Positions 1-64,000 of a stretch of DNA of 64,000 bases are shown here, one piece after another. The stretch is taken from positions 496,001-560,000 of the forward strand of contig NZ_SPVH01000006.1 in the NCBI RefSeq assembly GCF_004614235.1. Direction: 5' to 3'. Each line of letters begins with the position of its first letter. The stretch's first letter is position 1. Below the pieces are notes generated by a model. The model was given only the letters and a program-made list of their open reading frames with translations. It made no database searches and was not told the DNA's origin. Position numbers and translations under genes: made by a program. The DNA comes from Brevundimonas intermedia (lineage in GTDB: Bacteria > Pseudomonadota > Alphaproteobacteria > Caulobacterales > Caulobacteraceae).

Positions 1-316
1 GCGACTTCAGGGCGATGGTTCAGGGACGACTTCTCCTGCGCCGAAAAGCGATGCTTTTCGGACGGGGTCGAACCTCTGGACAGACATCTCCCGCCGACGC
101 GAAACCAAGTCCCGCGCCGTCTTCATCCGTGCTGGGATGGAAGTGCGTTAGAGGCCAAAACTTACGCTGCGAGCCGGGTGGGTCAACGCTGATTCGTTGG
201 TCGATTCGCAGTTAAATTGTTTGACTCCGTCAAACCCTGATCCTGCTTGGAATTTCCGGCGAACTGTCGCTCGACGAGCGACGATTTCAAAAATGCACCT
301 TAGCGACACAACGCAA
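1..316. other. Non-coding stretch after rpsT; possible dnaA control region
   Basis: No convincing gene is seen here. The rpsT terminator closes it on the right. Two GATTC sites (the GANTC target of the CcrM methylase in Caulobacterales) lie at 191-195 and 203-207. In Caulobacter crescentus rpsT lies just upstream of dnaA in the same direction, so this may be the dnaA promoter and leader, with dnaA beyond the window on the minus strand. That is inference; no part of dnaA is visible. Confidence 0.35.
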
Positions 317-348
317 AACGCCGAAGGAGCATGCGCTCCTTCGGCGTT
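317..348 (-). terminator. Rho-independent terminator of rpsT
   Basis: A perfect 14-bp inverted repeat (AACGCCGAAGGAGC) with a 4-base loop lies 68 bases past the rpsT stop. On the minus strand it is followed by TTTTGCG. Confidence 0.8.
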
Positions 349-415
349 GATATTGCTGTATAATCCCACAACGAAACAGCGACAGCTGCTCCGTCTGCGT
401 CGGATTAAATTTGGC

Positions 416-685
416 TCAGGCGGCCGACAGCTTCTTCAGCTGGGCGGCCAAGCGCGACACCTTGCGCGAGCCGGTGTTCTTGTGAACGACGCCCTTGGAG
501 ACTGCGCGCATCAGCTCGGATTGAGCTTCGACGAAAGCGGTCTTGGCGACGGCGGCGTCGCCGCCGGCCAGAGCTTCCTGGAACTTGCGCAGATAGGTGC
601 GGACGCGCGAACGGCGCGCCTTGTTCACTTCGGTACGCGCTTCGATCTTGCGGATCGCCTTGCGGGCGCCGGGGTTGTTGGCCAT
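416..685 (-). CDS. rpsT: 30S ribosomal protein S20
   Basis: S20 is a small basic protein that binds the 5' domain of 16S rRNA during assembly of the small subunit. The 89-residue product begins [20 protein letters not shown] and is rich in Lys/Arg and alanine helices, as expected for S20 in length and composition. The start is the ATG at 685; an in-frame extension upstream to 727 has no family resemblance. A strong hairpin terminator follows the gene. In Caulobacter the neighbour downstream is dnaA. Confidence 0.95.
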
Positions 686-903
686 GTCAAACCTTCGAAC
701 GGAAAACGCCGCGGAGCACACGTCCACGGCGCGGAAATCTCAAGAGGGCGGGCCTATAGCCGAAAGCCCGGGGGCGGTCAACGCGGAGTCTCAGTCAGAT
801 CGACTCTCGATCCTGGACGACGCCGCTGCGGGCCGTGTCGGCGCTAGTTGATAAACCTTATTCAACGAACGGTGTGGCAGGGTCTGGACGAACCGGAACC
901 CGC

Positions 904-3468
904 ATGCCCAGATTCTCAGTTTCGCTTATTGCCGCCCTCGTTCTGACAGGGCTGTTTGTCCCCGTCTCGCTGGCCCAAAGCCAGGCCTCCGTGTCGGCCC
1001 GCACGCCGTTGGCTTTGGCGCAGGCGGTGGAACGTCGTGCGGGTGCGACGGATTTCGCGGCGCTGGAATCCTTTGGCCGTGAGGCCATGGAACGGCGCGA
1101 CCGCGAGGGGCTGAACCGACTTTATCATGTGGCCTGGATTTTGTTGAACCAGGGCGAGTTTGATCGCGCCAAAGCCTGGAACGACCGGCTGGCGCAGGCC
1201 GCTCGTCGGCAGGGCGACAAGCGATATATGCAGATCGCTCATCTCAACGCCCTGACGCTGCGCTACGATCAGGGCGACACGGCCGCCGCCGAGGAGATGC
1301 GATACATCTCCCAGACCGAACAGGACTGGTTCGCCCGCACCCACGCCATACGCATCTGGGCCCTCGCCTTGATGGACCAGGACAAGATCGGCGAGGGACT
1401 GAGCCTGCTGACCAATGCGGACGCCCTGATCCCCGACAACGCCCCCTATGCGAACGCGGCGCGGGCGGGACTGTGGGAGATGACCGGCATCGGCCTGCTG
1501 AAGCTGAACGACATCACGGGCGCTACCGCCGCCTTCGGCCGGTTCGAGATCGACTTCGCCAATCCGGCCTATCCGCGGCCGGATTTCGACGCCGTCTACA
1601 ATCTGGCCAGGCTTTCGAGCCAGATCGGCGACGCCGTCCAGGCGCAGCGCCTGTATCTGATCCACCACCGTCTGACGCAGCGCGCGCGGTTGCCCAGTCT
1701 TTCGGTCTATGACGCCAATCTGTGCGCCATCGTCGCCGAGGCCCGACAGGCGCCAGGGGATGTGCTGCAGTGCCTGGCCCCTTATGGCGAGGACCTGGGC
1801 GAAGCCGCCTTCCTCGCCGCTCATCTGCTGCCCGCACGGGCGATCGCCCGTGCGCAGACGGGACAAATCGCCGAAGCGCGCCGCGACCTTGAGCAGATGC
1901 GACGGCGTCAGGACGAAGGCGCCCGGCGTGACGAGGAGGCTTCGGAGCTGCCGCATGTGGAGGCGGAAATCTTGTTCGCCGAAGGACGCCCGGCCGAGGC
2001 CTATGAAAGGCTGCGAGAGCATGCCCGACTAGACAAGATCGCGGACGCCAGCCGCTTCAGCGCGGGTATTCGCCAGGTCACCGGCGACATGCAGCAGCAG
2101 CTGACCCGCCGCCGCGAACAGCTGGAAACCGCGCGCGCCAACACCCAGCTGCAGGGCGACATCATCGACACGCAGAGATGGCTGATGGGGATCGCCGCCG
2201 TCTTTGGCCTGGTATCGGTCTTCGGCCTTGTGTGGCTTTGGCGTCAGTCGCGGAAGCTGCGGATCGCGCAACGACGCGCGGAGGAGGCGAGCCGGTCGAA
2301 ATCTGAATTCCTCGCCAATATGAGCCATGAAATCCGCACGCCGCTGAATGGGGTTGTGGCCATGGCCGACGCCCTGTCCCGCGCAGGCCTCGATCCCCGC
2401 GAGCGAGAGATGGCCGAGGTGATCCACGCTTCGGGCGTCACCCTGGAACGTTTGCTGTCCGACATTCTGGACACGGCCAAGATCGAGGCGGGCCAGATTT
2501 CGCTGGAGCGCGCCACCTTCGATCTCGGCGACACGGTGCGCGGCGTGGCGGCCCTCTACCGTCCTCGCGCCGAGGAAAAGGGCGTGGATCTGCGCCTGGA
2601 GGTCGAGCCGGCGCTGGACGTCGCCGTCGAGGGGGATGTGGTGCGGGTGCGCCAGGTCCTCTCCAATCTCATTTCCAATGCGATGAAATTCACCGAACGG
2701 GGAGAGGTGTCGATCGGCGTGACGTCCGTCGGCGAGGGGCGGGTGAGATTTTCCGTGACGGACACCGGCTGCGGCTTCGACGCCGAACAGAAGAGCCGCA
2801 TCTTCTCGCGCTTCCAGCAGGCGGACGGATCGATCACGCGCCGTTTCGGCGGCACGGGTCTGGGGCTGACGATCTCGCGCGATCTGGTCGAGCTGATGGG
2901 CGGTCAGTTGGAGTGCGACGGCGAACCGGGCGTCGGCGCCCGGTTCTGGTTCGAGATCCCGCTCGCGCCCGCCGCCGCGACGCCGATGCCGGCGCGGGTC
3001 GAGCCGGCGGCGGAGATGGTCTTCCCCGCGCGCATCCTTCTGGCCGACGACCATCCGGCGAACCGCAAGGTCATGGAGATCATGCTCGGCGGCCTGCCGA
3101 CCGAACTGGTCCTGGTCGAGGACGGGCAGCAGGCGGTGGAGGCCTTCCGCAACGGCGGCTTCGACCTGGTGCTGATGGATATGCAGATGCCTGTCATGGA
3201 CGGGCTAAGCGCCACCCGAGCCATCCGCAGCCTGGAGAAGGAACAAGGCCGGGCGCGCACGCCCTTGGTCATGCTGACGGCCAACGCCTTGCCCGAACAT
3301 ATCGAAGCGGGCCGCGCGGCGGGGGCGGACGGTCATCTTTCCAAGCCGATTACGATGCAGACCTTGATCGCCGCCGTGGCCGCAGCCGTGGAAAAGGTGA
3401 GCGGGCCTGAGCCGAAGGCGCCGACTGGCGAGTTGAGCAATCCGCTCACGCCTTTGCAGATGGACTAG
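904..3468 (+). CDS. Hybrid histidine kinase with periplasmic TPR-like sensor
   Basis: The 854-residue protein has a signal peptide (MPRFSVSLIAALVLTGLFV...SLAQ), a long alpha-helical TPR-like periplasmic region to about residue 420, and a transmembrane segment (WLMGIAAVFGLVSVFGLVWLW). A HisKA domain follows with phosphoacceptor His475 in NMSHEIRTPLNG, then an HATPase domain with the G boxes DTGCGFD and GGTGLGL. A C-terminal receiver carries Asp759 in LVLMDMQMPVMDG. This is a sensor kinase with an internal phosphorelay receiver and no output domain, so an Hpt protein elsewhere is expected. The ATG at 904 was preferred over 835 because it directly precedes the signal peptide. The ligand is unknown. 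The kinase core resembles that of the kinase at 23,103. Confidence 0.9.
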   Translation: MPRFSVSLIAALVLTGLFVPVSLAQSQASVSARTPLALAQAVERRAGATDFAALESFGREAMERRDREGLNRLYHVAWILLNQGEFDRAKAWNDRLAQAARRQGDKRYMQIAHLNALTLRYDQGDTAAAEEMRYISQTEQDWFARTHAIRIWALALMDQDKIGEGLSLLTNADALIPDNAPYANAARAGLWEMTGIGLLKLNDITGATAAFGRFEIDFANPAYPRPDFDAVYNLARLSSQIGDAVQAQRLYLIHHRLTQRARLPSLSVYDANLCAIVAEARQAPGDVLQCLAPYGEDLGEAAFLAAHLLPARAIARAQTGQIAEARRDLEQMRRRQDEGARRDEEASELPHVEAEILFAEGRPAEAYERLREHARLDKIADASRFSAGIRQVTGDMQQQLTRRREQLETARANTQLQGDIIDTQRWLMGIAAVFGLVSVFGLVWLWRQSRKLRIAQRRAEEASRSKSEFLANMSHEIRTPLNGVVAMADALSRAGLDPREREMAEVIHASGVTLERLLSDILDTAKIEAGQISLERATFDLGDTVRGVAALYRPRAEEKGVDLRLEVEPALDVAVEGDVVRVRQVLSNLISNAMKFTERGEVSIGVTSVGEGRVRFSVTDTGCGFDAEQKSRIFSRFQQADGSITRRFGGTGLGLTISRDLVELMGGQLECDGEPGVGARFWFEIPLAPAAATPMPARVEPAAEMVFPARILLADDHPANRKVMEIMLGGLPTELVLVEDGQQAVEAFRNGGFDLVLMDMQMPVMDGLSATRAIRSLEKEQGRARTPLVMLTANALPEHIEAGRAAGADGHLSKPITMQTLIAAVAAAVEKVSGPEPKAPTGELSNPLTPLQMD

Positions 3469-3688
3469 GTGTTCAGGCGCGAAGTCATCGTGCCTGACGC
3501 CGTTCTCGATTGAGGAAGTCGCACGCCAAGCGGTGATTTAAACGGCGCAGATCGCGCTTTCCGTCGCGACTTTTTTCGCTGTGTTGAAAGGGTGCAACGC
3601 TTTCTGTTTCTTCATGAATTGTGTCGTTTTACGGCCATGTTTGTACCGTCCTGCAAGGGGCTGAATTCGTTTCCCGGACCGTCGTTCC
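3469..3688. other. Intergenic, no gene seen
   Basis: This 220-bp gap lies between the hybrid kinase and the receptor gene. It has an A/T-richer patch around 3560-3625 that could hold the receptor promoter. No strong hairpin or ORF was recognised. Confidence 0.3.
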
Positions 3689-6202
3689 ATGACCCAGATC
3701 GCGCTTATGTTGTTGGCGCTGGCCCCCACGGCCGGCGTCGCCCAGACCACGGCCGCCCAGACCACCGCGGCCCAGACTCCGCAGGAAGAGCCCACGACGG
3801 TGCTGCCCGATGTCGAGGTCACGGCGGCGCGTCGCGGTGTGGCCCTGGGCGGGCAGGAGCCGATCGTCTCCTATGACGCCGCTCAGATCCAGGCGTTCGG
3901 CGCGACCAACATCGGCGAGCTGATCACCCTGCTGGAAGCCCAGACCCGCAGTGCGCGCGGCGGGTCGCCGGTCTTCCTGGTCAATGGACGCCGCATCTCG
4001 GGCTTCCGCGAGATCCGCGGCATCCCGCCCGAGGCGATCGAGCGTTTCGACGTCCTGCCGGAGGAGACGGCCCTGTCCTATGGCTACAGCGCCAATCAGC
4101 GGGTGGTGAACATCGTCTTGAAGGCGGACTTCAAGTCCCTGACGGCCTCGGTCAACGTCAGCCGGCCGGAGCAGGGCGGTCGCACCACGACCGCCAGCGA
4201 GAACAACGTCCTGCGCATCGCCGGGGGCGACCGCTGGTCGCTGGACATCAACGGCACGACCGCCAACACCCTGTTCGAGACCGAGCGCGATATCGACCGT
4301 AGCGCCACGGCCGGTGGAGCAACCGGTGATCAGGCGAACGCCTATCGCACCCTGCTGCCCAAGACCGACGAGGTTTCGGTGGCCGGAACCTACAAGCACG
4401 ACCTGAACGACAAGGTCGGAATGACGCTGAGCGGCAGTCTGGAGGACTCCAGCAGCTTCAGCTACCAGGGCCTGCCCAACCTTCTTCTGAACGTGCCGGG
4501 GACCAATCCGTTTTCGCCGTCTGGCCAGGACGAGACCCTGTTCAGCTATCTGGACTTGCCCGGCTCCCTGACTCGCAAGACCGATACCCGCACCGCCGAG
4601 CTGGGCACGGTCTTCGACGGCTATGTGGGCGATTGGCGCTGGACGGCGACGGGGGAATACAGCCGCGTCGAGACCGACACCTCAACCGGGCGAGGTGTGG
4701 ATGAGGTCGCGCTGCAGGCCTTGATCGCGGGCGATCTGACGGTCAATCCCTTCGGCGATCTGACCAGCCGGGCCACGGTCAATCCACGTGACACCGCCAA
4801 CTCGCTGGCTCAGACGGCGACGGCGGAACTGGTGCTGAACGGCCGGCCGTACGAGCTGCCGGCGGGGGACATCACCTCGACCTTCAAGGTGGGGGCCGGC
4901 TATCAGTCGCTGGACTCCGAGAGCGTGCGCTCCGGCGTGGCTGTGGATCGGTCGCAGTCGCGCAATTCGGGCAGCGTCCAGGCCAACTTCGACCTGCCGA
5001 TCTCGAACGTCGATCGCGGCATCCTGCCCAAGATCGGCGACCTGTCGGCCAATGTGAACCTGGCCTATCAGGAACTGTCCGACTTCGGCGGCGTGTCGTC
5101 GGTCGGGGCCGGTCTGAACTGGTCGCCGGTCGAGCGTCTGTCGCTGTCGGCCAACTATTCCGACGAGGGCAAGGCGCCGACGGTCCAGCAGTTGAACGAC
5201 CCGACGATATCGACGCCCAATACGCCGGTGTTCGACTTCCGCAACAGCCAGACCGTCGAAATCAATCAGATCACCGGCGGCGACCCCAATCTGAAGGCCG
5301 AGGATCGGCGCATCCTGAAGCTGGGCATGAACTGGCAGCCCGTGTCGGCCCAGGATTTCCGGCTGAACCTGGCCTATACCCGCACCGAGGCGGATAACGA
5401 GATCTCCAGCTTCCCCGCCATCACCCCGGATCTGGAAGCGGCCCTGCCTGATCGGTTCGTGCGCGACGCCGACGGCAATTTGCTGTCCATCGACGCCCGG
5501 CCGCTGAACTTCTTCAAGCGCGAGCAGCAGGACGTGCAGTGGGGCTTCAACTTCTCGCGACCCTTCGGCAAGCCGAACCCACCAGAGGCCGGTCAGCGGC
5601 CGGGCGGCGGACGCCCCGGCGGCGGCATGATGATGGGCGGCGGCCCGGGCGGACCCGGAGGTCCCGGCGGCGGCGGACGGATGCGCGGCTCGCGCGGGCC
5701 GGGGATGCAGCCGGGCCAAGGCATGTTCAACCTGTCGCTGACCCACACCTGGCGCGTTCAGGACGAGGTCGTGATCCGCGAGGGTCTGGAGCCGCTGGAC
5801 CTGCTGGACGGCGACTCGATCTCGGGTTCAGGTGGTCAGTCGCGCCATGAGGTCCAGCTTCAGACCGGCCTGTTCAAGAACGGGCTGGGCGCCTTCGTCA
5901 ACGCCAACTGGCGTGCGGGCACCACGGTCAACGGCGACGCCCTGGGCTCGCCCGATCTGGACTTCTCGGGACGCACGACGGTCAATCTGTTCGCCTTCGC
6001 CGACCTGACCCAGCGCACGTCCTGGGTCGAACGCTTCCCGTTCCTGAAGGGGACGCGGATCGGTTTCGGGGTTCAGAACATCTTCGATGACCGGGTTTCG
6101 GTGACCAGCAGCGACGGCGCCACGCCGATCAACTATCAGCGCGACTATCTGGACCCGCAGGGCCGCGTCTTCCGCATCAACCTGCGCAAGATCCTGTTCT
6201 AG
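3689..6202 (+). CDS. TonB-dependent outer-membrane receptor
   Basis: The 837-residue product has a short signal peptide ending near GVAQ, a region resembling a TonB box (VLPDVEVTAARRG), and a plug-like domain (FLVNGRRISGFREIRGIPPE...IERFDVLPEETALSYGY). Many amphipathic beta-strands follow, and the protein ends in Phe (RINLRKILF) as outer-membrane barrels do. Such receptors import scarce ligands using TonB-ExbBD energy. An unusual glycine/methionine-rich insertion lies at about residues 640-672, probably in a loop or periplasmic turn. The substrate cannot be named from sequence. The gene stands alone, with no siderophore or regulator gene beside it. Confidence 0.85.
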   Translation: MTQIALMLLALAPTAGVAQTTAAQTTAAQTPQEEPTTVLPDVEVTAARRGVALGGQEPIVSYDAAQIQAFGATNIGELITLLEAQTRSARGGSPVFLVNGRRISGFREIRGIPPEAIERFDVLPEETALSYGYSANQRVVNIVLKADFKSLTASVNVSRPEQGGRTTTASENNVLRIAGGDRWSLDINGTTANTLFETERDIDRSATAGGATGDQANAYRTLLPKTDEVSVAGTYKHDLNDKVGMTLSGSLEDSSSFSYQGLPNLLLNVPGTNPFSPSGQDETLFSYLDLPGSLTRKTDTRTAELGTVFDGYVGDWRWTATGEYSRVETDTSTGRGVDEVALQALIAGDLTVNPFGDLTSRATVNPRDTANSLAQTATAELVLNGRPYELPAGDITSTFKVGAGYQSLDSESVRSGVAVDRSQSRNSGSVQANFDLPISNVDRGILPKIGDLSANVNLAYQELSDFGGVSSVGAGLNWSPVERLSLSANYSDEGKAPTVQQLNDPTISTPNTPVFDFRNSQTVEINQITGGDPNLKAEDRRILKLGMNWQPVSAQDFRLNLAYTRTEADNEISSFPAITPDLEAALPDRFVRDADGNLLSIDARPLNFFKREQQDVQWGFNFSRPFGKPNPPEAGQRPGGGRPGGGMMMGGGPGGPGGPGGGGRMRGSRGPGMQPGQGMFNLSLTHTWRVQDEVVIREGLEPLDLLDGDSISGSGGQSRHEVQLQTGLFKNGLGAFVNANWRAGTTVNGDALGSPDLDFSGRTTVNLFAFADLTQRTSWVERFPFLKGTRIGFGVQNIFDDRVSVTSSDGATPINYQRDYLDPQGRVFRINLRKILF

Positions 6203-6242
6203 GCGACAATGGCGAGGGATGGGGGGCGGGCTGCGGCCCGCC

Positions 6243-6320
6243 TTACGGCCAGACGGTCGCCAGCGCGATCATCACGACGGCGGCGCCGAGCGCCAGGGGG
6301 AAGAACAGACGGTCAGACAT
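6243..6320 (-). CDS. Possible 25-residue membrane peptide
   Basis: This minus-strand ORF reads MSDRLFFPLALGAAVVMIAL then ATVWP and stop. It has a charged start, then one hydrophobic helix, and resembles very short single-span membrane proteins. It lies in the gap between the receptor gene and gpmA. The ribosome-binding site is weak, so it may be fortuitous. Confidence 0.35.
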   Translation of the reverse strand: MSDRLFFPLALGAAVVMIALATVWP

Positions 6321-6443
6321 CGGTCGACTGTTACCGCCGTGCGCCCGATGCGACAAGCGAGGCGACGGCTTGGTCCCGGCGAGCCTTGACCGACTTCGGA
6401 GGGCGTCCTACCCCGAAAGACCGTATTCCAAAGGACCGACCGA

Positions 6444-7157
6444 ATGCCGCGACTGATCCTGCTCCGCCATGGCCAGAGCCAGTGGAACCTCGAAAACCGC
6501 TTCACCGGCTGGGTCGACGTCGATCTGACGGCGGAGGGCGAGGCCCAGGCGCGTCACGGCGGCGAGCTGATCGCCGAGGCCGGGTTCAAGCCGACGGTCA
6601 TGTTCACCTCGGTCCTGACGCGCGCCAAACGCACCGGCGCCCTGGCCCTGCAGTCGGCGGGCCTGACCGACGTGCCGGTGATCGAGGACTGGCGCCTGAA
6701 CGAGCGCCACTACGGCGGGCTGACGGGTCTCAACAAGGCCGAGACGGCGCAGAAGCACGGCGAGGACCAGGTCAAGGTCTGGCGCCGCAGCTATGACGTG
6801 CCGCCGCCCCCTCTGGCGCCCGGCGGCGAGTTCGATTTCGAGGCCGATCCCCGCTATGCGGGCAAGGCCATTCCCGACACCGAAAGTCTGAAGACCACGC
6901 TGGACCGGGTCAAACCCTATTGGGACGCCGAGATCGCGCCGCGCCTGAAGGCCGGCGAGGACGTGCTGATCGCCGCCCACGGCAACTCTCTGCGGGCCAT
7001 CGTCAAACTGCTGTTCGGCGTGCCGGACGACCAGATCGTCGGCGTCGAAATCCCCACGGGCAATCCGCTGGAGATCGACCTGGACGCGGAGCTGAAGCCC
7101 ACCGCCGCCCGCTATCTCGACTCCGCCCGCGCCGAAGCGCTGCCGACCGCATCATGA
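6444..7157 (+). CDS. gpmA: 2,3-bisphosphoglycerate-dependent phosphoglycerate mutase
   Basis: This cytoplasmic enzyme interconverts 3- and 2-phosphoglycerate in glycolysis. The 237-residue length is normal. The phosphohistidine motif LLRHGQSQWN is at the start (His9), followed by NRFTGWVDVDLT, the ERHYGGLTGLNK segment with the catalytic acid region, and the second histidine in IAAHGNSLRA. The stop codon overlaps the next start (ATGA), which implies translational coupling to the deaminase gene downstream. Confidence 0.95.
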   Translation: MPRLILLRHGQSQWNLENRFTGWVDVDLTAEGEAQARHGGELIAEAGFKPTVMFTSVLTRAKRTGALALQSAGLTDVPVIEDWRLNERHYGGLTGLNKAETAQKHGEDQVKVWRRSYDVPPPPLAPGGEFDFEADPRYAGKAIPDTESLKTTLDRVKPYWDAEIAPRLKAGEDVLIAAHGNSLRAIVKLLFGVPDDQIVGVEIPTGNPLEIDLDAELKPTAARYLDSARAEALPTAS

Positions 7158-7783
7158 GCTGGAGCGACGCCGACCAGGCCTTCATGGCCCAGGCCATCGC
7201 CCTGGCGACGGGGCGAATGGGCGAGACCTGGCCCAATCCGGCGGTCGGCTGCGTCATCGTCAAGGACGGCCGGGTGATCGCACAGGCCGCCACCGCGCCG
7301 GGCGGCCGCCCCCACGCCGAGGAGCAGGCCGTGCCTGCCGCCGGCGCCGAGGTCGTCGGTTCGACCGTCTATGTCACGCTGGAGCCGTGCGGCGCCCGGT
7401 CATCGGGCCGCAAGTCGTGCGCCCACTTCCTGACCGAGGCCGGGGTGGCGCGCGTCGTCATTGCCTGCCTTGACCCGTCGCCCTTCGCCGCCGGCCGGGG
7501 CACCGAGCGCCTGCGCGCCCAGGGCCTGACCGTCGAGACCGGCCTGATGTGCGAGGAGGGCGCCTACCTGTGCGAAGGCTTCCTGCATCGGCTGGAAACC
7601 GGCCGACCCATGGTGCGGGTCAGCGAGGACGGCGTCGGCTTCGACGGCCGCTTCGTCGCCTCACCCAAGGCCGATCTGGTCACCGAACTGAAGCGGCTGG
7701 GCGAGGCGGGCTATACGCGCCTGTGGACCGGCTCTGGAGAGCTGGCCGAGGCATTGGAGGAGCAGGGCCTGCTCAGCGTCTGA
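7154..7783 (+). CDS. RibD-like zinc deaminase, reductase domain missing
   Basis: The 209-residue protein matches the N-terminal deaminase half of RibD: WPNPAVGCVIV, the zinc/proton-shuttle motif PHAEE, and PCGARSSGRKSC with the two zinc cysteines. RibD is normally about 360 residues with a reductase domain; here only about 60 residues follow the deaminase fold. It may be a stand-alone pyrimidine deaminase of riboflavin synthesis or a nucleoside deaminase of other specificity. It overlaps gpmA by 4 bases, an association with no obvious pathway logic. Confidence 0.8.
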   Translation: MSWSDADQAFMAQAIALATGRMGETWPNPAVGCVIVKDGRVIAQAATAPGGRPHAEEQAVPAAGAEVVGSTVYVTLEPCGARSSGRKSCAHFLTEAGVARVVIACLDPSPFAAGRGTERLRAQGLTVETGLMCEEGAYLCEGFLHRLETGRPMVRVSEDGVGFDGRFVASPKADLVTELKRLGEAGYTRLWTGSGELAEALEEQGLLSV

Positions 7784-7836
7784 CAACCACCTGTCGTTCA
7801 AGGGTTTCTTAAGTCAGACGGGCGCAATGTGTCGAA

Positions 7837-9102
7837 ATGGCACTGGCGGAACCCATCGTGAGAAAACGCCTGACGCAGGCGGAGCTGGACCTGGTCTGCG
7901 CCCGGCATGACCGGCTGTTCCAGGCCCGCCCCGGCGGCGCCCGTGCGGTCTTCGCCTGGATGGACCTGTCGGGCCTCAGCCTGAAGGGCCGCAATCTCGC
8001 CGACGCCGATTTCGCCGCCGCCTGTTTGGAGGGCTGCGACCTGACGGGGGCCAGGCTCGACAACGCCAACTTCTTCGGCGCTGACATGCAGGACGCGATC
8101 CTGGCCGAGGCCAGCCTGCGTCGCGCGGACCTGCGCGGCGCCTGCCTGCGCGGCGCGGACCTGTCGGGCGCCGACATGTTCGAGGCCGATCTGCGCGAAG
8201 GCACCATCGCCGCCGCCGACGCCAAACTGGGCTTCAAGGTCATCGAACCGCGTCATCGCGAGGAGACCGAGGCCGTGGGCGCCAACCTGTCCGGCGCCAA
8301 TCTGCAACGCTCCAAGATGTCGGGCGTCATCGCCATGAAGGCCGACTTTTCCGGCGCGGTGATGAAGGACTGCAAGCTGGTCCGGGCCAATCTGAAACAG
8401 GCCAACTTCCGCGGCACGGACCTCGCCGGGGCCGACCTGTCCGGCGCGGACCTGTCGGGCGCGGATCTGCGCGACGCCATTCTGGTGGGCTGCAAGATGA
8501 CCATGTGGCGCGCTGACGGCGCCGACATGCAGGGCGCGCTGACGGACAACAAGTCCGCCTGCGAATCCGTGGACCGGATGCCGGCCGCCGAAATGCTGCG
8601 CGAACACGCCCGCTGGTGCGAGACCGGCGGTTCCGAGGGGCAGCCTTCGGTCTTCGACGGCGTCGATCTGCGCCCGCTGAAGTCGATCACGGGCCTGAAC
8701 CTGACCGCCCTGTCGGCCAAGGGGGCGGTGTTCTATGGCCTGGACATGGAGGGGGTGCAGTTGCAGGGCGCCCAGCTCGAAAACGCCGATCTGAGGTCCG
8801 CCAAACTGCGACGCGCCGATCTGCGCGGCGCGCGTCTGAAGGGCGCGAGGCTGAACGGCGCGGATATGCGCGAGGCGCAGCTGGGGCCGTTGCTCATCAC
8901 GGCCGATCGTCTGATGCCGGCGGATCTGACCGGCGCGGTGCTGCGCGGTGTGGACTTGTCCGGCGCCGATCTGAAGCGCGCAGTGCTGGTCGGCGCCGAC
9001 CTGGGTCGTGCCACGATGCACGGGGCCCAAATGCGTCAAGCCGACCTGACCGACGCCAATCTGACCGGCGTGCGCGGCCTGGTCGTGGACCAGGCCGCCT
9101 AA
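7837..9102 (+). CDS. Pentapeptide-repeat protein
   Basis: The 421-residue protein is mostly tandem A(D/N)LXX pentapeptides, for example ADLSGADLSGADLRDAILV. They form two blocks, about residues 40-130 plus 145-235 and 285-415, separated by a non-repeat linker with CETGGSEGQPSVFDG. Pentapeptide repeats fold into a right-handed quadrilateral beta-helix. Some family members mimic DNA and protect gyrase, but the family is functionally broad and nothing here proves that role. The N-terminal 35 residues (QAELDLVCARHDRLF) are a non-repeat cap. No signal peptide is seen. Confidence 0.85.
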   Translation: MALAEPIVRKRLTQAELDLVCARHDRLFQARPGGARAVFAWMDLSGLSLKGRNLADADFAAACLEGCDLTGARLDNANFFGADMQDAILAEASLRRADLRGACLRGADLSGADMFEADLREGTIAAADAKLGFKVIEPRHREETEAVGANLSGANLQRSKMSGVIAMKADFSGAVMKDCKLVRANLKQANFRGTDLAGADLSGADLSGADLRDAILVGCKMTMWRADGADMQGALTDNKSACESVDRMPAAEMLREHARWCETGGSEGQPSVFDGVDLRPLKSITGLNLTALSAKGAVFYGLDMEGVQLQGAQLENADLRSAKLRRADLRGARLKGARLNGADMREAQLGPLLITADRLMPADLTGAVLRGVDLSGADLKRAVLVGADLGRATMHGAQMRQADLTDANLTGVRGLVVDQAA

Positions 9103-9121
9103 CCGGCTTTAGGCCAGATTC

Positions 9122-10324
<1,203 letters not shown>

Positions 10325-10354
10325 GAGAGGCTCCTGTCTGGGTCAGGCGATCAG

Positions 10355-10378
10355 ACATATAAAGATATGCTTATATGT
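10355..10378. promoter_or_regulatory. SahR-like palindromic operator upstream of metK
   Basis: The arms ACATATAA and TTATATGT are perfect 8-bp inverted repeats around an 8-base centre AGATATGC. SahR, an ArsR-family regulator sensing S-adenosylhomocysteine, controls methionine-cycle genes in proteobacteria from AT-rich palindromes of the ATATCAAGATAT type. This site is similar but not identical. It lies between metK and the divergent luxR-like gene, much nearer metK. Confidence 0.6.
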
Positions 10379-10481
10379 TCAAGTGATCTGACGTCGGGCG
10401 ATAAGACGGAAAGTGGTTCGCAAGCCGCGCGGATCGGCTGACAGGGTCGGATTTTAGGTTAAACAGGGTGCGGGGGATCGA

Positions 10482-10928
10482 ATGCCTGACAGCCTGACGA
10501 CGAGAGAAAGCGAATGCGTCCACCTCGCCGGCCAGGGCCTGGAGGACAAGGAGATCGCCGCGCGTCTCGGCATTTCGCCGCGCACCGTCGGCAATCACCT
10601 GCACAGGGCCTACGCCAAACTGGGCGTATCGGATCGCAAACTGGCGGCGCGTCGGCTGAGTAGCGTCTACTCAGAGGCGTCGATACTCATTCCCAACACC
10701 GACCCCGATCCGCTGAATGATCCCACGTCGGCCGAACAGTCTGACGATGCGGTTTCCGACCGAACGACGTCCTGGCTTCTGCCGGCTCCGCCCCGCGGCG
10801 CTCTGGCGAGAGTGGGGATCATCGTCGCCGGCGCCGCCATCGCCCTGCTGTTCGCCATCGGGATCGTGACGGCGGGCATGGTGGTTCCATCCCTTTTCGA
10901 CCGGCTCGCTCCCGCTGAAATGCGCTGA
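10482..10928 (+). CDS. LuxR-type DNA-binding protein with C-terminal membrane anchor
   Basis: The 148-residue protein starts with a LuxR/GerE helix-turn-helix (TTRESECVHLAGQGLEDKEI, then AARLGISPRTVGNHLHRAYAKLG) at residues 4-60. An acidic linker follows, then one strong transmembrane helix (VGIIVAGAAIALLFAIGIVTAG) near the C-terminus. There is no receiver or ligand domain, so it is a membrane-tethered DNA-binding module rather than a classical response regulator. It is the first gene of a compact cluster running to 12,138. Confidence 0.8.
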   Translation: MPDSLTTRESECVHLAGQGLEDKEIAARLGISPRTVGNHLHRAYAKLGVSDRKLAARRLSSVYSEASILIPNTDPDPLNDPTSAEQSDDAVSDRTTSWLLPAPPRGALARVGIIVAGAAIALLFAIGIVTAGMVVPSLFDRLAPAEMR

Positions 10929-10955
10929 CAAAACGGCTTAACGGGAGATGAGCCA

Positions 10956-11291
10956 ATGAAGAACATGCACGTCGGCGTTCGCGTGGCGCGACAGGTCAGA
11001 ACCGCCGAACACGCCGTCGATCAGGCGATGATCGAGGTCTGCCGGCTGTTCCAGACGGCGCTGGAAGGTCGGGTCGAGGCCCGGCTGGCGGCGGAAGTCG
11101 GTCAGGACGCCCTGGCCAATATGGTTCGCGGCCTCAGCCAGTTGGCCGAGGTTCGCGGCGCGGTCATCGCAAGTCACGGCGAACTGGCCCAGGTCGCCGA
11201 CGAACACCAGGTCGGCTGGTATATGGACGGCCCTAGCGAGGACAAGGCGGGCACAACCACCGGCGTCGCGCCCTTCGCCATCGCCGCCTGA
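10956..11291 (+). CDS. Hypothetical 111-residue helical protein
   Basis: I do not recognise this family. The product is soluble, helical and rich in Ala/Val/Glu (for example AEHAVDQAMIEVCRLFQTAL), with no signal peptide. It starts at an ATG preceded by GGGAG, 27 bases after the LuxR-like gene, and is followed after 14 bases by a membrane protein. The tight packing suggests one operon. Confidence 0.65.
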   Translation: MKNMHVGVRVARQVRTAEHAVDQAMIEVCRLFQTALEGRVEARLAAEVGQDALANMVRGLSQLAEVRGAVIASHGELAQVADEHQVGWYMDGPSEDKAGTTTGVAPFAIAA

Positions 11292-11305
11292 TCGCTGCTG
11301 CGGGA

Positions 11306-11770
11306 ATGTGGTCGCCGCTGTCCCTGCTGCTGGAGTGCCTGACCTACGCGGTCATGGCGCTTCTGCTATGGAAAGGCCGCACGCCCGAGCGGATTGTCGT
11401 CGTCGCCCTGTTCGCACTGCAGTGGGGCACGCCGTTCGTGGACCACCTGTTCATCGGGCATTTCCGATGGGGGGTGGCGTCGCTGTCGTTCGCCATGTTC
11501 TGCCTGCTGGTGGGGCTGGCGCTGCGATACGACCGCTGGTGGCTGCTTCTGGCGACCGGCGCCCAGCTTATAGCCGTCTCGACCCATCTGGCCGGGATCG
11601 CCGGTTCCGACGCCCTTCTCTGGTCGATCGTGTCGACCCGGATGGTCGTCTGGTTCGAGCTCCTGCTCCTCGCCCTCTTCGGCGTCTGGGAGGCGCGCGC
11701 CGCCCCCTACGCCCATCCCCAATCACGGCCCGCGACCGTTCGCGCGCCACACAAGGTCACAGTCCAATGA
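11306..11770 (+). CDS. Hypothetical integral membrane protein
   Basis: The 154-residue protein has about four transmembrane helices (LSLLLECLTYAVMALLLW, IVVVALFALQWG, FAMFCLLVGLAL, VVWFELLLLALFGVW) and a short basic tail. The family is not recognised. Its stop overlaps the next start (ATGA), so it is probably translationally coupled within the LuxR-led cluster. Confidence 0.7.
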   Translation: MWSPLSLLLECLTYAVMALLLWKGRTPERIVVVALFALQWGTPFVDHLFIGHFRWGVASLSFAMFCLLVGLALRYDRWWLLLATGAQLIAVSTHLAGIAGSDALLWSIVSTRMVVWFELLLLALFGVWEARAAPYAHPQSRPATVRAPHKVTVQ

Positions 11771-12138
11771 ACACCCAAACCCCCAACGCCTTCATGCCCC
11801 TGTTCCGCTCGTGGCTCGAGACGGCCAATCTGGCCCAGCAGGTCGGATCGCAATCCCTGTCGGCCAGCGGCGAAAACCTGCTGGTCGAGCTGGACCTGGC
11901 GCCGATGGAGGCGGCCGAAACCACCCTGCTGGACCATGCGCCCAGCACGGCGGTCGAGGCGGTCTGCATGATCGAGATCATTCGTCAGGGTCTAGCCGAC
12001 GCCGGCCGTTCGGACGGCCGCGACATGCGCGCGCTGGCCGCGATTCAATCGTGGCTCGCCGGCACGGCTCTGGATGCGCCTTCGGATCGGCGGGACGAGG
12101 TGGAGCAGTTGCTGAAGAGCATCAGCAACCGCGGCTGA
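11767..12138 (+). CDS. Hypothetical 123-residue protein, last gene of LuxR-led operon
   Basis: This soluble, acidic, helical protein begins MNTQTPNAFMPLFRSWLETA. It has no motif I can assign. It overlaps the preceding membrane-protein gene by four bases, and its stop abuts the stop of the convergent XRE gene. Its composition resembles the protein at 10,956, but no clear homology was seen by eye. Confidence 0.7.
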   Translation: MNTQTPNAFMPLFRSWLETANLAQQVGSQSLSASGENLLVELDLAPMEAAETTLLDHAPSTAVEAVCMIEIIRQGLADAGRSDGRDMRALAAIQSWLAGTALDAPSDRRDEVEQLLKSISNRG

Positions 12139-12492
12139 TCAGCCGCGCAGGCCCTTGGCCACGGTCAAGAGGGCGTCGCGTTGTGCGGCGTCCTTGATCC
12201 CGCGGAAGGCGGCCAGCAGTTCAGCGACGCCAGGGGCGGCCAGCGCAAGCTCGTCGCCCTCGGCCGTCTCCAACTCGCCCAGCAGGGCGGCGCCGGTCGA
12301 CTTCAGGACCGATGCGATCTGCAGCAGACGGGCGGCGGAAACGCGGTTAACGCCCCGCTCGTACTTTTGAATCTGCTGGAAGGTGACGCCTGCGCCGGCG
12401 GCCAACTGCGCCTGCGTGATGCGAAGCTCTTCGCGACGCGTGCGGATGCGGCCGCCGATGGCGATGTCTACGGGATCTACTGCGTCGTTCAT
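12139..12492 (-). CDS. XRE-family transcriptional regulator
   Basis: The 117-residue protein has a Cro/C1 helix-turn-helix at residues 14-68 (IRTRREELRITQAQLAAGAG, then VTFQQIQKYERGVNRVSAAR) and a short C-terminal helical tail. It is the last core-like gene before the first tRNA-derived repeat at 12,666. A second XRE protein at 31,480 shares the VTFQQ(I/V)QKYE signature, typical of alphaproteobacterial regulators of this type. Confidence 0.85.
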   Translation of the reverse strand: MNDAVDPVDIAIGGRIRTRREELRITQAQLAAGAGVTFQQIQKYERGVNRVSAARLLQIASVLKSTGAALLGELETAEGDELALAAPGVAELLAAFRGIKDAAQRDALLTVAKGLRG

Positions 12493-12665
12493 TTGGGCCT
12501 ACGGACAGGACTAATGCGGGCGCCATGGCCCCAAAACGCCAACGGCGTCAAGCCAAAGCTGCTCCACTAGGGAGTGCTACGTGTGCTGATGAGTGTGAAT
12601 TCAACCAATGGGATATGTGACGGAGTTTTCGCCGTCGCTTCCGGCGCGAACCGCGCTCGGAAAAG
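12493..12665. other. Intergenic stretch up to the island boundary
   Basis: No gene, tRNA or clear terminator was recognised. The sequence changes character from core-like to accessory at the tRNA-derived repeat that begins at 12,666. Confidence 0.4.
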
Positions 12666-12711
12666 TGGTGCCGCTTAGGTGACTCGAACACCTGACCCCA
12701 TCATTACGAAT
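12666..12711 (-). repeat. att-like copy of tRNA-Thr 3' half (distal)
   Basis: These 46 bp are identical to 44,585-44,630, the CCA end through the anticodon loop of tRNA-Thr(CGT). The match stops where the 5' half of the tRNA would begin, so this is not a tRNA gene. It marks the far end of the island. Confidence 0.85.
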
Positions 12712-12956
12712 TCGATGGAAGCTTACCCACCAAATTCAAGCCGTGACTAGCTTCTAGCAACGTTTCGTTCAGGCTGAAAGCTCCCCACCCACAGGCTTCC
12801 CAGTTTGGGCCGAGGGGGTAGTTCGGGAGTTTCCTAGTTAAAGATCGTTAGCGTGGGAACGCGACAAATTCCGACCTGCGCCATACCTGCATGGCCCGCG
12901 CTGCCAGGAGTTCACTTCGTGGGACGGCCCCGCTTCGTGGATGCCTTCGGAGCATC

Positions 12957-13376
12957 TCAAGAAGGCTTAGCTTTGCGACCTTTCGCGCCCAGCCCAATCG
13001 ACTTTGCCAGTTCCGACCGACGGGCCGAGTAGGCAGGCGACACCATCGGGTATGTGGAGGGCAGGCCATATCGATCGCGGTATTCGTTTGGCGTGATACC
13101 GTTCGCCGACAGGTGACGTTTCAGGGACTTGTAGGTGCGCCCGTCTACGAAGCTAACCAGGCCCTCATCGGTGATCGACTTCCGGATTTGGCCAGCACTG
13201 GCACGAGCGAAGATTTCTACAGCTTCCGGTTCAGGCTGGCCGACGTTCGCGAGCGCCGCATGAGTGGACGAGATCAGATCGCCGATCCGCTCGGGCGGAA
13301 GGTCGTTGTTCGACACGTAATTGGCTACGATCCCAACCGTCATGTCGAGAAGCGAGGATATTGCCTGGTCAGTCAT
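12957..13376 (-). CDS. MucR-family regulator, C-terminally shortened copy
   Basis: The 139-residue protein has the MucR layout: LLDMTVGIVANYVSNNDL at the N-terminus, a basic KSLKRHLSANGITPNEYRDR segment, then YGLPSTYPMVSPAYSARRSE. In classical Ros/MucR proteins the segment before KRHL carries zinc cysteines; here it reads FVDGRTYKSLKRHL, with none. MucR proteins are nucleoid-associated regulators of many genes. Compared with the copy at 20,943, one C/G difference creates TGA and removes 15 residues. Confidence 0.8.
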   Translation of the reverse strand: MTDQAISSLLDMTVGIVANYVSNNDLPPERIGDLISSTHAALANVGQPEPEAVEIFARASAGQIRKSITDEGLVSFVDGRTYKSLKRHLSANGITPNEYRDRYGLPSTYPMVSPAYSARRSELAKSIGLGAKGRKAKPS

Positions 13377-13453
13377 GTGGCGATGCACTTTTGGTGATGG
13401 CCGGACCCAAGCGGTTCGACATTCGATGCCCACGGTAAGCCGACCTTGCGAGC

Positions 13454-13476
13454 GTCTGCAACGGGTGGAAGCGGAC
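13454..13476 (+). repeat. Array repeat 1, short 23-bp form
   Basis: GTCTGC and GCGGAC arms flank AACGGGTGGAA. This is the minimal hairpin, with the left and right ends of the 107-bp repeat joined directly. The same form occurs at 21,486. Confidence 0.75.
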
Positions 13477-13502
13477 ACTCACTCAGCGCACCTCGGGAGC
13501 GC

Positions 13503-13721
13503 TCACTCATCGGGTTGGCGCGTTTCAACGAGGAAGCCTTGGCTGGTCGTCTGTTGCTCGAATGTGTGCGCAAGGCGACGAACTTCCCCTGCTGATCTTC
13601 CCCACGGAATGATGCTCTTACGGAAATCGACATCGGTCTCCCCCGGCCTGAAACCTCTCCGGAAGAAGATGTGCGAATCTAACCGAAACAGCTGATGAGA
13701 ATACAGCGTGTCTGGCTTCAT
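13503..13721 (-). CDS. Hypothetical 72-residue protein
   Basis: The product begins MKPDTLYSHQLFRLDSHIFF and is not recognised. It starts on the stop codon of the gene upstream (ATGA at 13,718-13,721), which suggests a translationally coupled pair within one repeat-bounded unit. It has no signal peptide or clear domain. Confidence 0.5.
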   Translation of the reverse strand: MKPDTLYSHQLFRLDSHIFFRRGFRPGETDVDFRKSIIPWGRSAGEVRRLAHTFEQQTTSQGFLVETRQPDE

Positions 13722-13942
13722 CGCTTCTTCCTGGGGCCGAGTAGCGTGAACCGATGGGCGTTCGAGAAATCCAGAACTACGGCTCTACCCGAGTTTGATT
13801 CCCCATCGCGATCGTGCACCGTGAAGGTCACCTCGGGTGCACTCGCGGCCAAAGGTGGCCAACCCATAAGGATTGCGGCCACCAAGATGATTGCCGCGCC
13901 TAGCCCAAGTAAGCCCACTGCTTTGCCAATGCGCATGATCAT
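13718..13942 (-). CDS. Hypothetical small membrane protein
   Basis: The ATG at 13,942 gives a 74-residue protein with one hydrophobic helix (AVGLLGLGAAIILVAAILMG), then a short outside domain with TFTVHDRDGESNSGRAVVLD. A longer reading frame runs through the repeat at 13,970 and is rejected as start because that part is repeat sequence. The function is unknown. It is coupled to the gene at 13,503. Confidence 0.55.
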   Translation of the reverse strand: MIMRIGKAVGLLGLGAAIILVAAILMGWPPLAASAPEVTFTVHDRDGESNSGRAVVLDFSNAHRFTLLGPRKKR

Positions 13943-13969
13943 GCAGCCAACATTGACCTCATTAAGAAT

Positions 13970-14008
13970 GTCCGCAATGGGTCGGAATGCGACAATGGCC
14001 CCAGAACG
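13970..14008 (+). repeat. Array repeat 2, left fragment
   Basis: It starts GTCCGCAATGGGTCGGAATG and is cut off before the inner GCGGAC box, beside the stop of the next minus-strand gene. It nearly matches the fragment at 22,645, including the flanking gene end. Confidence 0.7.
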
Positions 14009-14009
14009 A

Positions 14010-14363
14010 CTAGTGAACGATGGGTTGGGCGGTCTGCCGCAGCAGATCAGGGTAGTCCTCGGGGCGGCCTTGGCGAACCACAATGCTAGTTTGGCCTACT
14101 CGCTCCACTGCCCTCCGCGCCAACTCGATGCACTGTTGGTCTTGGTCATCTCCCCAGACGATATCCACCTGATTGGGCCTCGCTTGTAGTGCGGCGAACC
14201 ATCGTTCGACCATAGCCATTTCGGACATCCACATATCTTGGATCAGATAGCGGCACTGACCGTCCCGATGATCGACAGTGACTGGGTAGCCGAGCGACTG
14301 CTCCGGAACTGCCGCGCAGCCAGTGGGTAAGAGTAACAGCGCTGCGACGACGACCGGCTTCAT
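14010..14363 (-). CDS. Hypothetical lipoprotein-like secreted protein
   Basis: The 117-residue product has a hydrophobic leader MKPVVVAALLLLPTGCAAVP with a cysteine after TG, close to a lipobox though the -3 residue is proline. The mature part includes HRDGQCRYLIQDMWMSEMAM and DQDQQCIELARRAVERVGQT. The last 50 residues recur as a truncated copy at 22,685-22,837. The function is unknown; it is a single-gene unit between repeats. Confidence 0.6.
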   Translation of the reverse strand: MKPVVVAALLLLPTGCAAVPEQSLGYPVTVDHRDGQCRYLIQDMWMSEMAMVERWFAALQARPNQVDIVWGDDQDQQCIELARRAVERVGQTSIVVRQGRPEDYPDLLRQTAQPIVH

Positions 14364-14390
14364 TCCAGAAGCATCTGCCATGCGGTCAAC

Positions 14391-14497
14391 GTCCGCAATG
14401 GGTCGGTTTGCGATACTGGCATCTCGCCGGAAACCCGACATTCCGGTGACGGTCCGGAAGCGGACTCCGCGAGGTTCAGCTAGGGGTGGCAAGCGGA
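14391..14497 (+). repeat. Array repeat 3, full length (107 bp)
   Basis: The left end is GTCCGCAATGGGTCG, the inner box CCGGAAGCGGAC, and the right end CAGCTAGGGGTGGCAAGCGGA. It is very close to repeat 9 at 17,880, sharing AACCCGACATTCCGGTGACG. Confidence 0.85.
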
Positions 14498-14554
14498 AGT
14501 TGCGCTGCAGGCATTAGGCTGAAACATTGCAAGAACCTCGCAATGGAGCCGACC

Positions 14555-15022
14555 ATGCAATCTGTTTTAGCCGCTGTCGCAGCGACAATCGGGCTCAACA
14601 TTTTCGTTTTGCCAGCCTATTCCGGATGGGATGGCGCGGAGTGGGGCATGACGCCAGAACAGGTGTCAGCCGCTGTCCCCGGAGTTCGAGTTGTTCGCCG
14701 GGGAATGTTGCTGTCCGATGCGCGGAAACAGAGCGCGAGGGATGTGGAACTCTACGGCATCAGTCTCGAAGCATCGTATTTCTACAGCCCACGCGGTTTG
14801 ACCTTCATTCGTTTCGACGTGCCCTTCCGACGGTGCGCTACCCTCGTCGATGGCCTTATCGCCGCCCACGGGCAACCCGCGAACGTGAGCGACCAAGGCA
14901 TTCTCAAACTAATCACTTGGGAAGACCCGGACGCTGGCAACCGGCTGATCCTGTTGCAGTCCGCAGCAGGAATCTGTGACCTACGCATTCGGTCAATCGA
15001 AGCCGGGAACGGCGTCGGCTAA
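14555..15022 (+). CDS. Hypothetical secreted protein
   Basis: The 155-residue product has a signal peptide (MQSVLAAVAATIGLNIFVLP, cleavage near AYS). The WDGAEWGMTPEQVSAAVPG segment is reminiscent of periplasmic proteins with a WG-motif start. It is not assigned to a family. An upstream ATG at 14,543 adds four residues. The stop lies two bases before the next repeat. Confidence 0.6.
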   Translation: MQSVLAAVAATIGLNIFVLPAYSGWDGAEWGMTPEQVSAAVPGVRVVRRGMLLSDARKQSARDVELYGISLEASYFYSPRGLTFIRFDVPFRRCATLVDGLIAAHGQPANVSDQGILKLITWEDPDAGNRLILLQSAAGICDLRIRSIEAGNGVG

Positions 15023-15023
15023 A

Positions 15024-15072
15024 GTCCGCAACGGGTCGTGAACCGAAGTTCGTTTATGGGGGGGTTAGCGGA
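15024..15072 (+). repeat. Array repeat 4, shortened (49 bp)
   Basis: It has GTCCGCAACGGGTCG at the left and GGGGTTAGCGGA at the right, with most of the middle deleted. Confidence 0.7.
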
Positions 15073-15292
15073 TCGTGGGCGGGAACAAGTCGGCACGTGC
15101 CTTGTCTGTCTTTTTCATCCTACCGGCGAGGACAGCAAAGCCAACTGAAGCCGCTGCGACAACGATGGCAAACGCCGCGTTTCCAGGGTCGCCGCTGATG
15201 CCCAATAGGATCGCCAATGCCAGGGCGGCGACAGCCATGACCGCGCCTTGAACTTGGAAATATCCGAGGATGAAGGACCGGATTCGAAACAT
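15065..15292 (-). CDS. Hypothetical small membrane protein
   Basis: The 75-residue product has two hydrophobic helices (AVMAVAALALAILLGISG and AAFAIVVAAASVGFAVLAG) and a basic tail. Its TAA stop lies inside the right end of the repeat at 15,024. The function is unknown. Confidence 0.55.
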   Translation of the reverse strand: MFRIRSFILGYFQVQGAVMAVAALALAILLGISGDPGNAAFAIVVAAASVGFAVLAGRMKKTDKARADLFPPTIR

Positions 15293-15319
15293 TCGCCGAA
15301 CAGATCAGATTTCCCGACT

Positions 15320-15427
15320 GTCCGCTATGGGTCGGACCACAACATCGACACCAGCGCGAAAAGCGGACATCGGCCCCACAGCCCAAAAGCGGACGCGCCG
15401 AACTGCGGCAAGGGGTGGTAAGCTGAC
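15320..15427 (+). repeat. Array repeat 5, full length (108 bp)
   Basis: The left end is GTCCGCTATGGGTCG, the inner box AAAAGCGGAC appears twice, and the right end AGGGGTGGTAAGCTGAC is slightly diverged. Confidence 0.8.
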
Positions 15428-15471
15428 ACTTTGAATTGCAAGGTGGGCCATGCAGTCGTTGGAGCAGGGCT

Positions 15472-15999
15472 ATGATTTTAGCAGCGGTCATTGCGTTGGT
15501 TTCGGCTCAATCTTCGCCCACCACCTTGACGCTTGAGCAATGGGAGGGCTGCGCAAAATCGACCGTTTCCACATGCGACGTGCCGGGTGGAACTGACGAA
15601 TGGAAGTCGTGCCTTGAAGTAACCGACCCCATGAGCATGGAGGAATGGGACATGTGTGAGTTCGTGTCCTTTCCAGACTGCTTTCAAGACAGCCTACCCG
15701 ACGATGTTCAATCGAGCCTCAGACTTTGCGGCGCTCAACGCGCGGTCGCAGCACGAAATATTGCGATGAGTTGGACCTCTGAACAGAGCGCGTGGGGTAA
15801 TGAAGCCGGAGCGGCGCAGATGAGGTCCACTTGGGCTCGCGTTGAGCAACTCGCGATGGCCGATGCATCTGTCGATCCCTTGATGGCATCCGGAGCGCGC
15901 GTAGGAGCTATGGTGTCTGGCTTGAAAGCGATGGCGTTTATTCGGAATGCGTCTAATCAAGTCTCCCCTGCGCGAAGGGCGAATTCCACAAGAAGCTAG
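15472..15999 (+). CDS. Hypothetical secreted cysteine-containing protein
   Basis: The 175-residue product has a short signal peptide (MILAAVIALVSAQS). The region after it has several cysteines (LEQWEGCAKSTVSTCDVPGG, WKSCLEV, WDMCEFV, PDCFQD), consistent with disulfides after export. The C-terminal half is helical. It is not recognised, and is a single-gene unit in the same direction as the repeats. Confidence 0.55.
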   Translation: MILAAVIALVSAQSSPTTLTLEQWEGCAKSTVSTCDVPGGTDEWKSCLEVTDPMSMEEWDMCEFVSFPDCFQDSLPDDVQSSLRLCGAQRAVAARNIAMSWTSEQSAWGNEAGAAQMRSTWARVEQLAMADASVDPLMASGARVGAMVSGLKAMAFIRNASNQVSPARRANSTRS

Positions 16000-16011
16000 T
16001 ACCCGCTCTAG

Positions 16012-16092
16012 GTCCGCAACGGGTGGATTTCAGCCTTTAGCATCGGCCGGAAAGCAGACATGCTGGATGACCGTCAGGGGTGGTTAGCGGAC
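16012..16092 (+). repeat. Array repeat 6, internal deletion (81 bp)
   Basis: The left end GTCCGCAACGGGTGG and right end AGGGGTGGTTAGCGGAC are intact. About 26 bp of the middle are missing. Confidence 0.8.
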
Positions 16093-16117
16093 ATCGTTTT
16101 GCGATAGCGTGACGCTT

Positions 16118-16540
16118 ATGAGCGGATTTGGTTTTTTCCCACGAGACGGAGCAGGCGGGCCTTCCTCGGCGCCTATGGACTATGGATCGGCAACGGTGCG
16201 CGTAGGTGAGATGGTAGAGACCGTCTTCTGCAACCTCGCGATCTGGAGCAGCGCGGACTACGCCAGTCATTGGCGGGATGGCGCGTTGAAGTGCTTGGCG
16301 GAACAGCAGCCTCGCCTGTTTTGCACGGACCTGACCAAGCGGAATGCGACAGTCTTTGCCGCATTCCCCGAGGGTGATGGATATGCATTTGAACAGTGGG
16401 TTATTCAGCGTCGCACCTTCGCGGTGAGCGGGAAGGAAATAACCCTCAATCGTGAAGGTGACATGGTGCGCTCAGGCGGCGACGCATCGTGTTGGTGGGT
16501 AGACCGGGCGAGCATCGCCGACTTTGCCAACGCAGTCTGA
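16118..16540 (+). CDS. Hypothetical 140-residue cytoplasmic protein
   Basis: The product begins MSGFGFFPRDGAGGPSSAPM and has the aromatic-rich segments IWSSADYASHWRDGALKCL and EGDGYAFEQWVIQRR, and no signal peptide. Its size and style resemble immunity-like or DUF proteins, but I cannot assign a family. A GTG nine bases upstream is an alternative start. It ends two bases before the next repeat. Confidence 0.6.
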   Translation: MSGFGFFPRDGAGGPSSAPMDYGSATVRVGEMVETVFCNLAIWSSADYASHWRDGALKCLAEQQPRLFCTDLTKRNATVFAAFPEGDGYAFEQWVIQRRTFAVSGKEITLNREGDMVRSGGDASCWWVDRASIADFANAV

Positions 16541-16542
16541 AT

Positions 16543-16565
16543 GTCCGCGATGGGGTCGGTTTGCG
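16543..16565 (+). repeat. Array repeat 7, left fragment
   Basis: It starts GTCCGCGATGGGGTCGG, then loses similarity. The right half is absent before the duplicated gene at 16,659. Confidence 0.55.
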
Positions 16566-16658
16566 AACTTTCCACATAGCACCAAACGAGACGTCCAACT
16601 CACTACACGCCTACGCGTTCGATCGCGTCTGAGGGTTGAAGGAGGCAGGCAGGATCCT

Positions 16659-16841
16659 TCATCTCGCCTTGCGGAGCCAAACGATGCTCAGAGCGCCAGC
16701 CATGATCCCCGCGATTAGAACCGATGCGATTGCGGGTGAAAGAAGGTTCTCGCGCGCGCCGTAGAAAGCGAGGCCCGCACATAACGCGCCGCACCACGCT
16801 ATTGCCTGGAGAAGGGCGTATCCCTTTGAATGCTTCTTCAT
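16659..16841 (-). CDS. Small two-helix membrane protein, copy A
   Basis: The 60-residue product starts MKKHSKGYALLQAIAWCGAL and continues into a second hydrophobic helix ending WLRKAR. It is nearly identical to the 60-residue protein at 28,315, and flanking non-coding bases are also related, so a whole gene unit has been copied. The function is unknown. Confidence 0.65.
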   Translation of the reverse strand: MKKHSKGYALLQAIAWCGALCAGLAFYGARENLLSPAIASVLIAGIMAGALSIVWLRKAR

Positions 16842-16888
16842 GATGCCCTGCCTAGCATTTGGACCCAGGTTTCCCGCATTCAACTCAC

Positions 16889-16996
16889 GTCCGCAACGGG
16901 TCGATTTCGGTCTTGATCTTCCGCGCCGGAAACAGACGTTGGCCCCAAGGCCAGACAGCGGTCGCGGTCGACATCATCTAGGGGTGGTTTGCGGAC
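16889..16996 (+). repeat. Array repeat 8, full length (108 bp)
   Basis: Left end GTCCGCAACGGGTCG, middle GCCGGAAACAGACGTTGGCC, right end AGGGGTGGTTTGCGGAC. Confidence 0.85.
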
Positions 16997-17095
16997 GTTG
17001 GAAATCACTACTTGACTGCCCCCCTTCTGCGTAGGAGTCGGGTCGACGTTTGAGGATCGTCGTGACCTTCGCGTACGTCCGCCTGGGAGATACGG

Positions 17096-17812
17096 ATGTT
17101 CGGCGAAAAAGAGGCAAGCAAGCAGGTCTTGAACGATCTGTCTGACGACACGCTGGGCTTCGGCGGAACTGATCTACGAACGGTTCGAGACCTGCTGATT
17201 CGACCAAAGGCGGTTCTCGAAGCATGGATGGCCCACGGGCCGATGGGCGGCGGTGCTTACTCGAGGCCGCTGAAGCTCTACCTCGCTCTGAACGCCATCC
17301 TAATGCTGATTTGCTTTTTGAGAGGCGGGTTCGGCTATCTGCTGGATGCACTTCCTCCGGAACTGCTCACCAGCGTGCTCGAGCAGTCAGGGAAATCGCG
17401 AGACGCTTTCGTGGGCGACGCTGACAATTGGATGTCGCTCGTAATGGTACCCCTCACCGCTTCGCTTCTTATTGTCTTCACGACGCCCCTGTTCCGTTGG
17501 TGGGACCCCGAAGACCTTAAGTGGCGTCGCGGTGTCCGAGCCTCACTCGCCTACCTGAATGCGTGGACCGTGCTCATGCTGCCGTTCTCATGGTTCATGT
17601 ACGGCGCGAGCGCCGTAGCGATGGCATTCACGGTTCTGTTCTCCTTAATGGGGGTGGTCGCCTTCCTCCGGATGGGTAGGGGCCGCTGGTACAAGAGCTA
17701 CGGGCCGGGTGTGGGAAAGTCGCTGATCGTACTGCTCGCCATGCAAATCGTTGGCGCCATCGCTACCTGCATCGTCGTCGCCGTTGGCATATTCGCGGGA
17801 CGATTTGCTTAG
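17096..17812 (+). CDS. Hypothetical multi-pass membrane protein
   Basis: The 238-residue protein has a soluble N-terminus (LRTVRDLLIRPKAVLEAWMA) and about four transmembrane helices (LYLALNAILMLICFL, VMVPLTASLLIVFTTPLF, AVAMAFTVLFSLMGVVAFL, IVLLAMQIVGAIATCIVVAV). The layout resembles DUF3667/Yip1-like proteins, but I am not certain of the family. A good ribosome-binding site (GGGAG) precedes the ATG. It is the largest unit of the first array block. Confidence 0.65.
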   Translation: MFGEKEASKQVLNDLSDDTLGFGGTDLRTVRDLLIRPKAVLEAWMAHGPMGGGAYSRPLKLYLALNAILMLICFLRGGFGYLLDALPPELLTSVLEQSGKSRDAFVGDADNWMSLVMVPLTASLLIVFTTPLFRWWDPEDLKWRRGVRASLAYLNAWTVLMLPFSWFMYGASAVAMAFTVLFSLMGVVAFLRMGRGRWYKSYGPGVGKSLIVLLAMQIVGAIATCIVVAVGIFAGRFA

Positions 17813-17879
17813 GGCTTAGGGCAGCCTGGGTCCGCGTCAAACCCAGCGCTACTGCCACGGGTCCGCAGCGGCCGCGAAG

Positions 17880-17987
17880 GTCCGCAACGGATCGGCTTGC
17901 GAAGTTGGCGTCCCGCGGGAAACCCGACATTCCGGTGACGGTCTGAAAGCGGACTCCGCGCGGTTCAGCTAGGGGTGGTAAGCGGAC
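17880..17987 (+). repeat. Array repeat 9, full length (108 bp)
   Basis: Left end GTCCGCAACGGATCG and right end AGGGGTGGTAAGCGGAC. Extra GTCCGC boxes lie just upstream at 17,829 and 17,861, suggesting remnants of earlier copies. Very similar to repeat 3. Confidence 0.85.
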
Positions 17988-17993
17988 ATCCGG

Positions 17994-18263
17994 TCAGGTT
18001 GTCATTATTGATAAAACAAACGCCACAGCGAAGATGACGACGGTCGTTCTGGCAATCAATATCAAACACCAAGACGCTCTGAACCTTACACCGTGACGCT
18101 CGACCGTGAATAAGCGGATCGTCACCCACGGCCCGGCCCGCCAAAGGTGTTTTGTCCAGCCACCACCGTTCCAAATTGCCTCGATGGTTACCGCCAACAA
18201 GCCACTAACGATGTGGATGAAAACGGCACCGACAGCTATTTCGAAAAAGGGGAAACTGCCCAT
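17994..18263 (-). CDS. Hypothetical small membrane protein
   Basis: The 89-residue product has two to three hydrophobic segments (FFEIAVGAVFIHIVSGLLAV, CLILIARTTVVIFAVAFVLS). The ATG is preceded by AAGGGACAC, a usable ribosome-binding site. No family is recognised. It starts close to the left end of the repeat at 18,291 and ends six bases from repeat 9. Confidence 0.6.
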   Translation of the reverse strand: MGSFPFFEIAVGAVFIHIVSGLLAVTIEAIWNGGGWTKHLWRAGPWVTIRLFTVERHGVRFRASWCLILIARTTVVIFAVAFVLSIMTT

Positions 18264-18290
18264 GTGTCCCTTGTCAGATAACCGTTGAAG

Positions 18291-18397
18291 GTCTGCAATG
18301 GGTCGAATTCGGTCCTGGGCTTCGTCGCCGAAAGAGGACGTTGGCCCACTGGCCGGAAAGCGGTCCCGGTCTACGTCAGCTAGGGGTTGTTAACGGT
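18291..18397 (+). repeat. Array repeat 10, full length (107 bp)
   Basis: Left end GTCTGCAATGGGTCG, middle CGCCGAAAGAGGACGTTGGC and GGCCGGAAAGCGGTC, right end AGGGGTTGTTAACGGTC. The minus-strand gene at 18,390 ends inside it. Confidence 0.85.
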
Positions 18398-18740
18398 CGT
18401 TCCATGATCCGATCTGAACCGTCGTGATGAGGCTTCCAACGGTCAGACTGCGATAGGTTCGCTCACCGCGCCATTCGCGAAACTCTCGAAAAAGGTTCAG
18501 TCCAAAGTTATGCGCCACCTCGTTTGGCGCGTATTGCCTCAAGTCCATAAGGCTGAAGTCCGTGCCGAACGGTTCCCTGATCGCGTCAATGGCATCACCC
18601 AGATCCTCACCGGCGAGACCCAGATCGTAATAGAGTTCTGTTGTCTCGGTGATTGCGTCCTCTCTCATGGTGACGCGCTTCAGCGCGCTGACCACATGGG
18701 CGCGGATAGCATCTGCTGATCGAGCGATGTCGTCGGCCAT
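18390..18740 (-). CDS. DUF1493-like acyl-carrier-type small protein
   Basis: The 116-residue product contains the acyl-carrier-like layout seen in DUF1493 proteins: VSALKRVTMREDAITETTEL, then YYDLGLAGEDLGDAIDAI and FGTDFSLMDLRQY. There is no Asp-Ser-Leu phosphopantetheine site in the usual place. Family members often occur near lipid A or small-island genes, but no partner lies here. The start at 18,740 avoids an extension encoded by the repeat. Confidence 0.6.
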   Translation of the reverse strand: MADDIARSADAIRAHVVSALKRVTMREDAITETTELYYDLGLAGEDLGDAIDAIREPFGTDFSLMDLRQYAPNEVAHNFGLNLFREFREWRGERTYRSLTVGSLITTVQIGSWNDR

Positions 18741-18768
18741 CACCTGAGTGAACGCCAAAGGGCTAATG

Positions 18769-18875
18769 TCTGCAACGGGTCGGACCACGAAATTCGATCC
18801 GAGCCGTTAAGCCGACATTGGCGTCAGGGGCGGACATCGGACTCTGCCGACCGCTGTTTTGGGTGGAAAGCGGAC
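18769..18875 (+). repeat. Array repeat 11, full length (107 bp)
   Basis: Left end GTCTGCAACGGGTCG and right end GGGTGGAAAGCGGAC, with an inner GGGGCGGACATCGG box. The middle is more diverged than in other copies. Confidence 0.75.
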
Positions 18876-18881
18876 ATCGCC

Positions 18882-19187
18882 TTATCGATTGCCACGGGCC
18901 TCGGTATGGAAGCAGCAAACTAGAACTGTGATGTTTGCGTAGGCCATTCCCACCAACGGGATCGCCAAGCCAGCGAGAAGGATCCATCTCAGGATGGAAG
19001 AGTCCGCATAGCTAAGTGGGATTGTTTTCCCCGTGTTGAGCAGAAAAGCGCAAGCCACGCCGGGAAGAAGTGCGACCGACCAAGGGATCGAAACAGCCGG
19101 TGCGATGTAGGCTAGCCGAGCAGGCTCTGTACCCGAGCCAAGTTGGCACAGCCTCTTGTGATATCGCCCTGCAAGCGTGATGAGCAA
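18882..19187 (-). CDS. Hypothetical membrane protein
   Basis: The 101-residue frame has two to three hydrophobic segments (IPWSVALLPGVACAFLL, WILLAGLAIPLVGMAYANIT). The start is a TTG at 19,187 and is uncertain. It fills the space between two full repeats and ends seven bases from repeat 11. No family is recognised. Confidence 0.5.
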   Translation of the reverse strand: MLITLAGRYHKRLCQLGSGTEPARLAYIAPAVSIPWSVALLPGVACAFLLNTGKTIPLSYADSSILRWILLAGLAIPLVGMAYANITVLVCCFHTEARGNR

Positions 19188-19237
19188 ACCAGCTCTCCGA
19201 CCCTGTTACGGACGTTATCATCGATGGACATGATAAT

Positions 19238-19343
19238 GTCCGCAATGGGTCGTGTGCAGCCTTGGGATTCGGTGCCGAAAGCGGACGTTGGCCTTTAGGC
19301 CGGAAAGCGGTCGTCGCGTCGTCCGCCAAGGTGGAGAGCGGAC
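19238..19343 (+). repeat. Array repeat 12, full length (106 bp)
   Basis: Left end GTCCGCAATGGGTCG, middle GCCGAAAGCGGACGTTGGCC and GGCCGGAAAGCGGTC, right end AAGGTGGAGAGCGGAC. Confidence 0.85.
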
Positions 19344-19751
19344 CTAGCCTCCCAGCAAGACCGCCTCACTTCGAGTCCCGGAGGCGAGGGCACGCAGTTG
19401 AGGCACGAAGCGATCTAAGCTGGCGTAGCTAGTCAGAAGCTTGGCCTTTAGGCGACAGGTGGGGTCGTCTCTGTCGGTGATCTCGGCCCTAGCTTCAAGA
19501 GCACCCAAGGTTCCGCTGTGTCGGATGCGCAGGTGCAGCATTATGTCGTCGCCCTGCATCTGATCGTAACCCAGGACGAGTGCAGGTTCATTTGCCAGGG
19601 GATAGGTGCTCAACTCCGAGGCAAACTCCGTTAGGCTTTCCGGCGCACCCCAGAACCAGCCGCGACCTGAAAAGGTCTCGGTGTGCAGATCGAAATGTAT
19701 CTGCCAGACCCCGTCGCCATCGGGTACCACACGTATAGTCAGCTGGTTCAT
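19344..19751 (-). CDS. Hypothetical 135-residue soluble protein
   Basis: The product starts MNQLTIRVVPDGDGVWQIHF and is beta-rich (LHTETFSGRGWFWGAPESL, DDIMLHLRIRHSGTLGALEA). It resembles small uncharacterised proteins of the DUF5959/DUF6228 style, but I cannot confirm a family. Its stop abuts the right end of repeat 12, and its start lies 29 bases from repeat 13. Confidence 0.6.
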   Translation of the reverse strand: MNQLTIRVVPDGDGVWQIHFDLHTETFSGRGWFWGAPESLTEFASELSTYPLANEPALVLGYDQMQGDDIMLHLRIRHSGTLGALEARAEITDRDDPTCRLKAKLLTSYASLDRFVPQLRALASGTRSEAVLLGG

Positions 19752-19761
19752 GCAGACGAGC

Positions 19762-20037
19762 CTAAGTCTTGGGCGCAACTTCCGCTATGGGTCGGTTTCG
19801 GTCCTGAGCTTTAGCGCCGAAAGGGGCAACGACCCTCACTTGTGGACGAGCGGCCTCGGCCAGCGCGACTGACCCTCCGCGTCCTCGCCCTTTGAAGATC
19901 AGCCCGCTTTCAACCAGTGCGTCGCGCGCGCGCTCATAGGTCTCTTCCTGCCAGCCGAGCTCGTTCCGGAGATGTCCGTTCCCTGCGCTTCCACCGAGTT
20001 CCTTGAGGACCTCCAAAAACCGTTCCTGCCGTCCCAC
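19762..20037 (-). CDS. Winged-helix protein with repeat-encoded C-terminus
   Basis: The 91-residue product has a winged-helix-like fold signature (FLEVLKELGGSAGNGHLRNE, YERARDALVESGLIFKGRGR, GGSVAL), as seen at the C-terminus of some DNA methyltransferases and in small regulators. The start is GTG at 20,037 with AGGGGG upstream. The last 20 or so residues (AQDRNRPIAEVAPKT) are encoded by the array repeat, so the original end may have been replaced. Confidence 0.55.
   Translation of the reverse strand: MGRQERFLEVLKELGGSAGNGHLRNELGWQEETYERARDALVESGLIFKGRGRGGSVALAEAARPQVRVVAPFGAKAQDRNRPIAEVAPKT
19780..19834 (+). repeat. Array repeat 13, left half
   Basis: It has TCCGCTATGGGTCGGTTTCG and the inner GCCGAAAGGGGCAACG, then stops inside the winged-helix gene. 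It is the last copy of the first array block. Confidence 0.65.
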
Positions 20038-20107
20038 GACGCCCCCTGCACAACTAGAGAGGTTGATTAGCTTGGGTTATGCGGCATATGGCTGGAGGGT
20101 GTGACGC

Positions 20108-20350
20108 ATGATCCCCACTGCGACATCAGGTCTTCCCGTCGCGCTGCTGGATGTGCTCCCCCGTATGCGGACCTCCAGCCGTTTCGAGAGCGGTCGCCGC
20201 CTTTTAGCTTTGGTGGCGATGGGGAGGCTCGCGCAGGGGGATGACCGGCCAGATCCTGATCAGCTTATGCTTGCTGCGCGCGAGGCCGAGGCTGAGGCGG
20301 AGGAAGCGCTCCACCGGTTCGACGAAATCCTGGCCAAGCTGAATGTGTGA
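20108..20350 (+). CDS. Hypothetical 80-residue helical protein
   Basis: The product ends in an acidic amphipathic helix (REAEAEAEEALHRFDEILAK). It is divergent from the winged-helix gene at 19,762, which may control it. No family is recognised. Confidence 0.5.
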   Translation: MIPTATSGLPVALLDVLPRMRTSSRFESGRRLLALVAMGRLAQGDDRPDPDQLMLAAREAEAEAEEALHRFDEILAKLNV

Positions 20351-20551
20351 GGTCAACGAGGCCTGCTGCTAGTCAGTTGATCCCATTGCTTCGCCTATGC
20401 GCCGCCGATTTTCTCGTAAGGGGAGAACTGGAGGTTCCGCTGAGAGTGTGACGCGAAGGCCCTTCCCACTGGGCACCCACGAATCTCCCAAGCGGAAGCG
20501 CCTTGCGGCCCATCCCGGCCCGGCTTCAAAGCTATCGCTACTCTGAAAAGG

Positions 20552-20597
20552 TGGTGCCGCTTGCGTGACTCGAACACGCGACCCCCTCATTACGAAT
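20552..20597 (-). repeat. Variant tRNA-Thr 3'-half remnant
   Basis: It aligns with the CCA end through the anticodon loop, but the T-stem is changed on both sides (minus strand CGTG-TTCGAGT-CACG instead of GGTG-TTCGAGT-CACC), so pairing is kept. It lies 145 bp from the exact copy at 20,697, the same distance as the degenerate copy at 44,441 from the real tRNA. Confidence 0.7.
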
Positions 20598-20696
20598 GCC
20601 CCACTATGGCTAGAGGCACTCCAGCGTGGGGACGGGGTATGGACTGGGATTTGCGCGCTTTCGCGCGCTTCCGTCGTCCGTTCCTGCTGGAAGTGG

Positions 20697-20742
20697 TGGT
20701 GCCGCTTAGGTGACTCGAACACCTGACCCCATCATTACGAAT
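20697..20742 (-). repeat. att-like copy of tRNA-Thr 3' half (middle)
   Basis: These 46 bp are identical to 44,585-44,630 and 12,666-12,711. The copy forms the junction between the two island segments. Confidence 0.85.
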
Positions 20743-20942
20743 TCGATGGAAGCTTACCCACCAAATTCAAGCCGTGCCTCGCTTCTAGCAGCGTTTCGCT
20801 CAGGCTGAAAGCTCTCCACCCACAGCCTTCCCAGTTTGGGCCGAGGGGGTAGTTCGGGAGTTTCCTAGTTAAAGATCGTTAGCGCGGAAACGCGACAAAT
20901 TCCGACCTGCGCCATACCTGCATGGCCCGCGCTGCCAGGAGT

Positions 20943-21407
20943 TCACTTCGTGGGACGGCCCCGCTTCGTGGATGCCTTCGGAGCATCTGAAGAAGGCTTA
21001 GCTTTGCGACCTTTCGCGCCCAGCCCAATCGACTTTGCCAGTTCCGACCGACGGGCCGAGTAGGCAGGCGACACCATCGGGTAGGTGGAGGGCAGGCCAT
21101 ATCGATCGCGATATTCGTCTGGGGTGATCCCGTTCGACGATAGGTGGCGCTTCAACGACTTGTAGGTTCGACCGTCTAGGAAACTAACTAGACCCTCATC
21201 GACGATCGACTTCCGGATTTGGCCAGCACTGGCACGAGCGTAGATTTCGACAGCTTGCGGTTCAGGCTGGCCGACGTTCGCTAGGGCCGCATGAGTGGAC
21301 GAGATCAGATCGCCGATCCGCTCCGGTGCCAAGTTGTTGTTCGAGAGGTAGTTGGCCACGATCCCAACCGTCATGTCGAGAAGCGATGAAGTCGGCTGAT
21401 CAGTCAT
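20943..21407 (-). CDS. MucR-family regulator, full-length copy
   Basis: The 154-residue protein starts MTDQPTSSLLDMTVGIVANY, with the basic KSLKRHL segment and YGLPSTYPMVSPAYSARRSE, and a lysine/serine-rich tail ending KRGRPTK. Like copy 1 it lacks the cysteines of the Ros/MucR zinc finger. As a MucR relative it may bind AT-rich DNA and silence island genes. It is the first gene inside the second island. Confidence 0.85.
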   Translation of the reverse strand: MTDQPTSSLLDMTVGIVANYLSNNNLAPERIGDLISSTHAALANVGQPEPQAVEIYARASAGQIRKSIVDEGLVSFLDGRTYKSLKRHLSSNGITPDEYRDRYGLPSTYPMVSPAYSARRSELAKSIGLGAKGRKAKPSSDAPKASTKRGRPTK

Positions 21408-21485
21408 TTGGCGATGCGTTCCTGGCGATGGCAGAATCCCGGTTGAATCGACATTCCATGCCCACCGTAAGCCGACATTCTGAGC

Positions 21486-21509
21486 GTCTGCAATGGGTGG
21501 TTAGCGGAC
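21486..21509 (+). repeat. Array repeat 14, short 24-bp form
   Basis: GTCTGCAATGGGTGG joined directly to TTAGCGGAC. The TAG stop of the next minus-strand gene begins on its last base. Confidence 0.75.
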
Positions 21510-21844
21510 TATCGCACCTCGGTGCGAACAGGGGTGCACTCACCGCGTTGGAGCACGAAGTAGAACTCTTGGACTGCTCCTGGGGTCACATAGCCGATCT
21601 GGCATGTCGCGCTGGCACCATCTCCCGAACGCAGCCGAACTTCACCGGACCCTTCACAGGTGATCGGCACCCCAGCGGTCAAGTGATCTCCGCGCGCGGT
21701 CAGACGTGTTTCCCTATCGCACAGGACCACCACACCCGAGACGTTTGGCGATCCTGACGTGTCCACATCGACCGAGTTCTTGGCGGGCACGCATGCCGCA
21801 AGAGCCGCCGACCCAAGTAAGATGCTGAGGATTGTGCCCTTCAT
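21509..21844 (-). CDS. Hypothetical lipoprotein
   Basis: The 111-residue product has a lipoprotein signal (MKGTILSILLGSAALAACVP, lipobox LAAC). The mature domain is a small beta-rich fold with paired cysteines (ITCEGSGEV, ATCQIGYV, GECTPV). The function is unknown. The ATG at 21,844 is preferred over a TTG six bases upstream. It fills one repeat-to-repeat unit. Confidence 0.65.
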   Translation of the reverse strand: MKGTILSILLGSAALAACVPAKNSVDVDTSGSPNVSGVVVLCDRETRLTARGDHLTAGVPITCEGSGEVRLRSGDGASATCQIGYVTPGAVQEFYFVLQRGECTPVRTEVR

Positions 21845-21871
21845 CAGCAAACTATCGCCGCCGCCATCGAT

Positions 21872-21979
21872 GTCTGCAATGGGTCGGATTACGAAGTTGG
21901 CATCCCCTCAGAAAGCTGACCTTGGCGGCCCCTGCTAGGAGCGGACCTTCCGAACGGCGACTAAGGGTGGTTAGCGGAC
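21872..21979 (+). repeat. Array repeat 15, full length (108 bp)
   Basis: Left end GTCTGCAATGGGTCG, inner GGAGCGGACCTTCC, right end AAGGGTGGTTAGCGGAC. The TAA stop of the acetyltransferase gene is the TTA of this right end. Confidence 0.85.
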
Positions 21980-22618
21980 ATCAGGAGTTGCGATCAGAGC
22001 CGTGGTCCATGGAGACCTGACCACCCAGCCCATATTTTCGTAGAGCACACGACCTTCGTCGGTCGCCACCAACGCTTGCGCCGACTTCGGCTCCTCGCTC
22101 GCACTCGCAAGCAGCGTCATGATTGCCGATCCAAGGCCGCGTCGCCTGTGCTGTGGCTGGCTCACAATGCGATCATAGACAAAGACACCGCTCGCGCTCG
22201 CTCCGTATCCGCTGGCCGCAAGTTCTCCGTTCGAAGCGAAGATACGTGCTGTAATCAGACCATCCTGCTCCGCGACTTCGGCTCTATAGCCGGGAGGGAC
22301 GGCACGGCGAGCATGCGCTTTGCCAGTGAGCGTCATGAAGTATCCGCCCTCTTGAACCTCCCACCGCGAGGAGACTACGAGTCGTAAGGAGGCGACTGTT
22401 CCGCACAGTTTGAGGGCGATCAACGGGTCTGTCGTCGCCAGCGCGAGTTTCCGAAGGTCTTCGCTCACCTCCATGAAAACGTAGCGCGACCTCTCGTTTG
22501 GCTGACAGGTGTCCACGCGCCAGCCACCACGCGCATCAACGGGTGCGGGCAGGCCCCGTGCGATGGAACGTCCCGCCAACCAGTTGCGGACGAGGGAGGC
22601 ATCCAGAGGCTCGCTCAT
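21971..22618 (-). CDS. GNAT-family acetyltransferase
   Basis: The 215-residue protein has a C-terminal GNAT domain: the acetyl-CoA-binding motif VSQPQHRRRGLGSAIMTLLA and the strand/helix ALVATDEGRVLYENMGWVV. The N-terminal 100 residues are less typical. These enzymes transfer acetyl from acetyl-CoA to amines; the substrate is unknown. GNAT genes are common cargo in cassette arrays. The stop codon lies in the repeat. Confidence 0.8.
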   Translation of the reverse strand: MSEPLDASLVRNWLAGRSIARGLPAPVDARGGWRVDTCQPNERSRYVFMEVSEDLRKLALATTDPLIALKLCGTVASLRLVVSSRWEVQEGGYFMTLTGKAHARRAVPPGYRAEVAEQDGLITARIFASNGELAASGYGASASGVFVYDRIVSQPQHRRRGLGSAIMTLLASASEEPKSAQALVATDEGRVLYENMGWVVRSPWTTALIATPDVR

Positions 22619-22644
22619 TCGTCGAGGTTAGCGCGTTCGAAAAC

Positions 22645-22680
22645 GTCCGCAACGGGTCGGAATGCGACAACGGCCCCAGA
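22645..22680 (+). repeat. Array repeat 16, left fragment
   Basis: GTCCGCAACGGGTCGGAATG then truncation, matching the fragment at 13,970 and leading into the same gene end. Confidence 0.65.
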
Positions 22681-22684
22681 GCGA

Positions 22685-22837
22685 CTAGTGAACGATGGGT
22701 TGGGCGGTCTGCCGCAGCAGATCAGGGTAGTCCTCTGGGCGGCCTTGGCGAACCACAATGCTAGTTTGGGCTACTCGCTCAACTGCCCTCCGCGCCAACT
22801 CGATGCACTGTTGGTCTTGGTCAACTCCCCAAACGAT
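22685..22837 (-). pseudogene. Truncated copy of the 14,010 lipoprotein-like gene
   Basis: About 50 codons (WGVDQDQQCIELARRAVERV ... QTAQPIVH) match the C-terminus of the protein at 14,010 with only a few changes. The N-terminal two thirds, including the signal sequence, are gone and replaced by a repeat end. It is a decayed duplicate of a complete unit. Confidence 0.75.
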
Positions 22838-22838
22838 A

Positions 22839-22853
22839 GGGTGGTTAGCGGTC
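22839..22853 (+). repeat. Array repeat, right-end fragment
   Basis: GGGTGGTTAGCGGTC only. It terminates the truncated gene copy and is followed by unrelated sequence. Confidence 0.55.
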
Positions 22854-23102
22854 AGATGGCAGAGGTTCATCCGAAATCCCGTCTGGCCCAACGGTGAAGG
22901 CAGAGCAACTGATCTCATCTAAGCCATCACGCAGAAGGCACAACTCATTGCCTTTTGAGGTAGCGTCCGAGCAGGCTAATCAGCCTGGCGAGGTTTCGAT
23001 GGCGACGCACCAGCGCCGAACCCGGAGGGCAGCCGCTGATCAGCCCACTGATTAAGTTGAGTTTAAGCCCTCTCTCCTATCCTGAAATTTGGTGAGGGGA
23101 CT

Positions 23103-25190
23103 ATGTCTGAAGAATCGGCGGCAACGCGAGCGCAACTGCTGCGCATACTGCTATTCGCGATCATCGCCGTCGCCGCGCTGATGCTGTCGGTCGGAGGCAT
23201 GGTTGCCTACTCGGCTTCCGTGCTCGACAACATGAGTGTCCGAAACCAGGTTCGGCTGACGGAGCGGCGTGTCGAAAGACGTCTCGAAGGGCTGCGGGAA
23301 GATGTGACGTCCGCAACGGTTTGGAACGAGGCGTACGAAATGACGCTCGCCAGCGATCTTGATTGGATGCAGGTCAACTACGGCGACTACTACGCGGACT
23401 ATATGAGCCACGAAGTGACCGTGGCGCTAGATGGCGATGGGAAGCCCGTGTATGCGTCACGGGACAGTGAGCCCGTTGCTCCTGAGGCCGAACGCGCTTT
23501 CCTGGACGCCGTGAGGCCCCTTGTCGACGAGATCCGAAGAGGCGCGAAACACCTGCGGTCCGAGGGTGGCAGAACGGCCTTTGGCCTGGAGGCCGTCAGC
23601 ACGCGAGAAGCCCTCGTGCTAGTCAGCGATGAGCCCTACTTCATCAGCGTCTCCACTGTCGTTCCGGAGGACGCTGCACACGATCATCCCGGAGTCAGAG
23701 ATCCCATCGTTGCCTCTGGTATCTCTGCGAGAACATTCGTCGGCACGCTCGCCAGGGACCTCATGCTGTCGGGTCCCCGGTTGCTCTCGCCCATGGCGCC
23801 AACCTCGCCAGCGCAACTGCAGTTAGTGGCGACTGACGGCAAAATTATCGGCATCATCGGCTGGACGCCGGACAGCCCCGGCGGCGCTCTCCTCGTTGGT
23901 GCCATACCGGCGCTGTCGGGGCTGGTCGCCGTGTTGTTGGCCTCGCTCGTCTTTGGCGGGATGCGCATCTATCGCCTGATCCGTGATCTTGCCTATAACG
24001 AGGAGGCTCTAGACCGGTCGCTTGCGGAGGCGGAAGCCGCCAACGCGGCCAAGTCGCAGTTCTTGGCCAATATGAGCCATGAGCTTCGAACGCCGCTGAA
24101 CGGCATCATCGCCATGAGCGAACTTCTGCATCATCACCAGACAGACGATCGCGGACGAGAGATGGCGCGGACCATCGTCTCCTCCGGCCACACGCTGGAG
24201 CATGTCGTCAACGACATCCTGGACGTCGGAAAGCTTGAAGCCGGCATGCTGCAGTTTGACGTTGCGCCGTTTGCACTGGACGAGGTGCTCCGATCAGCGG
24301 CCCAGCTTCACGGTGCAACGGCGGCCGCCAAGGGCGTCGAGCTGACTCTGACAATCTACCCGAATGCGACCGGCGTCTATTCGGGGGATCGCACACGGGT
24401 CGCGCAGGTGATCTCGAACCTGGTCGGCAACGCCGTGAAGTTCACCGAATACGGAAGCATTCGGATTACCGCTCGTCGTCATCATCATGGCAAATTATGC
24501 CTCTCTGTCAGCGACACCGGCATCGGCTTCGATCGATCGACCGCCGCGCGCCTGTTTCAAAGATTCGAGCAGGCCGACGCATCCATCAGCCGTCGCTTCG
24601 GCGGGACCGGGCTGGGCCTCGCGATCTGCGTTTCATTGGCGCGGATGATGGGCGGATCGGTCTCGGTTCGATCGGTTCCCGGCAAAGGATCGACCTTTTT
24701 CGCGCACCTTCAACTTGAGCGTCTGTTGGACTGTGACGAGCCGGCCGCGCCCCTCGCGGCGGCGCGAGAGACGAACGAGGCGCGCGAGCTGCGGATCCTC
24801 TATGCCGACGATCATGCAGTGAACCGTCAGGTCGTCAGCCTCATCCTTGAGCCGCTTGGCATCGTGATGACCCTAGCGCAGGACGGGGCGGAGGCTTTGG
24901 CGCTCGTGAAGGCCTCAGCCTTCGATCTGATCCTTATGGACGTCCAGATGCCGGGCATGGACGGGCTGACGGCGACGCGGTTGATCCGGCAGCACGAGGT
25001 CGAACACGGGCTTGACCGCACGCCGATCATCTCTCTGACCGCCAACGCCATGGACGACGACGTCACGCGAAGCATGGCGGCGGGATCGGACCTCCACCTG
25101 CCAAAGCCCATTCGACCGGCGGCCCTCATCGAGGCCGTGGACGCCCTGCTCGTTCCATCCCATTCCGACGCGGCCTCCGTGGCTGCATGA
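23103..25190 (+). CDS. CHASE4 hybrid histidine kinase
   Basis: The 695-residue protein has an N-terminal transmembrane helix ([20 protein letters not shown]), a periplasmic CHASE4-like domain ([20 protein letters not shown]), and a second membrane helix near residue 270. HisKA follows with His326 in [12 protein letters not shown], then HATPase (DTGIGFD, GGTGLGL) and a receiver with Asp613 in [13 protein letters not shown]. It overlaps or is coupled to a TorF-like porin gene. The kinase and receiver parts are related to those of the kinase at 904, so the gene may derive from a caulobacterial host pool. Signal unknown. Confidence 0.9.
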
Positions 25191-25198
25191 GGCCAGCC

Positions 25199-25876
25199 AT
25201 GATCAAAGCCATCATCATTTCTATCGTTCTCTTGGCCCCGATCTCTCCAGCTCTGGCCCAGTCGCCGTGGTCGCTCGACGCGACCGCCGGGGTAGTCAGC
25301 GACTACCGCTATCGAGGTTATTCACTGTCGAATGGCGACCCCGCGCTACAGGCCGGGGTGACCGTAGGCCATACCTCGGGCTTCTACGGCGACGCCTTCG
25401 TGTCATCGATCGACGAGTACGGCATCGGCGATGACGGCGACGGGGCGGACATCGAGGTCACGGGCTCGTTCGGATGGGCCGGTATGCTCGCCGGTTTTGA
25501 CGTGGATGCAGCTGTGTCGGCCTATCGGTATCCGGATGGGGATGACGTCAACTATCTCGAGGCCCCCGTCCAGATCGGCCAGACCGTGGGCCCGCTGACT
25601 TGGACCGTCGGAGTTGCCTATGCCCCGGCACAAGACGCTCTGTCCGACGAAGACAACAGATATGGTTGGGCCGGACTGGCCTACGCGCCTGACGGGTGGC
25701 CGATTTCGGTGTCAGGCACGGTCGGGTATGAGGACGGTGCCTTCGCGCCTGACGGCAAATCCGACTGGGCCGTGGGCGCTGAGCGTGATTTTGGACCCGC
25801 GACGCTGGCGCTGACATGGATCGACAGTGACGTCGATGCCGGTGCCTTTGTGGCGTCCGCGTTCGTGAAGTTCTGA
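25199..25876 (+). CDS. TorF-like outer-membrane porin
   Basis: The 225-residue product has a signal peptide (MIKAIIISIVLLAPISPALA) and the TorF/Gcw_chp pattern of periodic beta-strands (SLDATAGVVSDYRYRGYSLS near the N-terminus, ending in AFVKF with terminal Phe). Such proteins are putative small outer-membrane channels. The ATG at 25,199 has GAGG in front; an ATG at 25,187 overlaps the kinase stop. Co-transcription with a sensor kinase is notable. Confidence 0.8.
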   Translation: MIKAIIISIVLLAPISPALAQSPWSLDATAGVVSDYRYRGYSLSNGDPALQAGVTVGHTSGFYGDAFVSSIDEYGIGDDGDGADIEVTGSFGWAGMLAGFDVDAAVSAYRYPDGDDVNYLEAPVQIGQTVGPLTWTVGVAYAPAQDALSDEDNRYGWAGLAYAPDGWPISVSGTVGYEDGAFAPDGKSDWAVGAERDFGPATLALTWIDSDVDAGAFVASAFVKF

Positions 25877-25931
25877 TGAGGTCGACCTGCATGAGCCATA
25901 GGAGCCTAAACTGGCCGCTGGTGAGTGGCTG

Positions 25932-26066
25932 GTCCGCTTAGGTGATAGCTGACGGTGGCCGGGCTGCCGAAAGCGGACCTTTGCCTAAACGCAACTCCCG
26001 AAGCGGCCGCTCTTAGCGTCCGCTGTGGGTCGAAAGCGGCCCCCACCGTCAGACCGGAAAGCGGAC
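25932..26066 (+). repeat. Array repeat 17, compound copy
   Basis: GTCCGCTTAGG at the left, inner GCCGAAAGCGGACCTTTGCC, then a short form GTCCGCTGTGGGTCGAAAGCGG and a further GGAAAGCGGAC. It looks like two copies or a rearranged one. Confidence 0.6.
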
Positions 26067-26082
26067 CTTGATGGATGGCTGG

Positions 26083-26247
26083 CTATGGCTTCTTGCCACT
26101 ACGTCGGCTGAATACACCTAGACCACCGAACAAGATGCCGAGGATGATCCACACCACCCAACTATCACCCTGAACGAGCTTGAAGACGCCCAACGCGAGG
26201 AATACCGCGCCGATGAGCGGGAAACCGTTCCGCAGAAGTTGACCCAT
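26083..26247 (-). CDS. Small 54-residue membrane protein
   Basis: The product starts MGQLLRNGFPLIGAVFLALG and continues through a second hydrophobic helix (WVVWIILGILFGGLGVF) to a basic tail RRSGKKP. It is a clean two-helix membrane protein, the only good frame in this repeat-bounded unit. The start has GAGGG ten bases upstream. The function is unknown. Confidence 0.6.
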   Translation of the reverse strand: MGQLLRNGFPLIGAVFLALGVFKLVQGDSWVVWIILGILFGGLGVFSRRSGKKP

Positions 26248-26356
26248 TGGTTCTTGCCCTCGTCTGTTTCACGGACGGTATGATCCAGCCTTGACGCTGC
26301 CAAGGACAAATCAATCGGCGGTCCCGGGGAGTAAGCACGAGGGAAGTGGGGCGATT

Positions 26357-26455
26357 GTCCGCTTTGGGTCGAACTCGGGCATGACCATCAGGCCGGATAT
26401 CCAAACAGCCTGTCCCTTCCGTGGGCAAAGGCTCCATCGTCATGGGGCAGGTGTC
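26357..26455 (+). repeat. Array repeat 18, degenerate
   Basis: Left end GTCCGCTTTGGGTCG and inner CAGGCCGGAT are recognisable. The right end (GGGCAGGTGTCCGATC) is diverged. Confidence 0.5.
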
Positions 26456-26652
26456 CGATCGGTCTGACTGTCGCGCTTTAGCCTGAAGATTTCTTGACCG
26501 TCCCGCTCAACCTCCACATGGGTGTATGACCTACTCAAGGTCAGGCGCAGCCCGGCGAGATCCCGCGCCTCCTCATCGTCGGGAGCAAGGACCATCTCTG
26601 ATTTCATGGGAACGTCGGGGCCGTCGTGAAGATGAAAAACATACTTGGGCAC
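26440..26652 (-). CDS. DUF6894-like small protein
   Basis: The 70-residue product begins VPKYVFHLHDGPDVPM (GTG start) and ends FRLKRDSQTDRTPAP. The pattern KYVFHLHDG ... DDEEARDLAG matches DUF6894 proteins, common in rhizobial and caulobacterial genomes and of unknown function. The GTG at 26,652 has a strong GGAGGAG ribosome-binding site, which decides the start over longer frames. Confidence 0.7.
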   Translation of the reverse strand: MPKYVFHLHDGPDVPMKSEMVLAPDDEEARDLAGLRLTLSRSYTHVEVERDGQEIFRLKRDSQTDRTPAP

Positions 26653-26745
26653 GCTCACTCCTCCGTCTGTTAGCTCCACTGTAAAACGGCAGTTAGCGAA
26701 AGACCGTTCCCGGACACAGCGTGTGCTCGCCTGGCAGAGTTCAAA

Positions 26746-26853
26746 GTCCATTATGGTCGATTTCGGCCGTGGCGTCAGGTGCCGGAAGCGGGCCTGGCCG
26801 ATCGTGCCCGACAGCAGACGCAGCCAACGACCACTAGGGGTGGTTAGGCGGAC
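26746..26853 (+). repeat. Array repeat 19, full length (108 bp)
   Basis: Left end GTCCATTATGGTCGATTTCG, inner GCCGGAAGCGGGCCTGGCC, right end AGGGGTGGTTAGGCGGAC. Confidence 0.8.
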
Positions 26854-26857
26854 TTCG

Positions 26858-27370
26858 CTACGGCACCATCGGACCGGGACTGACCGCCGGTGTTCTGCCG
26901 TCGTTCAATCCGTAGGCCTGCATAAACCGACCGTAATCTTCGTAGGACACACGCTCGTCGTTGCCGCAAGCCACGTCGAACTGGCGTTGTATGGCGGGCT
27001 CGGTCAGGCGTGAGAATGGTGCGTCATTGTTCGCGATGAGGACGCTAACTAACGGATCGCCGTTGCCGCGATGGAGCCTCAAGAATGCGACTCTCGCTGT
27101 TCGTTCGTCACAGCGAACATCCAGCGCACCTTCTTGATACGCGGGGGTAGTCCAATCGGTTTCGGGCAGGCCGTGCCGATACACTGCATAGGTGAAAAAC
27201 CGCCTGCTGCCATCGTCCAACTTAAGGCTTCTACCTAGCGCGATCGCGACGTTGTCGTCAGCACTCACGACGATAACGCGGTTGTCCGCACCGCAGCACT
27301 CCGGGCGATCAGTCGTCACTTGTTGACCCGCCACAGTAAAAAGAGCCACCGCCAGAGACAATCGGGTCAT
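26858..27370 (-). CDS. Hypothetical secreted protein
   Basis: The 170-residue product has a signal peptide (MTRLSLAVALFTVAGQQVTT) and a mixed alpha/beta mature region with cysteines (PECCGADNRVIVVSADDNVA, VRCDERTARVAFL, VACGNDERV). The ribosome-binding site GGAGGTGGA is strong. No family is recognised. It ends four bases after repeat 19. Confidence 0.6.
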   Translation of the reverse strand: MTRLSLAVALFTVAGQQVTTDRPECCGADNRVIVVSADDNVAIALGRSLKLDDGSRRFFTYAVYRHGLPETDWTTPAYQEGALDVRCDERTARVAFLRLHRGNGDPLVSVLIANNDAPFSRLTEPAIQRQFDVACGNDERVSYEDYGRFMQAYGLNDGRTPAVSPGPMVP

Positions 27371-27412
27371 TCCACCTCCGTTTGGGAACGGCAGATTAGA
27401 TGCCCGCGTAAA

Positions 27413-27518
27413 GTCCGCAACAGGTCGTTTCAGGCTCGGGCTTCGCCTTCCGAAGCAGACCTTGGCCGCCCTGCCGGGAAGCGTTGGCTGTGGACCTCAG
27501 CCAGGGGTGAGAAGGCAC
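27413..27518 (+). repeat. Array repeat 20, full length (106 bp)
   Basis: Left end GTCCGCAACAGGTCG, inner TTCCGAAGCAGACCTTGGCC, right end AGGGGTGAGAAGGCAC (diverged). Confidence 0.75.
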
Positions 27519-27544
27519 AGTGCTGGCGCAACTAGCGCCATCCT

Positions 27545-28099
27545 CTACTCATCTTCTGGCGTATTCCGCTCCCAGTATCGACTTGAGTTTGCCGGTATCA
27601 AAGGCTGCCAGCACAAAAGTAGCGCCGACACGACATCATGTCCCCATTTGCCGTAAGGCCCGCCTGCTGCCTCCACCGATACTGCGGCTGAAACAAATCG
27701 GATCTGGGTCGAGAAGCCGTCCTTCATCGTGGGCAAATTTGTCGAGGTTTCACTAAAGGTTCGCGTGGCCAAAGTGTCGTTATGAATGGCGGGCAAATCG
27801 CGAAAGCTGCGTGCCAATTGCCTCAAGGCGGGACAATCGTTTGAGGTTATGCGGTCTGTTCCCCGTGCCGAAACTCGGGTGGCCGTCCAGCCAAGCCTTT
27901 CCAAATCTCGTTCGGTCCGAACCGGGCGAGGCCCCTCTGCACTGATTGTTATCGTGTGCTGAATGGTGTGGTCAGCATCTCCCGCTACCTCCAACGTCAC
28001 GTGCGGAATGCTCTCGTTGGATGGCTCTTGGCTAACCCCCGCTCCGCCAACAAGAGCGGCGAGACCCAAGCCGACGACAACATTTTCAATGGCGTTCAA
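27545..28099 (-). CDS. Hypothetical secreted protein
   Basis: With the TTG start at 28,099 (TTTGGAGAG ribosome-binding site eight bases upstream) the product is 184 residues and begins with a signal-like helix NAIENVVVGLGLAALVGGAG. The mature part has HVTLEVAGDADHTIQHTITI and RLGWTATRVSARGTDRITSN. An in-frame TTG at 28,180 would add 27 residues. No family is recognised. Confidence 0.5.
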   Translation of the reverse strand: MNAIENVVVGLGLAALVGGAGVSQEPSNESIPHVTLEVAGDADHTIQHTITISAEGPRPVRTERDLERLGWTATRVSARGTDRITSNDCPALRQLARSFRDLPAIHNDTLATRTFSETSTNLPTMKDGFSTQIRFVSAAVSVEAAGGPYGKWGHDVVSALLLCWQPLIPANSSRYWERNTPEDE

Positions 28100-28181
28100 C
28101 GCTTGCTCTCCAAAGTAGCTAGCTGGAGAGGCTCGCACGATGAACGCGGATTGTGGAGTCGCCGAGGCAAACGGGACCAAT

Positions 28182-28270
28182 GTCTGTCATGGGTCGATGT
28201 CGGTCGTGGGCTTCGCCGCTAAAAACGGCCATCGGCTCGATGGCTCGAAGCGGTCGCTGTCGACGTTACG
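28182..28270 (+). repeat. Array repeat 21, right end missing
   Basis: Left end GTCTGTCATGGGTCG, inner GCTAAAAACGGCCATCGG and CTCGAAGCGGTCGC, then lost before the duplicated gene at 28,315. Repeat 7 before the other gene copy is also truncated. Confidence 0.7.
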
Positions 28271-28314
28271 CGCTCGATCCAGTTTAAAGGGTTGAGATGA
28301 GCCAGCAGGATTCG

Positions 28315-28497
28315 TCAGGTCGCCTTGCGGAGCCAGTTGATGCTCAACGCGCCAGCCACGATCCCTGCGATTAGAACTAATGCGATTGCGGGTGAAAGAA
28401 GGTTCTCGCGGAGGCCGTAGAACGTGAGGCCCGCACATAACGCGCCGCACCACGCGATCGCCTGGAGAAGGGCGTATCCTTTTGAATGTTTCTTCAT
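28315..28497 (-). CDS. Small two-helix membrane protein, copy B
   Basis: The 60-residue product starts MKKHSKGYALLQAIAWCGAL and ends INWLRKAT. It differs from the copy at 16,659 at only a handful of residues. Both lie immediately left of a full repeat on the same strand. Confidence 0.65.
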   Translation of the reverse strand: MKKHSKGYALLQAIAWCGALCAGLTFYGLRENLLSPAIALVLIAGIVAGALSINWLRKAT

Positions 28498-28544
28498 GAT
28501 GCCCTGCCAAGCATTTGGACCGAGATTTCCTGCATTCTACCCAC

Positions 28545-28650
28545 GTCCGCAATGGGTCGATTTCGGTCTTGGCCTTCGGTGCTAGAAGCAGACCTTGAAC
28601 GCGACGCTAGAATGTAGTCACCGCCGTGGTCGCTGCGGGTGGAAACGATC
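28545..28650 (+). repeat. Array repeat 22, full length, degenerate right end
   Basis: Left end GTCCGCAATGGGTCGATTTC, inner GCTAGAAGCAGACCTTG, right end GGGTGGAAACGATC. It is the last clear copy of the array. A faint trace may lie at 29,121-29,174. Confidence 0.65.
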
Positions 28651-28718
28651 AGTTCCGCTTGCTCTCCAGGGCATCTCAAATAATGATGTTGGGTAAGCCA
28701 TTAGAACCGGACCCGACA

Positions 28719-29123
28719 ATGATCAGGCCCCTCGCTTCCCTGACCCTGGTGCTCGTTCTTGCAACGCCTGTACGAGCGCAACAAATCTTCAACTTCGATG
28801 CCGTCGCTGCCGCCCCAACAAGTCACCAAGTCTTGCTAGAAAACGAAAGCGTGCGGGTGCTGCGGGTCACCATCGAACCGGGGGCAACCGAGCCGGTTCA
28901 TGATCATGCGTGGCCAAGCATCATGTATTTCGAAAAGGCGCAGGCAATCACCTACATCAGCTACGAGCTGAAGAATGGCCTTCCGGTCGAGGCGCGCCGC
29001 ATAGACGCTCCCGCCGAAACTTTGACCGGTGCCGTTTCGTCACCACCCGAAGGCCTGCATGCCGTGCAAAATCGCGGAACGGAGACATTCACGGCGCTGC
29101 GTGTCGAGTTCAAACCCCAGTGA
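28719..29123 (+). CDS. Secreted cupin-domain protein
   Basis: The 134-residue product has a signal peptide (MIRPLASLTLVLVLATPVRA) and a single cupin barrel (VRVLRVTIEPGATEPVHDHA, with metal-binding His residues in PVHDHAW). Small cupins bind a metal or ligand. The substrate is unknown. It is the last gene of the array-like region and is read away from the preceding repeat. Confidence 0.7.
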   Translation: MIRPLASLTLVLVLATPVRAQQIFNFDAVAAAPTSHQVLLENESVRVLRVTIEPGATEPVHDHAWPSIMYFEKAQAITYISYELKNGLPVEARRIDAPAETLTGAVSSPPEGLHAVQNRGTETFTALRVEFKPQ

Positions 29124-29256
29124 CCCGCGTTCCCAATGCGGACGCCGCCAACATCAGAAACGGGTGGTCAGAGGGCATCCCTGTTTCTGACGCTCTTGGT
29201 AGAGAACGGAGTGCCGAGTTGTCAGTTAAGAAATAACGGCAGGGGGATCGTCACCT

Positions 29257-29784
29257 TCAAAGGAGCTGAACGGTGATCGTGTATGGGAAGCTGTGAACTC
29301 CCGACGACGCGCCGCCCTGTAAAACGACGTCCATGCTGAGATTAAAGCTGACCGTCGAAAGCAGACCAATCGCATTGAGATCGAAAACGATCATTTGGGC
29401 GTCAGCGGGCGGAGCCCCGGTTCGGTACGTCCCGCCTCTTAGGCCGGAGACGCGGAACTTAGATATGGCGATTGAACCAGTGCTCGCTGAGGCGATTGTG
29501 ATGCGAACCGGCCTAAGGGCGCACAGGCCGCCTAAGTTGAGCAGCCCGCAGTTGAAGGAAACCGTCGGCACGGTCACGGAACTGTTCGACAACCGGATCG
29601 CATCACCGTTGAGGCGGCTTACCGCACCTGTATTGCTGATGGAAAACGTCGTCGCGCTGGAACCACGAATGGTGGTGCCGAGGGAGGGTGCGGTACGAGG
29701 CGACAAGCTCACTTGAGCCTGAGCTCCAGAAGCGACGCTCAGAACAGCAACTGCAAAAATCAGCCAAAGCCAACGCACGACCAT
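29257..29784 (-). CDS. DUF4402-like secreted protein
   Basis: The 175-residue product has a signal peptide (MVVRWLWLIFAVAVLSVASG ... AQA) and a beta-rich mature domain with a disulfide candidate (FNCGLLNLGGLCALRP). It ends SFPYTITVQLL, as DUF4402 and pilin-like adhesin domains do. It lies in the same direction as, and 109 bases after, another DUF4402 protein. No chaperone or usher gene is present. Confidence 0.65.
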   Translation of the reverse strand: MVVRWLWLIFAVAVLSVASGAQAQVSLSPRTAPSLGTTIRGSSATTFSISNTGAVSRLNGDAIRLSNSSVTVPTVSFNCGLLNLGGLCALRPVRITIASASTGSIAISKFRVSGLRGGTYRTGAPPADAQMIVFDLNAIGLLSTVSFNLSMDVVLQGGASSGVHSFPYTITVQLL

Positions 29785-29892
29785 CTCGACGCCCACGCAA
29801 CTGTAGAAGCTTCCTGCCCCAGTGTTACCGCCAAACTCCCTCCGGGTGGAGCGACATATCCGCCTATCGCGACCCACAGGCCACGTTTGAGT

Positions 29893-30417
29893 TTAGTTGT
29901 AGGCTGCCGAGACAGTGAAGGTGCCGGTGTATACGCCCGTGGCTGTGGTCGCACCGACGGGAACGGAGCCGCCGACGCTGAAGGCCAGCGAACCGGCCGA
30001 CCCAAGGGCGTTCGATAAGGTCTGGCTGGCGGCCGAACCCGTCAGGCTGTTCGAGGTGGTGACGACCAGGGTGTCGGTGCCGTTGGCCATCGAGAAGGAG
30101 GCCGGGACGGTGACCGAGACCGACTGGCCGCCTTCGCCGGCGACCGTGAAGGCGGCAGCGGCCGGGGCGTCGCCTGAGCTCAGGCCAACCACGCCGCCGG
30201 TGACGGAGCGGGCGCCGGCGGCGCTGATCACGGCCGTGCCTGAACCCGTCGCCGGGCGAACCACGGTGCCGAACTTCAGGTCGGCGGTCTTGGTAAGCGT
30301 CAGGGGGCGGATCACGGTGATCGAACCCGAACCGGTGGTAGAGGAATTCGACTGCGCCAAAGAAGGCGACGCAAGTGCGATCAGAACAAGAGCAGCGGCG
30401 GCGGCAATAATCTTCAT
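29893..30417 (-). CDS. DUF4402 domain secreted protein
   Basis: The 174-residue product has a signal peptide (MKIIAAAAALVLIALASPSL, cleavage near AQS) and a typical DUF4402 body: ITVIRPLTLTKTADLKFGTV at the N-terminus and GVYTGTFTVSAAYN at the end. Family members are surface or pilus-like proteins of unknown role. The ATG at 30,417 (GGAG seven bases upstream) is preferred over that at 30,423. GC content is high, unlike the array genes. Confidence 0.8.
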   Translation of the reverse strand: MKIIAAAAALVLIALASPSLAQSNSSTTGSGSITVIRPLTLTKTADLKFGTVVRPATGSGTAVISAAGARSVTGGVVGLSSGDAPAAAAFTVAGEGGQSVSVTVPASFSMANGTDTLVVTTSNSLTGSAASQTLSNALGSAGSLAFSVGGSVPVGATTATGVYTGTFTVSAAYN

Positions 30418-30659
30418 GGCCATTCTCCAAACATTAATCTGGCGTCGCCGCCGGTCTGAGGGGAGAGATCGACCCGGTTTCCTCCGAAGTCGAGCAAGCG
30501 CCAGCCTCAAACGAGGCAAATCGAACTAAAGTTATACGTCCGACGCAAATTCTGTGGCGTGTATTGCCGTAGCGAAAACCACATGGTCCGCTCAGCGATC
30601 CGCAGTGACAATCCACAAGAAATAGAACGAACCATGAACGCCCGAGCTCGAAGTGAGTT
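30418..30659. other. Divergent intergenic region, no gene seen
   Basis: It separates the DUF4402 gene (minus) from the zinc-ribbon genes (plus) and should contain both promoters. No palindrome or terminator was obvious. Confidence 0.3.
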
Positions 30660-31061
30660 ATGAGGCGCGTGGGTCGTGGCGTCCCAGCGCGAGTTTCCGG
30701 TATGCGAGCCCGGCCTGAATCGACGTGGAAGGACTACAGCGTCACCGCACGTGACCTCGTCTCCGACAGTGAAATCTACATCACCTTCAGTTGCCTTGGA
30801 TGTCGCCTGATCCGCGAGGTTTGTCTCTGGAAGATTGGGTCTCGGCTGGCCGACCAACCTCTTCAGCGGATGCGCTTCCGATGCCAACGGTGTGGCGTCT
30901 ACCCAGAAGAGTTGAAGGTTGAGCGGCGCAAATCGATGGCGGGTGAGCCGCTGCTTCGGATCAAGCTGAACCCAGCCTGTTTCGACGACGGCCACCGAGC
31001 GGCCCAGGTCCAGGCCTTGGCCAGAGCTGAGAAAGCCTGGGCGGCCAAAGGTGGCCGGTAG
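30660..31061 (+). CDS. Zinc-ribbon-like hypothetical protein, paralogue 1
   Basis: The 133-residue protein has two CxxC knuckles (FSCLGCRLI and FRCQRCGVY) separated by a helical linker, suggesting one zinc site. The C-terminus is helical (AAQVQALARAEKAWAAKGGR). It aligns loosely with the next gene around W-x-x-Y-S/A and the first CxxC. An internal ATG at 30,702 is a possible start. The family is unknown. Confidence 0.6.
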   Translation: MRRVGRGVPARVSGMRARPESTWKDYSVTARDLVSDSEIYITFSCLGCRLIREVCLWKIGSRLADQPLQRMRFRCQRCGVYPEELKVERRKSMAGEPLLRIKLNPACFDDGHRAAQVQALARAEKAWAAKGGR

Positions 31062-31336
31062 TGGGCTTCAACGCCAAATATCGATTCTGGACCCGTCAAA
31101 ACTGGCAGGGTTACGCCCCAACGATCAGTGACATGGAGCGCAAGTGCTGGAGCCTCACGCTGAAGTGTCAGGCCTGTCAGCTGGCAATCGGTGCCGATCC
31201 CCAGAAGATCATCCGACAGAGAGGGCCGACCTGGAGCCCCTGGGGGCGGTCAGCGGCGTGTCCACGCCTAGGCTGCGGAGGCCGGATGACGATGTCCGCA
31301 TACGCCCCAGGTCCAGGTGTCACGGTCGAAGTCTAG
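31061..31336 (+). CDS. Zinc-ribbon-like hypothetical protein, paralogue 2
   Basis: The 91-residue product starts at a GTG that shares one base with the TAG stop of paralogue 1, so the two are coupled. It carries LKCQACQLAI and ACPRLGCGG as possible zinc ligands. The layout WQGYAPTISDMERKC parallels WKDYSVTARDLVSD in the first. A role in DNA or RNA binding is possible but unproven. Confidence 0.6.
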   Translation: MGFNAKYRFWTRQNWQGYAPTISDMERKCWSLTLKCQACQLAIGADPQKIIRQRGPTWSPWGRSAACPRLGCGGRMTMSAYAPGPGVTVEV

Positions 31337-31479
31337 TGGCCGAACCGGGCGTTTTCCGAGCAGCATCAACAGAAACACCGGCTCAGCAAGCTATCTCCAC
31401 GGTTGCGACTAGTCATGATCGGTGTTTCGCCGACAAACACCCCTTGCGAAACGCCGGTATTACGCGGTTAGTCCGCCTC

Positions 31480-31803
31480 ATGAGCGAACACGAAAAACAG
31501 ATAGACGCCGCTATCGGTAAGGCCATTACCGGCCGTCGCGAAGCGATCGGAATGACACAGCGCCGGTTGGGCGAGGCGATCGGCGTCACCTTCCAGCAGG
31601 TGCAGAAATACGAGACGGGCAAGAACCGGATCGCCGCTCCGAAGCTGGTGCTCGCTGCCAGGGCATTGAAGTGTGATGTAGCCGAACTCGTCGGAGAGAA
31701 CCGTGGCGACCACCCCGGAAGCGCCCGCTTGATCAGGGCGTGGTCCAGCCTGAATGACAAACAGCGCGAGGCCGTCACATCCATGATCGAGGCTTTCGAA
31801 TAG
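31480..31803 (+). CDS. XRE-family transcriptional regulator
   Basis: The 107-residue protein has a Cro/C1 helix-turn-helix at about residues 14-70 (ITGRREAIGMTQRRLGEAIG, VTFQQVQKYETGKNRIAAPK) and a short C-terminal helical tail (SLNDKQREAVTSMIEAFE). It is related to the regulator at 12,139. It precedes an SRAP gene by 10 bases. It is a candidate control gene of the island. Confidence 0.85.
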   Translation: MSEHEKQIDAAIGKAITGRREAIGMTQRRLGEAIGVTFQQVQKYETGKNRIAAPKLVLAARALKCDVAELVGENRGDHPGSARLIRAWSSLNDKQREAVTSMIEAFE

Positions 31804-31813
31804 GAGGCCCACG

Positions 31814-32383
31814 GTGTGCAACAACTACGCCTCGCACGTCCCCGCGTCGCAGATCGCTGACGCCTTCAGCGAGACGGGTTTCCCGCTGCGTTTCGACGGT
31901 GGCGGCATCCCAAATCTGGAGCCGAACGATGACATCAAGATCGGTGACGCGGCCTCGATCGTGACGTGGGACGAAGGCCCTCTGCTGGCGTCGATGCGTT
32001 GGTCTTGGCGATCACCGCAAGGGCGTCCGGTGTTCAACTTCCGAAGCGATGGACGAGAGTTCGGCAACAGCAGTCGGTGCCTGATCCCGGCGTCCGCGTT
32101 CTACGAGTTCACGGATGCCGAGCCTGGGCAGAAGCGAAAGACCAAGTGGTCGTTTTCGATGAAAGGGGAGGCGTGGTTCTGGATCGCCGGGATCGTGAAG
32201 GAAGGCGCTTGGGCCATGCTGACGACGGAGCCCGGACCTGACGTGTCGCCATATCATGATCGGCAGATTGTCGTGCTGCCACCACCGGCAGGGCTGGATT
32301 GGCTGAGGTTGAGCCGTCCTGCGGCCGAGATGCTTACGCCGTCGCAAGCCGGGTCATTGCAGGCTGGGAAAGTTTTTCCCTAA
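31814..32383 (+). CDS. SRAP-domain protein (YedK/HMCES type)
   Basis: The 189-residue product starts (GTG) MCNNYASHVPASQIADAF, so Cys2 is exposed after Met removal. That residue crosslinks to abasic sites in single-stranded DNA. Other SRAP features are SSRCLIPASAFYEF (catalytic Glu region) and SPYHDRQIVVLPP (conserved His). It protects or processes abasic DNA. SRAP genes are frequent on mobile elements. Confidence 0.88.
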   Translation: MCNNYASHVPASQIADAFSETGFPLRFDGGGIPNLEPNDDIKIGDAASIVTWDEGPLLASMRWSWRSPQGRPVFNFRSDGREFGNSSRCLIPASAFYEFTDAEPGQKRKTKWSFSMKGEAWFWIAGIVKEGAWAMLTTEPGPDVSPYHDRQIVVLPPPAGLDWLRLSRPAAEMLTPSQAGSLQAGKVFP

Positions 32384-32455
32384 GCACTCGCACCGCGTGC
32401 ATCGGCTTCTGGCGAAGCACACAATTCCTAAACCAACCACTGTCAGGTTCGGCTG

Positions 32456-32869
32456 ATGCTCCGGATCATGTTTGCTACTGTAGGTCTCTCTTTGCTGGCG
32501 GTATCAGCAGTTCGCGCAGATCCATGCGAGGGACGGCTTCCGACACGACCTGGCGAGGTGTTCGCCGGAACTGTCCGGTATGTCGGAGACGGCGACAGTC
32601 TGTGTGTAGGTCGGACCGCTGACGCCAATGAATGGATTGAAGTCCGCTTGGCGGACTTTGATGCGCCGGAACTTCGGGAGCGTGACGGTCGGCGAGGTCA
32701 TGAAATTCTGACACGGCTGGCGCGCGGACGTCAGGTCAGCTGCGTCGCCACGGGGGGGCGTGGGGGTAGGGTCATTTCGCACGACCGGGTCATCGCAACG
32801 TGTCGGTTGAACGGACAGAATCTTGGCAATTTGCTTAGGTCACGGGGTGCCCCCCAGGGCGGCAACTAG
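32456..32869 (+). CDS. Secreted thermonuclease-family protein
   Basis: The 137-residue product has a signal peptide (MLRIMFATVGLSLLAVSAVRA) and an SNase-like OB fold: GTVRYVGDGDSLCVG, VRLADFDAPELRERDGRRGH, then a basic region ending NLLRSRG. The Asp/Arg/Glu triad region (D in DGDSL, R in VRLADFDAPE) is present. It may degrade DNA in the periplasm or outside. Confidence 0.8.
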   Translation: MLRIMFATVGLSLLAVSAVRADPCEGRLPTRPGEVFAGTVRYVGDGDSLCVGRTADANEWIEVRLADFDAPELRERDGRRGHEILTRLARGRQVSCVATGGRGGRVISHDRVIATCRLNGQNLGNLLRSRGAPQGGN

Positions 32870-32933
32870 ATACTTGCCGTGGGATTCAGCGCAGACATTG
32901 CCTGCCCACGAAGAATGTATTGAGGATGAAATC

Positions 32934-33218
32934 ATGAGGACAGTTGACAGATACCGAGCGGAAGCGACCAAGGCGCGGAAGCGGGCAAACGCTGAGCTTG
33001 ATCCTGATGCCAAGGCGGCACTCTACAGACAAGCACGTGCTTGGCTCGACCTCACGCTGACCGCCGAAATACACAGTCACCTTATGGCAGCCTTGAGAGA
33101 GGTGCGGCGGGGAGAAGTAGCGGTTCCTTTGTCTCCAAGCTGCACATCGCTTTCAAAAAATAAAAAGGGGAGCCCCGCGCGCCAGCCGAAGCCAGCGCAC
33201 GAGGCGAATATAAGCTAG
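32934..33218 (+). CDS. Hypothetical 94-residue helical protein
   Basis: The product starts MRTVDRYRAEATKARKRANA, a charged helix, and has a basic C-terminal tail. The ATG has GAGG eight bases upstream. Its stop overlaps the end of the convergent integrase gene. The family is unknown. Confidence 0.55.
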   Translation: MRTVDRYRAEATKARKRANAELDPDAKAALYRQARAWLDLTLTAEIHSHLMAALREVRRGEVAVPLSPSCTSLSKNKKGSPARQPKPAHEANIS

Positions 33219-34366
33219 GCTGCAGCCTGTTTGGCTGCGCCGGCTTCGACGGCCTTCAGCAGCGTGTCGTTGGCGAGGTGCGAATACCGCTGGGTGGACT
33301 GGTAACTTGCGTGACCCAGCACCTTGCCGACAGCGAACAGATCCACACCGCTGTTGACCATGAACGACGCTGCCGAGTGGCGCAGGTCATGAAGGCGAAG
33401 ACCCGGCAGCCGCGCCTCCCTGATCGCCCGTTGCCAGCCGTGCTTGATGGACACGAAGGGAAGGCGGGTCTCTGGATTGGGCACCAGCCAAGGGCAGTCC
33501 TTGAAGCGAGGCAGCGTCTCGATGATCGCCAATGCTGGTGTGGAAAGCGGGACGTGACGTGGCTTACCGGTCTTGCTGGTCGGGATCAGCCAGGACCGAC
33601 GTTTGACATCCACGTTCTCCCATTTGGCGTCCAGCAACTCGCGTAGCCGTGCCCCGGTGAGGAGCAGAAGGCCGACGATGTGCTGCAACTGAGAATTTTG
33701 CGACGCCGCCACAGCCTCCCTCAGCCGGGCTGCCTCCTCGGCCGACAGGAAGCGTTCACGCCCATTGTTCAGAGGCTTACGGGGGATGCCACGCGTCGGG
33801 TTCCTGTCGCTGCCCGGCACATCCCAACTGGAGCCCAGAACAAAGGATCGACCGAGCAGCACCCTCAGCTTTTCCACCGACGCCGGCGACAACCCCTTTG
33901 CCCGCTTCTCGGTCAGCCACTGGGCCACGGCCCGGCTGTTCATGTCGGTCAAGCGCGTCTTCCCCCACTTCGGGACGATATGGACGCGCATGCACATCTC
34001 GATGCTGGAGTAGGACTTCTGATCCTTAACGGACTCCAGGTGCATGGCCGCCAGTTCGCCGTAGAGCGGGATGGACTTGACCAGAGCCTTCTGCGCGCCG
34101 GGATCGCCGCCCATCACCACTTCTGAGCGGCGCTGCTGGGCATTCTTTCGGGCTGCAGCAAACGTGATGTCGTTATAGCCGCCGATCTTAAATTGCTTCT
34201 GGCGGCCGGACTGATCGGCGTAGCGCAGATAGTAGGTCTTGCCCCCGGTGGAGCGGCACTCCAGCACGAAGCCAGTAACGGTGGTGCAGTACCAGTCAGT
34301 CTTCTTCTTGCCGACCTCGCAGCCGGCATTGGTGACGAAGGCCTGAGTCAGGTGGGCTTTGGGCAT
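33215..34366 (-). CDS. Tyrosine site-specific integrase (P4 type)
   Basis: The 383-residue protein has an N-terminal DUF4102-like arm-binding domain (TQAFVTNAGCEVGKKKTDWY), a SAM-like core-binding domain, and a catalytic domain. The latter has Arg in TGARLRELLDAKW, His326-x-x-Arg329 in LHDLRHSAASF, His352 in LGHASYQ and the nucleophile Tyr361 in QRYSHLAND. It probably integrates into tRNA-Thr, whose 3' half flanks the island, although the gene is about 10 kb from the tRNA rather than beside it. The start at 34,366 has AAGGAG upstream. Confidence 0.92.
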   Translation of the reverse strand: MPKAHLTQAFVTNAGCEVGKKKTDWYCTTVTGFVLECRSTGGKTYYLRYADQSGRQKQFKIGGYNDITFAAARKNAQQRRSEVVMGGDPGAQKALVKSIPLYGELAAMHLESVKDQKSYSSIEMCMRVHIVPKWGKTRLTDMNSRAVAQWLTEKRAKGLSPASVEKLRVLLGRSFVLGSSWDVPGSDRNPTRGIPRKPLNNGRERFLSAEEAARLREAVAASQNSQLQHIVGLLLLTGARLRELLDAKWENVDVKRRSWLIPTSKTGKPRHVPLSTPALAIIETLPRFKDCPWLVPNPETRLPFVSIKHGWQRAIREARLPGLRLHDLRHSAASFMVNSGVDLFAVGKVLGHASYQSTQRYSHLANDTLLKAVEAGAAKQAAA

Positions 34367-34635
34367 GGTTGGTCTCCTTGCATGGTTGAGGATGTCAGCG
34401 GGCGAGCGCCGAGGAGCCGCGCCGGGGCGCGACGGATGGGGTGGGGTGGGGTGGACTGGAGGCGGGGCAGGCCCGCGAGGCCCCCAGAGTCGGCCGCCTG
34501 GGCAGCACGTCGAGGGCGGAGATGGTCGGGCCATTGGAAGCCCGGAGCTGGCCTCAGCGGGCCGCAGGGGTAATCGGTTTTGCCATAGAGGCGACGCCGA
34601 TCAGGTGGTGGTCAGGCGAAGGACGCCGACAAGGC
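34367..34635. other. GC-rich intergenic region upstream of the integrase
   Basis: No gene is seen. It holds a G-rich run, GGGG(T)GGGG(T)GGGG(T)GG at 34,438-34,454, able to form a G-quadruplex on the plus strand, upstream of the integrase start. Confidence 0.4.
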
Positions 34636-34923
34636 TCAGGCCTCTGCGGCGCTGCGATTAGGCCTTAGCAGTTCATAGGAAAGACGGCCTCGGTTGGCTG
34701 AGCGGGCCTTCCAATAGTGGTCCCGGCAATCTGCACCCGTGTAGCGCCTGAGCACGGATAGGGCACACTGGACCGGCAAACCGCACTGTCTGGCGGCAGT
34801 CTCGGCAAGGGCATTTTGGCCCTCCGAAAAGCCACCGTCGATCAGACTTAGGATTGTGATGACCAGGGTGGTTTCGTCATCCAGATTGGTGTCGCATCGG
34901 TGGTTCAGATGTCGTTGTTTCAT
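34636..34923 (-). CDS. Small protein homologous to C-terminal domain of the RepA-like ATPase
   Basis: The 95-residue product ends LRRYTGADCRDHYWKARSAN and RGRLSYELL. This parallels LDKYTGSDPERHHWNYDKGA and RGKRSYYLL at the C-terminus of the ATPase encoded just upstream. It looks like a stand-alone copy of the ATPase winged-helix tail, possibly a partner or modulator. It starts at the ATG at 34,923. Confidence 0.65.
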   Translation of the reverse strand: MKQRHLNHRCDTNLDDETTLVITILSLIDGGFSEGQNALAETAARQCGLPVQCALSVLRRYTGADCRDHYWKARSANRGRLSYELLRPNRSAAEA

Positions 34924-35128
34924 GGGAAAATATTCCTGATGGCAGGTCATGGGGGAGCGCTTGCCGGTGAGGCCGCCCGCATGAATGATTGAGTTTGAGT
35001 TGGTGTTGAGGGGGCTGTCCCCCGCTTGCAGTCGGAGACGGAAACTCTGGTGCGAGTACCGCCCCAAATCCCCAGTTCTCCAGATCTTCACCCGGCAGCC
35101 CCGGCCGGGGTGATGGGGTTTTGGGGAA

Positions 35129-36235
35129 TTAGGGCGTTGGGGTGGTGGTTCCCTCAGCCGGGCGATCTGTCAGCAGGTAATAGCTTCGCTTGCCTCGAGC
35201 GCCCTTGTCGTAATTCCAATGATGTCTTTCGGGATCGCTGCCGGTGTACTTGTCCAGGACTCGGTGAGCCTGGGCACGGGAGATGTCGCCATTGACTGCC
35301 ATCGCCTTGACCAGCCGGTCCTGACCGACGTGACCATGGCCCTGGGCAAGGAAACTACGGATCGCCGCAATCACCTGATCGTCGTCGAGCTGCCCGGCTT
35401 CGAGGGTGTGTCCCTCCAACTCTTCCGAATAGACTGGGCGTACTGAAGCTACCTTCTCGACGTAGGTTAGGCCTTGTTCGGTTGAGTAGGCATAAGCGAC
35501 CTCTTGCGGGCTGTCCGCCCTGCTCTTCTGTTGGGTAAAGCGGACGACCCGTTCAGATGCCCCTGCGCTGCCTGTCATCGGCTCAGCAACGTAAGCGGCA
35601 TCGAAGTCTTCCAGGATATCCGTCGTGCCCTGGTAACGCAGGGATCCGTCGGCGTTCCGGTTCTTCGCTGTATGGCCCAGCGCTATGATGGTGCCGCCCG
35701 CCATCACATACTCCCGGCAGACATTGGCGAAGTTGCTCGAACGGGCCTTGTCCATGAGATTGGTGAACTTCTTGAGGGTGTCGATGATTACGACAGAGCC
35801 TCGAGCCGTACCGTCCTGGGTAGCCTCAATCAGCTTGTCCACGAACTGACTGGCCTTGAAGCCTTTCAGGCCGGGAGCCAGCATGTGGGCGTTCAGAAGC
35901 TCCAGTATCTCGACCTTTACGGCTAGGCCTTTCCCGCTGTCGTCAGCGTTGATGTAAAAAAGCTTGTTCGGGTCGAGCCGCCCTTCCTCGATTGCGTCTT
36001 TGATGAACCGCGTCACCAGAAGCGTCTTACCAGCGTTGGGGGGCGCATAGATGATTGTCGCCTGCCCCAAGAACATGATGCCGCCGAGCAGGGGTATGGT
36101 GTCAACAGCCCGCGCATGAAGCTTGGCGGCGTCCCCTCTCAGGCTGTGCTGAACGAGTGGATTGAGTCTCTCTGCCGGGGGCTTGGGTGGCTCTTTATCC
36201 GGCTCTTCAGGGGGTGGTTTAGGGGGTAGAACCAT
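35129..36235 (-). CDS. RepA-like AAA ATPase (RecA-fold helicase family)
   Basis: The 368-residue protein has a proline-rich N-terminus and a RecA-like core with Walker A APPNAGKT (residues 64-71) and Walker B VVIIDTLKKF. It also has LGHTAKNRN, as in RepA/RSF1010-type replicative ATPases, and a C-terminal winged-helix-like domain (DRLVKAMAVNGDISRAQAHR). Such genes drive replication or maintenance of plasmids and integrative elements. It is divergent from the LysR-like regulator at 36,424. Confidence 0.82.
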   Translation of the reverse strand: MVLPPKPPPEEPDKEPPKPPAERLNPLVQHSLRGDAAKLHARAVDTIPLLGGIMFLGQATIIYAPPNAGKTLLVTRFIKDAIEEGRLDPNKLFYINADDSGKGLAVKVEILELLNAHMLAPGLKGFKASQFVDKLIEATQDGTARGSVVIIDTLKKFTNLMDKARSSNFANVCREYVMAGGTIIALGHTAKNRNADGSLRYQGTTDILEDFDAAYVAEPMTGSAGASERVVRFTQQKSRADSPQEVAYAYSTEQGLTYVEKVASVRPVYSEELEGHTLEAGQLDDDQVIAAIRSFLAQGHGHVGQDRLVKAMAVNGDISRAQAHRVLDKYTGSDPERHHWNYDKGARGKRSYYLLTDRPAEGTTTPTP

Positions 36236-36423
36236 CGCTCGATCTCCTTGTCTTTGTGATCAATGAGCGTGTTCTGACCAGCCAATTTCGGCCTGTAAAT
36301 GGGGGCAAATTGGTGGTTTTACGGGAGCGAGATGTGTTTCCTAGCGGAAGACACTTCCACCAGGACCTTGCCAAAATAGTGGGTAAAATTAAATTTTGTT
36401 TAGGTTGGGAGGAGGGTGCTTTT
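36236..36423. promoter_or_regulatory. Divergent promoter region, ATPase / winged-helix regulator
   Basis: The 188-bp gap contains an A/T-rich tract (AAAATAGTGGGTAAAATTAAA around 36,373-36,395) unusual for this genome and a strong AGGAGGG ribosome-binding site before the GTG at 36,424. The regulator downstream probably acts here. Confidence 0.45.
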
Positions 36424-36807
36424 GTGAGTGAGGAAACGAGTGTGACGGTGAAAAAGCGTGAGGATCGGACCGAGTTCGGTGGTCTTCGCGTCGTTTGGCT
36501 GGAGGCCTTCGTCAAATCTGTGGAGGCCAAATCAAGGGTAGTGGCAGCCGCCCAGATGGGCGTCGATCAGGCGACCGTAACGAAACACATCGGAAAACTT
36601 GAAAAGTGGCTGGGCCGAGGGTGCATCCGCCCACTAATCAGTGACAATGTGTGGCCGGTGCATTTGACAGCCGACGGTAAGGATTTCCTGCCGGATGCTG
36701 TGAAAGTGCTGAAGATTCTTCGCGAAGCACGTATCCCTCCGTTGAATGAGCTTGATGCTAATCCCTCGGTTGAAACCGCCGGGGCACCTCCGTCCGACAT
36801 CGTCTAG
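36424..36807 (+). CDS. Winged-helix (LysR N-terminal-like) DNA-binding protein
   Basis: The 127-residue protein contains only a LysR-type helix-turn-helix (WLEAFVKSVEAKSRVVAAAQ, VDQATVTKHIGKLEKWLG) without the effector domain, plus a short proline-containing tail. The GTG start at 36,424 is fixed by a strong AGGAGGG site; the frame extends upstream without an ATG of family sense. It probably regulates the divergent RepA-like gene. Confidence 0.7.
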   Translation: MSEETSVTVKKREDRTEFGGLRVVWLEAFVKSVEAKSRVVAAAQMGVDQATVTKHIGKLEKWLGRGCIRPLISDNVWPVHLTADGKDFLPDAVKVLKILREARIPPLNELDANPSVETAGAPPSDIV

Positions 36808-36868
36808 GAAGAAGCTTGATAGGAGAGCCAAACCTCGCTGGCCCGGCCTCCCACCAATCAGCATGATC

Positions 36869-37153
36869 TCAGTGCGGCGCGTTTAGATACCTTTCCGATG
36901 ACCTGTTCCGCCTTCGTCGCGCTAGCACCACCGCAATCCCGAAGGTCGTCATGGCGACGATACAGGCGATCGGCTGAGCCACCGTCAGGGCGGACAGGGT
37001 GAGGGTGCCCAGGAACACCAGCGTCTGTTTAGGCCGGGTGATGAAGCTGACGACTAGCCCCAAGACTACCGATGCGATCAGGACGATCGCGACTGCCCTG
37101 AGAACGGCCAACCCCACGCATAGGATGACCAGCAGGAGAAACCGGTCCATCAT
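36869..37153 (-). CDS. Hypothetical membrane protein
   Basis: The 94-residue product has three hydrophobic helices (FLLLVILCVGLAVLRAVAIV, TLVFLGTLTLSALTVA, IACIVAMTTFGIAVVLA) and a basic tail. Its start overlaps the stop of the gene upstream (ATGATGG at 37,148-37,153). The function is unknown. Confidence 0.6.
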   Translation of the reverse strand: MMDRFLLLVILCVGLAVLRAVAIVLIASVVLGLVVSFITRPKQTLVFLGTLTLSALTVAQPIACIVAMTTFGIAVVLARRRRNRSSERYLNAPH

Positions 37154-37539
37154 CGGCCGCCCACCTCGGTCCAGAAGTGGGCGAGGCAGAGATAGTGGAT
37201 GCCAAGTTCGGTGCCTGGGCCGTTCTCGACCAAGATCACGGTGTCCCGCCCACACCGGCCCCGGTAGACGATCTCAAACCATAGGCCGTGATCTTCCAGG
37301 GTGTCGTACTTGGGCTCCTCCGCATCGTCGCCAGTGATCGGAAAGCCAGCGGCGGTGTTAATCACGTAGGCGGTGTCGCCGCCCTGGACGACGAGGATCC
37401 GGGTGTCCTCGCTTACGTGTGACGGATGATCCGCGTAGGCCTGCCATCCACGGTGAGCGATCAGGGTGCGCAGGTCTTCTTCTAAGTCGGGATCGCTGAT
37501 GACGCCGGCGACGTCGGCGATGGTGTTCATGGAGAGCAA
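37150..37539 (-). CDS. Hypothetical protein, tandem paralogue 2
   Basis: The 129-residue product shares its layout with the next gene: DPDLEEDLRTLIAHRGWQAY, ILVVQGGD, AAGFPI, LEDHGLWFEIVY. A TTG start at 37,539 is chosen because TTGCTCTCCATGAAC aligns with the ATGCTCTCCCTGAAC start of the paralogue and both follow GAAGGAC/AAAGGAC. An ATG at 37,530 is the alternative. The family is unknown. Confidence 0.55.
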   Translation of the reverse strand: MLSMNTIADVAGVISDPDLEEDLRTLIAHRGWQAYADHPSHVSEDTRILVVQGGDTAYVINTAAGFPITGDDAEEPKYDTLEDHGLWFEIVYRGRCGRDTVILVENGPGTELGIHYLCLAHFWTEVGGR

Positions 37540-37561
37540 GGGGATGGCGTCCTTCAGGCAC

Positions 37562-37593
37562 AAAAAAGCCCTCGCGACAGGGTGTCGGAGGGC
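37562..37593 (-). terminator. Terminator between tandem paralogues
   Basis: On the minus strand GCCCTC pairs with GAGGGC, followed by TTTTTT. It sits 23 bases before the start of the next gene, as does the hairpin at 38,039 before the first paralogue. Confidence 0.6.
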
Positions 37594-37617
37594 GCGGGTC
37601 GGATGGGTGATTGAGGC

Positions 37618-38013
37618 TCAGTCGGCGTGGGAGGTCGGAGAACGGTCGGCAACACCCAGGCAGTTGAAGCGGAGGGTGTCGTTGGTTTCGGGGTGGTCGG
37701 CCACGAAGACCAGCATCCCGAAGTCGTCGGTTAGGACGTAGGCCAACTCGAACCACGAACCGTGGTCGTTGAACCACTCCCAACCGGGTTGGTCGGCCTG
37801 GTCCCAGCAGATGGGGAAGCCTAAGGCATCATGTATGGTCTCAGGTGGATCACTCGGCTGCACGACGACGATCTGGAGGATTTCGCCAAGGGGGCGGCGA
37901 CGGTCGGTGTCCACCTGCCAGACACGAAGTCCGATCAGGGCGCGCAGGGCAGGGTCGAGGCTAGGGTCTGTGAGCGCCGCCGTAACGGCGTCACGGTCGT
38001 TCAGGGAGAGCAT
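37618..38013 (-). CDS. Hypothetical protein, tandem paralogue 1
   Basis: The 131-residue product (MLSLNDRDAVTAALTDPSLD, LRALIGLRVWQV, IVVVQPSDPPETIHDALGFPI, FNDHGSWFELAYVL) is homologous to the gene at 37,150. No known domain is recognised. The ATG at 38,013 has AAAGGAC upstream; an ATG at 38,037 lies on the edge of the terminator hairpin. Confidence 0.6.
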   Translation of the reverse strand: MLSLNDRDAVTAALTDPSLDPALRALIGLRVWQVDTDRRRPLGEILQIVVVQPSDPPETIHDALGFPICWDQADQPGWEWFNDHGSWFELAYVLTDDFGMLVFVADHPETNDTLRFNCLGVADRSPTSHAD

Positions 38014-38038
38014 GGTCTGGATGTCCTTTCGGGGCATG

Positions 38039-38069
38039 AAAAAACCCCCGCAGCTGAGGGCCACGGGGG
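38039..38069 (-). terminator. Rho-independent terminator
   Basis: On the minus strand CCCCCG (38,064-38,069) pairs with CGGGGG (38,045-38,050), followed by TTTTTT. It lies between the lipoprotein gene at 38,215 and the tandem paralogue downstream. Confidence 0.7.
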
Positions 38070-38214
38070 TCGGTGATGGTTGGGGTTTTGGAAGGCGTCA
38101 GGTCGTCCTAGTGAACGGCCTTGAAGTCGATGACGCGCATCGGGTTTTCAGGCTGCTGACTGAGGGAAGGGACGTTGGTGTCCTGCCCCTGCCAGCGACC
38201 CGGTAAGGCACCAC

Positions 38215-38652
38215 TTACCGTGCTGAAGGGACGCTCGGCGAAAGAGCGCCTGCCGCCTGGTTGAGCCGGTCCTTCAAGCGCTTTGAACGGGTGATCCCAG
38301 ACAGGGGCATGGTGCCGCTGTGAGAGACGGTGAAATAGAAGCCGTCCTGCACGGTGCCGTCAGCCTTCCGGCCCCTGGAGGGAACCATCGTGCCGACGAT
38401 CTGGTGGCTGTCGAACAGGAACTTGATCGTGGCCTGATACCCCTTGTTCGGATGCTCAACGCGCACGATCGGGCTGGTACCGAACTCGACGTTCATGGCG
38501 TCCACCAGGATCTGATCGGCCTGAGCTTCGGTGATCAGATAGACGGGTTCGCTCTGGCTGACATAGGTGCCGGGCGTCCGTGCTGGTGCAGAAGCGCAGC
38601 CACCGATGGCGAGCGCGGCAGCGGCGAGGGCGGCATAGACGAGGCGCTTCAT
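38215..38652 (-). CDS. Hypothetical lipoprotein
   Basis: The 145-residue product has a lipoprotein signal (MKRLVYAALAAAALAIGGCA, lipobox IGGC). The mature domain includes YLITEAQADQILVDAMNVEF and YQATIKFLFDSHQIVGTMVP, a small alpha/beta fold. The start overlaps the stop of the membrane protein gene upstream (ATGA). The function is unknown. Confidence 0.7.
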   Translation of the reverse strand: MKRLVYAALAAAALAIGGCASAPARTPGTYVSQSEPVYLITEAQADQILVDAMNVEFGTSPIVRVEHPNKGYQATIKFLFDSHQIVGTMVPSRGRKADGTVQDGFYFTVSHSGTMPLSGITRSKRLKDRLNQAAGALSPSVPSAR

Positions 38653-38990
38653 TTGGTGATGCCTTTTGCCGATTGAGCCCTGTCCACGCGCTTCCTCTGG
38701 CGGGTTGCCACGTAGACGCCGCCGAAGGTCGCAATCCCGACCGTGCCCCAAAGAAGGATGGAGCCGTAACGGCTGACCTTCCTCTCGTTTTCTGGATAGC
38801 TCAGGGTGTCTTGCAGCCTTTGATCTCTAGAATTCGGGTCAATGGAAAGAGACGTTGCCTCGACGCTGGCGTAGAACCGTTGGAGTGGTATGTAGGCTTG
38901 CAGAAACAAGCTTGTGACAATCACGTAGAATGCAGCCACCGCTGCCAGCCCGATGCGGGCGGTATTACTATTCATCTGATACGATCTCAT
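38649..38990 (-). CDS. Hypothetical two-helix membrane protein
   Basis: The 113-residue product has an N-terminal transmembrane helix (IGLAAVAAFYVIVTSLFLQA), an extracytoplasmic loop with charged residues and a second helix (YGSILLWGTVGIATFGGVYV), then a basic tail. It is coupled to the lipoprotein gene. An ATG at 38,972 is a second possible start. The family is unknown. Confidence 0.6.
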   Translation of the reverse strand: MRSYQMNSNTARIGLAAVAAFYVIVTSLFLQAYIPLQRFYASVEATSLSIDPNSRDQRLQDTLSYPENERKVSRYGSILLWGTVGIATFGGVYVATRQRKRVDRAQSAKGITK

Positions 38991-39183
38991 TGTGTGTTGA
39001 GACGCGCAGTTATTTGCACATCATATAAGATGCCGAGTTTTGCGCTCGGCGCGGTATCAGGCTGTGTTGTTGCTTGTGTTCGCTCCGCACGATGCGGCAG
39101 CGGTCTCCCCAGACCGAATAACCGAATCTGGGATATCCCGATTTAGGTTTTAGCGAAAGCGTCTCACCGATCAGGGGCGCGCG

Positions 39184-39450
39184 TTGCCGTCATCGATTTT
39201 CACGCAGCGGCACCAGGAGTTGATCAGCTTCCTCGCTTCGACGCGGAACGCGGCTGGGGTCACTCAGGTCGAGCTAGCAGACCGACTGGGAAAGCCGCAG
39301 AGCTTCGTGTCGAAGGTGGAGCGAGGCGAGCGGCGTCTAGACGTGATTGAGTTCTGTCAGGTCGCCGAGGCGCTCGGATGTGGTCCGGCGAAGCTGCTCC
39401 AAGAGTTTGTCGATTCCACGCGTCAACTAGACCGTGCAGGGCTTCCATGA
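39184..39450 (+). CDS. XRE-family regulator
   Basis: The 88-residue protein is a compact Cro/C1 helix-turn-helix (TRNAAGVTQVELADRLGKPQ, SFVSKVERGERRLDVIEFCQ). The start is TTG at 39,184. It lies directly upstream of the restriction-modification gene in the same direction and is likely the controller protein that times its expression, by analogy with C proteins. Confidence 0.8.
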   Translation: MPSSIFTQRHQELISFLASTRNAAGVTQVELADRLGKPQSFVSKVERGERRLDVIEFCQVAEALGCGPAKLLQEFVDSTRQLDRAGLP

Positions 39451-39532
39451 AGGTCGCCGACGATTCCTCGTGGCGGAGCCCGCCATAGGTCGGCTATCCC
39501 CTTCCAGGTCACATCAGGGAAACAGGTGAGAG

Positions 39533-42500
39533 TTGAATCTCTTCAATCGGAAGACCCTAAAGCGCGTCATCAAGCCGGCACCGATTCCGGCGTCGCACTT
39601 GTCGGTACTTGAAGGCTGGGCCGAGTTAATTCGCACTGGCCGCGTCTACACCCACAAAGAAACGGCGCTCCGCGAAGACTTTACGTCAGAGATCGTCAAA
39701 GGAGTCCTTGGCTATAAGGGGCCGGCGAGCGGGGCTGCCTACACATTGGCGGCTGAGCAATCGATCCTGCGAGGCAGTGTCGATCTGGCTTTGGGACATT
39801 TCGGAGAAAAGATCCCCGAAATCCTTGCACCATTCGAACTGAAGGGGGCCGATACCCGCGACCTTGATGCGATTATGCCGGGGAGAAACAAAACCCCAGT
39901 TCAACAGGCGTGGGAGTACGCCATGAACGCGAGGGGGGTGAAGTGGGTCATTGTCTCGAACATGGTCGAGCTACGTCTCTATGGCTTCGGCGAAGGTACC
40001 ATCGCCTATGAGGTTTTCCATCTCGACCGGCTGACAGAACCAGAAGAGTACGCCCGGCTCATGTTGCTTTTGTCGGCGGGCAGACTGCTCTCGGGCGGCA
40101 CCCTGGACCTTTTGAAACAAAGTCGGGAGGAAGACCGGGATATCACCGACAGCCTCTACCGGGACTACAAGTCTCTACGTCTGAAGCTCATTGGTGCTGT
40201 CCAGGCGGCAGACCCGGCGATCGCTGCTCTAGACTCGATAGCCGTCGCGCAGAAAATCTTGGATCGCGTCCTGTTCATCGCGTTCGCCGAAGACACCGGC
40301 CTCCTACCGTACAACACACTGTCTCAGGCGTTCGTCGATCGGGACCCGTACAATCCTCGCCCGGTCTGGGATAACTTTCGAGGCTTGTTCAACGCCATCG
40401 ACAAAGGCAGCGATGCCCTGAAAATCCCCCGTTATAATGGCGGGCTCTTTCGGCAGGACGACACAATCGACGCCTTGGCCCTGCCCGACGAGGTCTGCGA
40501 AGGGTTCAAGGCGCTCGGCGAATATGATTTCGCCTCCGAGGTCTCGGTCACCGTCCTCGGCCACATCTTTGAACAATCTATTGCGGACGTTGAACGCCTC
40601 CAGGCGCAAGCTCGGGGCGAGGAAGCCGAGGAAGTTCGGGCCACCGGCACCACCGGCCGGCGCAAGCGTGACGGTGTGGTCTACACCCCCGACTATATCG
40701 CTCGGTTCATTGTGGCCGAGACGCTTGGGCGGCACCTCGAAGAAGCCTTCGCCACCATTGTGCGCGCCTACGCCAAAGCGGGGGCTGATCTGTCTGATTA
40801 TGCCACCATACCGTGGCGTCGGAAGTCGGCGGAATTGGAGGCATGGCAAGCCTACCGCGAGCGGCTGAAGTCGCTGCGCATCGTAGATCCCGCCTGTGGT
40901 TCGGGTGTGTTCCTCATCATGGCCTTCGACTTCCTGAAAGCCGAGCTGACTCGCGTCAACGACAAGATCAAAGATCTTCTGCCCAAGGCAGAACACTACG
41001 GCGATCTGTTAGAGTATGTGCCGGACAGCGATATCCTGACGAACAACCTGTTCGGTGTCGATGTGAATGTCGAAAGCGTCGAGATCGCCAAGCTGTCACT
41101 CTGGATCAAAACCGCCCGACGCGGGAAGGTCTTAGATAGCTTGGACGCCAGTCTGCGGGTGGGCGACAGCCTAATCGAGGACAGCAACTTTGCGTATCTT
41201 GATCACGCCTTCAGGTGGGAAACCGCATTCCCAAGCGTATTTGCCGAGGGCGGCTTCGACGTGGTCCTGGGAAATCCCCCCTATGTCCGCATGGAGCTTC
41301 TGAAGACATTAAAGCCCTATCTTGAAAAGAGATATGAGGTGGTTTCGGATCGGGCTGATCTCTATTGCTATTTCTACGAGCGCGGCCTCCGGCTCCTCAA
41401 GCCTGGGGGGCGCTTAGGCTACATATCGTCATCGACGTTTCTCCGAAATGGATCTGGGCGGCCATTACGAGATTACTTGTCTAAGAAATCGACTATTGAA
41501 TCGATCGTAGACTTCGGCGATCTGCAGATATTTGATGGAGTCGCGACTTTGCCGATCATTTTGACGGCACGTCGTGGGGCCGCCCCTAGTGGTCACGAGC
41601 TGAAGTTTTGGCAGTTAGAAGCTGTTCCCGAGACCAACTTCCAGGCCGCTTGGGAAAAGGCGGCCGGAGCATATCCGCAGGCGGCCTTGAGTTCTGGTCC
41701 GTGGGAGTTGGAAAACACAACACTCAGATCTTTGAGAGACAAAATCCGAGGGGGCCGAAAGACCCTGAAGGAGGTTTATGGCGCTCCCCTATACGGCATC
41801 AAGACGGGTCTAAATCGCGCGTTTGTCATCCCCAACGAAATTAAAGAACGCCTCTGCGCTAAGGACCCCAATTCTGCTGATCTACTAAAACCCTTCCTAG
41901 AAGGCAAAGATCTGAAGCGATGGAGGGCAGAACCTCGTGGCCTTTGGCTCATCTACATCCCAAAGGGGCGGATCGACATTAATGATTATCCTGCCATTCG
42001 CGAATGGCTTTGGCCCTTCAAGGAGGAGCTGGAGAAGCGCGCTACTAAGCAAGCGTGGTTTGAGCTCCAGCAGGCGCAAGACGCGTACGTCTCTAATTTT
42101 GAAAGCCGGAAGATTATATACGCCGAATTCAATCGGAGATATTTCAGCTTCGCTAGTTCGGATACCTATTTCAACAATAAGATATTCATGAGCGCCAGCG
42201 GAGACGCGTCGCTTTTATCTCTTCTACAATCTTCTGTGTACTGGTTTCTCCTGATCTCAATGGCACCCCAAGTTATCGGAGGCTCACGAGAGCTTCGATC
42301 GCAATATGTCGAGACTATGCCAATTCCTATGTGGACGACCACATCTCAGTCGGAGCTAGCGAGACTGGGGGAGAAAGCGACAGCAACCGCTGACGCCCGA
42401 CTCAGCCTACAAATCGCCCTCACGCGCAGAATTTCAGACCTTTGCCCGGCGGGGAGAGACGCCAAGCTCACATCCCGGCTCCAGGAATGGTGGACCCTGC

Positions 42501-42727
42501 CCGACTTCTCCGCCTTCAGAGCGGAGGTGAAGAAGGCGTTCAAAGCCGACATTCCGTTAGCCGACCGTTCCGCTTGGGAAGACTGGATCAATCGCGACCG
42601 TGGCGAGATCGCCCGTCTGTCTGCTGAAATTACCCAGGCTGAAGCTCAGATCGACAACATCGTCTACGGTCTTTTCAACCTGACCTCCGATGAAATCGCG
42701 CTGTTGGAAAGCGTAGTTTCTCGGTAG
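39533..42727 (+). CDS. Type IIG (Eco57I-like) restriction-modification enzyme
   Basis: The 1064-residue single-chain enzyme has an N-terminal PD-(D/E)xK-like nuclease region (VDLALGHF ... APFELKG), a helical linker, and an N6-adenine methyltransferase with motif I DPACGSGVFL (from residue 452) and motif IV NPPY (residue 581). A C-terminal TaqI-like target-recognition region follows (YGIKTGLNRAFVI, FLEGKDLKRWR). It should both methylate and cut DNA. The start is TTG at 39,533 with AGGTGAG just upstream. A controller-like XRE gene precedes it, and the CD-NTase-like pair follows by 56 bases. Confidence 0.88.
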   Translation: MNLFNRKTLKRVIKPAPIPASHLSVLEGWAELIRTGRVYTHKETALREDFTSEIVKGVLGYKGPASGAAYTLAAEQSILRGSVDLALGHFGEKIPEILAPFELKGADTRDLDAIMPGRNKTPVQQAWEYAMNARGVKWVIVSNMVELRLYGFGEGTIAYEVFHLDRLTEPEEYARLMLLLSAGRLLSGGTLDLLKQSREEDRDITDSLYRDYKSLRLKLIGAVQAADPAIAALDSIAVAQKILDRVLFIAFAEDTGLLPYNTLSQAFVDRDPYNPRPVWDNFRGLFNAIDKGSDALKIPRYNGGLFRQDDTIDALALPDEVCEGFKALGEYDFASEVSVTVLGHIFEQSIADVERLQAQARGEEAEEVRATGTTGRRKRDGVVYTPDYIARFIVAETLGRHLEEAFATIVRAYAKAGADLSDYATIPWRRKSAELEAWQAYRERLKSLRIVDPACGSGVFLIMAFDFLKAELTRVNDKIKDLLPKAEHYGDLLEYVPDSDILTNNLFGVDVNVESVEIAKLSLWIKTARRGKVLDSLDASLRVGDSLIEDSNFAYLDHAFRWETAFPSVFAEGGFDVVLGNPPYVRMELLKTLKPYLEKRYEVVSDRADLYCYFYERGLRLLKPGGRLGYISSSTFLRNGSGRPLRDYLSKKSTIESIVDFGDLQIFDGVATLPIILTARRGAAPSGHELKFWQLEAVPETNFQAAWEKAAGAYPQAALSSGPWELENTTLRSLRDKIRGGRKTLKEVYGAPLYGIKTGLNRAFVIPNEIKERLCAKDPNSADLLKPFLEGKDLKRWRAEPRGLWLIYIPKGRIDINDYPAIREWLWPFKEELEKRATKQAWFELQQAQDAYVSNFESRKIIYAEFNRRYFSFASSDTYFNNKIFMSASGDASLLSLLQSSVYWFLLISMAPQVIGGSRELRSQYVETMPIPMWTTTSQSELARLGEKATATADARLSLQIALTRRISDLCPAGRDAKLTSRLQEWWTLPDFSAFRAEVKKAFKADIPLADRSAWEDWINRDRGEIARLSAEITQAEAQIDNIVYGLFNLTSDEIALLESVVSR

Positions 42728-42783
42728 CGCTTCCGTAGAACGTCACTATATTTCTTGGAGATACGGCTAAGATTAGCTCGCCC

Positions 42784-43560
42784 TTGAAGCGGATCCTCAA
42801 GTTGCCTCCAGACCAGCACCTTCGCACGGTCCTTGCGCGCCACAGCATTGATACCGGCCCCAACTCAGCCGTGAGGGGTGTTCAAGCCACCCTCTTACCA
42901 CTTATCGTGCGCTGGAGCGGAGCTTCCCTCGTTGATGTCAAAACCAGCGGTTCTTTCGCCAAAGGCACAGCGGTGCGAGGCGGCACAGATGTCGACCTCT
43001 TTATCTCGTTAAGTTCGTCCCTCCAGACGCCGTTGAAAGAGATATATGAGACGCTGAATGCTGCCGTGACGGTCGGTGGATACGTCGCCCGCCGACAGAA
43101 TGTTTCGGTTGGTTTGACTGTTGGACATTGGAAGGTCGATCTTACTCCCGGTCGAAGGCAGGATCAGTTCGGCAACTACCATAGTCTTTGGAGTACCAAG
43201 ACCGGTAGTTGGCTTCAAACAAACATCGCCGAGCATTGTCGCGTTGTCTCTGGCTCAGGCCGCCTGGATGAAATCCGTCTGATCAAAATCTGGCGCAATC
43301 GGTATGGGCTCGATTTTCCGTCGTTCTACCTCGAACTGTTTGTCATTGAGGCATTGAAAGGCGCGCGTATCGGCAACCTTCAGCAGAACATCGTTACGAT
43401 CCTGGAAGCTATCCGCGACAAGATTGCGGTCTGGCGGTTCGCCGACCCGGCGAACACCAACAACATCGTTTCTGATACCGTCACCGCCGGCGGTAAATCG
43501 AATCTATCTGCGGCAGCTCGAAACGCTCTGGCGAGCCAATGGACAACGGTGTTTCAATGA
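42784..43560 (+). CDS. CD-NTase/OAS-like nucleotidyltransferase
   Basis: The 258-residue protein has the Pol-beta nucleotidyltransferase signature SGSFAKGTAVRGGTDVDLF with GS at 56-57 and metal-binding Asp69 and Asp71. A third acidic residue is Asp119 (HWKVDLTPG). The C-terminal part has an OAS-like helical module (IKIWRNRYGLDFPSFYLELF). This architecture fits cGAS/DncV-like enzymes of CBASS defence, but archaeal CCA-adding enzymes share the same motif. The start is a TTG with a weak ribosome-binding site. It is coupled (ATGA) to the DUF6602 gene, its likely partner. Confidence 0.72.
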   Translation: MKRILKLPPDQHLRTVLARHSIDTGPNSAVRGVQATLLPLIVRWSGASLVDVKTSGSFAKGTAVRGGTDVDLFISLSSSLQTPLKEIYETLNAAVTVGGYVARRQNVSVGLTVGHWKVDLTPGRRQDQFGNYHSLWSTKTGSWLQTNIAEHCRVVSGSGRLDEIRLIKIWRNRYGLDFPSFYLELFVIEALKGARIGNLQQNIVTILEAIRDKIAVWRFADPANTNNIVSDTVTAGGKSNLSAAARNALASQWTTVFQ

Positions 43561-44273
43561 GCAGTTGGTCGATTCAGGAAATTTTCGCCGACTTTCACAA
43601 GAAAATGCAAGGAGAATTGGAATCGGCCCGGAAACTTGGCCACCCAACTGACAAGGGGGACGCAAGTGAACAGGTCTGGATTGATGTCCTGAACGCCTAT
43701 CTTCCGAAACGATACGAGGCCCGAAAAGGGTTTGTCGTAGACAGTACAGGAACTTTCAGTACGCAGATCGACGTAATCATTCATGATCGCCAATATTCGC
43801 CCTTCGTCTTTACCTTCAAGGGTACGGACGTTGTGCCTGCCGAGAGCATCTATGCCGTCTTCGAGGCGAAGCAAGAAACCACCGCCGAACACATACGATA
43901 TGCGAAGGAGAAGGCCGCTTCTGTGCGCGCGTTAAAGCGCACGAGTCTGGGCACGCAGACCATCAATGGGCCTTCGCCGGTAAAGCCACTCCACCACATT
44001 CTCAGCGGCTTGCTTACCCTGAGTTCGAGCTGGAGACCGGCGCTTGGAAAGACCTTTTCTGACCATCTAGATAGGGTGGTGGATCATGGCGCGTTGGATA
44101 TCGGGTGTGTCGCCGATGCAGGATGGTTCAAACGTTTACCGGATGGCGATTTTGAGGTTCACGAGGCCGACAAAGCCGCCACACGTTTTCTGTTCGAGCT
44201 GATGGCTCAGCTTCAAGCTATCGGTACCGTACCGGTCATCGATGTGCGCGCATATACTGCGATGATCGATTGA
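43557..44273 (+). CDS. DUF6602 protein, PD-(D/E)xK nuclease-like
   Basis: The 238-residue protein matches the DUF6602 pattern: DKGDASEQVWIDVLNAYLP, then RKGFVVDSTGTFSTQIDVII and VFEAKQ. Glu38, Asp72 and Glu103-x-Lys105 form a plausible PD-(D/E)xK site. No membrane segment or cyclic-nucleotide sensor domain is recognisable. It overlaps the nucleotidyltransferase stop by four bases, so one product probably acts with the other, possibly as a nuclease effector controlled by a nucleotide signal. That is inference. Confidence 0.68.
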   Translation: MSSWSIQEIFADFHKKMQGELESARKLGHPTDKGDASEQVWIDVLNAYLPKRYEARKGFVVDSTGTFSTQIDVIIHDRQYSPFVFTFKGTDVVPAESIYAVFEAKQETTAEHIRYAKEKAASVRALKRTSLGTQTINGPSPVKPLHHILSGLLTLSSSWRPALGKTFSDHLDRVVDHGALDIGCVADAGWFKRLPDGDFEVHEADKAATRFLFELMAQLQAIGTVPVIDVRAYTAMID

Positions 44274-44440
44274 GGCAGGCCGGCGGCCTTTAGTCTCCTG
44301 ACCCTCGGACTGCTCTTGTTGCCAACACATTCAGGCGGTCCGCTTAACCCGCTTCCCACTTGGTCCCCACCAAACTGCCGAGCAGAATAGCCTCCACTAT
44401 ACAGGCTGGGCGGTCCCTCATGACAGTAGCTCTGGAACGT
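44274..44440. other. Intergenic tail of the island
   Basis: No ORF of note. It ends at the degenerate tRNA remnant at 44,441. Confidence 0.4.
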
Positions 44441-44484
44441 TGGTGCCGCTCAGGCGACTCGAACGCGCGCCCCCGCATTACAAG
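44441..44484 (-). repeat. Degenerate tRNA-Thr-like 3' half
   Basis: TGGTGCCGCT, GACTCGAAC and CATTACAAG correspond to the acceptor end, T-loop and anticodon loop of a threonine tRNA (loop reads TTGTAA on the minus strand, that is UGU). The 5' half is absent. It may be the scar of another integration that used a different tRNA-Thr. Confidence 0.6.
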
Positions 44485-44504
44485 TGACCCCTTGAAGCTA
44501 AAGG

Positions 44505-44584
44505 CACTCTAGCGTGGGAACAGGGTATGGACTGGGATTTGCGCGCTTTCGCGCGCTCCCGTCGTCCGCCCCTACTGGAAGTGG
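44505..44584. repeat. 80-bp spacer shared with 20,614-20,696
   Basis: GGTATGGACTGGGATTTGCG and the palindrome GCGCGCTTTCGCGCGC are present in both places, each time between a variant and an exact tRNA 3' half. The whole 200-bp module 20,546-20,742 is thus repeated here. Confidence 0.75.
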
Positions 44585-44660
44585 TGGTGCCGCTTAGGTG
44601 ACTCGAACACCTGACCCCATCATTACGAATGATGTGCTCTACCGGCTGAGCTAAAGCGGC
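44585..44660 (-). tRNA. tRNA-Thr (anticodon CGT)
   Basis: The full 76-nt cloverleaf is visible: acceptor GCCGCTT paired with AAGCGGC, encoded ACCA end, D-arm GCTCAGCCGGTAGAGC, anticodon stem CATCA/TGATG with loop TTCGTAA (anticodon CGU, codon ACG), and T-arm GGTG-TTCGAGT-CACC. It is the insertion target of the island; its 3' half is repeated at 20,697 and 12,666. Confidence 0.95.
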
Positions 44661-44701
44661 CCGGTTGCGACGGACGAAGCAGTCCGCGCGAGACGGGGTC
44701 T

Positions 44702-45424
44702 TTATACGGCCGCATCGCGCTTGCCAAGCGCCGCTTTCAAGATCGTGAGCAATGTCGCTTCGTCGGGCGTTTGGGCCACGGCCGGCGTCAGGCCCAGGGC
44801 GACCAGCGGGGCGGCGGCGGCGGCTGAAATGCAGACCGTGACGGCGTGGGACAGCCGGGCGACGCCTTGTTCGGCCAGGATCTTCGCCGCGCGGGGAGAG
44901 TGGATCAGGATCGCGTCGAATATCGTGGGTGCGGTGACGGTCGTGGGTCTGGCGCGATAGACGATCAAGGGCTGGACCGAGAGGTTGCGGGCGTCGGCTG
45001 CCGTCAGGGCGGCGTCGAAGTCGCCGGCGGGGGTTTCGGCCTGCGGAACCAGCACGACGCCGTCGCTCAGTTCGGAGCCGATCAGGCGGGCGAGAGCGTG
45101 GAGGTCGCCGGAGGCGGAGCGGACGTCGGCGAAGCCGGCGTCGCAGGCGGCCCGGGCGGTCGCATCGCCCACGGCGAAGACCGGGGGGCCGCGTTCGCGG
45201 GTCAGGGCGGCGAAGGCGGCGACGCCGTTGATGCTGGTGAAGGCCAAGGCGGCGAACGGGGCCAGGTCGGGGATTGGCGGGGTCAGGTTTTCGATCGCAA
45301 GCAGGGGGGCGATGATCGGCTCAAAGCCCATGGCTCGCAGCCGTGCGGCGGTGCGCGAGGCGCCGGGTTCGGCGCGGGTGACCCAGATGCGGGCGGGCTT
45401 GGCTTCAGCGTCGGGGGCGGTCAT
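44702..45424 (-). CDS. hemD: Uroporphyrinogen-III synthase
   Basis: HemD closes hydroxymethylbilane into uroporphyrinogen III in tetrapyrrole synthesis. The 240-residue length is normal. Sequence is poorly conserved in this family, but IWVTRAEPGASRTAARLRAM, ALAFTSINGVAAF, and AILIHSPRAAKIL fit. It starts on the stop of hemC (ATGA overlap), the classic hemC-hemD arrangement. The tRNA and island lie immediately downstream. Confidence 0.88.
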   Translation of the reverse strand: MTAPDAEAKPARIWVTRAEPGASRTAARLRAMGFEPIIAPLLAIENLTPPIPDLAPFAALAFTSINGVAAFAALTRERGPPVFAVGDATARAACDAGFADVRSASGDLHALARLIGSELSDGVVLVPQAETPAGDFDAALTAADARNLSVQPLIVYRARPTTVTAPTIFDAILIHSPRAAKILAEQGVARLSHAVTVCISAAAAAPLVALGLTPAVAQTPDEATLLTILKAALGKRDAAV

Positions 45425-46386
45425 CCGTCCAGGGTCGCTGGATCGACCTCCTGATCGCCGGCCCAGGCGTGGACCTCGCCGCCCAGACGCTGGCCCAGGG
45501 CGCGGGCGTCGGCTTCGGTGGGTTGGGCTAGGTCGCCGACACGGCGCCAGCGGGCGGAACCGTCGGGGCTGAGCATTTCGGTGGTCAGGTGCAGCGCATC
45601 GTTGGCGATCAGGGCATAGGCGCCGACGGCGGTGCGGCACGACCCCTCCAGCGCCGTCATGGCCCCGCGCTCGGCGGCGACGGCGATGGCGGTCTCGGGG
45701 TGGTTCAGGGCGGCGACCCAATGAGCATTCAGGGGGGCGTCGATGTCGGCGGCGCGCGTCTGAATGGCCAAAGCGCCCTGGCCCGGCGCGGGCAGGAAGG
45801 CGTCTAGCGACAGTTTCTCGCGGATGTGTTCGGTCACGCCCAGCCGCGCCATGCCTGAGACGGCCAGCAGAATGGCGTCGAAATCGCCCTCGGCCGCGCG
45901 ACGCAGGCGGGTGTCGATGTTGCCGCGCAGCATCTCGACCTTCAGATCGGGCCGCAGGGCCAGGGCCTGGGCCTGGCGACGCAGGCTGGCGGTGCCCAGG
46001 CGCGCGCCGAAGGGCAGGGCGTCGAAACTGTCGAAGTCGCGGCTGATGAAGGCGTCGCGCGCGTCCTCGCGTTCGGGGATGGCGGCGATGCACAGGCCAT
46101 CGGGCTGTTCGGCGGGGACGTCCTTCATCGAATGGATGGCGATGTCGATCCGGCCGGCCAGCAGCGCCTCCTCGATCTCCTTGGTGAACAGGGCCTTGCC
46201 GCCGACCTCCAGCAGGCGGCGGTCCTGGATGCGGTCGCCGGTGGTGACGATCTCGACCAGGGGGATGGCGGTCTCGATCTCGGCCTCGGGCACGTTCAGG
46301 GCGCGGCCGATGGCGCGCTGCATCATGCCAGATTGGGCCAGGGCCAGCTTGGAGCGCCGGGTGCCGATGCGGAGAGGAAAGGTCAT
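45421..46386 (-). CDS. hemC: Porphobilinogen deaminase (hydroxymethylbilane synthase)
   Basis: HemC joins four porphobilinogens into hydroxymethylbilane. The 321-residue protein starts MTFPLRIGTRRSKLALAQSG and has VEMLRGNIDTRLRRAAEGDF and the dipyrromethane-cofactor cysteine region LEGSCRTAVGAY. It is transcribed divergently from tsaD, with the two 5' ends overlapping or adjacent, as in many alphaproteobacteria. Confidence 0.95.
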   Translation of the reverse strand: MTFPLRIGTRRSKLALAQSGMMQRAIGRALNVPEAEIETAIPLVEIVTTGDRIQDRRLLEVGGKALFTKEIEEALLAGRIDIAIHSMKDVPAEQPDGLCIAAIPEREDARDAFISRDFDSFDALPFGARLGTASLRRQAQALALRPDLKVEMLRGNIDTRLRRAAEGDFDAILLAVSGMARLGVTEHIREKLSLDAFLPAPGQGALAIQTRAADIDAPLNAHWVAALNHPETAIAVAAERGAMTALEGSCRTAVGAYALIANDALHLTTEMLSPDGSARWRRVGDLAQPTEADARALGQRLGGEVHAWAGDQEVDPATLDG

Positions 46387-46426
46387 GAGCGTTGCGCACC
46401 GGTCGCCGGGTCGCTACCTCGACCCG

Positions 46427-47572
46427 ATGGAGAGTTCCGCCGACTATAGCAGCCGCGCCCATGCGGCAACTGGACGGGATGTCCGGGCGCTGACGGTGCT
46501 GGGCTTGGAAACCAGTTGCGACGAGACCGCCGCCTCGGTCGTGCGCCTGCACCCTTCTGAAATGGGCGGCCGGGCCGAGGTCTTGTCCTCCGTGGTTCAC
46601 AGCCAGATCGACGACCATGCGGCCTATGGCGGCGTGGTGCCCGAGATCGCTGCGCGCAGCCATGTCGAGATGATCGCCGAGGTCACGCGCCGCGCGATGG
46701 CCGAGGTGGACATGGGCTATGACGGGCTGGACGGGATCGCGGCAACGGCCGGGCCGGGTCTGGTCGGCGGGGTCATGGTGGGCCTCAGCTTCGGCAAAGC
46801 GGCGGCCTTGGCGCGCGGACTGCCCCTGGTGGCGGTCAATCATCTGGAAGGCCATGCGGTGTCGGCGCGGTTGGGAGCGGAGGTCGCCTATCCCTTCCTG
46901 CTGCTCCTGGTGTCGGGCGGTCATTGTCAGCTGCTGGAGGTGCGCGGCATCGGCGACATGAGCCGGATCGGCGCCACCATCGACGATGCGGCGGGCGAAG
47001 CCTTCGACAAGATCGCCAAGGCCCTGGGCCTGGGTTATCCGGGCGGGCCGGCGCTGGAGCGGCTGGCGGCGCAGGGCGATGGATCGAAGATCGACCTGCC
47101 GCGCGCGCTTCTGGGCCGCAAGGACTGCGACTTTTCGTTCTCGGGCCTGAAGACGGCAGCCTTCCGCATCGCCCAGACCTGCGAGACCGATCAAGACAAG
47201 GCCGATCTGGCCGACGCGGTTCAGAACGCCATCGCGCGACAGCTGTCGGATCGGTCCGAGCGGGCGCTGGCGGCCTATGCTGAAACCCACGACCATCGGC
47301 TGTTCGTGGTCGCGGGCGGGGTCGCCGCCAACAAGACCATCCGCGCCACACTGGAGGCGACGGCGGCGAAACACGGCTTCGACTTCCTGGCGCCGCCCAT
47401 GGCCTATTGCACCGACAATGCGGCGATGATCGCCCTGGCGGGGGCCGAGCGGCTGGCCCTGGGTCTGACCAGCGACATCGATGTCGTCGCACGACCGCGA
47501 TGGCCGCTGGACGAAGCGCGCGCCTTGGCCGATCCTTCGCATAAGCCGGGCCGCAAAGGCGCCAAGGCGTGA
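46427..47572 (+). CDS. tsaD: tRNA N6-threonylcarbamoyladenosine transferase
   Basis: TsaD transfers threonylcarbamoyl to A37 of ANN-decoding tRNAs, with TsaB and TsaE. The protein has [16 protein letters not shown], the metal-binding [20 protein letters not shown], and ASHP-like segments in an ASKHA fold. With the ATG at 46,427 it is 381 residues; an ATG at 46,385 overlapping the hemC start would give 395, and the conserved region begins about residue 24. The start is therefore uncertain. It is followed by gpsA. Confidence 0.92.
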
Positions 47573-47598
47573 AAGATAGAAGAGCCTCGGGAGGGCGT

Positions 47599-48597
47599 AT
47601 GGAATTCCGCACGGCAGGGGTCATCGGCGCGGGCGCCTGGGGCACCGCCCTGGCGCAGGTCTGCGTCCGGGCAGGCCTCGACACGACGCTGCAGGCGCGA
47701 GAGCAGAAGCTGGTCGAGACGCTGCGGGCGACGCGGGCCAACGACCTGTATCTGCCCGGCGTGCCGTTGGCGGACGAACTGAAGTTCACGGCCGACCTGG
47801 CCGACCTGGCCGACTGCGACGTGATCCTGGCGGTGCCGCCGGCCCAGCATATGCGCGCCACTCTGACGGCCTTTGCGCCCCATCACCGCCCCGGCGTGCC
47901 GGTGGTGCTGTGCTCTAAGGGGGTCGAGCGCGGCACGATGAAGCTGATGACCGAGGTGCTGGCCGAGACCCTGCCGAATGCGCCCGCCGCCGTCCTGTCC
48001 GGCCCCAGTTTCGCGGGCGAGGTGTCGCGCGGCCTGCCGACGGCCGTCACCCTGGCCTGCGCCGATGCGGCGCTGGGCCAGGCGCTGTTGAACACCCTGT
48101 CGGCGCCGGGTTTCCGGCCCTATCTGGCGACCGATCTGGTGGGCGCCGAGGCGGGCGGGGCGCTGAAGAATGTGCTGGCCATCGCCTGCGGCATTTCCGA
48201 GGGACGACAGTTGGGGCGCAGCGCCCACGCCGCCCTGATCACGCGCGGCTTTGCGGAAATGACCCGCCTCGCCGTCGCCATGGGCGGTCAGGCCGAGACG
48301 GTGGCGGGCCTGTGCGGTCTGGGCGATCTGGTCCTGACCTGCTCCAGCCCCCAGTCGCGCAACATGAGCCTGGGTCTGGCCCTGGGCCAGGGGCAGACGG
48401 TGGAACAGGCCCTGGTCGGCAAACGGTCGGTGGCCGAAGGTTATGAGAGCGCGCCGGCCGTGCGCGAACTGGCCGCGCGCCTGGGCGTCGAAATCCCGAT
48501 CTCCGAAGGCGTCGCCGCCCTGCTGGCCGGCGAGATCGACGTGGACGGCCTGATCGACGGCCTGCTGTCGCGTCCGCTGAAGGCCGAGCGTGTCTGA
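47599..48597 (+). CDS. gpsA: Glycerol-3-phosphate dehydrogenase [NAD(P)+]
   Basis: GpsA reduces dihydroxyacetone phosphate to sn-glycerol-3-phosphate for phospholipid synthesis. The 332-residue protein has the Rossmann motif [45 protein letters not shown], and the catalytic Lys region [13 protein letters not shown]. The ATG at 47,599 has GGGAGGG upstream; a start at 47,569 would precede the family N-terminus. It overlaps the Rieske gene by 8 bases. Confidence 0.95.
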
Positions 48598-48967
48598 GGA
48601 GGCCCCGGCCGAGCGCCAGCGGGTCTGGAAGACGCCGCCCGGCGTGGCCCTGTGCGCCGAGGGCGACATCGCCGATCCCGGCTCGCGCGGCTTCGTGCTT
48701 CAGATCGGCGAGGCCTTCTTCCACGGCTTCGTGGTCAGGAAGGACGGTCAGGTCGCCGGCTGGGTCGACCGCTGCCCCCATGCGGGCTTTCCCATCGCCA
48801 TGGAGATCGACCGCTATCTGACGCCCGACGGGTCGCTGATCCTGTGCGGCTGGCACGGGGCGGTGTTCGAGCCGCTGACCGGCGAGTGCAAGGGCGGCCC
48901 CTGCGCGGGCGGGCGGCTGACGCCCTGGCCCGTGGCGGCGACGGGCGGGATCGTCAGGACGGCCTGA
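48590..48967 (+). CDS. Rieske [2Fe-2S] domain protein
   Basis: The 125-residue product holds a single Rieske domain with both ligand pairs: CPH in [10 protein letters not shown] and CGWH in [13 protein letters not shown]. It is a small soluble ferredoxin-type protein, perhaps an electron-transfer partner of an oxygenase not in this window. The start is GTG inside the end of gpsA, so it is translationally coupled. Similar gpsA-Rieske pairs occur in Caulobacterales, as I recall; not checked. Confidence 0.88.
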
Positions 48968-48973
48968 GGCCGA

Positions 48974-49723
48974 TCAGCGCGCCAGCTTTCCCTTGGCCTT
49001 GGCGGCGCTGAAGACGACCTGCGGGTCCGGCTTCTTCACCTCGACGCTGGCGTGTTTCAGGATCGACAGGATGTAGCGCCCGATGTTCAGCCGCGCCGTC
49101 TTCTTGTCATCGGTGGCCACGACGAACCAAGGCGCGAAGGGGCGATCCGTCTCGTCCAGCATGCGGTCGCGGGCGTCGGAATAGGCGTCGAACCGCGCCT
49201 CGGCCTCGGCGTCCAGCGACGACAGCTTGAACTTCTTCAGCGGGTCGGTGCGGCGTTCCTTCAGCCGTTTGGCCTGTTCCTCGCGCGAGATGTCCAGCCA
49301 GATCTTGATCAGGATGATCCCGTCGTCGGTCAGCATCCGCTCGAAGCGCGGGGCGTCGGTCATGAACTGGGCGTACTGCTCGGGCTTGCAGTATCCCATC
49401 ACCGGCTCGACCCCGGCCCGGTTGTACCAGGACCGGTTGAAGATCACCGTCTCGCCCGCCGCCGGCAGGTGCGGGACATAGCGCTGGAAATACCACTGGC
49501 TGGCTTCGCGGTCGCTGGGCTTGGGCAGGGCGATGACGCGGGTCTGGCGCGGCGACATGTGTTCGGTCAGCCGCTTGATGGCGCCGTCCTTGCCGGCGGT
49601 GTCGCGACCCTCCAGCACGATGACCACGCGCGAGCCGTGTTCGATGCTCCAGGCCTGGCTCTGGACGATAGCCAGCTGGATCTGCTCCAGCTCGGCGTCA
49701 TAGGCGTCTGATTTCTTTCCCAT
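48974..49723 (-). CDS. ppk2: Polyphosphate kinase 2 family protein
   Basis: PPK2 enzymes phosphorylate nucleotides using polyphosphate. The 249-residue protein has the Walker-type motif VLEGRDTAGKDGAIKRLTEH, PSDREASQWYFQRY, and FNRSWYNRAGVEPVMG with the lid-region residues, consistent with the class I PPK2 fold. The ATG at 49,723 is chosen; a GTG three bases upstream is in frame. It is convergent with the Rieske gene. Confidence 0.92.
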   Translation of the reverse strand: MGKKSDAYDAELEQIQLAIVQSQAWSIEHGSRVVIVLEGRDTAGKDGAIKRLTEHMSPRQTRVIALPKPSDREASQWYFQRYVPHLPAAGETVIFNRSWYNRAGVEPVMGYCKPEQYAQFMTDAPRFERMLTDDGIILIKIWLDISREEQAKRLKERRTDPLKKFKLSSLDAEAEARFDAYSDARDRMLDETDRPFAPWFVVATDDKKTARLNIGRYILSILKHASVEVKKPDPQVVFSAAKAKGKLAR

Positions 49724-49838
49724 CACGAGAGAGTGGGCCGGATGCGGGATCGGGGCAAGCGGCGCGAGATTACGATCTTCTCATGCGACGCCGCGCGGTT
49801 TCGGACTAGGGTCGGAGACTTGCAGGAGGAGGGATCGC

Positions 49839-50966
49839 ATGACGCTGAACCGTCGAAACGTCATGGCTGCCGGCGCCGCAGCCGCCTTGTTGGGCGCCCG
49901 ACCGGCTGCGGCGCGGACTGCGGCGGCTTATGACGCCGCCCTGGACGCGGCCTTCGCCGCCCAGGCCCCGGTCGCTCTGGCGGGCGGAGTGGTGACGCGC
50001 GAGGGGCTGGCCTGGTCCGGGGTCCGGGGCGTGCGCCGGTTCGGCGGGAACGATGCGGCGACGCTCGATGACCGCTGGCATTTTGGGTCGAACACCAAGG
50101 CGATGACGGCGGCCCTGTTCGCGCGGTTGGTCGAACAAGGCCGAACCCAATGGGATGCGCCTCTGGGCGAACTGTTTCCCGGCATGACGATCGATCCAGG
50201 CTGGGATGGAACGACCATGCGCGACTTCATGGGCCACCGGGCCGGGGTCAAGGACGCGGCCGCCCTGGGCATGGTCTTCTTCATGACGGCGCGAGACGAT
50301 CCGCGATCCCTGCCCGAACAGCGGGCGGCCGTCGTCGAGCGGGTGCTGGGCGCACCGCCGAGCGGACCCAAGGGCGTCTATGAATACAGCAACGCCGACT
50401 ACATGATCGTCGGCGCCGCCATCGAAAGGATCACCGACGCACCTTGGGAAGAGGCGATGCGAGCCGAGGTCTATGGCCCATTGGGTCTGACGACCGGCGG
50501 GTTCGGCGCGCCGGTCCACAATGCGACGGGCGGCGCCAATGCCTGGGGACACAGAGGCGCCGGGGCCGGGCGGATCGTCATGGACCCCGCCGATCCGGGC
50601 GCGGACAACCCGCTGGTCCTCGGGCCTGCGGGCACGTCGCACATGACGCTGGCGGACTATGCGAAATGGCTGGGCGTCTTTCTGAACGACGGAGCGGGCT
50701 GGCTGAAATCCGAAACGGTCGCGACGCTCGCCGCCCCGTTGGCGGGCGAGGGAACGCCCTATGGGCTGGGCTGGATCGTTCTGCCGGCAAAAGCATGGTC
50801 CAGGGGGCCGATCCTGACCCACGATGGGTCGAACACCCTGTGGTATGCGACGGCCGTCGTGGCGCAGGGTCTCGGCGCGGCCTTCATCGGCCTGACCAAC
50901 CAGGGCGACGGGGCGGCGGCGACCGGACTGATGCCGGGGTTGGTCCGCGCTTTCGAGGCGGGGTGA
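49839..50966 (+). CDS. Serine hydrolase, beta-lactamase/PBP4 family (class C-like)
   Basis: The 375-residue protein has a twin-arginine-type signal (LNRRNVMAAGAAAALLGARP) and the serine-hydrolase triad motifs: SxxK in FGSNTKAMTAALF, YxN in YEYSNADYM, and HxG in THDGSNTLWY in place of KTG. Such proteins include esterases, D-amino-acid peptidases and class C beta-lactamases. It need not confer resistance. It is probably exported folded to the periplasm. Confidence 0.85.
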   Translation: MTLNRRNVMAAGAAAALLGARPAAARTAAAYDAALDAAFAAQAPVALAGGVVTREGLAWSGVRGVRRFGGNDAATLDDRWHFGSNTKAMTAALFARLVEQGRTQWDAPLGELFPGMTIDPGWDGTTMRDFMGHRAGVKDAAALGMVFFMTARDDPRSLPEQRAAVVERVLGAPPSGPKGVYEYSNADYMIVGAAIERITDAPWEEAMRAEVYGPLGLTTGGFGAPVHNATGGANAWGHRGAGAGRIVMDPADPGADNPLVLGPAGTSHMTLADYAKWLGVFLNDGAGWLKSETVATLAAPLAGEGTPYGLGWIVLPAKAWSRGPILTHDGSNTLWYATAVVAQGLGAAFIGLTNQGDGAAATGLMPGLVRAFEAG

Positions 50967-51025
50967 ACGTATCGCGCCCGGCGGCGTTTGCCAGCGGGGC
51001 CGTTTGCGGCCCGTGACGGGGCGGA

Positions 51026-51787
51026 ATGAAGCGCGATCTGGCGGACATGTGGAATCTGGTGTGGGAGCTCGCGCTGATGGTCTGCGCGGGCTTTGCACTG
51101 TTGAACGTCTTCGCTCCGGCGCAGGACCTGCCGTGGAAGCCGCTGGATCTGGATCGACCCCTGGGACGGGCCACGACGGCCAAAGTCGCCGCCTTCGACG
51201 TGCCGACCGCCGCCTCGCCCCAGGCGGTGAACAGCGCGACGGAGGCCTGCATGCAGGCCTTGCGCAATGCGGGGGTTCAGGTCGAACGGGCGGTCGACCG
51301 GGACGACGGCGGCTTCTGCGTGGTGCGCGGGGCGGTGCGGATCACGGGCGGCGAGGTGACGCCCCTGGCGCCCGCCGGCGTCGTCATGCAATGCCCCTTG
51401 GCGGTGCGCTACGTCATCTGGGACCGACAGGTGCTGCGGCCGGCGTCGCGCGACATCCTGGGTTCGGCCCCGGCGCGGGTCGAGAACTACGGCACCTATT
51501 CGTGCCGCCGCATCTATGGCTCGCAGGACGATCAGGAACGGCCCAGCGAACACGCCAAGGCCAATGCGCTGGATGTCGCAGGCATCACCTTGAAGGACGG
51601 ACGGACCGTCAGTGTGCTGAACGACTGGCGGGGCGATGGTCCTGCGGGCGAGCCGGGCTCGCGCTTCCTGCATGCCGTTCGCGACGGCGCGTGCCGTCTG
51701 TTCTCGACGGTTCTGACGCCCGACTACAACGCCGCCCACGCCAACCATCTGCACATCGACGGCGCCGCGCGGGGCATCTGTCGTTAA
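51026..51787 (+). CDS. Extensin-like C-terminal domain protein
   Basis: The 253-residue protein has one N-terminal membrane helix (LALMVCAGFALLNVF) and an extensin-like C-terminal domain with cysteines and a peptidase-like zinc site: SEHAKANALDVAGI and HANHLHIDGA. The domain is related in fold to D-Ala-D-Ala peptidases of the M15 kind. It may act on cell-wall peptides. It follows the serine hydrolase by 59 bases. Confidence 0.82.
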   Translation: MKRDLADMWNLVWELALMVCAGFALLNVFAPAQDLPWKPLDLDRPLGRATTAKVAAFDVPTAASPQAVNSATEACMQALRNAGVQVERAVDRDDGGFCVVRGAVRITGGEVTPLAPAGVVMQCPLAVRYVIWDRQVLRPASRDILGSAPARVENYGTYSCRRIYGSQDDQERPSEHAKANALDVAGITLKDGRTVSVLNDWRGDGPAGEPGSRFLHAVRDGACRLFSTVLTPDYNAAHANHLHIDGAARGICR

Positions 51788-51982
51788 TCCTGAATGGGGC
51801 CAGCGCGAATCGCTTTGCTGTTGACCGCCTCGAAAAGCCGGGTGACAACATCGGTACAGTCCGGATTTTACGTGGGGTCCATACCCGCGTTTCGCTCCTT
51901 CGCCTGAACGAGCTGTCCAGAGGACTGTCGGGTCACCCCAAGGGGGATCCGCCTGGAAAAGCGCGTTTACGGAGACGCAGAC

Positions 51983-52186
51983 ATGGCGACCGGCACGGTC
52001 AAGTGGTTCAACCCCACCAAGGGCTTCGGCTTCATCCAGCCCGATGGCGGCGGAACAGACGTGTTCGTTCACGTCACCGCCGTTCAGAAGGCAGGACTTC
52101 AGGGTCTCGATGAGAACGCCAAGGTCGAATACGAGCTGGAAAACCAGCGCGGCAAGACTTCGGCGATCGATCTCAAGCTTCTCTGA
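51983..52186 (+). CDS. Cold-shock protein
   Basis: The 67-residue OB-fold protein [20 protein letters not shown] has RNP1 (KGFGFI) and RNP2 (VFVHV) single-strand nucleic acid binding motifs. It is an RNA chaperone. The 195-bp gap upstream probably contains a long 5' leader, common in cold-shock genes. The ATG follows GGAG by eight bases. A strong terminator follows. Confidence 0.95.
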
Positions 52187-52214
52187 GTCGATCAGCCTTC
52201 AAGGCTTAGGGACG

Positions 52215-52253
52215 GGCGCGGGAGTTTCGGCTTCCGCGCCTGTTTTCTTTTTT
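52215..52253 (+). terminator. Terminator of the cold-shock gene
   Basis: The stem GGCGCGGGAG / CTTCCGCGCC (one G-T pair) with loop TTTCGG is followed by a T-rich run (TGTTTTCTTTTTT). Confidence 0.8.
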
Positions 52254-52260
52254 GCTTGGG

Positions 52261-52321
52261 CTATCGCGCTTCGCGCGACTTGAACGCATCGTTCCCGGCT
52301 ACCGCGCTTCGCGCTACTTGA
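52261..52321. repeat. Tandem pair of short hairpins
   Basis: CTATCGCGCTTCGCGCGACTTGA and CTACCGCGCTTCGCGCTACTTGA lie in tandem about 40 bases apart. Each can form a CGCGCTTCGCGCG-type hairpin. The second overlaps the end of the transporter gene. Confidence 0.5.
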
Positions 52322-53228
52322 GCCCGTTCGGCGCCTCTGCGGCGGTGACCGTCTTCACCCGCTGCGACCGCTGCGCCATCATGATCGCCCCCAGCACCAG
52401 GGCGCCGCCCAGGGCCTGGATCGGCGTCAGGGTCTCGCCGAAGATCCACCAGCCCAGCAAACCCGCGACCACCGGCTGGATCAGGATGGTGACGGCCGTA
52501 ACCGAGGCCGGCAGCTTGCCCAGCGCCCAGGCCACGCCGCCCTGACCGAAGACGTGCATGACCCCCATGGCGATACAGGCGGCCCAGCCGGCCGGCCCTG
52601 CGGGAATGATGTCCTCGCCCAGCGCCAGGGCGACGATCAGCAGAAGGGGCGCGCCCAGCAATGTGGCCCAGAAGGTGACGCGCATGGCGCCGGCCGTGCG
52701 CCGCGCCGCCTTCACCGCCAGGAAATAGCCCGAATACCAGACCGCCACCGACAGAGAGAAGGCGTCACCCAGCGGCGGATTGGTCCCCTGTCCGCCGTCC
52801 GCCCCCGCCGCCATCGCAAAGGCGCCGCCCATGGCCAACGCCAGGGCCAGCAGGAACAGCCGGTGCGGCCTTTCCTTCAGCACGAACCAGCCGAACAGGG
52901 TGACGACGACCGGCGTCAGATTGCACAGCACCGTCGCATTGGCGACCGAAGTCATGACGATGCCGTAGTGCCAGAAGCTGAGATCCAGGGCGAAGAACAG
53001 GCCCGCCAGCAGCGCCCATTTCGACGGGGTCGCGATCCCGCCGGGCTCACGCGCCGCCAGGATGCTCAGCAGCGGCAGGGCGAACAGGAAGCGCCAGAAG
53101 CCCGCCGCCGCCGGCCCCGTCTCGGTCAACCGCACCAGAATGGGCGCCAGGCCCAGCACACAGGCGGCGATCAGCAGGACGATCAGGGCGAAGGCGCGAG
53201 GCGAGACACGCGAAACAAGGGCGGACAT
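52314..53228 (-). CDS. EamA/RhaT-family drug/metabolite transporter
   Basis: The 304-residue protein has about ten transmembrane helices in two EamA halves, for example FALIVLLIAACVLGLAPILV, with RLTETGPAAAGFWRFLFALP at the start of half one and PVVAGLLGWWIFGETLTPIQ in half two. It is an inner-membrane exporter or importer of small metabolites; substrate unknown. It stands alone between the cold-shock gene and the phytochrome gene. Confidence 0.85.
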   Translation of the reverse strand: MSALVSRVSPRAFALIVLLIAACVLGLAPILVRLTETGPAAAGFWRFLFALPLLSILAAREPGGIATPSKWALLAGLFFALDLSFWHYGIVMTSVANATVLCNLTPVVVTLFGWFVLKERPHRLFLLALALAMGGAFAMAAGADGGQGTNPPLGDAFSLSVAVWYSGYFLAVKAARRTAGAMRVTFWATLLGAPLLLIVALALGEDIIPAGPAGWAACIAMGVMHVFGQGGVAWALGKLPASVTAVTILIQPVVAGLLGWWIFGETLTPIQALGGALVLGAIMMAQRSQRVKTVTAAEAPNGLK

Positions 53229-53276
53229 GGCGCGGCTCTTACGCCGCCCTGCGGCGTCACGCCACAGGGCGTGCGA

Positions 53277-55445
53277 TCAGATCAGCGGATCGATGCGCGC
53301 CTTGACCGTCACGGCCAGGCCCGGCGCCCGGTCCAGATAGTCGATGGTGCCGTCCAGCTGTACCACCAGGCTCTGGATCATCATTGAGCCAAAACCCTTG
53401 CCCGCCAGATGGCCGCCGGCCCCTTCGTCCTCGACCGACAGGCGGAAGTTGGCGCCCTGGTCTTCCATGATGATGCGAAGCGGACCGGGCTTGCCGTTAT
53501 AGGCGTATTTCTGGGCGTTTATGATCAGTTCGGTCAGGATCAGGCCGATGGTGACCGCCCGCCCGGCATCGACGCAGACCGGGTCCAGATCCGTCTCGAT
53601 CACGGCGGTCCAGTCCGGCCCCATGCTGGAGCTGAGGTCCACGATCAGGTCCCCGATGTAGCGCGCCATGTCGATGGAAGCGACCTGGTCGCCGAGATAC
53701 AGCCGGCTGTGCACCGCCGAGACGGCGCGCACGCGACGCCGCGCCTCGTTCAAGGCCGTGGCGGCGGCGCTTCCCGTCTGCTCGCGCGCCTGAAGACCCA
53801 GGAAGCTGGACACCAGGGTCAGGCTGTTCTGGACCCGGTGGTTCACTTCGCGGATCAGATACTGCTGCTGCTCCAGCCGCAGATCACGCTCGGACAGGCG
53901 ATCCTGCAGCGAGCGGTTCAGGCGGCGAAGCTGGTCGATGGCGGCATAGTCGGCCAAGGCGTCACGAAGGCGCGCGGCCGACTCGATCGCAGCGGGGCTC
54001 CAGCGGTGGGCGCGGCCGGAGACCGATTCCGACCAGCTCTCGAACGAGGCGCGCGGGGTCAGTACGGCGTTGGGGCCGGTCTTGTCGGCGGTCGAAGGAT
54101 TGCCGGCCCACCGCACCGTCTCGATCACTTCGGATCGGAACCACAGGATCGACACCGGCTGGTCGATGGGCAGGGTGACGGCCAGGAGTCCGCTGCCATG
54201 GATCGACCAGGCCTTGGCTTCGGGCAGGATGGCGGCAAGGTTGTGGGAGGACACGGGGCGCAGACCGGGCTGTTCCGCAGCCCAGGCGGCGATGGCGCTC
54301 ACCGCGTCCTTGGGCGGGGCATGGCCGAAGATCTGGACGTCGCCGTCGCCGACGATGGCCAGGCCGTCGGCGCTCGTCAGCTGCATCAAGGAATCGGCGC
54401 GCATGCCCAGCGCCTCGCGCAGCGGACGGTCCGTCGAAAGCCGCCCGATCAGTTCGTCTTCCATACGGCGCAGGCGGATGCGTTCGCGATAAAGCTCGGC
54501 GTCGCCCTTGGCCTTCAGCTGCCGCGCCAGGTTGCGGGCCAGGGTCGTGCAGCCGACCCGCAGCTCGTAGGGCAACAGCTTGGGCGAGGCGTTGTGACAG
54601 GCGATCAGCCCCCACAGCGCGTCATCGACGATGATCGACACCGAGGCCGAGGCCCGCACGTCCATGTTTCTGAGATATTGCAGGTGGATCGGCGACACCG
54701 AGCGCAGGCCGCTGTCGCTCATGTCCAGCGCAGCCTCGCCGGGCGCCACGGGACGCAAGGGTTGGGGCGTATAGCGACTGTCGGGAATGACCCGCACGGG
54801 GTTGCGCAGATACAGGGCGCGCGCCTGTCTGGGGATGTCGGCGGCCGGGAAATGGTGATTCAGGAAGGAGCCGGCTCCGTCCGCACGGGCCTCGGCGATC
54901 ACCTGGCCCGCGTCGTCGTCGTGGAAGCGGTAGATCATGACCCGGTCGAACCCGGTCAGCTTGCGAAAGGCCTCGGCCGCCCGCTCGCACACCGACTGCA
55001 CCGTCACGGCCCGTTCCAGCGACGCGCCCGCAGCGTCCAGATTGGCGACCAGATCGATGCCCAGTCGCGCCTGCTGCGAGCTCTGTTCGACCTCGACGAT
55101 CATCAGGTCGTCTGCGGCGCCGGCGTTGGGCGCACGGTGAACGACGACATCGTATTCCAGGCGGTTGGTCGCGCGCCAGCGACAGGCGAATCCGGTCTCC
55201 TGCATGGCCGCCATGGAGCGGATGCGCCGGTCCGTGACATCGCCCAGCACGTCCGCGATGGCGCGATCGATCCAGGCCTTGCGGCCGGTCAGCTCCTCGA
55301 TGGCGCCCGCACCCTGTCGGATCGTCAGGGTTTGCAGGTCCAGAACCAGCAGGAAACCGTGCGGCTGGATGGATTGCGGAATGTGGATCGGCTCGCGATC
55401 ACAGTCCGTCAGCACCGGTTCGACGCGGTCCGGGGCCTCGGTCAT
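53277..55445 (-). CDS. bphP: Bacteriophytochrome histidine kinase (HWE/HisKA_2 type)
   Basis: The 722-residue protein has a PAS_2 domain with the biliverdin-binding Cys15 (LTDCDREPIHIPQSIQPHG), a GAF domain with PAADIPRQAR, a PHY domain, and a HisKA_2/HWE kinase (phosphoacceptor His in REVNHRVQNSLTLV, then an HATPase with LILTELIINAQKY). It senses red/far-red light through biliverdin. There is no receiver domain, so a separate response regulator is expected. The start overlaps the stop of the haem oxygenase gene (ATGA), which supplies the chromophore. Confidence 0.93.
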   Translation of the reverse strand: MTEAPDRVEPVLTDCDREPIHIPQSIQPHGFLLVLDLQTLTIRQGAGAIEELTGRKAWIDRAIADVLGDVTDRRIRSMAAMQETGFACRWRATNRLEYDVVVHRAPNAGAADDLMIVEVEQSSQQARLGIDLVANLDAAGASLERAVTVQSVCERAAEAFRKLTGFDRVMIYRFHDDDAGQVIAEARADGAGSFLNHHFPAADIPRQARALYLRNPVRVIPDSRYTPQPLRPVAPGEAALDMSDSGLRSVSPIHLQYLRNMDVRASASVSIIVDDALWGLIACHNASPKLLPYELRVGCTTLARNLARQLKAKGDAELYRERIRLRRMEDELIGRLSTDRPLREALGMRADSLMQLTSADGLAIVGDGDVQIFGHAPPKDAVSAIAAWAAEQPGLRPVSSHNLAAILPEAKAWSIHGSGLLAVTLPIDQPVSILWFRSEVIETVRWAGNPSTADKTGPNAVLTPRASFESWSESVSGRAHRWSPAAIESAARLRDALADYAAIDQLRRLNRSLQDRLSERDLRLEQQQYLIREVNHRVQNSLTLVSSFLGLQAREQTGSAAATALNEARRRVRAVSAVHSRLYLGDQVASIDMARYIGDLIVDLSSSMGPDWTAVIETDLDPVCVDAGRAVTIGLILTELIINAQKYAYNGKPGPLRIIMEDQGANFRLSVEDEGAGGHLAGKGFGSMMIQSLVVQLDGTIDYLDRAPGLAVTVKARIDPLI

Positions 55446-56029
55446 GCGGCGGCGTCCTGCGTCTGCGGTCGCAGGGTCTGGTGGGCGAAGGCGAAGCCGT
55501 CGATACCACCCTGCACAATCTCCTCGACGGTCGCGCGACCCGAGGCGCAGGCCTGGTCCAGCAAGGTCATAAAGGCGCGCCAGCGGGCGCCGGTCTCCTC
55601 GCCATAGGGATCGAGGAAGTCGAGGCCGTCTAGATCGCGTCTCTCGGCCGTCAAACGACGACGGATGATGCGGCCGCCCAGCATCGATCCTTCGGCGACA
55701 TAGACCCAGCCCAGGGCGGTCCCTGCGTTCGTCGGCGCGACCGGGCGTGCAGGGGCGGGGACGCGGACGCCCAGCGCCGCAAGATCCCGGGCGATGCCGT
55801 CGGCGCGAGAGCGGGGCGCGAACGCGCCGCCGACATCAATGTTCAGGCCTGCGACCAGCGGGTGGCTGACGGGCTCCAGACCCGCGTGAAACCGGTGAAA
55901 GGCTTGCACCGTCTGGGCGCGGGTCGCGCGGTCTGCCAGGCGCGACTCTATGCGGGCCTCGATCTCCAGCGTTTCGTGGGCGGATGCGGTGGCTTCCCGA
56001 AGAGCGAGAAGGGCGGGGGAAGCGATCAT
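55442..56029 (-). CDS. bphO: Biliverdin-producing haem oxygenase
   Basis: The 195-residue protein resembles bacterial haem oxygenases: an N-terminal SAHETLEIEA segment with the haem-ligand histidine, LGWVYVAEGSMLGGRIIRR, and helical C-terminus. It converts haem to biliverdin for the phytochrome made by the overlapping gene. The ATG at 56,029 is favoured; a start at 56,071 adds 14 residues. Confidence 0.88.
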   Translation of the reverse strand: MIASPALLALREATASAHETLEIEARIESRLADRATRAQTVQAFHRFHAGLEPVSHPLVAGLNIDVGGAFAPRSRADGIARDLAALGVRVPAPARPVAPTNAGTALGWVYVAEGSMLGGRIIRRRLTAERRDLDGLDFLDPYGEETGARWRAFMTLLDQACASGRATVEEIVQGGIDGFAFAHQTLRPQTQDAAA

Positions 56030-56178
56030 GGGCGCCAGACTAACACACTGTCTTGTCTTGTCGATTTTCACGGACGCAAAGCCGCGCTAGAAGGCGCCTC
56101 ACGGACACGGAACGGCCCAGGGCGCATGGCGTTCAGCAGCCTCGTCCATTTTCATTTCGCTCGGAACGGTAGGCCCTC

Positions 56179-56955
56179 ATGAAACTGCGCGTGCGCGCCG
56201 AGCTCGTCTATCGTTTCGATCCGCCGACGGACGCCATCTACAAGATCCAGGTGGCCCACTGGCCCGGCCAGGACATCATGGAAGAGACCCTGACCTTCGA
56301 TCCGCCGGTCGAGTTTCACGAGGACGAGGACGTCGATTTCGGCGCCCGCACCCTGCGTTGTCATGTCGAGGGCGAGGTCACCCTGACCTATGAGGCCGTG
56401 GTCGAGAACGGCGTGCTGAAGGGCCTGCCGCCCAGCGTGTCTCAGCATGACTGGGGCGAACTGCCCGCCGAGGTCCTGCCCTATCTTCAGCCCAGCCGGT
56501 ATTGCCCGTCGGACCAGTTCGGCCGGTTCGTGACACGCGAGTTCGGCGATACGGCGGGCGGCGCGCGTGTGCTGGCGATCCTGAACTGGATCACCGCCAA
56601 CGTCGATTACGAGCACGGGGTTTCGGACACCGAGACCACGGCGGCGCGCACCTTCATCGACCGCGCGGGGGTATGTCGCGACTTCACCCACCTGGGCATG
56701 ACCCTGTGCCGGGCTTCCGGTATTCCCGCCCGCGCCGTCAGCGCCTTCGCCCACCAGCTGGAGCCGCCGGATTTCCACGCCATCTTCGAGGTCTGGCTGG
56801 ACAACGGCTGGTGGCTGGTCGACGCGACGGGCCTGGCCCCGGTCGAGGGTCTGGTGCGGATCGCCTGCGGGCGGGATGCGGCCGACATCGCCTTCCTGAC
56901 TACCCAGGAGCGGTGCCAGATGGTGCGCCAGTCGGTGACGGTGGCGGCGGCTTAA
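56179..56955 (+). CDS. Transglutaminase-family protein
   Basis: The 258-residue protein has a beta-sandwich N-terminus and a transglutaminase-like core with catalytic Cys in RAGVCRDFTHLGMTLCRASG, His in DFHAIFEVWLDNGWW, and Asp in WWLVDATGLAPV. Such cytoplasmic proteins are peptidase-like; no signal peptide is seen. It is divergent from the bphO-bphP pair. Confidence 0.88.
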   Translation: MKLRVRAELVYRFDPPTDAIYKIQVAHWPGQDIMEETLTFDPPVEFHEDEDVDFGARTLRCHVEGEVTLTYEAVVENGVLKGLPPSVSQHDWGELPAEVLPYLQPSRYCPSDQFGRFVTREFGDTAGGARVLAILNWITANVDYEHGVSDTETTAARTFIDRAGVCRDFTHLGMTLCRASGIPARAVSAFAHQLEPPDFHAIFEVWLDNGWWLVDATGLAPVEGLVRIACGRDAADIAFLTTQERCQMVRQSVTVAAA

Positions 56956-56961
56956 TGCTTA

Positions 56962-57109
56962 CCCTCTCCCGTTGGGAGAGGGCTTGAGCGCCCGAGAGCG
57001 TCAGCGATCGGTCTTGGCGCGAAAGGGTGAGGGGTTACGCTGTGCGACGCGATTGACACCGTAACCCCTCATCCGGCCCTTCGGGCCACCTTCTCCCAAT
57101 GGGAGAAGG
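56962..57109. repeat. REP-like palindromic element
   Basis: It is made of three inverted repeats: CCCTCTCCC/GGGAGAGGG (56,962-56,982), GTGAGGGGTTAC/GTAACCCCTCAT (57,027-57,072), and CCTTCTCCC/GGGAGAAGG (57,089-57,109). The related outer palindromes suggest a paired REP (BIME-like) unit, frequent in alphaproteobacteria. It lies between convergent genes. Confidence 0.65.
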
Positions 57110-57113
57110 ACAG

Positions 57114-58832
57114 CTATTTCGGCTTCTGCGCCGCCTTGTAGGCCTGCAGTTCGTCGATCACGTCCATCTGGCGCAGCACCTTGTTCTGCGGGTCGATGAG
57201 GACATGGGCGTTGGCCGGAACCGCGACCCGGCCGCGCCCGCCGGTCATCGCCACGGTCTGGACAACGCCGTCGATCTCGACCTCCAGCGACATGGGGAAG
57301 GCCCCGCCGTCGCCCGTGGTCCACGCCAGTCGCAACATCCCGCCCTCGCGCGTCTGTGTCAGCACAGGCAGGGCCGCGTTGTTGAGATAGCCCCGGAAGA
57401 ACCAGCCATAATCCTGGCCCGTCACCGCATTGACGATGTCCAGGAAGTCGCCCGTCGAACGATAGAGCGGCGCGAAATTGCCCGGCCGGGGATCGGGTCG
57501 GCCATAGACCAGGCGAGTTACCGCCTCGTGGAAGGCCGCGTCGCCGATCAGCATCCGCAGCGAATGGCTGATCAGCGAGCCCTTGTTGTAGATGTCGAGG
57601 CCCGGCCCGACATCGCCCTTGTAGACCTCGTCCTCGGTCTTGGGGGCGCCTGAGACGACGGGGAATGCGTTGATCAGCCCCTCGCGCTGGTTGGCCAGTT
57701 CGCGCTGCATGTAGCGGTCGCCCAGCAGCCAGCGGGCGTAGAGCGGCTGCATATAGCTGCCCAAGCCTTCGTGCAGCCACATGTCGTCGGCGTTCTGGTT
57801 GGTCAGCTGGTTGCCGAACCATTCGTGGGCGAACTCGTGCTGCAGCAGCCAGTCATAGCCCCGCCCGTCGATCTTGTAGCCGTTGCCGTAGGCGTTGATG
57901 GTCTGGTGCTCCATGCCCAGGTGCGGGGTCTCGACCACGCCCATCTTCTCGTCGCCGAAGGGATAGGGACCGACCGTCGCCTCGAAGAAGTCGAGCATCT
58001 TCGGGAATTGCGCGAACAGGGCCTGGACCTGTTCCGGCGTGTCCGACTTCAGATGCCAGTAGGCCATCGGGATCGTGTTGCCGAACCGGCTGCGATACTC
58101 GCCCGCGACCTCCTCATAGGGGCCGACATTCAAGGCGATGGCGTAGGTGTTGGGCGACTTGGCCGTCCAGTTCCAGGTGGTCCAGCCGTCGCCGTGATCG
58201 ACCTTGCCCAGGAACCGGCCGTTGGACGGCGCCGACAGCTCGGACGGCACGGTGATGTGCAGATCGACCCGGCCCGGCTCGCCATGCGGGCTGTCGATGC
58301 AGGGCCAGAAGATGTCGCACCCCTCGCCCTGGACGGCCGTGGCGATCCACGGCTCGCCCGACGGCGCGGCGGACCAAACGAAGCCGCCATCCCATGGCGC
58401 GCGGGGCGCCACGCGCGGCTGACCGGCATAGGCGACGCGCAGGACCACGGACTGTCCGGCGGGAAGGGTCTGGGCCAGCTGCACCGTCAGCCGGCCCTGG
58501 GGATTGGACCAGCGGTCGACGGCGACCTCGACCCCGTCGATCTGCACCGACGAGATGGTCAGCAGCGTATCCAGATCGACGACCAGGGCCTCCAGCGGGG
58601 CCTTGGCGGTGAAATCCAGCACCGCGACGACGTCGATGGCCTTGTCGGCGGGAATGACCCTGATGGTCAGGTCGGCCTTGTCGAACCGCATCGCCTGCTG
58701 TTCGGGCGTCAGCGGCTGGTCGGTGGCCAGGGTGTAGGGGGTCGATTCGCGCGTCGTCGCGGCGGTCGGGGTGGTGGCGCAGGCGGTCAGGGTCAGAAGA
58801 CTTGCGGCGGCGAGCAGAACCTTGATGCGCAT
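57114..58832 (-). CDS. M1-family metallopeptidase
   Basis: The 572-residue protein has a lipoprotein signal (MRIKVLLAAASLLTLTACAT), the M1 aminopeptidase-like fold, zinc motif HEFAHEW plus downstream Glu (HEGLGSYM), and GMEHQ in place of GAMEN. The M1 fold cleaves N-terminal amino acids from peptides; the changed exopeptidase motif may alter specificity. It is probably anchored in the outer or inner membrane facing the periplasm. Confidence 0.9.
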   Translation of the reverse strand: MRIKVLLAAASLLTLTACATTPTAATTRESTPYTLATDQPLTPEQQAMRFDKADLTIRVIPADKAIDVVAVLDFTAKAPLEALVVDLDTLLTISSVQIDGVEVAVDRWSNPQGRLTVQLAQTLPAGQSVVLRVAYAGQPRVAPRAPWDGGFVWSAAPSGEPWIATAVQGEGCDIFWPCIDSPHGEPGRVDLHITVPSELSAPSNGRFLGKVDHGDGWTTWNWTAKSPNTYAIALNVGPYEEVAGEYRSRFGNTIPMAYWHLKSDTPEQVQALFAQFPKMLDFFEATVGPYPFGDEKMGVVETPHLGMEHQTINAYGNGYKIDGRGYDWLLQHEFAHEWFGNQLTNQNADDMWLHEGLGSYMQPLYARWLLGDRYMQRELANQREGLINAFPVVSGAPKTEDEVYKGDVGPGLDIYNKGSLISHSLRMLIGDAAFHEAVTRLVYGRPDPRPGNFAPLYRSTGDFLDIVNAVTGQDYGWFFRGYLNNAALPVLTQTREGGMLRLAWTTGDGGAFPMSLEVEIDGVVQTVAMTGGRGRVAVPANAHVLIDPQNKVLRQMDVIDELQAYKAAQKPK

Positions 58833-58886
58833 TGAACTTCCCTTCGGTCTGGCGGGGAAGGCTTAGCGCGGGCCGGCAAGGGCGCA

Positions 58887-58915
58887 AAGAAAAAGGCCGG
58901 TGTTTCCACCGGCCT
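58887..58915 (-). terminator. Terminator of rpmB
   Basis: On the minus strand, AGGCCGGTG/CACCGGCCT with loop GAAA, followed by TTTTTCTTT, 27 bases past the rpmB stop. Confidence 0.85.
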
Positions 58916-58941
58916 CTTCCAGAACTCTATGTCGTCACCGA

Positions 58942-59241
58942 TCAGGCGGCGGCGGCTTGCTCGGCCAGCTTGGCGCGAACCTGGCGCTTGATGCGCTGGG
59001 CGGCGATCGACAGCTGCTCGTCGCGAGCCTTGACGATGAAGACGTCCAGGCCGCCCTTGTAGTCCAGGGTGCGCAGCGCGGCGTTCGAGATCCGCAGGCT
59101 GAACGTCTGGCCCAGGCTGTCCGAAGTCAGCTTGACCGTCTTCAGCGACGGCAGGAAGCGGCGCTTGGTCTTGATGTTCGAGTGGCTCACATTGTGGCCG
59201 ACCATCGGGCCGATACCGGTGAGTTCGCAACGACGCGACAT
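58942..59241 (-). CDS. rpmB: 50S ribosomal protein L28
   Basis: The 99-residue protein starts MSRRCELTGIGPMVGHNVSH and has KTKRRFLPSLKTVKL and SLRISNAALRTLD, as L28 does. Alphaproteobacterial L28 proteins are about 95-100 residues. The ATG at 59,241 was preferred over a longer frame from 59,292. It is a single-gene unit with its own terminator. Confidence 0.95.
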   Translation of the reverse strand: MSRRCELTGIGPMVGHNVSHSNIKTKRRFLPSLKTVKLTSDSLGQTFSLRISNAALRTLDYKGGLDVFIVKARDEQLSIAAQRIKRQVRAKLAEQAAAA

Positions 59242-59464
59242 CGTCAGATCCTTAAGATGCGGCGTCCAGCCCGAGCACGGGAGAAGACGCATGAACAGTT
59301 GCGCGCAGGAACCTGCCCGCGCGAGAGGGGGCCGTATAAGGGAAGAGGCGGTTCGGCGTCAAGCTGAGTCTGGACGCATGATCCAGACGGTTCGTTCAGC
59401 CGTCATTCAAATGCCGCCCTGTATGGGTCATAGCATGAAGACCAAAGCAGAACAGAAGGCCGCC

Positions 59465-59944
59465 ATGTCCCGTCCGTCGCTGATCGACCGTCTGCCCAAG
59501 CGGGCGCTCGCCGTCCTGGCCCCAGTCGTCGCCGGCGGCTTCATGCTGGCCTCGCCCGCCGTCGCCCCCGCCCAGACGCCCGCCCAATCCGAAGTGCTGC
59601 CCGGCTATTGGGAATACACCACCAGCGCCGTGGGCCAGCGCGACACGCTGCAACGCTGCGTTCGCCCCAGCGAGATCAACCGATTCTTCGGCGGCCTGTC
59701 GACCAACAAGTGGCGCTGCACCTATCCCACCCGCGTGGTGGGTAATGGCAACGCGCGCTTCGAAGGCACGTGCCAGGACCGCAAGGGTCGCCGCATCGCC
59801 GTGCGGCTGAACGGCACCTATACCGACACCAGCTTCAGCTTCCGCGGGGGCGCCCAGATCGTGCGCGGCACCCCCTATATTCCCGCCAGCATCACCGCGC
59901 GCCGCATCAGCGCCCAGTGCCCGGCCAACGCCGAGTATTTCTGA
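59465..59944 (+). CDS. DUF3617-like secreted protein
   Basis: The product (159 residues from the ATG at 59,465) has a long signal peptide (RALAVLAPVVAGGFMLASPA, cleavage near APAQ) and a DUF3617-like core: VLPGYWEYTTSAVGQRDTLQ, RCVRPSEINRFFGGLSTNKW, CTYPTRVVGNGNARFEGTCQ. Several cysteines are likely paired. DUF3617 has no known function. An ATG at 59,435 is the alternative start. Confidence 0.75.
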   Translation: MSRPSLIDRLPKRALAVLAPVVAGGFMLASPAVAPAQTPAQSEVLPGYWEYTTSAVGQRDTLQRCVRPSEINRFFGGLSTNKWRCTYPTRVVGNGNARFEGTCQDRKGRRIAVRLNGTYTDTSFSFRGGAQIVRGTPYIPASITARRISAQCPANAEYF

Positions 59945-59964
59945 GGCCCGTATAGCCGAGCAGC

Positions 59965-60000
59965 AAAAAAGGCCCCGGATCGCTCCGGGGCCTTTTCTTT
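59965..60000. terminator. Bidirectional terminator
   Basis: AAAAAA GGCCCCGGA-TCGC-TCCGGGGCC TTTTCTTT. It serves both the plus-strand DUF3617 gene and the minus-strand glycosyltransferase gene. It is copied at 61,276. Confidence 0.85.
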
Positions 60001-60054
60001 CGTCCGAGGTCGAAATCTACGCGGATTCGGCGGTCGGGATCGGTCTGTTGGCGC
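59965..60054. repeat. 90-bp duplicated terminator/3' end, copy A
   Basis: It matches 61,280-61,367 at most positions, covering the terminator and the last codons of the minus-strand gene (TCGGCGGTCGGGATCGG in both). Confidence 0.75.
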
Positions 60055-60885
60055 CGACGGGCGCGATCCAGTCCTCCAGCGCGTCGATGACGGCGTCATC
60101 GACCTCGGCGTCGAACTTGCGCGCGAACAATGACGGGCTGGCCTTCAGTTCAGGCAGGTCCGCCAGGGTGTAGGTGCGCGGGCGCAGCTTGATGTCGCCG
60201 TCGGGAATCCAGTCGATCATCCGCATGTCGTCGTTGACCATCGGCCCATGAGCGTCGGTGTTCTTCATCACGGTCTGGAAGAAGCCTTCGTCGGCGATGA
60301 AGGTGTGGCGATAGAAGGCCTTGAACCGATCCGCCGCCTTGTCGTTGCAGACGAAATCGCAGAAGCGGCGGCTGACCATCATCCATTGATTGCCGATATA
60401 GGGCGTGGCGCCGCGCAGGAATGGGCGGCGCAGGATGGTGCGCAGGATGCCGCCGGGGCGTTCGAACACCATGTTGCGAACCCGGTTCATGGTGTCGGGG
60501 CGGATCGTGCGCTGATCGACCGCGCGGATGAACTCCTGCCCTTTGTGCTTCGTCAGGAAGGCCATGATGTCGGCCTGGGACTTCAACGGGAAGTCCTGGC
60601 CGCTGAGATTGATGAAGACCGACCAGTCGTCGCTCATCTCCAGCAGCCGCTTCATACCGCGCAGCTCCGCGTCGATCAGGCTGTAGCCGCCCCACAGGGC
60701 GCGCCGGCTCTCGATGACGTCGGCGTTGGCGTAGGGGGCCATGAACTGGCGGATCTGTTGTTCCAACTCGGGGCGGAGTTGCGATCGACGTGAACGACAT
60801 ACTGGTTGGCGGGATCATAGATGGCGTCGAACAGGCGTTTGAACTGTTCGGAATAGCGGTGAACCAGGATCAGATAGCCGATCAT
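60017..60885 (-). pseudogene. Branch-type glycosyltransferase, frameshifted
   Basis: The N-terminal frame begins MIGYLILVHRYSEQFKRLFD and includes PANQYVVHVDRNSA. It then loses frame in a GGGG run (60,770-60,773), and the second frame resumes ELEQQIRQFMAPYANADVIE through VFINLSGQDFPLK and DEGFFQTV. Together they form a complete beta-1,6-N-acetylglucosaminyltransferase-like (Branch) protein of about 289 residues. One missing C/G base would restore it. This is a real mutation or a sequencing error. The last residues (NRPIPTAESA) come from a segment shared with carD. Confidence 0.8.
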
Positions 60886-61150
60886 GCGTCCGCCCTCCCC
60901 TTGATTGAAAGGGGACGACCCGCCGCGGCGGCGCGCGCGACGGATAGCTCGATGAGCCAGATCATAAGATCGAAGGTTTCGCATGGTGGTCAAACCGGAT
61001 CCGATCAACCGCCTGCGGGCGGTTCGCTCTCGGCGACCATTCTCCTATTTGGGAAGTCTCGGCTCAAAAGCCATGGGCGCGGGCCTGTGCGGCCTCATTT
61101 GGCGGTCGTCTGCCTGTTAGGCTGATCTCTCACAGAAAGGGTCGATCACC

Positions 61151-61267
61151 GTGAAAGAGAGCAAGGGCAAGTCCAAGAAGGTCGCGCCGCCCAAGGCGAA
61201 CGCGTCCCAGCCCAGTCTGAAGAATCTGGTTCCCGTGCCCGGCAAGTCGGGAAAGTTCGGCAAGTAG
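61151..61267 (+). CDS. Small basic 38-residue protein
   Basis: It starts at a GTG with AAGGG eight bases upstream. The product VKESKGKSKKVAPPKANASQ continues to VPVPGKSGKFGK. It is lysine-rich and unstructured-looking. It ends directly before a strong terminator, which supports expression. No family is recognised. Confidence 0.55.
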   Translation: MKESKGKSKKVAPPKANASQPSLKNLVPVPGKSGKFGK

Positions 61268-61275
61268 GACCCGAA

Positions 61276-61312
61276 AAACAAAAAAGCCCCGGATCGCTCC
61301 GGGGCCTTTTCG
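61276..61312. terminator. Bidirectional terminator beside carD
   Basis: AAAAAA GCCCCGGA-TCGC-TCCGGGGC CTTTTCGTTT, nearly the same as the terminator at 59,965. Confidence 0.85.
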
Positions 61313-61330
61313 TTTGTCCGAGGTCGAAGA

Positions 61331-61861
61331 TTAAGCGGCTTCGGCGGTCGGGATCGGCTTCTTGGCGCTGAGCGATTTGGCGAGCAGCTCGACAGCGGCG
61401 CCCTTGTCGATTTTGTTGGCGGCGGCGACTTCGCGCGCCATGCGGTCCAGGGCCGATTCATAGAGCTGGCGCTCCGAATAGGACTGTTCCGGCTGGGTGT
61501 CGGCGCGGTGCAGGTCGCGGACCACTTCGGCGATGGAGATCAGATCGCCCGAGTTGATCTTGGCTTCATATTCCTGGGCGCGACGCGACCACATGGTGCG
61601 CTTGATGCGGGCGCGACCCTTAAGGGTGCTCAGGGCCTTGGTCACGACGTCGTCGGCGGCCAGCGAACGCAGGCCGGCCGTCGCGGCCTTCTTGGTCGGA
61701 ACGCGCAGGGTCATCTTTTCGTGGTCGAAGGTCACGACATAGACTTCCAGCGACATGCCCGCGACTTCCTGGGTCTCCACCGCCGCGACTTTCCCGACGC
61801 CGTGCGCCGGATAGACGACCGCGTCGCCAACCTTGAACTCCAGACCAGTCTTGCTCGTCAT
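61331..61861 (-). CDS. CarD/CdnL-family RNA polymerase-binding regulator
   Basis: The 176-residue protein has an N-terminal Tudor-like RNAP-binding domain (EFKVGDAVVYPAHGVGKVAA, MSLEVYVVTFDHEKMTLRVP) and a helical C-terminal DNA-binding domain (IKRTMWSRRAQEYEAKINSG, RDLHRADTQPEQSYSERQLY). CdnL stabilises open complexes at rRNA and biosynthetic promoters in Caulobacter. It is a single gene with a strong terminator. Confidence 0.93.
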   Translation of the reverse strand: MTSKTGLEFKVGDAVVYPAHGVGKVAAVETQEVAGMSLEVYVVTFDHEKMTLRVPTKKAATAGLRSLAADDVVTKALSTLKGRARIKRTMWSRRAQEYEAKINSGDLISIAEVVRDLHRADTQPEQSYSERQLYESALDRMAREVAAANKIDKGAAVELLAKSLSAKKPIPTAEAA

Positions 61862-62160
61862 AATCGTCCTTTCCCGGTTCAGGGCCGGGCGACGCGAAGG
61901 CGCAGAAAACGCAAACAGGATCTCATCCGCCGGATCGCTCCGTCGGAGGGGATGATGTCAGGCGTCAAATGCGGAAACGGATCACCAAACCTCTGGCCGA
62001 TCCCGTCTGTGGGCGGGATTCTGTCGCAAACACGGGCGGCGCGAAGATTTCGACCGCCCGATCCAATGAAACAGAACCTATCACAAATCTGCGGAATTTC
62101 AAAACGTCCACAGGTCGGACGTGGATTTGCGGCAAGGCTTGAGCGCCGCCGGGCTCTAGG
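61862..62160. other. Intergenic, no gene seen
   Basis: This 299-bp gap between carD and fdxA contains the carD promoter, which should lie near 61,870-61,960 on the minus strand, but I could not fix -10/-35 boxes. No ORF or hairpin stands out. Confidence 0.35.
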
Positions 62161-62502
62161 TCAGGAACCCTTGCCTGGCTTGGGGCTGAAGTATTTCTCG
62201 TATTTGCCGGTCTCGCGTTCGTACTGTTCGCGGTCGGCGGGGGGCGTGCCCTTGACGGTGATGTTGGGCCAGACCTTGGCGTATTCGGCGTTGACCTGAA
62301 GCCACTTGCCGTCCGGCTCGTCCTCGGTGTCGGGCACGATGGCGTCGACGGGGCATTCCGGCTCGCACACGCCGCAGTCGATGCATTCGTCGGGCGCGAT
62401 GACCAGGAAGTTCTCGCCCTCGTAGAAGCAGTCCACCGGACACACCTCGACGCAGTCCATGAACTTACATTTCACGCAGGCGTCGGTGACGATGTAGGTC
62501 AT
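62161..62502 (-). CDS. fdxA: 7Fe ferredoxin (3Fe-4S/4Fe-4S)
   Basis: The 113-residue product [20 protein letters not shown] carries the cluster motifs C9-x7-C17-x3-C21P (3Fe-4S) and [12 protein letters not shown] (4Fe-4S), followed by the family's C-terminal extension. It transfers electrons in the cytoplasm. The start at 62,502 was chosen over longer in-frame sequence without conservation. Confidence 0.94.
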
Positions 62503-62690
62503 TGGGCGAAGATATGGGGGCAAGCTGTGAGCGGGAGGCCTGCGACATGGCGGCCACGCAACCAACTGTCAACAGCAGGGCTTAAGGCGAGAGACATTCG
62601 CAAGCGGGTTCGACGCCGCTTGACAACAGTCAGGCTTAATCGCAACTGTATTGATTGCATATCCACCGTCCTATCGACAGGAACTCCCCC

Positions 62691-63317
62691 ATGCGCACTC
62701 CTTTCACAAAATACGCCCTAGCCGGCGCCCTGGCGCTCAGCCTCGCTGCCGGCGGCGCGGTCGTGGCCCAGGCCGCCCTGACCAAGAACCCGGCTGAAGT
62801 CACCGCCGGCGCCTACGACCTGGAATCCAGCCACGGCAAGATCACCTGGTCGGTGAACCACTTCGGCCTGTCGACCTACACGGGCCAGTTCGTGAACGTG
62901 AAGGCCGAGCTGAAGCTGGACCCGGCCAATCCGTCGGCCTCGACCCTGACCGCCACCATTCCGCTGACCGACGTGGCGCCGAACGACGACCGGCTGAAGG
63001 CGCATCTGCAGACCGCCGACTTCTTCGACACCGCCAACCATCCGACGGCGACCTTCGTCTCGCGCTCGGTGACGGTGGATTCGGATGACGCCAACGAGGC
63101 GACCGTGGTCGGCGACCTGACCCTGCGCGGCGTGACCAAGCCGGTCACCATCGAGGTCGAGTTCAACGGCGCCGGAACCGTCATGGGCGCCTACAAGTCC
63201 GGCTTCGACGGCGAGGCCACGATCAAGCGCTCGGACTTCGGCATCAACTACGCCCTGCCGGCCGTCTCCGACGAAGTGAAGCTGCACATCGAAGGCGAGT
63301 TCGTGCTGAAGCAATAG
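62691..63317 (+). CDS. YceI-family periplasmic protein
   Basis: The 208-residue product has a signal peptide (MRTPFTKYALAGALALSLAA) and the YceI lipocalin-like barrel: GAYDLESSHGKITWSVNHFG, DPANPSASTLTATIPLTDV, LTLRGVTKPVTIEVEFNGAG, and IKRSDFGINYALPAVSDEV. YceI proteins bind isoprenoids such as ubiquinone-like chains. The ATG at 62,691 precedes the signal peptide. Confidence 0.92.
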   Translation: MRTPFTKYALAGALALSLAAGGAVVAQAALTKNPAEVTAGAYDLESSHGKITWSVNHFGLSTYTGQFVNVKAELKLDPANPSASTLTATIPLTDVAPNDDRLKAHLQTADFFDTANHPTATFVSRSVTVDSDDANEATVVGDLTLRGVTKPVTIEVEFNGAGTVMGAYKSGFDGEATIKRSDFGINYALPAVSDEVKLHIEGEFVLKQ

Positions 63318-63332
63318 GACTATCGCGCCGCC

Positions 63333-63614
63333 TTATGGCGTGATGATCAGAGAATAGAGGGCGCGGGCTTCTTCAGGCGGCCCGCGTCTTTCGCCTATGG
63401 CGTCCACCGTCAGGGTGGTGACCCGTCCCGCCTGGACGAAGGTCAGCAAGTCGCCGGGGCGGACGCAGCGGCTGGGCTTGTCCAGCCGCGTCTCCCGCCC
63501 CTGATGCGTCAGCCGCACCGCCCCTCGCTCGACCAGATCGGCGGCCAGCCCCCGCGTCTTCACGAACCGCGCGCGCCACAGCCACAGATCGATGCGACAG
63601 GCGTCCTCGCTCAA
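63333..63614 (-). CDS. S4-domain RNA-binding protein (Hsp15/HslR-like)
   Basis: The 93-residue product has an S4 domain: RIDLWLWRARFVKTRGLAAD, LVERGAVRLTHQGRETRLDK, RCVRPGDLLTFVQAG. Hsp15 family members rescue stalled 50S subunits. It starts at a TTG that overlaps the TGA of the upstream helicase gene, so they are coupled. Confidence 0.88.
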   Translation of the reverse strand: MSEDACRIDLWLWRARFVKTRGLAADLVERGAVRLTHQGRETRLDKPSRCVRPGDLLTFVQAGRVTTLTVDAIGERRGPPEEARALYSLIITP

Positions 63615-64000
63615 GTCGTCGCCTTCCGACGCGGACGCCGCCGCTTGGGCCGCGCAGGCGGGGCTTCCGTCAGAACCGCAAGCGCAGCGAACGGCGAATC
63701 CTTCACCGGTTTGGGCGCGGCGCCCGGCTTGTCGGGCAGGCGGGCGCGTTCGGTCTTCAGCGCGGCGATGACCTGTTTCGCCTGATCGGCGATCCAGCCC
63801 AGGTCGGTCAGGGCTTCGTCCGACAGCCTGCCGTGGTTGGCAGCGCGCAGATCGGCCATCTTCTCCAGCGTCTCGACCGGGACCAGCCAGCGGCCGGCGA
63901 CGCGCAGGCCGTGGGCCGAGAGCAGGCGGGGCGAGGGTGGTTCGGGCGGCGCGGGGATCAGGTCGGGCGTCGCGGGGATCAGCGGCGTGTCCAGGAAGGC
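63611..64000 (-). CDS. Helicase (SUV3-like), C-terminal part only
   Basis: The frame continues to the window edge. The visible C-terminus (LLSAHGLRVAGRWLVPVETL, DEALTDLGWIADQAKQVIAA) and the basic tail PKRRRPRRKATT match the end of the alphaproteobacterial helicase-related proteins of the SUV3/DEAD family, as I recall them. The N-terminal helicase motifs are outside the window. It is followed by the overlapping S4 gene. Confidence 0.7.
   Translation of the reverse strand, partial: AFLDTPLIPATPDLIPAPPEPPSPRLLSAHGLRVAGRWLVPVETLEKMADLRAANHGRLSDEALTDLGWIADQAKQVIAALKTERARLPDKPGAAPKPVKDSPFAALAVLTEAPPARPKRRRPRRKATT

Follow-up and report, generated by a model that had tools for sequence, protein, structure and literature searches.

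Integrons and the pdif, or dif, modules of Acinetobacter plasmids are the closest described systems to the arrays of small genes analysed here. In pdif modules, where modules of two kinds lie next to each other and the housekeeping XerC/XerD are used, genes are bounded by cores of about 28 bp (two arms and a 6-bp spacer) at which exchange takes place. Crossover sites of tyrosine recombinases in general are usually built of two inverted arms around a 6-bp spacer. The attC sites of integrons carry the boxes RYYYAAC ... GTTRRRY, and a repeat of about 107 bp falls within the attC length range. One report describes integrons as entirely absent from Alphaproteobacteria, which it calls intriguing, and takes the IntI-specific domain as a defining feature (PMC9668308); another gives them as extremely rare there, with six complete ones (PMC9024848).

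Brevundimonas chromosomes appear to gain, lose and exchange small genes at docking sites, probably through a small recombinase of another kind than that of known integrons. The reading we favour, with a probability of about 0.75, is an integron-like cassette system in which a recombinase other than IntI would mediate exchange at the core spacers of sites other than attC. It draws on what can be read from sequence: site anatomy, adjacency of a recombinase gene, breakpoints at cores, shared cassettes and candidate empty platforms. We found no description of such a system in the open-access literature, judged mostly from the openings of abstracts.

Array features of the window

The window is the whole stretch of B. 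intermedia DNA analysed, 64,000 nucleotides long. Its features are listed below.

12957-13376, minus strand: mucR (ROS_MUCR) copy 1, cut short relative to copy 2 by an in-frame TGA
13417-13476, plus strand: S1, left boundary of array 1, the repeat's right half with AAAGCGGAC-like box and 23-bp core (site model and box)
13967-14163, plus strand: cassette segment with a second copy at 22642-22838 (95%) behind a different neighbour, homology starting at the core (homology)
13970-14025, plus strand: left-half site within array 1
14391-14498, plus strand: full repeat of about 108 bp (two direct cores and two extra boxes)
15320-15427, plus strand: full repeat
16012-16092, plus strand: full repeat, shortened (81 bp)
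16632-16931, plus strand: cassette segment with a second copy at 28288-28587 (86%), similarity starting around the core spacer of the upstream site (homology)
16889-16996, plus strand: full repeat
17880-17987, plus strand: full repeat
18291-18398, plus strand: full repeat
18768-18875, plus strand: full repeat
18860-19250, plus strand: cassette found at 94% identity in a recombinase-linked array of another Brevundimonas genome (L232, G016), with the same core boundaries and different neighbours (homology)
19238-19343, plus strand: full repeat
19781-19826, plus strand: left-half site, right boundary of array 1
20943-21407, minus strand: mucR (ROS_MUCR) copy 2
21449-21509, plus strand: S2, left boundary of array 2, with a 24-bp perfect core at 21486-21509 (site model and core consensus)
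21872-21979, plus strand: full repeat
22645-22700, plus strand: left-half site in array 2
26000-26066, plus strand: candidate for an empty platform without a cassette, arranged as box - core (26018-26041) - box
27413-27514, plus strand: full repeat, diverged
28545-28645, plus strand: full repeat, diverged

Short repeats beside mucR

The first-pass annotation had described, behind each mucR copy, a minimal form of the repeat in which the left arm is fused directly to the right arm. Both repeats lie where it placed them, and S1 (13454-13476, 23 bp) has the sequence it gave; S2 (21486-21509, 24 bp), however, is a different string, GTCTGCAATGGGTGGTTAGCGGAC. At up to three mismatches the S1 string has a single match in the window, its own, and none of 100 shuffles yielded one. 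The S2 core agrees with the consensus at all 21 of 21 specified positions, and that of S1 is one base shorter. Both cores lie 77-78 bp upstream of the start codon of mucR, which is on the minus strand.

The bare fusion of 23-24 bp was rejected, because a site model of 108 positions, built from 35 rows of which none came from the window, extends the match upstream: its positions 46-108 match 13417-13476 (S1) with 21.5 bits and 21449-21509 (S2) with 26.4 bits, the S2 core by itself scoring 8.3 bits. Moreover, a box, TAAGCCGAC, stands exactly 18 bp before the core in both. It agrees with AAAGCGGAC at 7 of 9 positions, as well as 43 of 20000 random 9-mers of the window do. S1 and S2 are thus the right-hand part of an ordinary repeat of about 108 bp, and each bounds an array on its left. 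Homology between the mucR flanks of S1, S2 and the B. nasdae island extends through the final base of the site and stops there, in agreement with the variable cargo predicted past the short form.

The annotation had further proposed that every island segment has its founding site next to mucR. A half-site at 41-46 bp from mucR is indeed common to S1, S2 and B. nasdae, genome G129 adds two cases at 173 and 182 bp, and some site of at least 12 bits lies within 2 kb of 11 of 41 mucR-like genes. Against an attachment site specific to mucR, the gene was present in none of 60 sampled loci from other Brevundimonas genomes, recombinase genes occupy its place in other genomes, and a half-site forming the left boundary of an array lies within 300 bp upstream of 5 of the 41 mucR-like genes, with none there in the other 36. 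Lone cores are found within arrays as well, a long way from mucR. What had been named as evidence against the proposal, a short form missing beside mucR or lying within arrays, is thus largely what was found, given the 0/60 and 5/41 counts. We regard a mucR-specific site as very improbable and have dropped mucR as a founding-site marker; it is a recurrent neighbour of the sites but not a defining one.

Site anatomy

The elementary site is a core of 24-30 bp, in which inverted arms, AATGTCCGCNAY ... NNAGCGGACATT, flank the asymmetric 6-bp spacer GGGTSG; the 24-bp core appears to be the basic unit of exchange. Left-arm matches number 688 versus 137 for the reversed pattern and occur in 122 of 131 genomes. 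Near-perfect cores with GGGTGG (n = 46) have a box at -18 in 31 cases and at +40 in none, whereas cores with GGGTCG (n = 64) have it at +40 in 42 and at -18 in 2; the spacing of box and core thus reads as fixed. Box-core-box candidates numbered 13 at these distances and 2, 3, 0, 0 and 3 at five wrong spacings, although in at least two of the 13 (L091 and L104) the site is occupied and the second box is there by chance. The empty docking site appears to be a box-core-box element of about 70 bp, with AAAGCGGAC boxes at -18 and +40. Of the attI-like founding site first proposed, the position at the start of arrays holds, but this longer form would take the place of the short one as the empty site. 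Folding gave nothing firm: pairing covariation supporting a folded site was absent among 38 sites, and the fold z-scores of seven sequences ranged from -2.6 to +1.3.

The 208-aa tyrosine recombinase

A gene for a tyrosine recombinase of 208 aa is apparently intact in 30 of the 131 genomes. In 28 of these 30 loci a half-site follows its stop codon on the same strand, and in 27 the core spacer lies 39-51 bp past the stop; L266 and L277 showed no match to the site model beside the gene. The protein matches PF00589 with 70.3 bits and has no recognised N-terminal core-binding domain. R59, K87, H156, R159, H182 and Y191, which we take to be the catalytic residues, are invariant across six recombinases, giving the R, K, HxxR, H/W, Y set of a tyrosine recombinase catalytic domain. 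An excess of sites in recombinase-bearing genomes was not borne out: left arms averaged 6.1 with an intact gene (n = 30) versus 5.1 without one (n = 83, p = 0.098), and 4.3 in the 18 genomes with fragments only.

Probable exchange at cores

In the recombinase-linked loci, conservation reaches as far as the spacer GGGTSG, past which the cargo differs. Fifty-nine locus pairs were at least 70% alike over the 30 bp leading up to the core from the left; 58 of them showed less than 45% ungapped identity 40-240 bp beyond it. Homology ended no more than 20 bp from a core in each of the two loci in 348 of 1509 cases, from locus pairs that are not independent, whereas 500 displaced sets averaged 7.6 such cases and never exceeded 18. 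In seven homologous blocks each of the four ends lies no more than 25 bp from a core, one of them being the 94% match of window 18860-19250 to the array of G016. Inter-site units, counted between 120 and 2200 bp, have a median of 446 bp, of which the longest ORF spans a median of 89%.

According to the favoured reading, small gene cassettes flanked by core half-sites of the same orientation would enter a platform at the core spacer. Insertion would divide the platform in two, with the short form of S1 and S2 on the left and another part on the right, and the repeat of about 108 bp would be the right part of one platform, a 10-bp spacer and the left part of the next. The most likely exchange enzyme is the 208-aa recombinase, whose gene ends immediately before the platform, and cassettes may travel in circular form, each carrying a single core. 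In the window, the arrays linked to mucR could be integrase-less derivatives, served in trans or now frozen.

The same sites might instead be passive repeats, with RecA reshuffling arrays at their longest identical stretches. They are abundant and alike, they are also present in genomes without the recombinase, and cassettes are duplicated within one window. However, the breakpoints centre on the 6-bp spacer of the 24-bp core though the adjoining parts of the site differ, the recombinase gene abuts the site in nearly all its loci, and the distance of box and core is fixed; moreover, the identical stretch of a core is too short for efficient RecA exchange. We consider plain homologous recombination decidedly unlikely. 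Somewhat less so, although still unlikely, are non-autonomous transposable units, MITE- or IS200/IS605-like with hairpin ends, the long repeat being the junction of tandem units. Units of a right half, a cassette and a left half are indeed found singly at numerous loci whose flanks are unrelated, 40 of 64 without an internal full site; their ends are sharp, at site-model positions 64 and 53, and two arrays (L095 and L092), in keeping with the favoured reading as well, are missing at the orthologous sites of relatives, L095 lying within a REP-like palindrome. Yet the two ends of one unit are incoherent (r = 0.014, p = 0.39, n = 82) as opposed to the halves of a single full site (r = 0.30, p < 0.0005, n = 63), internal cores appear to be used for exchange, and inspection of the flank table by eye showed no target duplication. 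Likewise, no coherence was seen between the half-sites that open and close an array (r = 0.06, p = 0.30, n = 20). Movement solely as right half, gene and left half was discarded, since unit and array ends are incoherent and homologous blocks run core to core. Exchange between cores nevertheless does not explain how whole platforms spread to many chromosomal places with unrelated flanks, which the transposable-unit model may still describe. By eye, several other array flanks seem to carry palindromes similar to that at L095.

Comparison with known systems

As in integrons, the platform site of Brevundimonas adjoins a tyrosine recombinase gene (28/30 loci) and variable cassettes, mostly of a single ORF, lie beyond (58/59 pairs differ), with one site orientation per array and composite two-core sites of similar length (about 108 bp). 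These likenesses would suit a true integron served by IntI in trans, the repeat being an unusual attC. Such membership is hardly credible: the IntI model TIGR02249 exceeded its cut-off in one of 131 genomes (below it, all genomes and all 14 controls match), it is not among the matches of the 208-aa recombinase at E <= 0.001, the RYYYAAC / GTTRRRY boxes were found in none of 45 full sites, and pairing covariation is lacking. Unlike in integrons, moreover, the platform lies behind the 3' end of the recombinase gene, the exchange point would be the 6-bp spacer of a palindromic core, the longest ORFs more often face the platform (92 of 139), and many single-cassette platforms are scattered over chromosomes.

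Recombinase-less clusters and apparently empty platforms recall CALIN and In0 elements. The window arrays have two or more sites without a recombinase nearby, and they resemble integrase-less (CALIN) clusters because no 208-aa recombinase was found in the window genome at E <= 1e-15; the likeness is one of analogy only, as the sites are not attC. With pdif modules, compared by description only, Brevundimonas shares genes bounded by tyrosine-recombinase-type cores; unlike them, it has a recombinase dedicated to the system, cores in direct orientation, and extra boxes whose distance is fixed. The mucR arrays of the window sit inside tandem tRNA-linked genomic islands with a phage-type integrase (tRNA-Thr at 44585-44660, tRNA 3' copies, integrase at 33215-34534). 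These islands use tRNA ends and their own 439-aa integrase for insertion, whereas the cassette sites are separate.

If correct, the favoured reading would mean that gene capture has been solved independently by a cassette system distinct from integrons, which has a small recombinase of its own and sites without the boxes on which integron searches rely. The cassettes also form a varied pool of small genes. The system opens to direct test the catalyst, the 6-bp crossover point and the sufficiency of a 208-aa recombinase without a recognised core-binding domain. We think it somewhat probable that Alphaproteobacteria have an independent, non-homologous counterpart of integrons, a minimal catalytic-domain recombinase with a box-core-box platform that would capture and shuffle cassettes genus-wide, plasmid relatives perhaps driving similar systems with other sites.

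Relatives of the recombinase

Relatives with 60-80% identity are on 47 plasmid records, and at E <= 1e-40 relatives occur in 14 of 385 alphaproteobacterial genomes. Generality outside Brevundimonas was not upheld: no same-strand site lies directly behind the genes of relatives in 18 loci (three have weak 7-8-bit matches elsewhere), and 12 longer loci from other alphaproteobacterial genera show no clear arrays. Five of these 12 have one to three repeat pairs, and L303 has direct repeats of 40-61 bp. An Asticcacaulis plasmid copy is followed, within 4 kb behind the gene, by one 20-nt repeat in two copies.

Half-sites and the short forms

According to sequence data, the repeat system of Brevundimonas would work like an integron, yet two tested features set it apart from true integrons, and we put the probability that it is an independent counterpart of integrons at about 60%. 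The elements of the window needed here are as follows.

12665, 20545 and 20690 (approximate), copies of the tRNA-Thr 3' end
13454-13476, short form S1
21486-21509, short form S2
26018, core of a candidate empty platform
33215-34534, island integrase
44585-44660, tRNA-Thr

The full repeat (about 108 bp) is proposed to join the right part of one platform to the left part of the next. It has two direct cores, each of 24-30 bp with inverted arms around a GGGTSG spacer, and two boxes with the motif AAAGCGGAC. The first-pass annotation had described S1 and S2 as bare elements of 23-24 bp. They are instead half-sites: in a model of nine full repeats of the window (106-108 bp, one diverged), S2 matched positions 46-108 with 18.6 bits and S1 positions 47-107 with 13.7 bits. 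In a second model, built from 35 repeats of other genomes and none from the window, both matched positions 46-108, S2 with 26.4 bits and S1 with 21.5, while the S2 core by itself gave 8.3 bits. In the full-repeat consensus GGGTCG belongs to the left arm and GGGTGG to the right one; both S1 and S2 carry GGGTGG. Spacing was counted on 115 cores with at least 19 of 21 positions matched, from 62 of 117 loci, accepting boxes of 6/9 or better. Among GGGTGG cores, 31 of 46 have the box exactly 18 bp upstream and none has it exactly 40 bp downstream; among GGGTCG cores the counts at these two distances are 2 of 64 upstream and 42 of 64 downstream. The upstream box is present at S1 and S2.

Arrays in the genus and their neighbours

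The strict long-repeat pattern was matched in 14 of 131 Brevundimonas genomes and the left-arm pattern in 122, with 688 matches versus 137 for a reversed control. Loci were fetched around mucR relatives and long-repeat matches, together with 60 regions drawn from the left-arm matches in the order listed; of these regions, 58 contained a site match. Arrays usually open with a right half and close with a left one. Among 64 such elements parsed, 40 have no internal full repeat, two of these being just 74 bp long; lone halves numbered 21 (right) and 16 (left). The information profile places the element ends at model positions 64 and 53, with no signal outside. The arrays L092 and L095 are absent from the orthologous sites of relatives and thus arrays are gained or lost at chromosomal loci; L095 sits inside a REP/BIME-like palindrome that G010 carries without the array. 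By eye, such intergenic palindromes flank the arrays L095, L091, L093, L102 and L103. In the draft genome G009, several contig ends fall about 50-110 bp from a site, as if sites break assemblies.

It had been suggested that mucR is the constant neighbour of the short form. This did not hold across the genus: none of the 60 sampled loci contains a mucR gene (tblastn, E <= 1e-8), and only 5 of 41 mucR-like genes (40 loci) are preceded by a right half at a distance of 300 bp or less, namely those at S1, at S2, in B. nasdae and two in G129; 11 of 41 have any site within 2 kb. In L061 and L063 the right half may directly follow the 3' end of another mucR-like gene.

In other genomes, the place of mucR beside the right half is occupied by a gene for a tyrosine recombinase of about 208 aa. 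Eight of the 60 sampled loci show this gene ending next to the right half, one copy being truncated at the end of a contig and another degenerate. The protein matches PF00589; XerC-type models match it far under their cut-offs, and among solved structures its nearest relatives are XerA/XerC/XerD-like (E no better than 2e-4). At E <= 1e-15, with fragments counted, 48 of 131 genomes have it, and it was not found in the window genome; left-arm numbers are nearly as high in genomes without it. In 30 genomes the match runs without a stop for 190 residues or more. In 28 of 30 loci, all but L266 and L277, the half-site starts -10 to +24 nt from the stop codon on the same strand; the distance from the stop to the core spacer is 39-51 bp in 27 of the 30, all but L253, L274 and L277.

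The array L096 (G055) begins shortly after a gene for an Xer-like recombinase below the TIGR02249 cut-off (G055:C90:67087-67308), probably the chromosomal XerC/D. Recombinase relatives outside Brevundimonas showed no clear arrays at the examined loci. In G518 (L283/L295), two copies of a distant relative share 58 bp after the stop, hairpin included, and then diverge, possibly the same architecture with a different site sequence. On the Asticcacaulis plasmid pASDW145_1 (L300/L301), the genes behind a relative encode RelBE, DUF2199 and small hypothetical proteins, a cargo that is cassette-like with no recognisable arrays.

Proposed exchange at the core and candidate empty sites

Among recombinase loci, 59 pairs have similar sequence over the 30 bp to the left of the core, and in 58 of them ungapped identity beyond the core is below 45%. 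In these 58 pairs base-wise identity is 0.76-1.0 within GGGTSG, about 0.3 at the next two bases, 0.5-0.88 across the shared arm AGCGGAC and 0.14-0.5 past it. The mucR-flank homology of S1, S2 and B. nasdae stops at the last base of the site, and the cassette common to L091 and L104 starts exactly at GGGTSG. Among 1509 homology ends in the retrieved loci, 348 have a core no more than 20 bp away at both loci, many of them from recombinase-recombinase pairs and not independent; the 500 displaced sets averaged 7.6 and never exceeded 18. A further 39 ends meet a core in one locus only. In seven homologous blocks, one inside the single locus L191, each of the four ends falls 25 bp or less from a core. 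Another of the seven, at 18860-19250 of the window, shares 94% identity with a cassette of G016 (L232) that belongs to a recombinase-linked array; the site type differs on each side.

Coherence was seen between both halves of a full site (r = 0.30, n=63) but was absent between the ends of a unit (r = 0.014, n=82). Positions 91-108 showed no coherence with other parts, except 27-53 (r = 0.25, p <= 0.01). The pattern would broadly fit exchange of segments between successive crossover points. A second process would be required for solo platforms whose flanks are unrelated.

An empty platform is expected to have the form box-core-box if exchange takes place at the core. Thirteen candidates were found in 1.72 Mb, whereas five wrong spacings gave 2, 3, 0, 0 and 3. 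Of the thirteen, at least two (L091, L104) are occupied sites with a second box by chance, and two (L060, L061) are the 74-bp elements. One candidate, L273, adjoins a recombinase gene, another is that of the window with its core at 26018, and L256 looks like a further recombinase-linked empty platform. The founding site is thus probably an empty box-core-box of about 70-74 bp, and the 23-24-bp form, earlier read as that site, probably belongs to one half of a site that is occupied.

Cargo and the island of the window

Units between sites (120-2200 bp taken, n=144) have a median length of 446 bp, and the longest ORF (>=60 aa, n=139) fills, in the median, 89% of its unit. Counting only this ORF per unit, 92 of 139 oppose the site direction, a tentative skew. 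The 139 proteins comprise 40 Pfam families, none with more than two members among the 25 listed, including NUDIX, GNAT, barstar, a T6SS immunity domain and one DDE transposase.

In the window, a tandem genomic island adjoins tRNA-Thr, and the tRNA copies mark at least two tandem segments. On the minus strand, mucR lies just inside the tRNA copies at 12665 and 20690, with the short form 77-78 bp upstream of its start in both cases; among named genomes the closest relative found is that of B. nasdae, at 86% identity, in line with a Brevundimonas origin of the window. Compared with copy 2, copy 1 (12915-13376) carries an in-frame TGA and terminates sooner. The clear repeats share one orientation from 13.4 to 29.2 kb. 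Next to the tRNA, 39533-44273 carries genes for an Eco57I/MmeI-like methylase (1064 aa) and a DUF6602 protein and a weak SMODS-like ORF, possibly an island defence cluster. Coding repeats with a 15-nt period occupy 7837-9102, whose product, by its look, we take to be a pentapeptide-repeat protein.
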